Position numbers and translations under genes: made by a program. The notes under the pieces are model-generated. The model was given only the letters and a program-made list of their open reading frames with translations, was not told where the DNA came from and made no database searches. From Bacteroidota bacterium (lineage in GTDB: Bacteria; Bacteroidota; Bacteroidia; Chitinophagales; Chitinophagaceae), in contig JAFDXI010000036.1 of assembly GCA_018268035.1 (NCBI GenBank), forward strand, positions 1 to 39,210: a stretch of 39,210 nucleotides of DNA, read 5' to 3'. Shown here in pieces: positions 1 to 39,210 of this stretch (within the stretch, counting starts at the first letter, position 1; each line of letters opens with the position of its first letter).

Positions 1-185
1 AAGCTGTTCCCTGCCCTTCTCAATCATCTTTGTTGCAGATGCCTTCAAAAACTCAATACTCAAAACATAAAAACGGTCTAAATCCTTTTGAAAAATCTGT
101 CCAGTTTATCGGGGGCTAAGACAGTGGAAACGATTATGCAGAAAATAAATTTCAAGAGCCTAAGACTTTCGAAGAACTTTCCGGA

Positions 186-1103
186 GTGGAGCTTGATAGA
201 CCAAATTACAGGCCTGAAGCAAAAAGGAAAAGTGGACCCAATTTAACCCGACTTGGGGTTTTAAGAATGGATGTTGATAATCTTGGTGCAATTTTCAGAC
301 GGGGTCTCCATCCTTCAAAACGTAGTTTTAGCAGGTACAGTACTTTAAGTAGGTCGCTGGATTGGTTTTTTAAAGGATACTTAAATACAATTTGGACAAG
401 TAATGATGAGTACAAAAAATTTTCTCAGATTATTTATAGTGGAGGTGATGATTTATTTATTGTAGGTAAATGGGATATACTCATAAAAATGGCTTATGAT
501 ATTCAATCAGCTTTCAAGAGTTGGGTTTGTGAAAATGGAGAACTTACCATTAGTGGCGGTATGTCTATTGTCGGGCCGCGATTTCCAATATTAAAAAGCG
601 CATCATACAGTCACGATTTTGAGAGTGCAGCAAAGACTTATGTATATGGTACAGAGAAAAAGAATGCATTTTCATTTATTAATTATAATGTACATGGCAG
701 TGGTGAATTATTGAATGTGGTATTGAATTGGGATGCAGAGTATCCATATATATATAGACTTAAAGAAGAAATAAAAACCTTAATATACATGAAAGATGGA
801 CTGCCAGAAGGCTTTACTTCTGCTATATTTAACCTGATGCAACAAGCGAAGATGGTTAAAAATCAAGAAGGGTTATATTATCCCACTGTACTTCGTGTAA
901 TCTGGTTAGCAGCCTATCAATTTAAACGAAGCAGTGATGGAAAATGTGAAGCAGTAAAAGAGTTTTTAAAAAAATGGACAACAGCAATCATGACAGGGAA
1001 ACCACCTGACAATAATGCACCAGTTGAAACCCAATATCACGCATTACAATTTCTTGGTATTGCCGGACGATGGGCTTCACTGGAAGAACGTAGTAAAATG
1101 TAA
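186..1103 (+). CDS. cas10: Cas10/Csm1, C-terminal part (frame interrupted upstream)
   Basis: This is the large subunit of the type III-A effector; on target-RNA binding its Palm domain makes cyclic oligoadenylates. The visible part begins with the Palm2 core (LGVLRMDVDNLGAIF) and carries the cyclase motif SGGDDLF near residue 87, followed by the helical D4 region. Only about 305 residues are present, against roughly 750-850 for a full Csm1. The GTG at 186 is only the first possible start. Coding sequence clearly continues upstream (TFEELSG, typical of the segment before Palm2), but that frame meets TAA at 117-119, just after VQFIGG, and no start codon lies between the stop and 186. So either cas10 is broken here or the base is an error. 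The rest of the gene lies outside the window. Csm2 follows after 34 nt. Identity is secure; functional status is not. Confidence 0.88.
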   Translation: MELDRPNYRPEAKRKSGPNLTRLGVLRMDVDNLGAIFRRGLHPSKRSFSRYSTLSRSLDWFFKGYLNTIWTSNDEYKKFSQIIYSGGDDLFIVGKWDILIKMAYDIQSAFKSWVCENGELTISGGMSIVGPRFPILKSASYSHDFESAAKTYVYGTEKKNAFSFINYNVHGSGELLNVVLNWDAEYPYIYRLKEEIKTLIYMKDGLPEGFTSAIFNLMQQAKMVKNQEGLYYPTVLRVIWLAAYQFKRSSDGKCEAVKEFLKKWTTAIMTGKPPDNNAPVETQYHALQFLGIAGRWASLEERSKM

Positions 1104-1137
1104 ACATTAATATTTTCACCTTTAAAATGTAATTAAT

Positions 1138-1641
1138 ATGCCAGACAGAAATAATCCTTATAATTCCAATCGGGGAAACCAATATAGGAGACAATCTCCA
1201 TCTTATAAGGCAGACAGAAATTACCATCAGGAAGAGTTAATAGGTGGTAAAAGTAATGCCCAATGGGCCAATGATATAAAGAAATGGGTGACTGATGGAA
1301 TTAATAAAGAGACCATAATCTATGCAGAGGCTATGGGTAAAAAATTAAAAGATGATGGACTTACAACTTCACAAATAAGAAATGTATTTGGTGAGATGCG
1401 AAAAATACAATTGAATGGATTTGAAGAAGAGATGTCTAGCTTTTTATTGCTTCGTCCAAAATTAGCCTATGCCGCAAAACGGCAGAATGCCAAGGGGATG
1501 GATGCTTTTTATGAACTTTTTTGTACAGCATATGATGCAATAAATACAGAGGATAAAAAGAATTCTCCAAAACAGTTTGATCAACTTTTGCAGGTTATGG
1601 AAGCCGTTCTTGCATATCACAAATATTATGGTGGTCAATAA
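1138..1641 (+). CDS. csm2: Csm2, small subunit of type III-A complex
   Basis: Small alpha-helical subunit that forms the inner filament of the Csm complex along the crRNA-target duplex. The protein is 167 aa with a low-complexity Asn/Arg/Tyr-rich N-terminus (about 1-35), then the Csm2 core. Recognisable pieces are LTTSQIRNVFGEMRKIQ, the KLAYAAKR segment, and a C-terminal helix ending AYHKYYGG. It starts with ATG 34 nt after cas10 and is followed 30 nt later by csm3, so it is in the same operon. The length is slightly above the usual 120-150 aa because of the N-terminal tail. Confidence 0.9.
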   Translation: MPDRNNPYNSNRGNQYRRQSPSYKADRNYHQEELIGGKSNAQWANDIKKWVTDGINKETIIYAEAMGKKLKDDGLTTSQIRNVFGEMRKIQLNGFEEEMSSFLLLRPKLAYAAKRQNAKGMDAFYELFCTAYDAINTEDKKNSPKQFDQLLQVMEAVLAYHKYYGGQ

Positions 1642-1671
1642 TCATTTATTTAATTATCAAAAAAAATTATC

Positions 1672-2427
1672 ATGAATAAATTATTAAAGAAAATCGAAAT
1701 CACTGGAGTATTGACATTAGAAACAGGTCTGCACATTGGAGGTACAAACAGTAGCATGTCTATTGGTGGTATTGATAAAGCAGTTATCAGAAATCCATTA
1801 AATAACCAACCCTTTATCCCGGGTTCTTCTTTGAAAGGTAAGATGAGAAGCCTCGTAGAAATAAGTTCCGGAAATATTGGAGGAAGTAGTGGTGGTGTTG
1901 TAAATAACGGACCTTCCTCAAATATCGGGACATCTGATCATCCATTATCAGCAGATTTATTTGGTAATGCTATCAATAGTGGACAAAAGCCAAGTCGTTT
2001 AATAGTGCGTGATTTGCCATTAATTAATCATGAAGAATTATTGGCAAAAACGGAGATACCTTATACGGAGGGTAAAACAGAAGTAGTGATTGACCGTATT
2101 ACCAGTGCTGCAATGCCTCGCCAAAATGAGCGTGTGCCTGCCGGTGCAACATTTCGATTAAATCTGATTGTAAATATTTGGGAGCAGGATAATAATGAAG
2201 AAGAATTAATTGAATTGCTCTTTACCGGTTTACAATTATTGAGTGATGATTATTTAGGCGGGCATGGTAGTCGTGGATATGGACAAGTTAGCATTGATAT
2301 TGAAGGTATGATTGAAAAATCAAGTACTGAATTTTACTTCGGAAAAAATAATGCAGGCAAATCCATTATGAATAAATACACGAAACAGATTGAAAGATTG
2401 AAATCCAAAAAACAATTTTCAGAATGA
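1672..2427 (+). CDS. csm3: Csm3, RAMP backbone and target-RNA nuclease subunit
   Basis: Cas7-family RAMP subunit that coats the crRNA and cuts bound target RNA at 6-nt intervals. It is 251 aa with the full family signature: an N-terminal RAMP strand with GLHIGG, then IGGIDKAVIRNP, whose Asp aligns with the Csm3 catalytic Asp, then PFIPGSSLKGKMRSLVE. A Gly-rich loop (GGHGSRGYGQV) lies near residue 205. The stop overlaps the csm4 start by 4 nt (ATGA), indicating translational coupling. All key residues visible by eye are present, so target-RNA cleavage should be intact. Confidence 0.95.
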   Translation: MNKLLKKIEITGVLTLETGLHIGGTNSSMSIGGIDKAVIRNPLNNQPFIPGSSLKGKMRSLVEISSGNIGGSSGGVVNNGPSSNIGTSDHPLSADLFGNAINSGQKPSRLIVRDLPLINHEELLAKTEIPYTEGKTEVVIDRITSAAMPRQNERVPAGATFRLNLIVNIWEQDNNEEELIELLFTGLQLLSDDYLGGHGSRGYGQVSIDIEGMIEKSSTEFYFGKNNAGKSIMNKYTKQIERLKSKKQFSE

Positions 2428-3407
2428 GCAAAACTGCTAAGGCTATTAAGCTGCAATTTACAGGCGGATTGCATATTGGGCGTGGTGCAGAAGAATTGGA
2501 CAAGACCGCAATCAATTACAGCAGTGATGCTTTAAAGAGTGCACTGTATGCGATTGGGTTACCTTATTATCCGCAATGGATAGAAAACCACAAATCTTTT
2601 TTTGGAGGATTTTCTATTAGTAGTGCTTTCCCCTGGTGTAATAACGAGTATTTCCTGCCAAAGCCTGGAAATATTCTCTTTAAGTTTGAAAATGCTGATG
2701 AACTGTCAGAAGCAAAAAGTGCAAAAAAAATTTCCTATATCTCATCGTCTGCTTTCCGAAGTTGGGCTTTAAATCCATCTGACTATGTAAGCGTGCAAGA
2801 AAAACAATTGGGAGATGGTACTTTTTTATTTGAAGGTAAAGGGAAAAAATTTCTTTATTCAGATGTTCAACAAAGAGTTCAGGTGCATATGGAGGATGAT
2901 GAGGATACCCTGCCTTTTTATTTTGAACGCATCATGTTTGAAAAAAATAGCGGTCTTTATTTTCTTATATCATTTGAAGATGAAAAACTAATGCCTCAGA
3001 TAATGCATGCCCTGGAACTTTTAGGTAATGTGGGTATTGGTACAGACAGAACTGTTGGAAATGGTCAATTTGAAATAATAAGTATTGAAGATTTTATGTT
3101 GCCGGAAGGTAAGATTGGAGTACAAATGTGCCTTGGCTTATATCTTCCGACTGAAGAAGAATTGGCATCAATAGATTTAGACCATAGCTATTGGAATCTG
3201 GTAAAACGAGGTGGTTATATAGCACTATCAAGCAATTTGGAATTTCGCAGTTTGAGGAAAAATAACATTTACTTTCTTGGGGAAGGAAGTGCGTTTAGTT
3301 CATCACTCCGACTTAATGGACGTTATGTGGATTTGCAGCCAAAATGGAATAATCCGGAAATGCATCCGGTTTGGCGTGATGGATCTCCACTTTTCATCAA
3401 TCTATAA
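2424..3407 (+). CDS. csm4: Csm4, RAMP subunit (Cas5 family)
   Basis: Cas5-like RAMP that caps the 5'-handle end of the crRNA and bridges Cas10 and Csm3. The 327-aa protein opens with an RAMP strand (AIKLQFTGGLHIGRG). It has a central stretch (SAFPWCNNEYFLPKP) typical of Csm4 and a Gly-rich loop GNVGIGTDRTVGNGQF near residues 201-216. The ATG overlaps the csm3 stop by 4 nt and the gene ends 9 nt before csm5. Family length is normal (about 300-330 aa). Confidence 0.92.
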   Translation: MSKTAKAIKLQFTGGLHIGRGAEELDKTAINYSSDALKSALYAIGLPYYPQWIENHKSFFGGFSISSAFPWCNNEYFLPKPGNILFKFENADELSEAKSAKKISYISSSAFRSWALNPSDYVSVQEKQLGDGTFLFEGKGKKFLYSDVQQRVQVHMEDDEDTLPFYFERIMFEKNSGLYFLISFEDEKLMPQIMHALELLGNVGIGTDRTVGNGQFEIISIEDFMLPEGKIGVQMCLGLYLPTEEELASIDLDHSYWNLVKRGGYIALSSNLEFRSLRKNNIYFLGEGSAFSSSLRLNGRYVDLQPKWNNPEMHPVWRDGSPLFINL

Positions 3408-3416
3408 ATCGAAAAT

Positions 3417-4565
3417 ATGGCAACAGCAAAAATCACGACACTGACACCTGTACATATTGGCAATGGTCAAAAATTACTTCGTGATTTTGATTTCATTGTT
3501 GAGAATGGAAAGGTTGGGTTACTTAATCTTGAAAAAGTTGTTCAGGTTATTGGTATAAATAGGTTACCACAATTGACTGCAGAAATTGAAAAAAAGAAAG
3601 TAAAGGATTACTTAAAAAGAACTATTCCTGCTATTTCTTTCAATGAATTATGTGACAGAACAATAAAAACAAATGAGCATATAAGCCAAACAACCGGTGA
3701 ACTTAAAGAACAAATTTATACTTCCCTTCAGGGACCTTGCATCCCCGGTTCCTCATTAAAAGGTAGTTTGCGCACTTTAATGTTGAGCTACTTAACAGAT
3801 GATTCAAGAAATAACGAAACTCAGCAAAGAGAATTTTTAAGAAATGTAAATTGGAATGGTAAGATCCAGTTTGATAAATTAGATAGAGTTTTATTTGGTG
3901 ATACTGCCAATGTGAAAAGTACCCGCTTCCTTATAGTTGGTGATATTCAATTTAAAAATGGTGATACTGAAATACACGAGTTGAGTTACATCAACCAATT
4001 AGGTGATGAAAGTTGGGAGTACGAAACCAATAAACTGCAGTTGGTAGAATGTATCAGGGCTGGTGCTTCTGCAACATTTCAATTAAAATTGAATCTGGAA
4101 TTGGCTGAAATATACCGTAAAAAGCAGGAAAGGTTGGTTTCATTTAATCCGGAAAATCGGACCATGCCTTCATTGAAAGACCTGACATTTTTCGATAAGG
4201 ATGAGGCAACTTTTCTGACCAATGTAAATTTGAGAACCCGAAAGCTACTACAGTGGGACATCAAAAAACTTAAGGACCTGGAAGCCGAGCAGGATTTGAT
4301 TGATGCACTGGTAAAGATTCAAAAGATAGCTGATACATGTAAGGATGGGGAAGCTGTAGTAAGAGTGGGAGGACATAATGGATGGCATTTTATGACGGGT
4401 CGTTGGATGATGTATGATAAAGATGTTTTCACAGATGAAATGTTTGATGCAATGCAAGCATCTGCTCAGCGTACCAATCGTTATATAGGTCAGCAGTTTC
4501 CGAAGACAAGGAAAATGACTGATGCCGGATTACCATTAGGGTTTGTAAAAATTGCATTGAAATAA
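3417..4565 (+). CDS. csm5: Csm5, RAMP subunit at the 3' end of the crRNA
   Basis: RAMP subunit placed at the 3' end of the crRNA, needed for crRNA maturation and complex assembly. The protein is 382 aa. The N-terminal RAMP strand is ITTLTPVHIGNGQKL, and the diagnostic motif PCIPGSSLKGSLRTLM is near residue 110. The C-terminal half is mixed helical and ends at PLGFVKIALK. It follows csm4 by 9 nt and precedes csm6 by 36 nt, completing a csm2-3-4-5 order standard for subtype III-A. Confidence 0.93.
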   Translation: MATAKITTLTPVHIGNGQKLLRDFDFIVENGKVGLLNLEKVVQVIGINRLPQLTAEIEKKKVKDYLKRTIPAISFNELCDRTIKTNEHISQTTGELKEQIYTSLQGPCIPGSSLKGSLRTLMLSYLTDDSRNNETQQREFLRNVNWNGKIQFDKLDRVLFGDTANVKSTRFLIVGDIQFKNGDTEIHELSYINQLGDESWEYETNKLQLVECIRAGASATFQLKLNLELAEIYRKKQERLVSFNPENRTMPSLKDLTFFDKDEATFLTNVNLRTRKLLQWDIKKLKDLEAEQDLIDALVKIQKIADTCKDGEAVVRVGGHNGWHFMTGRWMMYDKDVFTDEMFDAMQASAQRTNRYIGQQFPKTRKMTDAGLPLGFVKIALK

Positions 4566-4601
4566 TAACTAATAAGTTCTTGAAATTGAAAATTTCAACA
4601 A

Positions 4602-6074
4602 ATGAATCATTTAATCATAACTACGGGTAATAGTGATATCCAATTTTACAGACCTGACATCGAACAACAAAAGAATATTTCATTAATTAAAGAGGATGAC
4701 AAATTATATGTTTCAATAGATGGTGATAAAATAAATATTGTCCAGAACAGGTTTCAAAAAGATTGGTTATTACTTGCATCTTGTAGGAAGGATGGCGATT
4801 TATTAAAGAAGCATTTTGCATCTTTTGAAAAAATAATTCACCTTCCCCTTATACAACCTACACTTGATTATTTGAAACAGTATGAAATTCTTTTTAGTAA
4901 AGTCTCAATTGTATACACAGATCAAAAGGACGAGAAGTTTAGAAAAAATGATACACTTTTTATAAAAGATATTATTGAGCTAAAACTAAAAGAACAATAT
5001 CCAAATATAGAAGTTGATTTTTTGGGAATAGAAAAGGTAACTGATATAGATGCACTTTATCCAATCATGTATGCAAAAGTTAGAGTTTGGAGGAACCACC
5101 TTGCTGAGAATGCACAGGTTTACCTGGCTGACCAGGGTGGTATTGATCAGATTAACCAGAGCTTGCGTTTACAATTACTCCAGGCATTCAAAACGCGAAT
5201 TCATATTTTGCAGAAAGCAGAAGCCGCAGATACCAAAGAACTTCAATTTCCTCAACTTTTCTTAAAAGATCTGGCCAGGCAAAATATAATTAAACATGTG
5301 AATGATTATGAATTCAACAAAGTAGATGATACGTTGCAACCTGAGAATTGGGTAATTCGCCTTTCAGAATATGCCGCCCGAAGACTGGAATTGCAATATG
5401 AAAAAATTTACCAGGTTGCTGAACAAGCCAATGCTATTTTAAAGAAAGAGAACAGGCTTGAGTTGCCAAAATGGAACTGGAAAAAAATGAGATCAGAAAA
5501 TCGTCTTGATACAAATAAAATTATAATTAGAGATTTATATCTTGCCGCAAAAATCCAATTTAAAAATGCCAGGTACAATGAATTCATCTGGCGTATGTTT
5601 ACAATCTATGAAAATTTTTTGCGAGAGCCCATTGATACTATTTTGCAGACTGATTCTTTGCATACCGCTTTTAATAGCCAACTAAACCGTTATGACACAA
5701 ATAAAAAGTGGGATCAACTTTTAGAAAAACTTGACCTCACATTAAAGAAACTTCTTTGCGATAATAAAATCTTTACTTCCAATCCCAACAGGGCATCTTA
5801 CAGTTTTATTTTTTATTATTTAGTAAATAAGAATATCATATCATCACCTGTTCAAAATGAAGATTTAAAAAGTTTAGAAATGGAATTGAATGAACTTTCC
5901 GGGAGAAGAAATGGTGTTATGCATAAGATGGGCTCAGTAAATAAAAATGATCTGGGTTCGTATTTTTCTTCGCCTGATGCTAAGGGATTTCAACTGCTTG
6001 ATCAATGGTTTGGCATCCAGGGTATGGGTGATTTTGATTTGTATAGAGAACAAATTTTGGATTATTATCAATAA
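4602..6074 (+). CDS. csm6: Csm6-like CARF-HEPN ribonuclease
   Basis: Ancillary effector of type III systems: a CARF domain senses cyclic oligoadenylate made by Cas10 and switches on a HEPN RNase that degrades RNA non-specifically. In this 490-aa protein the N-terminus has the CARF-type strand and loop LIITTGNSD, and a second Gly loop (DQGGIDQINQ) sits near residues 176-185. The C-terminus carries the HEPN catalytic motif R-x4-H (R436 to H441, in GRRNGVMH). Placement directly after csm5 fits Csm6. Assignment to a particular Csm6/Csx1 subfamily and the ring size of the activator cannot be read from sequence. If Cas10 is truly broken, this nuclease would lack its in-cis signal source. Confidence 0.88.
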   Translation: MNHLIITTGNSDIQFYRPDIEQQKNISLIKEDDKLYVSIDGDKINIVQNRFQKDWLLLASCRKDGDLLKKHFASFEKIIHLPLIQPTLDYLKQYEILFSKVSIVYTDQKDEKFRKNDTLFIKDIIELKLKEQYPNIEVDFLGIEKVTDIDALYPIMYAKVRVWRNHLAENAQVYLADQGGIDQINQSLRLQLLQAFKTRIHILQKAEAADTKELQFPQLFLKDLARQNIIKHVNDYEFNKVDDTLQPENWVIRLSEYAARRLELQYEKIYQVAEQANAILKKENRLELPKWNWKKMRSENRLDTNKIIIRDLYLAAKIQFKNARYNEFIWRMFTIYENFLREPIDTILQTDSLHTAFNSQLNRYDTNKKWDQLLEKLDLTLKKLLCDNKIFTSNPNRASYSFIFYYLVNKNIISSPVQNEDLKSLEMELNELSGRRNGVMHKMGSVNKNDLGSYFSSPDAKGFQLLDQWFGIQGMGDFDLYREQILDYYQ

Positions 6075-6085
6075 TATCAGAAATT

Positions 6086-6175
6086 ATGGAAGCACTGATA
6101 AAAACTGTTGTTTCTCTAAGAAATCTTCCACCTTCAATTTCATTCGGTTCAGGAATTATTAAATTAATCCTGTAA
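6086..6175 (+). CDS. 29-codon ORF, possible 5' fragment of a lost gene
   Basis: An ATG 11 nt after the csm6 stop opens a 29-codon frame (MEALIKTVVSLRNLPPSISF onward, ending IIKLIL). Its stop codon lies inside the left arm of the inverted repeat at 6162-6175. The amphipathic, ordered look suggests the first codons of a former operon member whose remainder was replaced by the ATPase gene. It could equally be a chance ORF. I do not recognise the family. Confidence 0.3.
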   Translation: MEALIKTVVSLRNLPPSISFGSGIIKLIL

Positions 6176-6210
6176 TTTTAAATATTTAATTTAAATTTAC
6201 AGGATTAATT
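6162..6210. repeat. 14-bp perfect inverted repeat upstream of ATPase gene
   Basis: Left arm AATTAATCCTGTAA (6162-6175) and right arm TTACAGGATTAATT (6197-6210) are perfect inverse complements around a 21-nt AT-only core. That core can extend the pairing after one mismatch. The ATPase ATG lies 6 nt downstream. The repeat could be a dimeric-regulator operator, a terminator-like hairpin ending the csm transcript, or one border of an inserted segment. No matching arm was found after the ATPase gene. Confidence 0.75.
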
Positions 6211-6216
6211 CTATGT

Positions 6217-7377
6217 ATGGTTCAGAGAGATTTAATAAAAATTATCAAACAAGACCTGAAAAAAGTACCCTCTGTGGTATTGTTTGGCCCAAGGCAAACC
6301 GGTAAAACTACCCTGGTCAAGCAATTAATGAGCGAATCTAAAAGCAGGTATCTGTATTTAGATATGGAATCTCCGGCCGATAAAGCCAGGCTTACAGACC
6401 CTGAGTTATTCCTGTCGCGGGTCGCAGACAAAACCGTCATCATAGATGAAGTGCAAACCATGCCACATCTTTTCCCTGTACTTCGATCACTGATTGACCG
6501 CAACAGAAAGCCCGGACGATTTCTTCTTTTGGGTTCGGCTTCACCCGAATTGATTCAACAAAGTGCAGAGTCCTTAGCCGGCCGCATTCGCTACAGGGAG
6601 CTGTTCCCCTTTTCTTTAGAAGAAATAGGATTTACAAACCAGGAAAAGCTATGGTTCAGGGGAGGTTTTCCCAGAGCTTATCTTGCTAAAAACGATGCAG
6701 AGGCCATAGAATGGCTGAATGATTTTATTTACAGCTATGTAAGCCGCGACCTGCGAATGCTCGGTCTATCCATGCAACCTACAGAGATAACCCGTTTGCT
6801 GCAAATGCTGGCACACCAACACGGTCAATTATTGAATCATTCTAACCTGGCGCGCTCCCTTGGCATATCTATGCCTTCGGTAAAAAAAGCCATGTATTAT
6901 TTAGAGGAGGCCATGCTTATCAGAACACTTCAGCCCTGGTTTATAAACGTGGGTAAACGGTTAGTGAAGTCGCCCAAAGTTTTTATTCGCGATTCAGGAA
7001 TGCTTCATAACCTGCTGTTCGTGCAGGCCTATGAGCAATTGATGGGGCATCCACAGGCCGGGCATTCGTGGGAGGGGTTTGTTGTGCAGCAGATATTAAC
7101 GGTTTTACCCGAAAATATTCAGCCGTGGTTTTACAGAAGCCAGGATAACGCTGAAATAGATTTGATTTTAACTAAGGCTAACCACGCGCAATGTGCCATA
7201 GAAATCAAACTGACCAATGCACCAGAAATCAGGAGGGGTAATACGGAAGCCATTGCTGATTTGAAGCCCAAACACACTATCATTATAACCCCCGGTGCAG
7301 ATACATACCCCCTAAAAGATAAGTGGGTTGTGTATAACCTGGAAAATTTCCTGAAAGAAATGGAAAGCCTTTTATAA
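6217..7377 (+). CDS. AAA ATPase with DUF4143 / PD-(D/E)XK-like C-terminus
   Basis: The 386-aa protein has a P-loop near residues 24-32 (GPRQTGKTT), Walker B VIIDEV near 74-79, and a GSASPEL sensor-like segment. A DUF4143 part follows (FRGGFPRAYLA, then a winged-helix-like SLGISMPSVKKAMYYLEEA). The C-terminal end has the spaced acidic residues of a PD-(D/E)XK fold (SWEGFV, AEIDLIL, AIEIKLT). Such proteins are common, mobile and poorly characterised; a link to CRISPR immunity is not established. By eye this gene is more GC-rich than the csm genes, and it sits behind an inverted repeat, so it was probably acquired separately. An upstream ATG at 6213 is out of frame. Confidence 0.85.
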   Translation: MVQRDLIKIIKQDLKKVPSVVLFGPRQTGKTTLVKQLMSESKSRYLYLDMESPADKARLTDPELFLSRVADKTVIIDEVQTMPHLFPVLRSLIDRNRKPGRFLLLGSASPELIQQSAESLAGRIRYRELFPFSLEEIGFTNQEKLWFRGGFPRAYLAKNDAEAIEWLNDFIYSYVSRDLRMLGLSMQPTEITRLLQMLAHQHGQLLNHSNLARSLGISMPSVKKAMYYLEEAMLIRTLQPWFINVGKRLVKSPKVFIRDSGMLHNLLFVQAYEQLMGHPQAGHSWEGFVVQQILTVLPENIQPWFYRSQDNAEIDLILTKANHAQCAIEIKLTNAPEIRRGNTEAIADLKPKHTIIITPGADTYPLKDKWVVYNLENFLKEMESLL

Positions 7378-7420
7378 ATCGCCGAAGCATAATTCTATAA
7401 ATATCAAAAGCTCATTTCCT

Positions 7421-8830
7421 ATGCCATATCCTTTTAACGACAAACAGCAACAGGTATTCAATCAGTTAAAGGCATTTGCTAAAGATAAAACTATCAATAC
7501 CTTTATTCTGAATGGTTATGCCGGTACCGGAAAAACTTTTCTGATTCAGTATTATGCCAAATACCTCAAACAAAAGAAAATAAAATTTTCCCTACTGGCT
7601 ACCACCGGAAGAGCAGCCGCTGTGCTGAGAGGCAAGACGGAGTTGCCAACTTCTACAGTTCATGGTGCATTGTATTCTTTCTCAAAAGTGGATGGCGATG
7701 ATGAAGACATTCCGGATGATGCACCTGCAGATGCTTTCGGTCAGATGCGGTTGATCTTTGAGTCCAATAAAAAATTGGAAGATAATTGTATTTACATAGT
7801 AGATGAAGCTTCTATGCTGGCCAGTGAGGCTTCGAATGATAATTCTTTTGCAGTCTTTGGTTCCGGATCATTATTGCCTGATTTGTTGAAGGCAATTGGA
7901 ATTAATAAAATCATTTTTGTTGGCGACCCCTGCCAGCTCCCTCCCATCAATCAAATCATAAGCCCTGCTCTCGATGAAAAATGGTTGAATACATCCGGTA
8001 GAATCGCAGTTACCGCAACACTTGAAAAAATTATGCGAACGAATGAAAATAATGATATTCTCGATATCGCTTCTGATGTGCGCATGTCTGTTGGAGTTAC
8101 TCCATCATCAAAGTGGATTAAACTTCCTGCACGCAATAAAAATAATTGCATTATTGTGCCGGATGGAAACACATTATTTTTAGAATATTTTGCACGGTTC
8201 CTGCAATTTGGGCCAAAAGGAACAATCGCTATTGCTCATAGCAATATGATGTGTAATCACCTGAATAAATATTTTCGTAAAAGATTATATCCCGAAAGTA
8301 ATAAACTGATTGAGCCAGGTGAAATACTGATGGTAACCCAGAATAACCACCTGGTGCCTCTTACTAACGGCGATTTTGTCAAAGTACTTCATTTAGGTGA
8401 AGTAACACTACAGGCTAACCTTAAGTTTCAGAATGTACGGGTTTCACATTTGGACACAGAAAAAGAATTCGAACTGAAACTTGCTCTGGATCCTTTTGCC
8501 AATTTTGCTGCTAATCTTACTGTGGACCAGCAGCGAAATTTAATGATTGATTTCTCAAGGAGGATGAGGCGAAAAGGTTTTAAACCGAAATCAGAGGAAT
8601 ATTACAATGCCATGCGAACAGACACCTTTCTGAATTCTTTAAGGGCTACTTATGGCTATGTAGTTACATGTCATAAAGCACAGGGTGGCGAATGGGATGA
8701 TGTGTTTCTTTTCCTCGACAAAAAAATGTATGGATATATGTCTCCTGACCAGATGCGCCGATGGTGGTACACAGCAATTACGAGAACGAAAGAACATTTG
8801 TATCTTCACGATGGTTGGTGGCTTACATAA
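7421..8830 (+). CDS. SF1B DNA helicase, RecD/Pif1/Dda-like
   Basis: A single-protein UvrD/RecD-superfamily helicase of 469 aa. Motif I is GYAGTGKT (residues 32-39), motif Ia LATTGRAA, motif II IVDEAS (about 126-131) and motif III FVGDPCQLPPI. The C-terminal motifs are VTCHKAQGGEWDDVF (motif V) and YTAITRTKEHLYL (motif VI). No nuclease domain is seen. The stop is followed after one base by the ATG of the TPR-CSD gene, so the two are translationally linked. Its position between the interference and adaptation genes suggests DNA unwinding during spacer processing or target handling, but that is inference; it may be a passenger defence gene. Confidence 0.88.
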   Translation: MPYPFNDKQQQVFNQLKAFAKDKTINTFILNGYAGTGKTFLIQYYAKYLKQKKIKFSLLATTGRAAAVLRGKTELPTSTVHGALYSFSKVDGDDEDIPDDAPADAFGQMRLIFESNKKLEDNCIYIVDEASMLASEASNDNSFAVFGSGSLLPDLLKAIGINKIIFVGDPCQLPPINQIISPALDEKWLNTSGRIAVTATLEKIMRTNENNDILDIASDVRMSVGVTPSSKWIKLPARNKNNCIIVPDGNTLFLEYFARFLQFGPKGTIAIAHSNMMCNHLNKYFRKRLYPESNKLIEPGEILMVTQNNHLVPLTNGDFVKVLHLGEVTLQANLKFQNVRVSHLDTEKEFELKLALDPFANFAANLTVDQQRNLMIDFSRRMRRKGFKPKSEEYYNAMRTDTFLNSLRATYGYVVTCHKAQGGEWDDVFLFLDKKMYGYMSPDQMRRWWYTAITRTKEHLYLHDGWWLT

Positions 8831-8831
8831 T

Positions 8832-10106
8832 ATGATATCAGAAATGAATTTTAAAAAGGCGTTTGAACTGCGTAAGTCGCATCAATTCCGGGATGCAATA
8901 GAAATATATCAAAACCTTTGGCTGAATGAACCTGAAAAATTCAATGAATGGGATGGATGGAGTTATGCCTGGTGCCTGTCGAAAATGAACCGTCATCAGG
9001 AGGCGCTGGAAATATGCAGACAGCTTTATCCTCGGTTTAAAAATGTGGAAATATTGAATACATTATATGCGAAATGTATTTATTATACACAATTTGATTT
9101 CCAAACTTCAACAACTCTTCCTGTGTTACAAAAGGCAGTACAGGCAATGTATCAGCTTTCGCCACCACATACTCCTTATTCTTTTACAACAAGAGCAATT
9201 TTTAAATTGATTAAAAGATTGATGGAACAACAGTCCATTGACTGGAAAGGAATTGAAACCTGGCTTGAAAAAATGGATCCGGATTTGCTTGATAATAACC
9301 CCTGGGAAATTACAAATACAAAAGGCAAGTCAATGCAACTTGCATCGCCACGGGAAGAATGGTATGCAAATATGATAAGAGTGAAAGGTGGACTGAAACA
9401 ACCTTTGGAATTATTGAAAATTCTGGAAACGGCCCGTAAACAAAATATTAAATGGCATTATAATAATGATATCTGGTTTGCCCGTAAAGAAGCTTTTGCC
9501 CTTAGAGAACTTGGGAAAAATTCAGAAGCTGAAAAAATTCTTCGTAAGATAGTAAATCAAAAAAGGGAATGGTTTCTTTTGCTTGATTTGGCAGAAACAG
9601 TGGGGAATAAAGATGAACAATTACAACTCATGTCAGAAGCTGCATTGGCGCCGGGAAAGAGAGAAATGAAAATTAAACTGTATGTTGCTTTACAAAAGTT
9701 ATTGAAAGATAAACATCCAAATGAATCAGCATTGCTTTTCTGCCTGGTTGCAGCCATCCGTGAAGAGAATGACTGGCCTGTGCAAACTGGCTTTAGGGAT
9801 GAAGCAGTGAAGATGGGTATAGACCCTGATAAAGTAGTTTCATCAACGGTAATAATAGAGAAATTAACTCCTTTCTGGAAAAAGTTTATAGCAGTCCGGA
9901 AAAGAATGAATGGAATAGTTGATATAATCTTCTCCAATAATAAAAGCGGGTTTATTAAAACAGGGAATCAAAAATATTTTTTTAAAACCGGTAAGTTAGA
10001 AGGTAAAATAAAGCCCGGGGATAAAGTTGTCTTTGAAGTAATAAACAGTTATGATCAGAAGAAAAAAAGAATGGGTATGATGGCTATTAAAATAGAAGTA
10101 GTTTAA
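8832..10106 (+). CDS. TPR-repeat protein with C-terminal cold-shock-like domain
   Basis: The start was placed at ATG 8832, one base after the helicase stop (another ATG is at 8844). A longer frame from 8685 would read through the helicase 3' end and is unlikely. This gives about 424 aa. The N-terminal two thirds are helical repeats of TPR type (FELRKSHQFRDAIEIYQNLW; RKEAFALRELGKNSEAEKIL). The last 65 or so residues form an OB/cold-shock-like module: GIVDIIFSNNKSGFI, YFFKTGKL, GDKVVFEVI. A nucleic-acid-binding scaffold partnering the helicase is plausible. The two-gene unit is not one I can name. Confidence 0.75.
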   Translation: MISEMNFKKAFELRKSHQFRDAIEIYQNLWLNEPEKFNEWDGWSYAWCLSKMNRHQEALEICRQLYPRFKNVEILNTLYAKCIYYTQFDFQTSTTLPVLQKAVQAMYQLSPPHTPYSFTTRAIFKLIKRLMEQQSIDWKGIETWLEKMDPDLLDNNPWEITNTKGKSMQLASPREEWYANMIRVKGGLKQPLELLKILETARKQNIKWHYNNDIWFARKEAFALRELGKNSEAEKILRKIVNQKREWFLLLDLAETVGNKDEQLQLMSEAALAPGKREMKIKLYVALQKLLKDKHPNESALLFCLVAAIREENDWPVQTGFRDEAVKMGIDPDKVVSSTVIIEKLTPFWKKFIAVRKRMNGIVDIIFSNNKSGFIKTGNQKYFFKTGKLEGKIKPGDKVVFEVINSYDQKKKRMGMMAIKIEVV

Positions 10107-10174
10107 TGCTTTAATATCAAATCAATAATAATTCAAACAAACCAGGCTTTGAAAAATTGAAAATTGATATGCAC

Positions 10175-10237
10175 AATTGATAATTCGTAATTCGTAATTT
10201 TTAATTCTTAATTGATAATTGATAATTCGCAATTGAA
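10175..10237. repeat. AT-rich short tandem repeats before cas1
   Basis: The 133-nt gap between the TPR gene and cas1 ends in reiterated units of TTGATAATT and ATTCGTA. Such runs are frequent between Bacteroidota genes. The repeat runs to within three bases of the cas1 ATG, so it may hold the promoter of the adaptation genes, though no clear TAnnTTTG element is seen. Confidence 0.6.
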
Positions 10238-10239
10238 CC

Positions 10240-11247
10240 ATGAATCTAATCATCAACTCTTATGGCGCCACGCTGCAAAGGGAAAACAATCTTTTTGTGA
10301 TCACTACTGCCGAGGGAAAGCAAACTTTTCCGCCGGATGTGGTGCGGACAATTTCTATTAATAAAAGTGCAAGGATCACAAGTGATGCCATTTTGCTCGC
10401 CATCAAAAACCAGGTAGAAGTGCTTTTTGTAAATGATATGGGCGAACCCGAAGGCAGGGTATGGAGCGTACAATATGGTTCGGTCAGTAACATTCGTAAA
10501 TGCCAGGTAAATTTTCTCTATTCAAAAGCTGCTGTGCAATGGGTCAAAGATTTAATCATTGAAAAAATTGACCGCCAGATTGCATTGCTTTTAGGACTGC
10601 AACCAGATGAAGAAAACAATTTAAAACAACACAATGTTTTTAAATATGCCATCAATAGCATGGAGGATTATAAAAGAAAAATTGAAAATGCTGAGGGTGA
10701 AGTCATCAGTGATGTAGCGCCATCGTTGCGGGGCTGGGAAGGCGCTGCAGGAAAGAAATATTTTTTCTGTATCAGTAGATTAATGCCCCCGTTTTACAAG
10801 TTTGAAAACCGAGACAGGATGCCGGCCAAAGATCCATTTAATGCATTGCTCAATTATGCTTATGGCATATTGTATGGCAAAGTGGAAGGTGCATTGATCA
10901 AAGCAGGGATAGATCCCTATCTCGGAATTTTTCACAGGGATGAATACAACAGGCCTGCACTGGTGTTTGATTGTATTGAATATTATAGGTCGTGGATGGA
11001 TTATGTGGTTTTTCAGCTTTGTAAATCAGAAGCTATACCACAGGAAGCATTTGAAAAAGTGGGAGATACCGGAGCCATCAGGTTGCTGCCATTGGCCAAA
11101 CGGATTTTGATTCAATCTGTCAATGATTTTTTGGAAGAAATAATTGTTTTGGGAAAACCCCTGAGCCGGCAATCACATATTGAAGCCGATGCATACAAAC
11201 TTGCCAATACATTTTTAAAAGAAGAAAACAATGGTACTGATAGGTAA
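10240..11247 (+). CDS. cas1: Cas1 integrase
   Basis: Metal-dependent integrase that with Cas2 inserts new spacers at the leader end. It has 335 aa, normal for the family, with an N-terminal beta domain (to about 80) and a helical catalytic domain. The putative metal ligands are E167 (RGWEGAAG), H232 (GIFHRDEYNRPALVFD) and D244/E247 (FDCIEYYR). The tail ends in a charged segment that overlaps the next gene by 17 nt. There is no fused reverse transcriptase or Cas6 domain. It is the first of three overlapping adaptation genes leading into the array. Confidence 0.95.
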   Translation: MNLIINSYGATLQRENNLFVITTAEGKQTFPPDVVRTISINKSARITSDAILLAIKNQVEVLFVNDMGEPEGRVWSVQYGSVSNIRKCQVNFLYSKAAVQWVKDLIIEKIDRQIALLLGLQPDEENNLKQHNVFKYAINSMEDYKRKIENAEGEVISDVAPSLRGWEGAAGKKYFFCISRLMPPFYKFENRDRMPAKDPFNALLNYAYGILYGKVEGALIKAGIDPYLGIFHRDEYNRPALVFDCIEYYRSWMDYVVFQLCKSEAIPQEAFEKVGDTGAIRLLPLAKRILIQSVNDFLEEIIVLGKPLSRQSHIEADAYKLANTFLKEENNGTDR

Positions 11248-12256
11248 ACACATCACCACCATTGCAGATCCGCTTCAGCCTGTTGCAATGGATAAACTTT
11301 ACAAAGCCACTATCAATGCTGATAGTGAAGTGGCTACACTTCAAAGAAGGTTGCAGGCTGTAAAGATGCTTGATCTGCAACAATACCGAAAACTGAAAAC
11401 TGGTCTGCCTTATATTGTTTGCGCTCAGTTTCAACCTAAAATCAGGAAGAAAGAAAATTTCCTTTATACCGAAAGGTTTATAGTAGATATAGATCATTTG
11501 TCCGCATCTGATTTGGATGTGATGACTGTGAAAAACAAATTGAAGGAAGACCCGCGTGTTGAATTTATGTTTACCTCTCCGGGGGGTGATGGATTAAAAG
11601 TATTTTTTGCCCTTAGAGAAAAGATTAGCGACAGTGCATATTATGCAATGTTTTACAAATCATTTTGCCTGCGGCTTGCTTCGGAATACCGGTTAGGCGA
11701 TACAGTAGATACCAAGACAAATGATGTAACAAGATGTTGTTTTACCAGTCATGATGCAACAGCCTATTATAACCCTGCACCAGAAAAAATTATTGCAGCG
11801 GAATATATGCCTGAAGTGTCATCTTCTGGTCCTGATATTTTTCTGAAAGCACTTCAAAAAGAAGAGAAAGAAATTTCAAATGGTAAAAAAAATGATAATC
11901 CAACAGCAGGTGCAAATGATGAAATCCCGGATGAAGTATTAAATACTATAAAACAAAAAATTGGTATGCGGGTAAAAGCGCCCCGCATCAAAGAATATGA
12001 ACAACCAGAACAACTTGATACCCTGATGAAGGAATTGGCAGAGCAATTGGACCAGGTAGGAGCTACAGTTATTAGTTCAAAACCGATATCCTATGGAAGG
12101 CAGGTAAAGATAGGAGCCGGTAAATATTGGGCCGAAATCAATTTATTTTATGGGCAACGCGGTGTGAGCATTGTGCCTACCACGAAAACGGGTAGTAACA
12201 AAGAACTGTGTGATCAAATAGTATTGCTGTTGAAAAGCCATTTTGATTGTCATTAA
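11231..12256 (+). CDS. Primase-polymerase-like protein (BT4734/VirE-N type) in cas1-cas2 operon
   Basis: The 341-aa protein begins inside cas1 (17-nt overlap). Residues about 80-185 carry the BT4734/VirE N-terminal archaeo-eukaryotic-primase-like signature. This is a DxD pair (D86, D88 in FIVDIDHL), SPGGDGLKVFF (116-126, at the place of the primase sxH motif but with Lys), and DTKTNDVTRCCFTSHD with D165 and R168. A charged linker (about 205-255) leads to a C-terminal module of about 85 residues (GATVISSKPISYGRQVKI; KYWAEINLFYGQRGVSIV) that I cannot name. CRISPR-associated primase-polymerases are known next to cas1/cas2 of some type III systems, and a role in spacer-precursor synthesis or processing is the natural inference. 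Confidence 0.8.
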   Translation: MVLIGKHITTIADPLQPVAMDKLYKATINADSEVATLQRRLQAVKMLDLQQYRKLKTGLPYIVCAQFQPKIRKKENFLYTERFIVDIDHLSASDLDVMTVKNKLKEDPRVEFMFTSPGGDGLKVFFALREKISDSAYYAMFYKSFCLRLASEYRLGDTVDTKTNDVTRCCFTSHDATAYYNPAPEKIIAAEYMPEVSSSGPDIFLKALQKEEKEISNGKKNDNPTAGANDEIPDEVLNTIKQKIGMRVKAPRIKEYEQPEQLDTLMKELAEQLDQVGATVISSKPISYGRQVKIGAGKYWAEINLFYGQRGVSIVPTTKTGSNKELCDQIVLLLKSHFDCH

Positions 12257-12264
12257 AAAATAAG

Positions 12265-12747
12265 ATGCCAAAACCACCCAACAAAGAGTTTAATCTGAAG
12301 GCGAGGATTGAGAAATTAAAAGCAGCCGGGTTTAATTGTATTGAAGAGAAGGAGGTTGCTTTGAATGAAGAAGATGCGTTAAAGCCATTACCTGAACGGA
12401 TTCAAATGATACTTGGAATCATCAGAAGTGAACCCATAAAATCTACAACTATGAATTATTTGATTTTATATGATATTGAAAAGAACAAGATAAGAAGTTT
12501 GATATCAAAATATTTGATATCCATGGGTTGTATCCGGATTCAGAAATCAGTATTTTTGGCACATACAGATCACAAGAAATTTGATGTCATCAAAACCACA
12601 TTGGCTGAGATTAATGAAGTGTATGAAAACAAAGACAGCATCATCCTGGTGCCATTAAATGTAAGTGATGCAAGAAGCATGAAACTGATTGGGCAGAATG
12701 TGAATATAGATCAGATTATAGATCCACCCAATACTGTTTTTATTTAA
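12265..12747 (+). CDS. cas2: Cas2 with N-terminal extension
   Basis: The ferredoxin-like Cas2 core covers about the last 95 residues: MNYLILYDIEKNKIRSLISK, then GCIRIQKSVFLAH, then DSIILVPL. It begins only after an extra segment of about 60 residues (FNLKARIEKLKAAGFNCIEE onward). Cas2 proteins are normally 80-110 aa, so the extension is unusual. The chosen start is ATG 12265; a TTG at 12247 would overlap the primase gene stop and add six residues. The gene ends 91 nt before the first repeat. Cas2 bridges two Cas1 dimers during integration; the extension could contact the co-encoded primase (inference). Confidence 0.88.
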   Translation: MPKPPNKEFNLKARIEKLKAAGFNCIEEKEVALNEEDALKPLPERIQMILGIIRSEPIKSTTMNYLILYDIEKNKIRSLISKYLISMGCIRIQKSVFLAHTDHKKFDVIKTTLAEINEVYENKDSIILVPLNVSDARSMKLIGQNVNIDQIIDPPNTVFI

Positions 12748-12838
12748 GAACTGAATAATTTATTAAGCATGAAAATGAAGAAAATTTTGGTAAAATTACG
12801 TGTAATTAATTCGTCCTAAATAGTTTACAAAAAGTACT
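12748..12838 (+). promoter_or_regulatory. Putative CRISPR leader
   Basis: These 91 AT-rich bases lie between the cas2 stop and the first perfect repeat. They contain a short palindrome, AATTAC-GT-GTAATT (12794-12807). The leader is assigned to this side because cas1-cas2 abut it and the degenerate repeats lie at the opposite end of the array. No convincing promoter was read, so array transcription may begin here or continue from the cas operon. Confidence 0.55.
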
Positions 12839-15800
12839 GCCGGAGAGGCACATCCATCATAACAAGGATTAAGACATAAATGTGATGGGTTATTAAGACT
12901 TTTAAATGAAACAGCCGGAGAGGCACATCCATCATAACAAGGATTAAGACATTGGTTCATTTTCCCATACAAAAGGAGACTCAAGGCCGGAGAGGCACAT
13001 CCATCATAACAAGGATTAAGACAGACACTATTTTGTCTCTCGCTTCTTCCTGATGAGCCGGAGAGGCACATCCATCATAACAAGGATTAAGACCTACCTT
13101 CCAGGTAACATTTTCATCTTCGTTCCTAATGCCGGAGAGGCACATCCATCATAACAAGGATTAAGACTAAATCTATGTTTTTTAAATTAAGATAATTGCC
13201 GGGCCGGAGAGGCACATCCATCATAACAAGGATTAAGACTTATCTTCATCCTCTCTTTCGGTCAAACTGAAGAAGCCGGAGAGGCACATCCATCATAACA
13301 AGGATTAAGACAGTTTTTTATAGACTCTAACTCTCTCTTTTGCTTAGCCGGAGAGGCACATCCATCATAACAAGGATTAAGACAAGCACAAATACCTGTA
13401 TGAAACGGGTTTACCGTCTCTGCCGGAGAGGCACATCCATCATAACAAGGATTAAGACTTCATAAATGAAACCTGAGAAGATTTCACCCTAAACGCCGGA
13501 GAGGCACATCCATCATAACAAGGATTAAGACTTCTTTTGTTTAGCGTCAGTGACGCTAAGAGTCTTTGCCGGAGAGGCACATCCATCATAACAAGGATTA
13601 AGACTCTGGCTTCTTCTGCGAAAGGCAGATTTCTAAAATAGCCGGAGAGGCACATCCATCATAACAAGGATTAAGACCTTTGCACCTGCTCCATATCCTT
13701 CATTCATAAATGAAAGCCGGAGAGGCACATCCATCATAACAAGGATTAAGACAGTGTGAAGAAAAAATTTACAGTAAAAGCTATAACGCCGGAGAGGCAC
13801 ATCCATCATAACAAGGATTAAGACAATTTAATAACACCTCCTCCATCTGTTCTGACAGAAGCCGGAGAGGCACATCCATCATAACAAGGATTAAGACTTT
13901 TCAATTTGATACTTACCCGTAAGGGTAACATCAAGCCGGAGAGGCACATCCATCATAACAAGGATTAAGACTCGTTAAACCGTTCAACCCATTACCTAAT
14001 GCAATGGGCCGGAGAGGCACATCCATCATAACAAGGATTAAGACCTGTCAAGGTAACATCGAATGGCCGATCTATTTCAAGCCGGAGAGGCACATCCATC
14101 ATAACAAGGATTAAGACTTGCGTTGCTTTTATCCTAAAGCCTTCCCTTGTTAAGTGCCGGAGAGGCACATCCATCATAACAAGGATTAAGACCACTGACT
14201 TCGTTATTCTTAATATTTTATCTGCCCTGCCGGAGAGGCACATCCATCATAACAAGGATTAAGACTTAATTCAGTTCTTTCTTTTGTGTTTGACACATTT
14301 AAAGCCGGAGAGGCACATCCATCATAACAAGGATTAAGACCTGATTTTCATACCCTGAATATAAATCATATGTGTAGCCGGAGAGGCACATCCATCATAA
14401 CAAGGATTAAGACAGCACATCTCTGTGCGCAACGACTCTAAACCTTGAGGCCGGAGAGGCACATCCATCATAACAAGGATTAAGACAAGGTAACATCAAA
14501 TGCTTTGTCAACCTCAAGCCCTGCCGGAGAGGCACATCCATCATAACAAGGATTAAGACAATTGTATTTCATAAGCATTTTTGTCTTTCTGATTAGCCGG
14601 AGAGGCACATCCATCATAACAAGGATTAAGACCTTTTATCATTTTCGTAAATACAATTATCAATATAAGCCGGAGAGGCACATCCATCATAACAAGGATT
14701 AAGACATTCCCCTATCGGGGTTACACCTAAAAAGGTTTTAGCCGGAGAGGCACATCCATCATAACAAGGATTAAGACATTCCGAACGTGTATGTTTCCGG
14801 TAAGCCATGCTGTGCCGGAGAGGCACATCCATCATAACAAGGATTAAGACAGGATAAGATTTGTTCTCAAGCCAAATTCCTGATTTTGCCGGAGAGGCAC
14901 ATCCATCATAACAAGGATTAAGACTGAGCTTTAAATTCTTGTACAGTCATGTTGTTTGTGGCCGGAGAGGCACATCCATCATAACAAGGATTAAGACCTC
15001 CAAATGCTTCATTTAAAAACGAAACCTGTGTTGCCGGAGAGGCACATCCATCATAACAAGGATTAAGACTATCCGGGTAGGACTGCTATAGAGAATTTTT
15101 TGTTTTGCCGGAGAGGCACATCCATCATAACAAGGATTAAGACACGGTAAAATGCACGCTCCGCTTTCAATACTAAAAAGCCGGAGAGGCACATCCATCA
15201 TAACAAGGATTAAGACTATGAAGTCCATAGACTTTACATGATTTTTGGAAGCCGGAGAGGCACATCCATCATAACAAGGATTAAGACGATTTTTTAGCCT
15301 GTTATTCCCGCCCTTCTGTAGCGCCGGAGAGGCACATCCATCATAACAAGGATTAAGACTAATCCCTGCACCACACACATTTAATCGCCGGATAGGGCCG
15401 GAGAGGCACATCCATCATAACAAGGATTAAGACTTTAGCCTGTTATTCCCGCCCTTCTGTAGCCTCCGGCGCCGGAGAGGCACATCCATCATAACAAGGA
15501 TTAAGACGCTACCCTGTTAAGTTCAGGGGAGTTATCATTTGGAAAGCCGGAGAGGCACATCCATCATAACAAGGATTAAGACTCGTGTAAGTACGCCCAG
15601 ACTTCATTAGGATCACCGCCGGAGAGGCACATCCATCATAACAAGGATTAAGACTGATGGGTTATTAAATTTATATGAAAGACAGATACCGCCGGAGAGG
15701 CACATCCATCATAACAAGGATTAAGACATGAGGTGAATAGCTCTCATACTCCAAAATATTTACTAGCCGGAGAGGCACATCCATCATAACAAGGATTAAG

Positions 15801-16902
15801 ACACTACATACCAAGTTAATAAAAATTTTAGCATAAAGCCGGAGAGGCACATCCATCATAACAAGGATTAAGACTGAAAGGTATATATGCTTTGACTTTA
15901 TATCAGCCTGTGCCGGAGAGGCACATCCATCATAACAAGGATTAAGACCTGCACCACACACATTTAATCGGCCTGATAGGTTAAGCCGGAGAGGCACATC
16001 CATCATAACAAGGATTAAGACGATGTTTAAAAAATTATAACGTTTGATTTCCCGAATGCCGGAGAGGCACATCCATCATAACAAGGATTAAGACTGTTTT
16101 GAGCGAACTTGTTACTTTTTTTTAGATGTTAGCCGGAGAGGCACATCCATCATAACAAGGATTAAGACATCCCTGTTTGATGCTGTACTTCTGGTTGCTG
16201 TCCAGGCCGGAGAGGCACATCCATCATAACAAGGATTAAGACTTTCCTCTTCTGTGCTTACACACACGTTCATCCCGGCCGGAGAGGCACATCCATCATA
16301 ACAAGGATTAAGACATTTCCACCATACAATCATTGTCGTAATGCCCTGGCCGGAGAGGCACATCCATCATAACAAGGATTAAGACCATTAGTGCCTTTCG
16401 TGTACCGAAAGACTCGTGTAAATGCCGGAGAGGCACATCCATCATAACAAGGATTAAGACAGTATGTACTCTGAGTCATCAGCTATAAGCAGGTACTGCC
16501 GGAGAGGCACATCCATCATAACAAGGATTAAGACATTTTTTTCAACCAAGACATAGTCAGTTTTGCTTCTAGCCGGAGAGGCACATCCATCATAACAAGG
16601 ATTAAGACAAATTTTTCGCCTTTGCATACAATGTGACTATGATAGGCCGGAGAGGCACATCCATCATAACAAGGATTAAGACCACTATCATAAAAATGCT
16701 CCGGTTGTTTCTGTTCAGCCGGAGAGGCACATCCATCATAACAAGGATTAAGACTTAATTTAATATATTTTTTATTGCCAGCATTTTTAAAGCCGGAGAG
16801 GCACATCCATCATAACAAGGATTAAGACACGGGTATTAACTCTCCATTCTTTTTTTCCCAATAAAGCCGGAGAGGCACATCCATCATAACAAGGATTAAG
16901 AC
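12839..16902 (+). CRISPR. CRISPR array: 56 repeats of 37 bp, 55 spacers
   Basis: I counted 56 repeats, apparently identical by eye, at 12839-12875, 12914-12950, 12986-13022 and so on, the last at 16866-16902. Each begins GCCGGAGAGGC, has CACATCCATCATAACAA in the middle and ends GGATTAAGAC. Spacers are 34-38 bp. The 3' end resembles type III/I-B repeats that end in ATTGAAAC, so an ATTAAGAC 8-nt handle is expected with transcription along +. Several spacers overlap or are variants of one another (1/39, 9/12, 15/17/23, 34/36, 35/43). Minus-strand frames through the array are artefacts of the repeat. Confidence 0.98.
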
Positions 16903-16949
16903 CGACCTTCAAATTCGGAAAAGATGATGCGACCGGTGTCAGAGAAGGT

Positions 16950-17108
16950 CATCCCACCCACTTCATTTCATTGTGGGGTGGCAGGCATTACAACAAGGAT
17001 TAAGACGGGAATGTGCTTTTTTTTTCCCTCCCTTTCTGAAAGTAAAGAGAGAAGCATCCCACCCTCCATTTCATTTTGGGCGGCAGGCATTACAACAAGG
17101 ATTAAGAT
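16950..17108 (+). repeat. Two divergent terminal repeats, distal end of array
   Basis: After the last perfect repeat and 47 unrelated bases, two units (16950-17006 and 17055-17108) share CATCCCACCC, TTTCATT and then GGCAGGCATTACAACAAGG plus ATTAAGA(C/T). Their 3' 20 or so bases match the array repeat closely, while the 5' half is a different, shorter version. Bases after each unit are also faintly similar, so they may be remnants of an older array or a tandem duplication. A scrap similar to GAGGCACATC recurs near 17151. The remaining stretch to 17448 shows no gene. Confidence 0.7.
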
Positions 17109-17403
17109 TGGAACTATTTTGTTCTTTACTAACCATTGCTTTTTCAAGTGAGGCACATCGCTTCACTGCTTTTCATTTCGTATAGTATGTGTTGTTCAGA
17201 GAGGTAGTTTTTTCAAAATATAAAATTTGATACAGTTCATTTTGCACTACATATATTTATCAAAGTTTTTTCATATCGCATCCTTCAGACTTGAAGATAA
17301 ATTTTAGTGTATGTCTCAGGTTTTCTCTATAAATAAAAGGTATGAATGCATCACCGTATTTCCGTTGATACAATATTAATATTCTATCAATACCCCAATT
17401 CCC

Positions 17404-17411
17404 TACCTTTG
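17404..17411 (+). promoter_or_regulatory. Bacteroidota -7 element (TACCTTTG)
   Basis: This is an exact match to the TAnnTTTG -7 consensus of Bacteroidota primary sigma factor promoters, 37 nt before the ATG of the glutathione peroxidase-like gene. A -33 TTG at the proper distance is not evident. Confidence 0.45.
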
Positions 17412-17448
17412 GTAACACTCTTTCACTGATGTTTAAAAAATATTTTTT

Positions 17449-17982
17449 ATGAAAACGATAATCGCAGTTCTTGCCGTTTTGATGTTCAGTTCTTTTAATC
17501 CTGCCCCAATGAGTATCTATGATTTTAAAATTACATCTCTTGATGGCGGCATTATAGATTTCTCTATTTTTAGTGGGAAAAAAATCCTGATTGTAAATAC
17601 TGCATCTATGTGTGGTTTTACTCCACAATATGAAGGGCTGGAAAAATTATATGAAAGCCATAAAGATAAATTGGTGATTGTAGGGTTCCCTTCTGATAAT
17701 TTTGGCAACCAGGAATTTCATGATAATGATTCTATCAAAACTTTTTGCAGAAAAGATCATGGCGTTACTTTCCCATTAACAACAAGGGTGGATGTAAAAG
17801 GACCGAATGCTACACCCGTATTTAAATACCTGTGTAATAAAAGCGAGAATGGTGTGTTGGATGCTACCATCTCCTGGAACTTTAACAAATTTATCATTGA
17901 TGAAAATGGTAACCTGCTCAAGCATTTTGATAGCAGGGTTACACCTGATAGTAAAGAGCTGCTAAAATATATTGACCAGTAA
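17449..17982 (+). CDS. Glutathione peroxidase-like thiol peroxidase, exported
   Basis: Thioredoxin-fold peroxidase of 177 aa. The N-terminus (MKTIIAVLAVLMFSSF) is a signal peptide, so it should act in the periplasm. The family active site is visible: peroxidatic C55 in NTASMCGFTPQYE, Q88 in GFPSDNFGNQEF and W143-N144 in ISWNFNKF. C100 (TFCRKDHG) is placed like the resolving Cys of thioredoxin-dependent bacterial members. The gene is convergent with the barrel-protein gene, whose stop lies 14 nt away. It is the first ordinary chromosomal gene after the CRISPR locus. Confidence 0.9.
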   Translation: MKTIIAVLAVLMFSSFNPAPMSIYDFKITSLDGGIIDFSIFSGKKILIVNTASMCGFTPQYEGLEKLYESHKDKLVIVGFPSDNFGNQEFHDNDSIKTFCRKDHGVTFPLTTRVDVKGPNATPVFKYLCNKSENGVLDATISWNFNKFIIDENGNLLKHFDSRVTPDSKELLKYIDQ

Positions 17983-17996
17983 TTTCAACAGTATAT

Positions 17997-18761
17997 TTAT
18001 TCTTTGTAACCTTCATTATAATATTTTCCGGGGAAATAAAAACGAAGGTTTACAGTTACAGTTCTGAGTTTATTTATTTCTGGCGCCCCATCACCACCGG
18101 GTAAAATATTATTTAATCCTTCCTGGTAAAATATATTGGCTTCAATTCGTTTATTGATGTTTAAGCCAGCGCCAATATTGAGCCCCCAAATTGTATTGCC
18201 TAAGTCATTCCTGTAGTCTGTCGCTACATTGATTGTACGACCAAAATTGATTTTGTGTTCATCAAATTCAGAGCGCACATGTTCAGGTGGTGTAGTATTG
18301 CCATTGGTAGTATAAAAATCTGTGTGGCGTTTTAATTTACCTGTTATGCCTACCTGTGTATTTAATCCGGCATAAACTTTTAAACCAAGTGTCTTAGTAA
18401 AATTAAACTGGTAAGCAAAACCAAATGGAATATTAATAAAATAAGGATGAATATTATACTTGCTCACAACAGTGTCATTGATAGAAGAAGAATCTTTTAA
18501 AAATGTCTGACTTGAAAAGTTTGTACCCAGGTACATAAAAAAATCATTCATGAAATGGTACTCTACTCCGCCACCCAGTTGCCAACCTACTTCACTTTTA
18601 CCATTCACTATACCTGCACTTCTGGTTGCCCGGATCATACTGTAATTAGGGCCGCCCTCAGCATAAAATCCAAACTGAGCTTGTAATAAAGTTGAAAATA
18701 AAATGCAGGTAAGCAGTAGCCAATATCTCCTCATAAAAAGTTTTTTGCAAATAAAAGACAT
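17997..18761 (-). CDS. Outer-membrane beta-barrel protein (PorT-like)
   Basis: The 254-aa protein has a signal sequence (RRYWLLLTCILFSTLLQAQ), then alternating amphipathic strands. The opening strand is FGFYAEGGPNYSMIRATRSA, and a late strand is WGLNIGAGLNINKRIEANIFYQEGL. It ends in an aromatic-rich strand, as for barrels of the PorT/OMP_b-brl group. Translation may start at the upstream ATG (18761) or at Met10 (18734), which gives a better signal peptide. The function of individual members is mostly unknown. Confidence 0.8.
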   Translation of the reverse strand: MSFICKKLFMRRYWLLLTCILFSTLLQAQFGFYAEGGPNYSMIRATRSAGIVNGKSEVGWQLGGGVEYHFMNDFFMYLGTNFSSQTFLKDSSSINDTVVSKYNIHPYFINIPFGFAYQFNFTKTLGLKVYAGLNTQVGITGKLKRHTDFYTTNGNTTPPEHVRSEFDEHKINFGRTINVATDYRNDLGNTIWGLNIGAGLNINKRIEANIFYQEGLNNILPGGDGAPEINKLRTVTVNLRFYFPGKYYNEGYKE

Positions 18762-18876
18762 TTGAATTGTTATTACACCTTAGAAACGTAATTTTTGGCT
18801 TATGGTATGTTGGTTGTAAAAAAATTGCTTTGCAGGTTTAACATTTCCGAAGGGTTTCGTAATTAAAATTTCTCTC

Positions 18877-18884
18877 TATATTTG
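18877..18884 (+). promoter_or_regulatory. Bacteroidota -7 element (TATATTTG)
   Basis: Exact TAnnTTTG match 38 nt upstream of the PDZ-protein ATG. The intergenic region is divergent from the barrel-protein gene. The -33 site is weak (TTTCG near 18855). Confidence 0.45.
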
Positions 18885-18922
18885 AACTACTAAATTCTTC
18901 GTAGAATAAAAATTATATCGTT

Positions 18923-19897
18923 ATGAATACAACAATTAAAATGCTTGCAGCAGTCCTTACATTCTCAATAGGGTTTACTTCTGTGCAGGCACAAGACACT
19001 GAGGTTAACAAAGGGTCAAATGAAGACATCATCATTCATAAAAAAAATCCTACAAAAGAAAAGTTGACAATAGTAGTAGATGGTGATAACATCACCGTGA
19101 ATGGGAAACCGGTAGATGATTTTAAAAGCGCTGATATAGATATTATCAGGAATAATGCTGATGGGTTTGCAAGGGAATTTAGTTTTAATGGTGATATGCC
19201 CGCGCTTGCGCCAAGGCTGAATCAGCAGTTACGTTCTTTGCAGGGAGAAGTGATGCTTGGCGTAAAAACCAACCCTGCGCTGTTGGGCGTTATGACAAGT
19301 AAAGATGATAAGGGTGCAAAGGTTACAGACGTTACTGATGGCAGTGCTGCAGCAAAAGCCGGTCTTCAAGAAAGTGATGTAATTACTAAAGTGAATAATG
19401 ATGCAATCGGTGGGCCTGATGATTTATATAAAGCAGTTGGTAAATATAAACCCGATGATAAAATCACTATCACTTATTTGAGGGATGGAAAGATAATGAC
19501 AGCAAATGTTACATTGGATAAATCTAAACAAATGCGTGTGTATTCATGGAACTCACCGAATAATAATCTGGATCTGAGAAATTTCGGTCCCCGCAATTTT
19601 TCTTTTTCATGGAATAATAAACCACGTATCGGTATTTCTGCACAGGACACTGAAGATGGTAATGGGGTGAAAGTCCTCGATATAGATGAAGATTCACCTG
19701 CAGCAAAGGCCGGTTTAAAAGAAGATGATATTATTACACAGGTAAATGGTAAAGCCATCGCATCAACTGATGATCTCAGGGAAAGTGTGAAAGATATCAA
19801 GCAGGGTGATACGGTAAAGGTTGCGTTTAAACGCAACAGTCAAACACAATCTGTTGATGTAAAGATTCCAAAAGATTTGAAGACTATAGATCTCTGA
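18923..19897 (+). CDS. Exported protein with two PDZ domains
   Basis: This 324-aa protein has a signal peptide (MLAAVLTFSIGFTSVQAQ), a charged linker, and two PDZ domains at about 105-190 and 225-320. Both carry the typical core, SAAAKAGLQESDVITKVNND and SPAAKAGLKEDDIITQVNGK. It lacks a trypsin-like or other protease domain, so it is not a complete HtrA/DegP. It is probably a periplasmic scaffold or protease adaptor (inference). A strong hairpin terminator follows 23 nt after the stop. Confidence 0.85.
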   Translation: MNTTIKMLAAVLTFSIGFTSVQAQDTEVNKGSNEDIIIHKKNPTKEKLTIVVDGDNITVNGKPVDDFKSADIDIIRNNADGFAREFSFNGDMPALAPRLNQQLRSLQGEVMLGVKTNPALLGVMTSKDDKGAKVTDVTDGSAAAKAGLQESDVITKVNNDAIGGPDDLYKAVGKYKPDDKITITYLRDGKIMTANVTLDKSKQMRVYSWNSPNNNLDLRNFGPRNFSFSWNNKPRIGISAQDTEDGNGVKVLDIDEDSPAAKAGLKEDDIITQVNGKAIASTDDLRESVKDIKQGDTVKVAFKRNSQTQSVDVKIPKDLKTIDL

Positions 19898-19920
19898 TAT
19901 TTTTTTTCTCATGTGCTAAT

Positions 19921-19950
19921 AAACCGCTGTTTTTTAATGGCGGTTTTTTT
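19921..19950 (+). terminator. Rho-independent terminator
   Basis: AAACCGC pairs with GCGGTTT around a T-rich loop, followed by a run of T. It lies 23 nt downstream of the PDZ gene. Confidence 0.8.
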
Positions 19951-19951
19951 A

Positions 19952-20087
19952 TATAATAATGTCACCCCGATGGGGTTTGGTTGCTTCTGTTGATTGTGTT
20001 TTATAGTTATAATAATGTCACCCCGATGGGGTTTGGTTTTTTTTGCATGGATATGTTTTATAATAATGTCACCCTGATGGGGTTTAG
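19952..20087. repeat. Three copies of a 29-bp hairpin repeat
   Basis: Copies at 19952-19980, 20008-20036 and 20059-20087 share TATAATAATGTCACC and GATGGGGTTT. Each contains ACCCC-GAT-GGGGT, a 5-bp stem; the third copy has ACCCT, which still pairs through a G-U. Spacers between copies are unrelated. The rest of the gap up to the aldo/keto reductase (20088-20339) holds nothing I recognise. Confidence 0.85.
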
Positions 20088-20339
20088 ATTTTTTGGGGAA
20101 TAGTTTTTTTATAACGTTATGCATTTAAATGATGCATTTTATATTTGGTTTGTATTTTTTAAGCTATAGGAAAATTTGAAACTGTAAACGAGTTTATTCA
20201 TATTTCATTATTTTTATTTCCTGATTTTATTATCTTCATTGCTCGAAATGAAAATTGAAAAACCAAAATCTATTACTCTTTTGTTGTGGAAAATAAATGC
20301 GTATCCTAATTGACTTCGTAAACATTCAATCAATATCTC

Positions 20340-21359
20340 ATGAAATATAAATTATTAGGCAGAAGCGGTTTGAAAGTTTCTGAATTGTGTTTAGGCACAA
20401 TGGGATTTGGCACAGAAAACGGTTGGGGCGCTGACCGTGATACCAGTTTTCAAATCATGGAAAAATTTGCAGAAGCAGGCGGTAATTTTTTAGACACTGC
20501 TAATTTTTACAAATTAGGTACCAGCGAAAAAATTATTGGTGAATTCATGTCGCAACGTGACCGTGATTATTTTGTGCTGGCTACTAAATATACTTTGTTT
20601 GATAATAAAACCAATCCAAATGCAAGTGGCAACAACCGCAAAAATATGATGCGCAGTGTAGAAGAAAGCTTGAAACGGTTGCAAACTGATTTTATAGATG
20701 TTTTGTATTTGCATATCTGGGATGATATTACACCAATTGATGAAGTGTTGCATGGATTGGATGATTTAATCAAACAGGGAAAAATTTTATATCCGGCCAT
20801 CAGCGATACACCTGCATGGATTGTTGCAAAAGGAAACACACTTGCTGAGTGTATGGGATGGAGCCAGTTTATTGCTTTGCAGGTAGAGTATAGCTTGTTA
20901 CAACGCACAACTGAAAGGGAACTCTTGCCGATGGCAAAACATTTCAATATGTCAGTGATACCCTGGGCGCCATTGGCTGGCGGTGCATTAACAGGTAAAT
21001 ATCTGCGTGGCGAAAAAGGGAGGATAAAACCAGAAAGCAACAGGCTCAATGAAAACAGTCAACGCATAACTAATGAAGTAGTGACTATTGCAAAAAAATT
21101 AGGTGTAGAGCCATCACAGGTTGCATTAAAATGGACTATGCAGCAACAACAGTCTGTAATTCCGGTGGTGGGTGCAACCAAACCTGAACAGTTGGATGAA
21201 AATCTGCAAACCATTAACGTAAACATTCCTGATGAAGATATGCAACACCTCGATGAAGTCAGCGCTATTGATATGGGATTCCCGATGAAATTTTTTAAAG
21301 AAGAATCGGTGAAAACAAATACTTACGGAGGCTTTTATGATAAGGTGGAAAAAAGATAA
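20340..21359 (+). CDS. Aldo/keto reductase
   Basis: NAD(P)H-dependent reductase of TIM-barrel AKR type, 339 aa. The tetrad is visible: D52 and Y57 (FLDTANFY), K83 (LATKYTLF) and H125 (YLHIWDD). The N-terminal LGRSGLKVSELCLGTMGFG and the C-terminal VIPVVGATKPEQLDENL are typical of the YajO/Tas-like group. The substrate cannot be told. The next gene (Lgt-like) begins shortly after with no clear terminator, so they may share a transcript. Confidence 0.9.
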   Translation: MKYKLLGRSGLKVSELCLGTMGFGTENGWGADRDTSFQIMEKFAEAGGNFLDTANFYKLGTSEKIIGEFMSQRDRDYFVLATKYTLFDNKTNPNASGNNRKNMMRSVEESLKRLQTDFIDVLYLHIWDDITPIDEVLHGLDDLIKQGKILYPAISDTPAWIVAKGNTLAECMGWSQFIALQVEYSLLQRTTERELLPMAKHFNMSVIPWAPLAGGALTGKYLRGEKGRIKPESNRLNENSQRITNEVVTIAKKLGVEPSQVALKWTMQQQQSVIPVVGATKPEQLDENLQTINVNIPDEDMQHLDEVSAIDMGFPMKFFKEESVKTNTYGGFYDKVEKR

Positions 21360-21453
21360 AATTGTCTTTTAAATTATTTCCCTGCATTTTCCTGTTACTA
21401 TATCATTATTTGGCACACAAATTCTGCTGCATGCTATCACAGAAGCAGCAGGT

Positions 21454-22134
21454 TTGTTTGTGGGTTTCAGGTATTATCTTTTCCTGAAGAAAAAACAAGG
21501 TGATCAGATAAATGCTGCTAACCGCTTATGGCTTGTCATCGCTGCAACAATCGGCGCATTTTTCGGCAGTCATTTATTGGGTGGTTTTGAAAACCCGCCT
21601 GCTGTTTTTCAAACTAATCATTTACTCGATTATTTCTATTCTAATAAAACAATCGTTGGTGGTCTATTGGGTGGTTTGATTTGTGTTGAACTAACTAAAA
21701 AAGCTATTCATGAAAAAACAGCATCTGGTGATTTGTTTACTTATCCGCTCATACTTGCAATGATCATTGGGCGGCTGGGTTGTTTTAGCATGGGCGTGCA
21801 TGAAGCCACTTATGGCCTGCCATCATCTTTGCCCTGGGCAATGAATTTAGGTGATGATATTCCAAGGCACCCTGTGAGTTTATATGAAATTGTTTTTTTA
21901 ATCATGTTATGGTTTTTCATAAATGTGATTCGAAAAAAAAATGTTTTACAAAATGGCGCCATGTTTAAAATTTTTATGATTGGTTATTTATTTTTTCGTT
22001 TTTTGCTCGACTTTATAAAACCGCATTTTATTTTCAGTTTTGGATTATCAACAATACAAGTGGTCTGCCTGGCAGGTTTGATATATTATTACCGTTATAT
22101 CATTGCCCCAAAAAAGTTGTTGATAACAAAATAG
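21454..22134 (+). CDS. Prolipoprotein diacylglyceryl transferase-like membrane protein
   Basis: An integral membrane protein of the Lgt family with several hydrophobic segments, GGLLGGLICVE, and the GRLGCFSMGVHEATYGLPS region matching the Lgt signature area (RxGCFxxGxxxG-like). The TTG at 21454 is the first standard start in frame, but coding resemblance clearly extends upstream: SLHFPVTISLFGTQILLHAI reads in frame from about 21379 and supplies the first membrane segment. Only ATT (21373, 21376), CTG (21382) or ATA codons are available there. The true protein is therefore about 250 aa with a non-standard start, or this is an altered start. It sits directly before a radical SAM gene. A role in lipid modification is inferred. 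Confidence 0.75.
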   Translation: MFVGFRYYLFLKKKQGDQINAANRLWLVIAATIGAFFGSHLLGGFENPPAVFQTNHLLDYFYSNKTIVGGLLGGLICVELTKKAIHEKTASGDLFTYPLILAMIIGRLGCFSMGVHEATYGLPSSLPWAMNLGDDIPRHPVSLYEIVFLIMLWFFINVIRKKNVLQNGAMFKIFMIGYLFFRFLLDFIKPHFIFSFGLSTIQVVCLAGLIYYYRYIIAPKKLLITK

Positions 22135-22218
22135 TTTTTTGTTTAAATAAGATTCATTTAAAAAAACTTTATTCATCTTAGCTTTAAACTTTTGCTGCAA
22201 ACAAAAAAATAAATTGCT

Positions 22219-23631
22219 ATGCCGGAAAGACCATATACCTACTACGATTTTACAATCAGTCTCTGTCCAGTTTGTTTAAAGCGGGTTGATGCGAAAATTG
22301 TTTTTGAAAATGATAATGTTTTCATGTTGAAGAATTGTAATGAACATGGGTTTCAAAAAGTTTTGATTGCAACTGATGTTGAATATTATAAAAACATCCG
22401 CAACTATAATAAGCCAAGTGAAATGCCTTTGCACTTCAATACGCAAACATTATATGGTTGTCCTTATGATTGTGGTCTTTGTGTTGATCATGAACAACAC
22501 AGTTGTTTAACCGTTCTTGAAATAACAGACCGTTGCAATCTTTCCTGCCCCACCTGTTATGCAATGAGTTCGCCGCATTATGGCAGGCATAGGTCTTTGG
22601 ATGAAGTAGAGAAAATGCTGGATATAATTGTTGCTAATGAAGGCAAACCGGATGTGGTGCAAATCAGTGGTGGTGAACCTACCGTCCATCCTGATTTTTT
22701 TGCAATACTTGACTTGGCAAAATCAAAACCCATCCGCCATTTAATGGTAAATACAAATGGTATAAGGATTGCAAAAGATAAATCATTCGTCAGGCAACTG
22801 GCATCATACATGCCCGACTTTGAAATCTATCTTCAATTTGATTCTTTTAAAGAAAATGCTTTGCTTCAATTGCGTGGTAAAGATTTAACGGATGTAAGAA
22901 AAAAAGCCATTAATCATTTGAATGAATTCAATCTGTCCACAACGTTGGTGGTTACCTTACAGAAAGGAGTGAATGATGATGAGGTTGGTGAGATCATTGA
23001 ATTTGCCTTGCAACAACCCTGCGTCAGAGGTGTAACTTTTCAACCTGTACAAATTGCAGGAAGGCTTGAAAACTTTGATGCTGCCACAGACAGGATTACA
23101 TTGACAGAAGTGCGACAGAAAATTTTAGAACAGACAAAAATTTTTCAACCCAATGATTTGATTCCTGTCCCTTGTAACCCTGACGCATTGGTGATGGGCT
23201 ATGCATTAAAATTAGCAGGCCAGGTTTTCCCAATGACACGTTATATAGACCCTGCACATCTCTTAAACAATAGCCGCAATACAATCGTGTATGAACAGGA
23301 TGAAGCATTGCATACACACATGCTGAAAATTTTCAGTACTGGAATTTCTGTTGACCGTGTAGAAAATAATTTCAAAGAATTACTGTGTTGCCTACCAGAA
23401 ATTTATGCACCGGGCTTACAGTATGATAACCTGTTTCGTATAATCATCATGCGCTTTATTGATGCTTATGATTTTGATGTGCGGGCTATTAAAAAAAGTT
23501 GTGTGCACATTGTACATAAAGATGGACGTATTATCCCTTTTGAAACGATGAATATGTTTTACAGGGATGATAAAGAAGAAAAAGTAAAAAATTTACAACA
23601 ACAGATTGCAGTTTCAGCTAAATTGCGTTAG
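22219..23631 (+). CDS. Radical SAM enzyme, Tes/MJ0619-like
   Basis: The 470-aa enzyme binds a 4Fe-4S cluster through C106-x3-C110-x2-C113 (CNLSCPTC), preceded by EITDR and followed by SGGEPTVHPDF. Before this it has the extra Cys pattern of the Tes/MJ0619 branch: CPVC (16-19), KNCNEHGF (about 38-45) and CPYDCGLC (81-88). Archaeal Tes couples lipid chains to make tetraether lipids, and relatives methylate pterins. Which reaction applies here is unknown, but pairing with an Lgt-like membrane protein hints at lipid chemistry. C-terminal Cys residues (ELLCCLPE) may bind another cluster. Confidence 0.85.
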   Translation: MPERPYTYYDFTISLCPVCLKRVDAKIVFENDNVFMLKNCNEHGFQKVLIATDVEYYKNIRNYNKPSEMPLHFNTQTLYGCPYDCGLCVDHEQHSCLTVLEITDRCNLSCPTCYAMSSPHYGRHRSLDEVEKMLDIIVANEGKPDVVQISGGEPTVHPDFFAILDLAKSKPIRHLMVNTNGIRIAKDKSFVRQLASYMPDFEIYLQFDSFKENALLQLRGKDLTDVRKKAINHLNEFNLSTTLVVTLQKGVNDDEVGEIIEFALQQPCVRGVTFQPVQIAGRLENFDAATDRITLTEVRQKILEQTKIFQPNDLIPVPCNPDALVMGYALKLAGQVFPMTRYIDPAHLLNNSRNTIVYEQDEALHTHMLKIFSTGISVDRVENNFKELLCCLPEIYAPGLQYDNLFRIIIMRFIDAYDFDVRAIKKSCVHIVHKDGRIIPFETMNMFYRDDKEEKVKNLQQQIAVSAKLR

Positions 23632-23721
23632 CTGCGGTTGATACTAAATGGTCAAAATATTTTCACCACAGTTGAAAAGACTTATGAAAGCATTCTACAA
23701 ATTAAATTTAAAGACACTCAG

Positions 23722-23988
23722 ATGAAAAACTGGAAACAACCATATCGTGTTGCATTTATAGTTACAGTCATTGTGTTTATTATCGGTGTGATTGTTGCCA
23801 TCCTCAATGGACCTGAATATGGAATTGCGCTTGGCATTGTTTGTCTCCTTGGTGCATTGCTTTGTTTTGTGATTAGTTTAATTGCATTTATTGCTTCTTA
23901 TAAAGAAAACGGTAAAGGCCTTTTATTAAGCGCAGGTATCCTGTTATTGCTAAGTGGTATCTCCTGCGGACTTGGCTTTTCTATTTAA
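23722..23988 (+). CDS. Small membrane protein, three hydrophobic segments
   Basis: The start was chosen at ATG 23722 (MKNWKQPYRVAF); the frame continues upstream to 23638 but without hydrophobic or conserved character. The 88-aa protein has membrane segments at about 10-29, 35-60 and 67-86. It follows the radical SAM gene closely on the same strand. No family is recognised. Confidence 0.65.
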   Translation: MKNWKQPYRVAFIVTVIVFIIGVIVAILNGPEYGIALGIVCLLGALLCFVISLIAFIASYKENGKGLLLSAGILLLLSGISCGLGFSI

Positions 23989-24002
23989 CTTTCATTAAAA
24001 TA

Positions 24003-24296
24003 ATGAACTACGAAGAATTTAAACTAACCATTGAAAACAATGAGCTTCCTCCGGTGTTGCCTTTATATTTACAGGCTCTATGGTATGATGCAAAAGGAAA
24101 TTGGGACAAAGCGCATTCACTCATTGATTCACTTGATGATCTTAATTCATGTTGGGTACACGCTTATCTGCATAGGAAAGAAGGTGATTTAGGAAATGCA
24201 GATTACTGGTACAGGCGCGCCAAAAAAAACAGGCAGGTAACATCTTTATCTGATGAATGGAAAAATATTGTTGAGGCTTTACTTGTATATTCCTGA
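24003..24296 (+). CDS. Conserved hypothetical TPR-like protein
   Basis: A soluble 97-aa helical protein. Two helix pairs, ALWYDAKGNWDKAHSLIDSL and CWVHAYLHRKEGDLGNADYW, resemble TPR-type repeats. It starts 14 nt after the small membrane protein and is probably the last gene of the aldo/keto reductase to radical SAM run. No specific function is visible. Confidence 0.65.
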   Translation: MNYEEFKLTIENNELPPVLPLYLQALWYDAKGNWDKAHSLIDSLDDLNSCWVHAYLHRKEGDLGNADYWYRRAKKNRQVTSLSDEWKNIVEALLVYS

Positions 24297-24684
24297 ATGG
24301 ACATCATTCGTTTTATGACAGGAAGTTTATTCCTGTTATAAAAGGTTTGTGGCATTTGAAAAGAAAATTATCCTGTAGGGCTTTGAATGAGTAGGTTGAG
24401 ATGACGATACAAATTTGAGCTGTCGGTTTCAGGCCATAATCAATTCAGCCATAAAAAATTTACCACTCCTTAATAGCTTTTTGATTTTTATTCATAAACG
24501 AAAAAAGTTGACTGAAGAAGTTTTCCCTAAACTTCCTGCAAACTCATGTCAACAAATAATCCTTTGAGATTTAACCAACTATTTTTGAGATTAAATTTAT
24601 AAAAAATTATTGCCCGTATAGGCATGGGAGACCTTTACATCATAAGCACCGTGATGTCAATATCAGGATAAAGAGAAAGATAAC
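24297..24684. other. 388-bp intergenic stretch without recognised gene
   Basis: It holds one simple hairpin, ACAGGAA-N5-TTCCTGT (24318-24336), without a following T-run. No ORF with family character, tRNA or known RNA was recognised. Confidence 0.5.
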
Positions 24685-24852
24685 TTACGGTTCAACAATC
24701 TTTGTATTGTAATGCATTTTACCATTTTCCAACTGTGTGAAATCGCCATGCCACAACATCATCAACATAGCAAAGACAAATGCAACCACAAATGAAGTGA
24801 ATGCAAGTACTGTAAATTTTTTTGGATCATTTGGCGTAACTGGTGCAGACAT
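24685..24852 (-). CDS. 55-aa single-span membrane protein
   Basis: The start at 24852 gives MSAPVTPNDPKKFTVLAF; the 14 residues upstream in frame look non-coding. One hydrophobic helix (about 15-33) is followed by a short polar tail ending KIVEP. Its size and layout resemble small respiratory-chain or accessory membrane proteins, but no family can be named. Confidence 0.55.
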   Translation of the reverse strand: MSAPVTPNDPKKFTVLAFTSFVVAFVFAMLMMLWHGDFTQLENGKMHYNTKIVEP

Positions 24853-24917
24853 AATTTTTTGTTTTGTAATTCGGGTCAAAAATAATAAATCCACTGATTA
24901 TTTTTATCTAATTAATC

Positions 24918-25616
24918 CTACCGGGCAAATTGCATCATATTTAAAACAAGATTGGGGTCAGGACAATTGATTAAATACTTGTCTTTGTCGTTCAGGCTGC
25001 AAACACCCGGGTAATCTCCTTCATTCATTTCCATATCCTGTATCAGTTGAAAATGCAGATGAGGTGGCCAGTTACCATTTTCAGAAGGTTTACCAAAATG
25101 ACCAATCTCTTTGCCTCGTGTTATATATTCCCCAGCCTGTATTGTATTAATATCATTTAATGAAAGGTGGCCATACAAACTGTAAAATGCAATACCATCA
25201 ATCTGATGCAATACAATCATGGTGGCACCATAATCACCAAATTTATTATTGAAAGCAAAGCTGTGGATCATCCCGCCCAAGAATGCAAATACAGGTGTGC
25301 CTGCTTCTCCCCAAATATCAATGCCAATATGTAGTCGTCTTGGCACACTGCCATTAAACATTTCACTCCTGCTGTAAAATTCCCTGTATTCATTATATCC
25401 GCCAATTCCATACAATGCGCCTGTGTCAATTATTTTTTGGTTGATATATTTTGAAAACAAGTTTGTATCATTTGTGATCTCGGTAGTTAATTCTTTATTG
25501 GCAGATGTAAAATCCATACGCACCAGTTTATCTTTCGATGCAGTAAATGGAACCACGGTGTGAAATGTATCCTGGTATTTTTTTAATGAAGCTGCCAGCA
25601 ATGAAATATTATTCAT
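24918..25616 (-). CDS. M23-family metallopeptidase
   Basis: Peptidoglycan endopeptidase-type zinc protein, 232 aa. The metal site is intact by eye: H96 and D100 (RRLHIGIDIWG), H150 (SLYGHLS) and the H186-x-H188 pair (PPHLHFQ). No signal peptide is evident, unusual for an enzyme that acts on the wall, so it may be cytoplasmic or exported another way. It lies between a small membrane protein gene and comF, all on the minus strand. Confidence 0.88.
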   Translation of the reverse strand: MNNISLLAASLKKYQDTFHTVVPFTASKDKLVRMDFTSANKELTTEITNDTNLFSKYINQKIIDTGALYGIGGYNEYREFYSRSEMFNGSVPRRLHIGIDIWGEAGTPVFAFLGGMIHSFAFNNKFGDYGATMIVLHQIDGIAFYSLYGHLSLNDINTIQAGEYITRGKEIGHFGKPSENGNWPPHLHFQLIQDMEMNEGDYPGVCSLNDKDKYLINCPDPNLVLNMMQFAR

Positions 25617-25655
25617 AATGCAAATTTACAATCGGGGCTGTCATAAAACAGGAAT

Positions 25656-26354
25656 TTAAATGGTGCAGGCAACTGTGGCCACACTAATTTTCAAACCGGG
25701 CATTTGCAACAGTGCAGTGCCGCAGGCTTCCAGAGTAGCGCCTGTTGTAATCACATCATCCACTAATAAAATATGTTTGTTTTGTAAAGGTGCTGGGTTA
25801 TTGACCACAAAAACTTTTTCCATGGTTTGCCAACGCGCAATGCGGTCTTTTTTCGTTTGTGTTTCGGTAAAAATATATCTCGTCACAGCGTTATCAATAA
25901 TGGGTCTTTTCCACACTGAAACTATTCCTTCAGCAATAAGATAACTTTGGTTGTAACCGCGCTGGTATAATTTTTTTTCGTTCAATGGCAATGGTATGAT
26001 TGCATCCACGTCATTAAACCTTGCACTTGTTGCAATACGGTAGCCCAATAACTTTCCTAAAAATTTCCCTGCCTGTTGATTTGATTTGTATTTTAATTCT
26101 AAGATGGTTTCCCTGATGGCGGAAGCTTTATTAAAATAAAATGCGCTGCCCCCTTTTTCAATTTTTAGCCTTCCATAAAATTTTTTCTCAACAAGATTGC
26201 CGGGTGTTGAAAGAAAACCGGTCTCTGGTAATTGGCTTATACATTGAGCACAGAGTTCATCTTCATTATTTAAAATATCAATACCACAACCGATGCAAAC
26301 ATGCGGAAAGAAGAGATGTAAGAAATCATTGATGTATCGTGCTGCCGGGTTCAA
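25656..26354 (-). CDS. comF: ComF-family phosphoribosyltransferase-like protein
   Basis: The 232-aa protein has an N-terminal zinc ribbon (C20, C23, C35, C38) and a C-terminal type I PRTase fold with the PRPP loop ILLVDDVITTGATLEACG. Also typical is AIIPLPLNEKKLYQRGYNQS. ComF proteins are needed for handling incoming DNA in naturally competent bacteria. The start is a TTG (26354); no ATG lies close upstream in frame. Confidence 0.9.
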   Translation of the reverse strand: MNPAARYINDFLHLFFPHVCIGCGIDILNNEDELCAQCISQLPETGFLSTPGNLVEKKFYGRLKIEKGGSAFYFNKASAIRETILELKYKSNQQAGKFLGKLLGYRIATSARFNDVDAIIPLPLNEKKLYQRGYNQSYLIAEGIVSVWKRPIIDNAVTRYIFTETQTKKDRIARWQTMEKVFVVNNPAPLQNKHILLVDDVITTGATLEACGTALLQMPGLKISVATVACTI

Positions 26355-26427
26355 GGATTATTTTTTGTTCTACTAAAATAATTAAAATCATCGTTGTCAG
26401 ATTAATATTATTCAAATTATCTGGAAT

Positions 26428-26465
26428 CCTTTACCAGTAAGGGTTATAAGTCCGCCATAGGCGGA
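26428..26465. repeat. Short dispersed repeat and small hairpin
   Basis: GGAATCCTTTACCAGTAAGG (from about 26423) is a relative of the repeated element at 30375-30494. It is followed by TCCGCC-ATA-GGCGGA (26451-26465), a perfect 6-bp stem. It lies between convergently spaced minus-strand genes radA and comF. Confidence 0.6.
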
Positions 26466-26513
26466 TGAGGTTATAAAAGCAAGGGTTATCATCTTTTGTT
26501 GGGCAATAGTGAA

Positions 26514-27884
26514 TCAAAATAACAACCTGTACAATTCATCTACTTTGCTTACCGCCACTACTTCAATTTTAAACTGGTTTTTATTCAAAGCTTTTTTATT
26601 AAAAGGTGAAATGAATATTTTTTCCAGTCCCAGTTTTTCTGCTTCAGCTATTCTTTGCTCTACACGGTTGACAGCTCTTATCTCACCATTTAAACCTACT
26701 TCACCAGCAAAACAAACATTGGGTGAAAGCGGTGCATCATCATACGACGACAACAATGCACAAATGATGGCAAGGTCTGTTGATGGGTCATCAATACGCA
26801 GGCCCCCTGCAATATTTACAAATACATCTTTCATCCCAAATTGAAAACCGCCCCGTTTTTCCAACACAGCCAATAACAATTGCAAACGTCTTGAGTCTAA
26901 TCCACTCACTGTTCTTTGTGGTGTGCCATAAACGCTTTGTGTTACCAATGCCTGCGTTTCAATTAATAAAGGCCTCAGCCCTTCCATGCCTGCAGCAATT
27001 GCACTGCCGCTAAGTATTTCTTCTTTCTGATGGATTAAAATTTCTGAAGGGTTGTGCACCATGCGCATACCATTGCCCATCATTTCATAAATGCCTAATT
27101 CAGATGTACTGCCAAAACGGTTTTTTAAAGTTCTTAAAATGCGATATGAATAATGTTGGTCACCTTCAAACTGCAGTACCGTATCAACAATGTGTTCTAA
27201 AATTTTTGGGCCGGCAATGCTGCCATCTTTGGTAATGTGACCTATCAAAAAAACTGGAGTGTAGGTCTCTTTTGCAAAACGTTGCAAGGCTGCTGCACAT
27301 TCACGCACTTGTGCAATGCTGCCCGGAGCTGCTTCTATATTTTCTGATTGCAATGTTTGAATGGAATCAATAACTACTAACGATGGTTGTAATTTTTTTA
27401 TCTCAGAAAAAATTACTGATAGTGAAGTTTCAGTGAGGATGTAAAAATTTTCATTTTGAATTTCCAACCTGTTGGCACGCATCTTAATTTGTTGCTCACT
27501 TTCTTCTCCACTAATATATAAGGTAAGAATATTTTTAAGATGTAAAGCATCCTGCAATAACAAAGTGCTTTTACCAATTCCGGGTTCACCAGCGAGCAAC
27601 ACAATACTTCCGCTTACTATTCCTCCACCCAACGTCCTGTTCAATTCTGTATCACTTGTAATTAATCTTTCTTCTTTTGTGTTTTCAACTTCGTCCAACA
27701 ATTTTGCTTTTGCTGTTTGGCGCTTTGATGAAGAATCTTTCCATAAATTTTTTTCACGCTGACTTCTTTCGATCACTTCTTCTATAAAAGTATTCCATTG
27801 GTTACAGGCCGGACACTTGCCTAACCATTTTGCACTTTCATATCCGCAGCTTGAACAAAAAAATGCTGTTTTAACTTTACTCAT
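26514..27884 (-). CDS. radA: DNA repair protein RadA/Sms
   Basis: RecA-like branch-migration helicase that acts in recombination and repair. It has 456 aa, the usual length. It has a zinc finger C10, C13, C24, C27, a P-loop GEPGIGKST (about 99-107), the RadA-specific LKNRFGSTSELGIYEM, and a C-terminal Lon-like domain (VFVNIAGGLRIDDPSTDLA). All signature parts are present. It is single copy in the window and transcribed on its own from the radA/yugP divergent region. Confidence 0.96.
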   Translation of the reverse strand: MSKVKTAFFCSSCGYESAKWLGKCPACNQWNTFIEEVIERSQREKNLWKDSSSKRQTAKAKLLDEVENTKEERLITSDTELNRTLGGGIVSGSIVLLAGEPGIGKSTLLLQDALHLKNILTLYISGEESEQQIKMRANRLEIQNENFYILTETSLSVIFSEIKKLQPSLVVIDSIQTLQSENIEAAPGSIAQVRECAAALQRFAKETYTPVFLIGHITKDGSIAGPKILEHIVDTVLQFEGDQHYSYRILRTLKNRFGSTSELGIYEMMGNGMRMVHNPSEILIHQKEEILSGSAIAAGMEGLRPLLIETQALVTQSVYGTPQRTVSGLDSRRLQLLLAVLEKRGGFQFGMKDVFVNIAGGLRIDDPSTDLAIICALLSSYDDAPLSPNVCFAGEVGLNGEIRAVNRVEQRIAEAEKLGLEKIFISPFNKKALNKNQFKIEVVAVSKVDELYRLLF

Positions 27885-27958
27885 CTTATAAAAATAAAAA
27901 CATCAATGATAAATCCATGATTGAATATAAATGGAAAGCGAAAGAAACATAATAAAAA

Positions 27959-27987
27959 AAGACCGGTAAAAACCGGCCTCTTTTTTT
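27959..27987. terminator. Hairpin with T-runs on both strands
   Basis: AGACCGGT pairs with ACCGGCCT (one mismatch), and A7 and T7 tracts flank it, so it could stop transcripts in either direction. It lies in a divergent region between radA (minus) and the zinc peptidase (plus), where no annotated gene needs it. The rest of 27885-28232 shows nothing recognisable. Confidence 0.6.
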
Positions 27988-28232
27988 ACTTACTAACCCA
28001 TTAAATTCAGCCACTAAATTACAATAATGGGCTTCATAACAAAATAAATTTTTGCTGTTGTTGAAAACTTTTGATGAAATCTATATTTTAATTTAAAGTC
28101 ATTCTGTCCTATATTATTCATAATGCTAATATCAAAGCGCCATTCTGTCGGGAAAGTGTACTTGGTTTGCCCGAAATCGGCCTGATTTTTAAGTGGTTAC
28201 AAATTTGCTTTTCTTGCATAAAGCATTATTTA

Positions 28233-28919
28233 ATGAGTTCAATATTTCTGGTTTCTATATTATTTCTTGGCATTAGTTTTTTGGTTTCTTCCACCCTGAA
28301 ATCAAAATTCTCCCGATATGCCCAGATTCCTTTATCCCGGGGATTGTCTGGTAAGGAAGTAGCCGAAAAGATGTTGCGCGACAACGGCATCTATGATGTG
28401 AAGGTTACTTCAGTAAACGGTTTTCTTTCAGACCACTATAATCCTTTTAATAAAACAGTAAACCTCAGCCCTGATGTTTATAATGGCCGAAGCATTGCTT
28501 CCGCTGCAGTGGCTGCACATGAATGTGGCCATGCTGTGCAACATGCAACTTCTTACCAATGGCTTATGCTCAGAAGCAGGCTTGTTCCTTTTGTTCAGTT
28601 CAGCAGCAATATTTTACAATGGGTACTGCTGGCAGGCATCATATTAATCAATGTATTTCCCATGTTGCTATTGGCAGGTATCGTTTTGTTTGCACTCACA
28701 ACAATATTCGCATTTGTAACATTGCCTGTTGAGTTTGACGCAAGCAGGCGGGCTTTGGTCTGGCTCAACAATAGCCAGGTAGCTTTGCCACAGGAACATG
28801 AAAAAGCAAAAGACGCTTTGCATTGGGCAGCGCTCACTTATGTGGTCGCAGCATTGGCCTCACTTGCTACTTTGCTTCAATACATTTTTATTTATTCCAA
28901 CAGCAGGAACAGGCAATAA
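28233..28919 (+). CDS. Membrane zinc metallopeptidase, YugP-like
   Basis: The start was set at ATG 28233; the frame runs back to a TTG at 28167 but the YugP alignment begins here. The protein is about 228 aa: an N-terminal membrane segment (1-20), family motif LSDHYNP (about 65-71), zinc site HECGH (96-100), and two or three further membrane helices. Members are membrane proteases of unclear substrate. No partner gene is evident. Confidence 0.85.
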   Translation: MSSIFLVSILFLGISFLVSSTLKSKFSRYAQIPLSRGLSGKEVAEKMLRDNGIYDVKVTSVNGFLSDHYNPFNKTVNLSPDVYNGRSIASAAVAAHECGHAVQHATSYQWLMLRSRLVPFVQFSSNILQWVLLAGIILINVFPMLLLAGIVLFALTTIFAFVTLPVEFDASRRALVWLNNSQVALPQEHEKAKDALHWAALTYVVAALASLATLLQYIFIYSNSRNRQ

Positions 28920-29072
28920 ATTTTTTTCAAAAATTTATTGTTGAATTTTTTGGGTTACGGGCAAAGTGTCTCCGATGATACATCCTTGCGTCGCAACACT
29001 TGTACTACATATCCTTGATCATCTGCTGGCTGCTGTTTCAACAGGTTTATTTTTTTTCAACATCTCGAAATG

Positions 29073-29420
29073 CTATAAGTCTTCATCACGTTCAAGCATT
29101 AATATAGCGCTTTGCGGAACGATGTAATATTTCTCACCTTCATACATCACTTCTGTTGCACCACTCAATAAAAAAATAGCAAGGTCGCCTTCCCTTGCCT
29201 GTAGTGGAATATATTTCACCTGATCTTCTTCACTCTTCCAGGGTTCATTTTCTACAGGCAATGGAATAGCATAACCCGGACCTGTTTTTATTATATAACC
29301 CTGCTGCACTTTTTCTTTTTCCTGCACACCGGGTGGCAGGTATAAACCACTTGGCGTTTGTTCATTTGGTTTTGATATACGTATTAAAACCCTGTCGCCG
29401 ATTACTATCAGTTTTTTCAA
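29073..29420 (-). CDS. GroES-family co-chaperonin paralogue
   Basis: The 115-aa protein has a Cpn10 fold: an N-terminal GDRVLIRISKPNEQTPSGLYLPP with mobile-loop-like residues, and a C-terminal YEGEKYYIVPQSAILML. About 20 extra residues (PLPVENEPWKSEEDQVKYIP) interrupt the usual barrel, and no groEL lies nearby. It is probably a specialised paralogue rather than the housekeeping GroES. Confidence 0.8.
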   Translation of the reverse strand: MKKLIVIGDRVLIRISKPNEQTPSGLYLPPGVQEKEKVQQGYIIKTGPGYAIPLPVENEPWKSEEDQVKYIPLQAREGDLAIFLLSGATEVMYEGEKYYIVPQSAILMLERDEDL

Positions 29421-29594
29421 TTTATTATCCTATATTACAATCATTGAAATAGTTTAAAAATTTGTTTGTAAAAATATAAACATTGGTTAAACTGATTTCA
29501 TATATTAAAATTCATTTAATCGTTCTTATCTTTAATCAATTATCAATAAAACAAGGCATTTTAATTGCTATAATGTTCATTAAAAAATAAAAAT

Positions 29595-30290
29595 ATGGAA
29601 GGAAAAAAATACAAGATTTTATTGTGCGAAGACGATACAAATCTTGGTATGGTTTTGAAAAACTATCTCGAACTCAATGACTATGAAGTAACACTTGAGA
29701 GAGACGGAAGGCTGGGCCTCGCTGCATTTCAACGTGAAAAATATGACATCTGCCTGCTCGATGTGATGATGCCAAATATGGACGGATTTACTCTTGCTGA
29801 AGAAATCCGTGATATTGACCCTGAAGTGCCGTTGTTCTTTTTAAGCGCCAAAACAATGAAGGAAGATATTATTCAGGGTTATAAACTCGGCGCTGATGAT
29901 TATATCACCAAACCATTTGACAGTGAAGTATTGTTGTTAAAGATTAAAGCAATCCTGAAACGCAATGAAGAGCTGAATAAAGAAAGTGAAAACATTGAAT
30001 TTGACCTCGGACGTTTTCATTTTAATCCAAAATTGCGTGAACTCGCTCATGATGGTAAAACGCAAACTTTATCACCCAAAGAAAATGAGTTGTTGAAAAT
30101 GTTAGCTGAACATAAGAATGATTTATTACCTCGTGAAAGAGCATTGAAAAAAATATGGGGCAGCGACACATATTTCAATGGACGTAGCATGGATGTATAT
30201 ATTGCCAAGTTGCGTAAATACCTGAAAGACGATGAACAGATTGAAATTGTCAATATCCATGGCAACGGTTTCAGGTTGGTAGCGCCATAA
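29595..30290 (+). CDS. OmpR/PhoB-type response regulator
   Basis: The 231-aa protein has a receiver domain (1-118) with the acidic pair E12/D13/D14, phosphoacceptor D56 (CLLDVMMPNMDGF), S84 and K106 (YITKPF), then a winged-helix DNA-binding domain (about 130-231, SPKENELLKMLAEH; GRSMDVYIAKLRKYL; IHGNGFRL). No histidine kinase gene is next to it, so its partner is elsewhere. A possible -7 element TATCTTTA lies at 29527-29534. A perfect terminator follows. Confidence 0.93.
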   Translation: MEGKKYKILLCEDDTNLGMVLKNYLELNDYEVTLERDGRLGLAAFQREKYDICLLDVMMPNMDGFTLAEEIRDIDPEVPLFFLSAKTMKEDIIQGYKLGADDYITKPFDSEVLLLKIKAILKRNEELNKESENIEFDLGRFHFNPKLRELAHDGKTQTLSPKENELLKMLAEHKNDLLPRERALKKIWGSDTYFNGRSMDVYIAKLRKYLKDDEQIEIVNIHGNGFRLVAP

Positions 30291-30312
30291 TTCATTTGAA
30301 TACTTTTATAAA

Positions 30313-30350
30313 AACAAAACGCTCCATGAAATTTCATGGAGCGTTTTGTT
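30313..30350 (+). terminator. Perfect 19-bp-arm palindromic terminator
   Basis: The 38 bases form a perfect palindrome (GCTCCATGAAA joined to TTTCATGGAGC, extended on both sides by AACAAAAC and GTTTTGTT) ending in T-rich sequence, 23 nt after the response regulator stop. Confidence 0.85.
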
Positions 30351-30374
30351 TTTCCAACGGAAAATTATTGAACA

Positions 30375-30515
30375 CTATTGAAATCCTTTACTGGTAAGGC
30401 TTTCAGGCTCCCCTCTCCTTTGGATTTGGGGGCCTGCCCGCCTTCTATTGAAATTCTTTACTGGTAATGGTTTCAAGCTCCCCTCTCCTTTGGAGAGGGG
30501 TTGGGGTGAGGTCTT
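30375..30515. repeat. REP-like intergenic repeat, two copies 70 bp apart
   Basis: Copies 30375-30424 and 30445-30494 share CTATTGAAAT, CTTTACTGGTAA, and GCTCCCCTCTCCTTTGGA with about four differences. The second runs into CCCCTCTCC-TTT-GGAGAGGGG (30480-30500), a perfect 9-bp stem, then TTGGGGTGAGGTC. This sequence type is a widespread intergenic repeat in Bacteroidota genomes. A third relative lies near 26423. Confidence 0.8.
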
Positions 30516-30579
30516 GTTCAACAAAAATTTATCATTATTTGTCGGATAATTATATTCAGATTTTTTTTTCTTTCAATTT

Positions 30580-32220
30580 TCATTTCATCACTTCTTCAAT
30601 CACTGTTCCCACACAGCCACTTGGCATTTGAATATGTAATAATGCAGCTAATGTTGCAGCGATATCAGTCATATAAGTTTCGCGGTTTGTTTTGCCTTGT
30701 TTAATATTCCAGCCATACCATAATAAAGGAATGTGTGCATCATAAGGATTCCACAAACCATGTGATGTGCCTTTGCCATCGCCGGACACATATCCCGGTT
30801 GCAATACAAACATGATATCACCGCTGCGTTGCGGAAAATATGAATTGGTAAACATCTTTTTCTGTATAGCAGTTAATGTGGTTGTGCTGATATGCTGCAT
30901 TGAAACAGCCCTCGCGATTCCAGGCGTTTTTTCAGCATAATCAATAATTGCTTTTTCTATTTCATCTTTATTAAGATTCAAAGAATCAATTAGAGCATCA
31001 TTTAAAGTAATCTCGTATTCTTCATGTGCTTCAACAAGATTCTTTGTTTTGTATTTGTCCTGCAACAATTGCTTTAATCCTTTGCTCAAATCACTTTCAT
31101 CAAAAGCTCCACCAGGTAAATTATGTTTTATTGCAAAGCCAGGGCTGTTGGCAGCGCCATGGTCTGCTGATAAGAAAACAAGATAATTACCATCGCCTAT
31201 TTCATTATCTAAAAATTCAAACAACCTGCCTAATGTTTTATCCAACCTGATATAATCATCCAGTTGCTCCCATGATTCAGGACCATAAGTGTGTCCGATA
31301 TAATCCGGCGCTGAAAAACTTACAGTGAGAAAATCTGTTACATCATTGTGGCCAAGGTTCTCATTGATCACAGCAGCTTCCGCCAGTGATTCTAATAATG
31401 TATTGGCGTATGGTGTATAAGTTATCCTTGAATAATCTTTTTGCGCATATTGGCTGAGTGAATATGGAAATTGTTTTTGATTCTTGCCAAAAGGTTTTCC
31501 TTCCCAGCTTTCATCATCAGCGCCACAATATTGTTGATACACAGATGTGGGTAGTGATAAGTCCCAGTTTAACCTGAAAAGTGAATCAGGAATTTTCCTG
31601 TTGTTGAAATTATTTACCCATTGTGGTAATTGATTCATGTAATAAGAACTGGTAATGAAATTTCCCGTTTCTGAATCATACCAATAAGCTGCATTGGCTG
31701 CATGCCCTGCAGGAAAAATAGCAGCCCTGTCTTTCATAGAAATTCCAATCACTTTGGATTTGAAATTGGTAGCAAGCCTCAATTCATCTGTTATCGTTGT
31801 TACCATTAGGTTGCGGGGGCTCATCACTCCGTTGTTATCATCAGCGCCAACAGTTGTAACGGCATCATCACCGGCGCAATAAACTTTTTTATTTTTTACC
31901 CTGTCATACCAATTATTTCCCACAATGCCATTGATGGCAGGCACGGAGCCCGTGAATATACTTGTATGCCCCGCTGCTGTTACTGTGGGTGTATAAGGGA
32001 TCAAAGTGTTTTCGCAGCTAAAGCCTTTGTTGAGGAAACGTTTGAAGCCGCCGGTCTCACTGTATAAGGCATAATATTTATACAGGTAATCCCAGCGCAT
32101 CTGGTCAACAACTATGCCCACAACAAGCTTTGGCCTTTTTATTTCGTTGGCAACATTTTGTGAAAACCCGGAAATACAAAAAAAGAGTGTAAGAATGAGC
32201 AGGAATTTATTTTTCATCAT
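30580..32220 (-). CDS. pafA: Alkaline phosphatase PafA-like (exported)
   Basis: Alkaline-phosphatase-superfamily phosphomonoesterase. The start was set at 32220/32217 (MMKNKFLLILTLFFCISGFS), giving a clean signal peptide; a longer frame back to 32319 runs through the leader repeat. Catalytic features match the PafA type: Thr nucleophile in PYTPTVTAAGH, Asn in GNNWYD, and the K-x-R pair in SMKDRAAI. Metal ligands appear as VDQMRWD, APDYIGHTYGP and SADHGAA. It should release phosphate from organic esters outside the cytoplasm. Its 5' leader is duplicated 1 kb upstream. Confidence 0.9.
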   Translation of the reverse strand: MMKNKFLLILTLFFCISGFSQNVANEIKRPKLVVGIVVDQMRWDYLYKYYALYSETGGFKRFLNKGFSCENTLIPYTPTVTAAGHTSIFTGSVPAINGIVGNNWYDRVKNKKVYCAGDDAVTTVGADDNNGVMSPRNLMVTTITDELRLATNFKSKVIGISMKDRAAIFPAGHAANAAYWYDSETGNFITSSYYMNQLPQWVNNFNNRKIPDSLFRLNWDLSLPTSVYQQYCGADDESWEGKPFGKNQKQFPYSLSQYAQKDYSRITYTPYANTLLESLAEAAVINENLGHNDVTDFLTVSFSAPDYIGHTYGPESWEQLDDYIRLDKTLGRLFEFLDNEIGDGNYLVFLSADHGAANSPGFAIKHNLPGGAFDESDLSKGLKQLLQDKYKTKNLVEAHEEYEITLNDALIDSLNLNKDEIEKAIIDYAEKTPGIARAVSMQHISTTTLTAIQKKMFTNSYFPQRSGDIMFVLQPGYVSGDGKGTSHGLWNPYDAHIPLLWYGWNIKQGKTNRETYMTDIAATLAALLHIQMPSGCVGTVIEEVMK

Positions 32221-32324
32221 CAAAAGCTTATCAACAAATGTAAGGTTGAATGAAATAGGTGGCAATGAATAAAAATATTTGGTTTCGGCAGGCAATAAAA
32301 AATTCCGAAAAATTTTCATGGCTT
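32207..32324. repeat. 118-bp direct repeat, copy 1 (pafA leader)
   Basis: Matches 33256-33373 at 117 of 118 positions by eye (AGGTGGC versus AGGTTGC). It covers the first pafA codons and the sequence before them. The two copies are 1049 bp apart and bracket the Cys-rich lipoprotein gene. Confidence 0.95.
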
Positions 32325-32346
32325 CTCAAAATATTAAAACAAATTT

Positions 32347-32400
32347 TTACTGATATATCTTTTTATAACATTTATATGCTATCCGGTTACTGTCAGATTG
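32347..32400 (-). pseudogene. Remnant of a glucan-phosphorylase 3' end
   Basis: Read on the minus strand these 54 bases encode QSDSNRIAYKCYKKIYQ and a stop, parallel to FDSNRMAHEYYEKMYQ and stop of the gene ending at 35782. I count 44 of 54 identical bases, with codon register kept. It lies just upstream of pafA, suggesting a phosphorylase gene once ended here. Confidence 0.75.
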
Positions 32401-32484
32401 AATAAAAATATTATTTGTTAATAAATTATTTTAAAAATAGCTTTAGTTAATTTTAAATTATTTTTTCACTAAAATTTTTTAATC

Positions 32485-33249
32485 ATGAAAACATCATTTA
32501 TTTCGCTCTTTTGCACTATAATATTATTTTGTAGCTGTAGTAAAGAAATGTATTTTCATAGGACTTCTTCTGAGGTCTCAAAATCACTTTTACAGGTTCA
32601 GGATAAAGCCACATCGGGAACAGGTTATCTTTTCAAAACACTTAATAATGAAGTTGTATTTATGCAAAACACTTCTGGTATTAAATCTGAATTTGACAAA
32701 GTAGTTGTTGTGGCATTTGAAAAAGAAGTTGACATATCTATAGATCCAGGTGATATTAATTATGTAGATGCCATATATTTTAAAGACAAAAGATCTTTAA
32801 TACTTCATTCTAAAAAAAATAATACCATTTATTTATTGGGACTTAATGAAATTCAGAGCAAGGACAAAATTGAACTTTTGAGACAAAACCCCAATTTAAA
32901 AACAAAAGGTTTTAAAATTATTTTAGGTTATGGGATTTCTGTATTAAGCGGAAAATGGAATTTTGATAAATTTATAAAATCTGGATCATTTTCTGCGTTT
33001 GATGGGTTAGAAATTGCTTCTACAATAAATCGAAATATTAATAAAAATGGATTACGGGATCCTAATAAGAAAGAATGCACATCAGGAGGTGAAGGAGCAA
33101 CTTCTTGCTCTATAGGTTCATGGCCTGATGTAAGTTGTAGTGTAAGTTGTGGTGATGGATATTATGCTTGTTGTAATTCAAGTACAACAACTTGTTATTG
33201 TAAGAAGGTTGCTATTTCACTATCATCAGAAAGTCCAAAAAATAAATAG
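32485..33249 (+). CDS. Lipoprotein with eight-Cys C-terminal tail
   Basis: The 254-aa protein opens with a lipoprotein-type signal (SLFCTIILFCSC, lipid Cys probably C18). A beta-rich middle (about 40-165) follows. The last 60 or so residues are Gly/Ser/Cys-rich with C198, C208, C218, C222, C229, C230, C237 and C239 (GGEGATSCSIG; CSVSCGDGYYACCN). The Cys pattern suggests disulfide bonding or metal binding in the periplasm or on the surface. No named family is recognised. The gene is AT-rich and sits between the two 118-bp direct repeats, pointing to insertion or segmental duplication. Confidence 0.75.
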   Translation: MKTSFISLFCTIILFCSCSKEMYFHRTSSEVSKSLLQVQDKATSGTGYLFKTLNNEVVFMQNTSGIKSEFDKVVVVAFEKEVDISIDPGDINYVDAIYFKDKRSLILHSKKNNTIYLLGLNEIQSKDKIELLRQNPNLKTKGFKIILGYGISVLSGKWNFDKFIKSGSFSAFDGLEIASTINRNINKNGLRDPNKKECTSGGEGATSCSIGSWPDVSCSVSCGDGYYACCNSSTTTCYCKKVAISLSSESPKNK

Positions 33250-33255
33250 CCTATA

Positions 33256-33373
33256 TTATTTTTCATCATCAAAAGCTTATCAACAAATGTAAGGTTGAAT
33301 GAAATAGGTTGCAATGAATAAAAATATTTGGTTTCGGCAGGCAATAAAAAATTCCGAAAAATTTTCATGGCTT
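33256..33373. repeat. 118-bp direct repeat, copy 2
   Basis: Second copy of the pafA leader, starting 7 nt after the lipoprotein stop. It keeps the first pafA codons on the minus strand but no pafA body follows. See copy 1 at 32207-32324. Confidence 0.95.
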
Positions 33374-33381
33374 TTCCATCT

Positions 33382-33420
33382 GCTGAAACATCTTTTCATA
33401 TCATTCAAATGACACCCTGA
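33382..33420 (-). pseudogene. Second, more decayed phosphorylase 3' remnant
   Basis: CTGA, ACATCTTTTCATA, ATTCA and CCCTG align with 35784-35822, about 30 of 38 bases. As with copy 1, it follows the pafA-leader repeat directly (8 nt), so both repeat copies preserve the same old gene junction. From here to 33545 no gene is seen. Confidence 0.5.
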
Positions 33421-33545
33421 ATTTATTTACAGGAATAAAAAATTTATTGATGATAATTATGTTCTGCAAAAAAAAAATTGATAATTCGATTTGGTTAGTG
33501 AACTTTAGCCTATCGAAGTTTTTTCAAATTACTAAAACCTTGGTC

Positions 33546-33610
33546 ATGAAAAGATAATTGCCTTAGTATTTATTCTTGCTGCAATTGTTTTATTACCTGT
33601 ACCATATTGA
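33546..33610 (+). pseudogene. Frameshifted signal-peptide remnant
   Basis: ATGAAAAGATAATTGCC stops at once, but adding one A after the first AAAA run restores MKKIIALVFILAAIVLLPVP and then a stop. That is a convincing signal peptide with a single-base deletion and no following gene body. A 20-bp sequence upstream (33478-33497) recurs before the small membrane gene (35384-35403). Confidence 0.5.
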
Positions 33611-33619
33611 TATGGACTC

Positions 33620-34576
33620 ATGAAATTCTTTTTTTTGTTTTTTTTATTGTTTCCTTGCGCAACAACAATAGCTCAACAGGACAGTATCATTTTAAAATTA
33701 AATCTGGAAAAGGGAGACACATTAGAATGTACTTATATGATATTAGATACAATTGAGTATAAAGTTCCTGCTTTATCTTTTTTATTTGGAAGTAACCCAA
33801 AAGAAAAAGAGACCCAAATTGATAAGTTGCAGATGGTTGTATCCGGCACAGACTCAAACGGCAATTACATTTTAAGGACAGAATATATTCAACAGATAGT
33901 AAAATCAAAGATGCCTGGCATAGGAGATGTTGAGTATAATTCTGATAGTATGAATTCTGATAAAGAAGTTTTTATGCCTTCTTATGATGAAGCTTATAAA
34001 GCACGGTTTGCTGCATATCTGCATCAACCGTTTACCGTAGTTGTTTCTTCTTCAGGACAATGTATTTCTGTTTCAGGAATTGATGCAATTGTGGATGCAT
34101 ACGAAAAGCACATCAATAATGCCCCGCATTTATCTGCTACCCAAAAAAAAGCCAATATTGATGATGCCAGGAAAAACATAAGTAATGAAAGTATCCGAAG
34201 GGCGATGAATGATCTTTTTAATGTATATGCCGATGCACCTGTGGCGATTGGCAGCAAATGGCAAAAAGAAATTATTACAGGAGTTTATGAGCCGGAAGAT
34301 GAAATTTATCATTACCAGTTGAAAAGTTTCTCACGCGATTCAATTTTGATAGAGGCAAAGGCAGGAATAAATTCTACTGGTGATACAGCAAGAGACGGTA
34401 CACCAACAAGAATGACAGGCACAATTTCAGGCACAATCATTATTGACAAACCCACTGGCATTATACTGCAAAGAGTAATGTATAATCAGTCACAGGGGAC
34501 TACTGTAGAAAATGGGAAAGTGCTAAGAGTTAATTCATCGTTACTGAGAAAATTGACTTTTGCAAAGAAGCCATGA
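33620..34576 (+). CDS. Exported DUF6263-like protein
   Basis: The 318-aa protein has a signal peptide ending near IAQQ. The body resembles DUF6263 proteins of Bacteroidota: GDTLECTYMI, KLQMVVSGTDSNGNYILRTE, the EYNSDS segment, and a late GTISGTIIIDKPTGIILQRV. Function is unknown; it is likely periplasmic or surface. It lies in the rearranged stretch between pafA and the phosphorylase gene, on the opposite strand. Confidence 0.65.
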   Translation: MKFFFLFFLLFPCATTIAQQDSIILKLNLEKGDTLECTYMILDTIEYKVPALSFLFGSNPKEKETQIDKLQMVVSGTDSNGNYILRTEYIQQIVKSKMPGIGDVEYNSDSMNSDKEVFMPSYDEAYKARFAAYLHQPFTVVVSSSGQCISVSGIDAIVDAYEKHINNAPHLSATQKKANIDDARKNISNESIRRAMNDLFNVYADAPVAIGSKWQKEIITGVYEPEDEIYHYQLKSFSRDSILIEAKAGINSTGDTARDGTPTRMTGTISGTIIIDKPTGIILQRVMYNQSQGTTVENGKVLRVNSSLLRKLTFAKKP

Positions 34577-34620
34577 TATCATTTTGATACTCATGTTTTT
34601 TTTCTTTAATTGAATTGGAT

Positions 34621-35328
34621 ATGAAAATAAAACTCGTTTCTTGTTGGTGTATTGCTGCCTGCATTACTTGTTCTGTTCATGGACAAGATTCAACTCAAAG
34701 ACACACAAACCTGTTCAACCTTGCTTTGGGTGGAAATTTTGGTGTTGCAAAACTTTCTGTAAATAAGATTAATCATTCTTTTCGGTAACAAAAACTCCCT
34801 GCAGCATTGAACAAATGGCCTTTCTGTTATGAGATAAACATGTTTTTTGGTTCCATATCATCACAACGTAAGCTCATATATAATCTTGCACTTGGTGTTG
34901 CTATGCAGGAAAGTGATGAAGGGAATATTCACCTCACCGCGAGAGAAATAAATAATAGTTACAATGTGGATTATATATTATTGGGGCATGACCGGCAATA
35001 CCTCTTTCCAGGTATAGGCTTTGGCTGGCTCAATTATAAATACAGTTTTGTTGATGAATCGGATGACCCATCCTCATTTCCTGAAGCTTTGCAAAATTTC
35101 TCCGGAGAAAGATCCGTTGGGTCGGGTATTTTGTCTTATCTTAATTTGGAAGCTACTTATAGTTATGCGCTCGATAAAACCGATAATTTTTTATTGGGCA
35201 TTCACACGGAATTTCATGTAGGGCTTAATTCAAAAGCGATGCAGTTAAATAGCGGATATAGCTTAAATGAGTCCCCCAAAGTGAACGCAACCGGTTTTAA
35301 TGCAGCCATTTCACTTATAATTCAATAG
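34621..35328 (+). pseudogene. Outer-membrane protein gene split by an in-frame TAA
   Basis: An ATG at 34621 begins a signal peptide (KLVSCWCIAACITCSVHGQ) and barrel-like strand (LFNLALGGNFGVAKL). TAA at 34786-34788 stops the frame at codon 56, then the same frame continues (LPAALNKWPFCYEINMFFGS) to a natural stop at 35328. A CAA-to-TAA change would explain it. The downstream part (from TTG 34807, 173 aa) lacks any signal sequence and would not be exported. A sequencing error is the alternative. Confidence 0.7.
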
Positions 35329-35432
35329 GGGTTTAACTGAAAGAAAAATTTTTATATGGCAATTAATTATTGCTGAAAGCAATTTGATAATTCGATTTGG
35401 TTAAAGCGTTTAGTCCATCAAAATATATTACA

Positions 35433-35657
35433 ATGAAAAATAAAAGTATCCTTATTAAAAGCTTGTCAGGCGCTATAATATTTTCTATCGGTTTTGTTAT
35501 AACATTCCTGCTCTTCCAAAAATATAATTTTTTTGATTTAGGTAACCGCTCATTTAAAAGCATTGTTATGGAAGGTCTGATTACGGGTGTACTCTTTTTT
35601 CTTTTTATGGTGGTTATATATTCAAAGAAACGGGCGGGAATAAAAAGCAGGCAATAA
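35433..35657 (+). CDS. Small two-helix membrane protein
   Basis: The start was set at ATG 35433 (MKNKSILIKSL), giving 74 aa. Hydrophobic segments lie at about 8-27 and 45-65, with a basic tail (KKRAGIKSRQ). No family is recognised. A terminator hairpin follows 11 nt after the stop. Confidence 0.6.
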   Translation: MKNKSILIKSLSGAIIFSIGFVITFLLFQKYNFFDLGNRSFKSIVMEGLITGVLFFLFMVVIYSKKRAGIKSRQ

Positions 35658-35668
35658 AATTTTAATTT

Positions 35669-35707
35669 AAAAAAGTTGTTTGAGATTTTTTATCAAACAG
35701 CTTTTTT
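35669..35707 (+). terminator. Rho-independent terminator
   Basis: AAAAAAGTTGTTTGA pairs with TCAAACAGCTTTTTT (one G-U), loop of 9 nt, T-run included. It ends the small membrane gene transcript. Confidence 0.75.
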
Positions 35708-35781
35708 GTGAATATTCTTTCTGTTTCTGTTTTGCAGAAGAGAGTGGGAGAAACCTTCTGCAATCAATAACAGGAAGGTTT

Positions 35782-37434
35782 TTACTGATACATCTTTTCA
35801 TAATATTCATGTGCCATCCTGTTGCTGTCAAACTGCACCCGCACATCACGCATACCATTCTTTCTGATCTGCCTCCAGGTGTCAGGTTCCTCATAATATA
35901 ATGGCAAAATTTGATCTTCGAGTATCTCATAGAGTTTATCCAGGTCATAAGCATCCTGTTCCTGTACATTCATATTTTCATAATCAGCTTTTGGCACCAC
36001 AAAACCATTGTTGCCATTATCAATAAATTCCGGGATCCATCCGTCATCCGTTGAAAAATTGACGGCGCCATTCATAGAAGCTGTCATACCGCTGGTGCCG
36101 GAAGCTTCTCTTGGCACACGCGGGTTATTCAGCCACACATCTGCTGCCTGTTTCAATCTTTTGCTCAGCCCCAATTCATAGCCAATCAGTACTGCAACGT
36201 TTTTATAATTCTTACTAAGCTGAACAAGATGATTGAACTGGTTGATAGCAGGATAATCAACAGGGTATGGTTTGCCTGCCCAAATAATTTGTACCGGGTG
36301 TTTTTTATTGTTCACCAGTTTATTAAATCGTTCTAAATCCCAAGAAAGCATATCCGCTCTTTTATATCCAGCAAAACGTCTTGCCCATACAATCGTCAGG
36401 ATGCTGGGATTAAAAAGTTTTCCCGTTTGGTCTGCTACTATTTCAAATGCACGTTTTTTTAAATACCATTTGCGGTCATCAAAGCGCCAGTCATTGCTTT
36501 CATCCATGGATGAATACAATTGTTTGTCGGCCCAGTATTTCCAGTTTTGTGCATTGGTGATAGAAGTGATGGGACAGATGTCCTTATATTTTCCCCACAT
36601 CTCATTAGACACTTCCCCATGCAACTTTGAAACACCATTTGCAATTTTTGCAAAACGCAATGCTGCCAAAGAATGATTGAACTGGTTGTCAATGATGCCG
36701 GTAAGTTTTCTCACTTCATCAATGCTAAAGCCGCAGAAATAACTCATTTTCTCGCACAGATAAATATCATGTTTTTCGTTGCCTGCTTCTTCAGGTGTAT
36801 GTGTTGTAAACACCAGTTTACTTTTTAATTTTTCTGCACTTTTAAATTTATTCAATAAATAAAATGCAGAAGAAATGCCATGCGCTTCATTCAAATGATA
36901 AAAGTCAGGATTGAAATTTAATTCATCTACCAGTTTTGCACCACCGATACCCAACAACATAAACTGTGCAACTTTTGTTGACACGTTGGCGTCATATAAT
37001 CTGTGACATATAGTTTGTGACACATAATCATTCTCCGGTAAATCTGTACTCAATAAAAACAAGGGTGCTGAATTAAAAGTCTCCGGATTGAGATAATAAG
37101 CTTTTACCCAAACCGGTGTATCATGCACAGTAATCTGAAATTTGATATTGGTATCTTCTAAGAAAGAATAAATTTTTTCCATCCAGGTTACCTGTAAAGT
37201 CTGATCCTGGTTGCGTGCCTGGTCATAGTAACCATATTTCCACAAAATGCCTATACCGATAAGATTTTGTCTGAGCTCATAAGCGCTGCGTAAATGAGAA
37301 CCAGAAAGAAATCCTAAACCCCCACTATAAATCTTCAGGGGTTGATGGATAGCAAACTCCATAGAGAAATATGCTACTTTTTTTGAATACCTGTCATCTA
37401 TAGTATAAGGAACATGAAAATTTTTAAAATCCAT
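35782..37434 (-). CDS. Alpha-glucan phosphorylase-like protein (GT35), PLP Lys replaced
   Basis: The 550-aa homologue of the short TIGR02094-type glycogen phosphorylases has YFSMEFAIHQPLKIYSGGLG, HLNEAHGISSAF, the FTTHTPEEAGNEKHD loop and RRFAGYKRADM. In the cofactor region it reads EASGTSGMTASMNGA: residue 451 is Thr where the PLP-binding Lys of active phosphorylases (GTSGMKA) is expected. So glucan phosphorolysis by the normal mechanism is doubtful. It may be a different glycosyltransferase or a regulator. The C-terminal codons have two decayed copies near pafA. Confidence 0.85.
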   Translation of the reverse strand: MDFKNFHVPYTIDDRYSKKVAYFSMEFAIHQPLKIYSGGLGFLSGSHLRSAYELRQNLIGIGILWKYGYYDQARNQDQTLQVTWMEKIYSFLEDTNIKFQITVHDTPVWVKAYYLNPETFNSAPLFLLSTDLPENDYVSQTICHRLYDANVSTKVAQFMLLGIGGAKLVDELNFNPDFYHLNEAHGISSAFYLLNKFKSAEKLKSKLVFTTHTPEEAGNEKHDIYLCEKMSYFCGFSIDEVRKLTGIIDNQFNHSLAALRFAKIANGVSKLHGEVSNEMWGKYKDICPITSITNAQNWKYWADKQLYSSMDESNDWRFDDRKWYLKKRAFEIVADQTGKLFNPSILTIVWARRFAGYKRADMLSWDLERFNKLVNNKKHPVQIIWAGKPYPVDYPAINQFNHLVQLSKNYKNVAVLIGYELGLSKRLKQAADVWLNNPRVPREASGTSGMTASMNGAVNFSTDDGWIPEFIDNGNNGFVVPKADYENMNVQEQDAYDLDKLYEILEDQILPLYYEEPDTWRQIRKNGMRDVRVQFDSNRMAHEYYEKMYQ

Positions 37435-37547
37435 AGTTGCTTGTTTTGAAAACGGGGCGCAATATAATGTTAAATACTTAAATGTATTTTTTACGCATTG
37501 TAAAAGGCGAGAATGTGTAAGTTATGTTTATAATTTTTCTCGTGTGT

Positions 37548-38492
37548 TTACTTTTGATTCTTTTTATGCGGTTCAGTTTTTTTTCTGAAACTAAAATCAA
37601 AAAGACAGGTTATCCCGCGATGGTTTCCACAATTGCCTTGTTCTTTAATTTTGATAGAGTTGGTTGAAAATGTAAAATTAATAACACAGGGGTCTCCATT
37701 TTCAGTAAAGACTGCTTCTTTATCATTTGTCATTATCATTTCACCTTTTAATTCACCAGTACAGTCACCGTTATTATTTTCAAAGTGGATGAAAAAAAGA
37801 TAAGATTGTGCTTTTTTACCATCACGGACTGAAATAAAATTTTTCTTGTCAGCCACATAATCACCACTGTATTTAAAAGTCTTTGGTAATGTGTCAATGG
37901 GGTTAATGATTTGATTGAGGCGTGCAGTGTCTTCATTGGAATCGTGCAGCACTTCAGAAAATGTATTGGAAGAAGCACTATAGGCATAACCATTCCTGCT
38001 GTACAAACTTGTTTTGTCTGCCGATAATTTTTCTCTTTTTACGATAAAAGTTGGTTCTTCAGTAATGCTTACGCTGTGGTCATAACTGTCTTTTTTTGAA
38101 TTGTCCAGTAATGGATATGATGCAAGAAACTTGTGTTTATCATCCAGAACAAAAACACCCAATTGTATTTTTTTACCTAATGTGAAAGTTGCCAGCAAAT
38201 AATCTTTATCTTTTTTGTGGATGATACCTGCGGGATGAATTTTTGATTTGACATAATATGCTTTCAAAGCTGTATCAGCAATAAATTGTGTAAATACTAT
38301 TTTGCTGATAGAAGTTGTATCTGAGATTGTTTTCAATGAAGTGTCAGCTATCGTTGTGGGCAATGTAAATACATGAAAAGCCTTCAGGAAATCTTCAGGT
38401 TTTATTTTCTCAGTGCCACCCAGGTCGGGAGATTGGTGGCTGCAGCTAATAATCAGGGCCAAAAACAACAGGGAAAAAAAAGATTTCTTCAT
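37548..38492 (-). CDS. Lipoprotein of unknown function
   Basis: The 314-aa protein has a lipoprotein signal (KSFFSLLFLALIISCSHQS, lipid Cys after IIS). The rest is soluble, beta-rich and ends in a basic tail (RKKTEPHKKNQK). Cys residues near GDCTGELKGEM and EQGNCGNHRGITC may form disulfides. No family is recognised. It is divergent from the metalloregulator gene. Confidence 0.7.
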   Translation of the reverse strand: MKKSFFSLLFLALIISCSHQSPDLGGTEKIKPEDFLKAFHVFTLPTTIADTSLKTISDTTSISKIVFTQFIADTALKAYYVKSKIHPAGIIHKKDKDYLLATFTLGKKIQLGVFVLDDKHKFLASYPLLDNSKKDSYDHSVSITEEPTFIVKREKLSADKTSLYSRNGYAYSASSNTFSEVLHDSNEDTARLNQIINPIDTLPKTFKYSGDYVADKKNFISVRDGKKAQSYLFFIHFENNNGDCTGELKGEMIMTNDKEAVFTENGDPCVINFTFSTNSIKIKEQGNCGNHRGITCLFDFSFRKKTEPHKKNQK

Positions 38493-38544
38493 ACTGAAAC
38501 TTTGGTTAAAAATAAATTGATTAAAAATAAAAATTGAAAATAAT

Positions 38545-38564
38545 TTTTTAGCTTAGCCTAAAAA
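38545..38564. promoter_or_regulatory. DtxR/MntR-type operator-like palindrome
   Basis: TTTTTAG and CTAAAAA are 7-bp inverted arms around CTTAGC. The centre resembles the TTAGCCTAA core of DtxR-family boxes. A second related half-site TTTTGGCTAA overlaps the regulator start (38574-38583). It lies between the divergent lipoprotein and regulator genes, so autoregulation by metal is plausible. Confidence 0.5.
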
Positions 38565-38575
38565 TAAATTAAGTT

Positions 38576-39210
38576 TTGGCTAATCTTTCTATCTCTGAAG
38601 AAAATTATATCAAGTCTGCTTATCACTTGCAGCAGTTTAATGAATCAGTCAGTACCAACGCGCTTGCTGAATATTTAAAAGCAAAGCCTGCATCCATTAC
38701 AGACATGTTGAAAAAGTTGCATGCAAAAAATCTTGTCAATTACAATCCCTATAAGGGTTCCAGGCTGAGCAAAGAAGGTGTAAAAGCTGCATTAATGATT
38801 ATCAGAAGGCATCGTTTGTGGGAAACATTTTTGGTGGATAAATTAAAATTCAGTTGGGAAGAAGTGCATGATGTGGCGGAAGAGCTGGAGCATATCAGAA
38901 GTAAAAAACTGGTAGATAAATTAGATGAATTTTTAGGCATTCCAAAATTTGACCCACATGGCGATCCCATCCCTGATGCCAATGGTAAAATAAATCCACA
39001 GCATGAATTGCCATTATCAAATTTACCACTGAATAAACAGGCTGTCGTTACATCGGTTCAAAACCAGTCGAGTGAGCTGCTTGCATTTTTAAGTAATAAC
39101 CAAATCATCATTGGTACCAAAGTGGAAGTGAAAAAAAAGTTGCCTTTTGATAATTCAATTGAAATAAAATTAAGAAACAGGCAACCATTCAACATCAGTG
39201 AACAGGTTGC
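38576..39210 (+). CDS. DtxR/MntR-family metal-dependent repressor (3' end beyond window)
   Basis: An open frame runs from TTG 38576 to the window edge (211 codons, no stop). A stop lies two codons before the TTG, so that start is almost forced. The protein opens NLSISEENYIKSAYHLQQF with a helix-turn-helix (STNALAEYLKAKPASITDML), then the metal-binding and dimerisation region (WEEVHDVAEELEHI; FDPHGDPIPD). The C-terminal SH3-like FeoA part has begun at the edge. It represses metal-uptake genes when loaded with Fe or Mn; which metal cannot be told. Confidence 0.9.
   Translation, partial: MANLSISEENYIKSAYHLQQFNESVSTNALAEYLKAKPASITDMLKKLHAKNLVNYNPYKGSRLSKEGVKAALMIIRRHRLWETFLVDKLKFSWEEVHDVAEELEHIRSKKLVDKLDEFLGIPKFDPHGDPIPDANGKINPQHELPLSNLPLNKQAVVTSVQNQSSELLAFLSNNQIIIGTKVEVKKKLPFDNSIEIKLRNRQPFNISEQV

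Follow-up and report, generated by a model that had tools for sequence, protein, structure and literature searches.

Whether a helicase and its partner protein, encoded beside a Cas1-primase-Cas2 unit, take part in the acquisition of CRISPR spacers is the question raised by the stretch of 39,210 nucleotides analysed here (hereafter the window). The host is a bacterium related to Chitinophagaceae, and the locus is a type III-A CRISPR-Cas system with a type B CAPP primase-polymerase (CAPP_B). The earlier note had proposed that the helicase, a TPR and cold-shock domain (TPR-CSD) protein, Cas1, the primase and Cas2 form an extended adaptation module. We give an even chance to the reading that positions 7421-12747 are a CAPP_B-type III-A adaptation module to which a helicase and a TPR-CSD protein of PDC-M16/TOTE descent have been added, and that this module feeds prespacers to the primase and Cas1-Cas2.

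The five genes described previously were recovered in the same direction on the + strand at 7421-12747. The first encodes a short RecD-like (SF1B) helicase of 469 aa in the PDC-M16A family (7421-8830; PADLOC PDC-M16A, 2.1e-113; Pfam AAA_30 and UvrD_C_2), and the second encodes a TPR-CSD protein of 424 aa, a probable relative of PDC-M16B (8832-10106; PADLOC PDLC01170, 1.6e-49; DUF7017, 1.2e-9). The near-overlap of these two genes was confirmed, with 1 nt between the helicase stop and the ATG at 8832, which was taken as the TPR-CSD start; the mechanical reading frame opens upstream at GTG 8685. A gap of 133 nt with AT-rich short repeats of the AATTGAT type (10107-10239) separates TPR-CSD from cas1 (10240-11247; Pfam PF01867, 5.7e-62), which overlaps the CAPP_B gene (11231-12256; NF040562, 1.1e-122, 409.5 bits, cut-off 200) by 17 nt, as had been noted. 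Cas2 (12247-12747; TIGR01573, 2.1e-10) carries the Pfam Cas2 domain at residues 69-139 after an N-terminal extension of at most 68 aa, and its start is either the mechanical TTG at 12247 or an ATG at 12265, 8 nt past the primase stop. The run does lead into the presumed leader, which is assigned by position as the 91 nt between cas2 and the first repeat (12748-12838), followed by a + strand array that was counted at 56 repeats of 37 nt with spacers mostly of 34-38 nt (12839-16902).

The co-directional run extends beyond these five genes. Upstream of the helicase lie the type III-A effector genes (186-4565, from profile matches), with csm2, csm3, csm4 and csm5 present and cas10 represented by its C-terminal part alone (186-1103), close to the contig edge. 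These are followed by a CARF-HEPN (Csx1-like) ancillary gene (4602-6074; PADLOC PDLC01509 Csx1, 1.7e-34) and an AAA_14/DUF4143 ATPase gene (6217-7377), whose counterpart in L103 is 90% identical (labels of this kind are our own handles). L064 and L103 have the identical gene order, preceded by the same AAA_14 gene, and this repetition of the window order indicates that the arrangement reflects more than chance.

The helicase had been regarded as a CRISPR component not yet described, and this claim was ruled out by the text of PMC8211822, which reports a CAPP_B adaptation operon in a Dysgonamonadaceae bacterium with a putative RecD-like helicase proximal to cas1-CAPP_B-cas2. The same text describes DbCAPP as a DNA polymerase and reports that DbCas1 interacts with the RecD-like helicase (yeast two-hybrid) and with DbCAPP. 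That operon and the window have in common a Bacteroidetes cas1-CAPP_B-cas2 unit with a nearby RecD-like helicase, and the two helicases, compared by description, are likely homologous. A TPR-CSD protein is unnamed in that text, and its main text, taken apart from the operon figure, mentions no cold-shock, OB-fold or DUF domain. Beyond the known RecD-like helicase, the present analysis adds that the helicase and the TPR-CSD protein relate to PDC-M16/TOTE and that the TPR-CSD gene lies between the helicase and cas1.

PDC-M16 is a PADLOC candidate that consists of a helicase (M16A) and M16B, and its members carry TOTE-type domains. The window helicase matches M16A (PDLC04475) along its length, with residues 5-462 aligned to profile positions 12-483 of 721. 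The longer M16A proteins carry a C-terminal TBP-TOTE domain and an N-terminal NERD domain, whereas neither TBP-TOTE (PF22721) nor NERD was found in the window helicase at an E-value of 0.01. Its predicted structure (pLDDT 39.5) was set aside as unusable. A general housekeeping gene was rejected as an identity for the helicase. The phylum search gave 96 match rows corresponding to 94 genes; by score and position, 25 were classed as non-housekeeping and 69 as housekeeping-type, the latter with about 230-340 bits and ~475 aa, two of them being split over two rows. The tree was built with a quick method from 67 helicases, with 19 of 64 inner branches open and with duplicates (L064, L066, L105) and frames below 380 aa (L059, L127, L128) omitted. 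It grouped 16 of the 17 fetched housekeeping-type helicases together, with weak support and with L087 (one of the 25) among them, and put the remaining one, L096, in another clade without cas genes.

The TPR-CSD protein directly matches PDLC01170, a PADLOC-DB profile for TPR fused to a cold shock-like domain that is known as a profile name only. The accession stands amid profiles for CRISPR accessory proteins, PDLC01164 (CARF) for example, and others may therefore have seen such proteins near cas genes. A TPR part was found, DUF7017 lies at about 9471-9794, and a cold-shock/OB-like tail occupies about 9900-10103; the tail alone matched S1CSD-TOTE-2 with an E-value of 0.0014, under the curated cut-off. 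In the AlphaFold2 model (mean pLDDT 76), the helical repeat part was good and the tail was near 50, and the fold search returned TPR and similar solenoids among the 50 matches listed, with TM-scores below 0.5. Matches to the M16B profiles were weak (2.8e-6 to 2.2e-5) and far below the fit to PDLC01170, and hhalign of the TPR-CSD alignment against one M16B sequence, from L058, was also weak (prob 1.1, E 0.048). We consider the two proteins related because DUF7017 is common to both and the M16B of L113 matches PDLC01170 at 3.4e-10. The window resembles PDC-M16 in its helicase and, through DUF7017 and the weak M16B matches, partly in its TPR-CSD protein, and differs in the lack of the C-terminal TBP-TOTE part of the helicase, in a partner nearer to PDLC01170 and in the CRISPR setting.

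TOTE is explained in PMC12458937, citing Aravind 2022, as TPR, OB, TBP, Effector conflict systems. The likeness of the window to these systems lies in a TPR part and a probable OB/CSD part within one protein, in a helicase family that bears TBP-TOTE and in a possibly TBP-like part of CAPP_B; the differences are that the window helicase is without a TBP domain and that the primase and Cas1-Cas2 occupy the place of the effector. The CAPP_B C-terminal domain (11876-12238, residues 216-336), proposed to be divergent and TBP-TOTE-like, aligned with the M16A C-termini (hhalign prob 90, E 1.7e-6) and gave reciprocal HMM matches, with the M16A HMM at E < 0.1 finding just 5 of 10 CAPP_B proteins. Pfam TBP-TOTE was not found in the window CAPP_B protein and was otherwise sub-threshold or absent; the cold-shock and TBP assignments alike fall short of the Pfam cut-offs. 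CAPP_B, through its C-terminal domain, may provide the TBP-like domain missing from the short helicase. In the sister loci L110 and L112, a cold-shock domain is apparently fused to the helicase; an HMM built from CSD tails without the fusions misses them (L112, E 0.59; L110 not listed). Tentatively, and with clearly less than even confidence, a TOTE-type system may have been taken apart and reassembled into the machinery that makes spacers in CAPP_B loci, in which the helicase would have shed its TBP, the primase would carry a TBP-like domain and the OB part would be supplied in three ways, by a separate TPR-CSD protein, by M16B or by fusion to the helicase.

The recurrence of the helicase was evaluated in CAPP_B loci that were collected by the NF040562 cut-off, blind to the helicase. 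Of the 395 genomes in the phylum sample, 3 carried a CAPP_B above this cut-off, as did 8 of the 344 in the family sample (10 genomes in all), and the 4 loci from a further contig scan were already among these ten. Nine of the ten cas loci contain the helicase; in three of the nine it is a 103-aa remnant (L128), broken between motifs I and II (L112) or cut short by the contig end (L059). Neither helicase nor CSD was found beside cas1-CAPP_B-cas2 in L129; L109 has its helicase three genes off cas1, and no CSD was found there. Two further loci, besides the fused L110 and L112, have M16B. A helicase match, fragments counted, occurred in 7 of 8 family genomes with CAPP_B versus 18 of 336 without it (Fisher p 3e-8).

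The co-phylogeny with Cas1 that the earlier note had suggested as a check was examined for the helicase in the six of ten loci that have all eight genes, a small number that includes the broken L112 helicase. In Mantel tests on these loci, helicase distances correlated with those of cas1 (r 0.60, p 0.037), CAPP (0.74, 0.026) and cas2 (0.83, 0.011), and showed no correlation with csm2-5 (r -0.13 to 0.14). Between the window and L103, the helicase and cas1 are each 81% identical and csm4 34-36%; between the window and L110, csm3 is 80% identical, the helicase 39% and cas1 58%. These distances bear on a role of the two proteins at the interference stage, as ancillaries of the Csm effector; they might, for example, act on R-loops or transcripts, and the cold-shock tail would then bind RNA. 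Such a role would suit the presence of csm genes in view at the window, L103, L128, L109, L110, L112, G713, L077, L079, L132 and G112 (L083/L071), in three of which the pair abuts csm5. It is very unlikely given that the helicase does not track csm2-5 and that no csm is in view at L058, L059, L075, L076, L078 and L133, save a weak match at L058.

The two proteins might instead be passengers, that is, a separate PDC-M16/TOTE defence system clustered in the CRISPR locus without an adaptation role. A cas gene lies within 10 kb of 5 of 13 adjacent helicase-partner pairs in the phylum sample (4 of these 5 from one genus) and 3 of 9 in the family sample, so that the majority of pairs are away from cas. 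G713 has a full M16A and M16B pair upstream of cas10 (L113), and the pairs of genus g55 either converge on csm5 or lie 4-6 kb off cas1. The window helicase also has seven close relatives that occur singly, with neither cas nor partner; solo helicases of this kind were found in 8 genomes (counting one fragment), 5 of which gave no cas1 match. PDLC01170 matched in 15 of 395 phylum genomes at E 0.001; matches above 140 bits, at 7 places in 6 genomes, were kept, and those at or below 25 bits, at 10 places in 9 genomes, were set aside as generic TPR. Among the 7 strong places, the window alone is near cas, and this speaks against a link to CRISPR that would hold for the broad TPR-CSD family in general. 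Against these findings, 10 of 25 non-housekeeping helicases had cas within 10 kb compared with 0 of 17 fetched from the 69 housekeeping-type (Fisher p 0.003, which overstates independence because the 10 come from 9 genomes, two from one locus, L071 and L083, and four from one genus). The cas genes were sought with the window proteins, a few relatives and a Cas1 HMM, and other effector types might escape this search. The CRISPR link of the pair is one of enrichment and not of exclusiveness; the earlier note had named, as evidence against its proposal, pairs lying mostly away from CRISPR without enrichment near cas1, and the first part was observed, yet the non-housekeeping helicases are enriched near cas.

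A passenger pair is, in our judgement, unlikely, in view of the co-divergence of the helicase with cas1, CAPP and cas2, its place in nearly all CAPP_B loci and the contact of Cas1 with the RecD-like helicase in the text of PMC8211822. It also fits poorly with the window TPR-CSD subfamily, which was found in 3 of 18 genomes (a chosen and not a random sample) and lay between the helicase and cas1 in all three. The proposal of an extended adaptation module is upheld as far as the helicase goes with Cas1-primase-Cas2 and the TPR-CSD protein keeps its position, and falls short in the novelty of the helicase.

A viral or plasmid origin was unsupported by scans of viral contigs, phage and plasmids. 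The viral contigs held 262 helicase relatives, the best 80 of which reach up to 31% identity, and no relative of TPR-CSD or CAPP. One phage record gave a 26% match to TPR-CSD. Plasmids gave zero TPR-CSD matches, and their helicase matches were all below 60%, the best among the matches listed being 32%.

What was observed for the enlarged adaptation module is which genes it holds, how they recur, how they diverge together and how their families relate; each step of its mechanism is inferred. The helicase, tethered to Cas1, would unwind foreign or replicating DNA, and the TPR-CSD protein would use its OB-type tail to bind the displaced single strand while its TPR solenoid would hold helicase and primase together. 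CAPP_B would then prime the single strand and copy it into a duplex, which Cas1-Cas2 would integrate at the leader. The helicase, the TPR-CSD protein and CAPP_B could instead act after integration by Cas1-Cas2, filling and resolving the gapped array without making prespacers. Polymerase- and helicase-type genes do adjoin the array. In genus g66, the M16A helicase of L083 separates cas1-cas2 from the array, and that of L133, a locus with no identified cas2, separates cas1 from the array. Sequence does not separate such repair from prespacer making, and we hold repair to be unlikely.

The origin of prespacers is open for many CRISPR systems, and a module that encodes a helicase together with a probable single-strand-binding protein, a primase and the integrase is a compact and testable candidate. 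If the TOTE link is true, little-studied conflict systems would be tied to CRISPR memory, and the C-terminal domain of CAPP_B would gain a homology. If a TOTE-type system was indeed rebuilt in these loci, type III adaptation would own a dedicated helicase-primase in the place that RecBCD has in E. coli. The helicase and a partner that probably binds nucleic acid, both seemingly borrowed from a poorly known defence system, hint at how the stored snippets of DNA may arise.

The five genes that the earlier note had placed at 7421-12747 (helicase, TPR-CSD, cas1, CAPP_B and cas2) were confirmed at these coordinates in the window. They end a same-strand run containing part of cas10 and then csm2-5, and are followed 3' by a presumed leader of 91 nt and 56 repeats of 37 nt. 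Three further cas1 matches lie elsewhere in this 181-contig assembly, on contigs C61, C23 and C148. The same gene order was found in the comparison loci L064 (the same locus as L103) and L065 (the same locus as L128); in the latter, only a C-terminal remnant of 103 aa is left of the helicase, and cas1 is split over two frames, through either decay or assembly error. An in-frame stop in the cas10 frame of the window (117-119), just before the recognisable C-terminal part, reflects decay, a frameshift or an edge error, and the remaining cas10 would fall past the contig edge. Several additional features were recorded: AATTGAT-type tandem repeats of 7, 14 and 21 nt in the TPR-CSD/cas1 gap (10155-10236); a cas2 gene (12247-12747) whose product has as many as 68 aa ahead of its Cas2 domain; approximately three copies of a 51-nt repeat at 19946-20114, containing CCCCGATGGGG, a short inverted repeat; and, in L065 (4182-5498), a PDC-S01 candidate defence gene flanked by csm5 and a CARF-HEPN gene.

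The helicase and its partner both match existing profiles. The window helicase matched PDC-M16A, the helicase of the PADLOC candidate defence system PDC-M16, over its full length (2.1e-113), and carries GYAGTGKT, VDEAS, GDPCQLPP, HKAQGGEW and YTAITR, which we take to be the active motifs of such helicases. Its TPR-CSD partner matched PDLC01170 ('TPR repeats containing protein fused to cold shock-like domain (OB-fold)'; 1.6e-49) and Pfam DUF7017. Longer M16A helicases (L056, L075, L113 and L133) bear a C-terminal TBP-TOTE domain, with an N-terminal NERD domain in L056 as well; neither domain was detected in the window helicase at E 0.01. DUF7017 and S1CSD-TOTE domains occur in the M16B partner proteins of L058, L075, L079 and L113. 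The L113 protein matched both PDC-M16B (1.1e-207) and PDLC01170 (3.4e-10), thereby tying the two groups together; direct comparison of the window TPR-CSD group with the L058 M16B gave a weak match. In L075, a 525-aa Cas1 (3231-4808) has a weak Cas4-like N-terminal match, and an M16A-M16B pair lies 4-5 kb off. According to passages of PMC12458937, TOTE stands for TPR, OB, TBP and Effector, and TPR-CSD and TBP genes are shared with TOTE systems.

CAPP_B, the CAPP type B primase-polymerase, usually has a helicase in its locus. CAPP_B scored above cut-off in 3/395 genomes of the phylum sample and 8/344 genomes of the window's family (10 genomes altogether), and a helicase lies within the same cas locus in nine of the ten. 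These are the window, L103, L058, L109, L110 and genome G713, together with three incomplete cases: L128 (remnant), L112 (broken) and L059 (contig end). In G713 the helicase lies in L131, 4.3 kb past the array, with an M16A helicase also present in L113; no helicase was found in the CAPP_B locus L129. At E 1e-20, with fragments counted, 25/344 family genomes had a helicase match, comprising 7/8 with CAPP_B and 18/336 without (Fisher p 3e-8). A motif I stretch lies in a different frame in L112 (10326-10385), exactly where the open helicase frame begins at motif II, and the intervening part is absent.

The wider neighbourhood count bore out the proposed CRISPR association in part. Most adjacent helicase-partner pairs lie away from cas genes, with 5/13 in the phylum sample (four of them from genus g55) and 3/9 in the family sample within 10 kb, the window being counted in both; however, among phylum-sample helicase genes classed as non-housekeeping, 10/25 lie that close, compared with none of 17 housekeeping-type genes fetched out of 69 (Fisher p 0.003, kinship ignored). 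On the helicase tree, the 'near cas' label changes five times against a shuffled mean of 15.3 (0/500 shuffles as low), and two changes are forced by well supported branches. In genus g66, an M16A helicase lies between cas1-cas2 and the array (L083) or between cas1 and an array (L133), and no M16B was found with either; Cas1 of this genus best matches other Cas1b profiles (PDLC01742), whereas the window Cas1 matches PDLC02066. Helicase and CRISPR may have become joined repeatedly, or the link may sometimes have been lost. The window helicase clade includes seven relatives without cas or partner nearby, and of the eight genomes in which a short helicase stands alone (as a fragment in one), five gave no cas1 match, which weighs against a strict CRISPR role. 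Genome G112 (L083, L071) carries one type III-A locus flanked by two M16A-type helicases, both with matches in different frames and that of L071 interrupted by a stop.

The co-phylogeny of helicase and Cas1 was evaluated as a distance correlation over the six loci with all genes, and the helicase tracks cas1 (r 0.60, exact p 0.037), CAPP (0.74, 0.026) and cas2 (0.83, 0.011), whereas its distances are uncorrelated with csm2-5 (r -0.13 to 0.14); cas1 vs CAPP and csm3 vs csm4 each gave 0.96. Identity between the window and L103 is high for AAA_14 (90%), helicase (81%), cas1 (81%) and cas2 (74%) and low for csm3 (43-45%) and csm4 (34-36%; two alignments each), and L110 presents the opposite pattern (csm3 80%, csm5 68%, helicase 39%, cas1 58%). 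From these distances and this contrast, the helicase appears to have been exchanged, along with the adaptation genes, relative to the effector genes. The AAA_14/DUF4143 ATPase (6217-7377 in the window; 8079-9242 in L103) is 90% identical although csm3 and csm4 fall below 50%, and seems to travel with the adaptation module.

In a search with an alignment of its three proteins, the TPR-CSD subfamily was found in 3/18 chosen genomes (10 with CAPP_B and 8 with a solo short helicase), always between helicase and cas1. Identity across its three loci is 49-51%, and between the window and L103 third codon positions have changed most (0.58), ahead of the first (0.41) and the second (0.27). Other CAPP_B loci have alternative sources of a cold-shock domain: an M16B lies 3' of cas2 in L058, G713 has M16A plus M16B upstream of cas10, and in L110 and L112, which are sisters on the helicase tree, the helicase itself ends in a cold-shock-like tail. 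Pfam CSD matched this tail below the curated cut-off (L112 4.2e-5, L110 0.22), and hhalign aligned it with six TPR-CSD tails (prob 85, E 5.9e-6); a small HMM built from cold-shock tails with the fusions left out did not detect it. Some cold-shock source is thus present in 7/10 CAPP_B loci; none was found in L109 and L129, and L059 is cut short.

A probable TBP-like trace was also detected in CAPP_B. Positions 224-325 of its profile NF040562 matched the C-terminus of an M16A helicase in genome G236 (E 6.7e-4), and hhalign of nine CAPP_B against eight M16A C-termini gave prob 90 and E 1.7e-6. With an M16A C-terminal HMM, the window primase was the best match outside M16A proteins in a set of 4265 ORFs from the fetched loci (E 1.2e-4); five of the ten CAPP_B proteins scored E <0.1, the others at least 0.36 or unlisted. 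Conversely, the CAPP_B HMM matched M16A C-termini next after CAPPs (L076 2.5e-5, L053 3.7e-4); it also gave one off-place hit (L070, 1.8e-4) and picked up a helicase fragment (0.003). The top real score reached 19.4 bits, against 1800 shuffles of which none exceeded 8.2, and 3/9 CAPP_B tails (L112, L110, L129) were no better than shuffles. Pfam TBP-TOTE itself reached only 0.017 for the CAPP_B of L058 and 0.14 for that of L109, both short of its cut-off, with no match in that of the window. By these profile comparisons, the CAPP_B C-terminus is likely related to the TBP-like M16A C-terminus.

RecD-type SF1B helicases travel 5' to 3'. The short helicase would perform, inside the module, the adaptation role of RecBCD, whose helicase activity is stated in PMC8211822 to be essential for adaptation in E. 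coli; TPR-CSD would bind single strands and act as a scaffold, CAPP_B would make the second strand and Cas1-Cas2 would be the integrase, in an order of steps that we infer. According to the main text of PMC8211822, where CAPP_B was defined, it is found chiefly in Bacteroidetes, within type III operons, DbCAPP of a Dysgonamonadaceae bacterium is a DNA polymerase, and DbCas1 contacts both DbCAPP and a putative RecD-like helicase from the same operon in yeast two-hybrid assays. The helicase link is therefore already published; the earlier note had not recognised a helicase with a TPR-CSD partner as a described CRISPR component. 'Cold shock', 'OB-fold' and 'DUF' are absent from that main text, the operon figure aside, and among the papers listed by literature searches no title or abstract start named a TPR-CSD of this sort at a CRISPR locus, though an earlier report may exist in print. 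CAPP_B with a RecD-like helicase is an already known kind of module; the variant described here adds a TPR-CSD partner, probably of TOTE type, and provides two new leads: the apparent helicase-CSD fusion and the TBP-like domain that CAPP_B likely carries.
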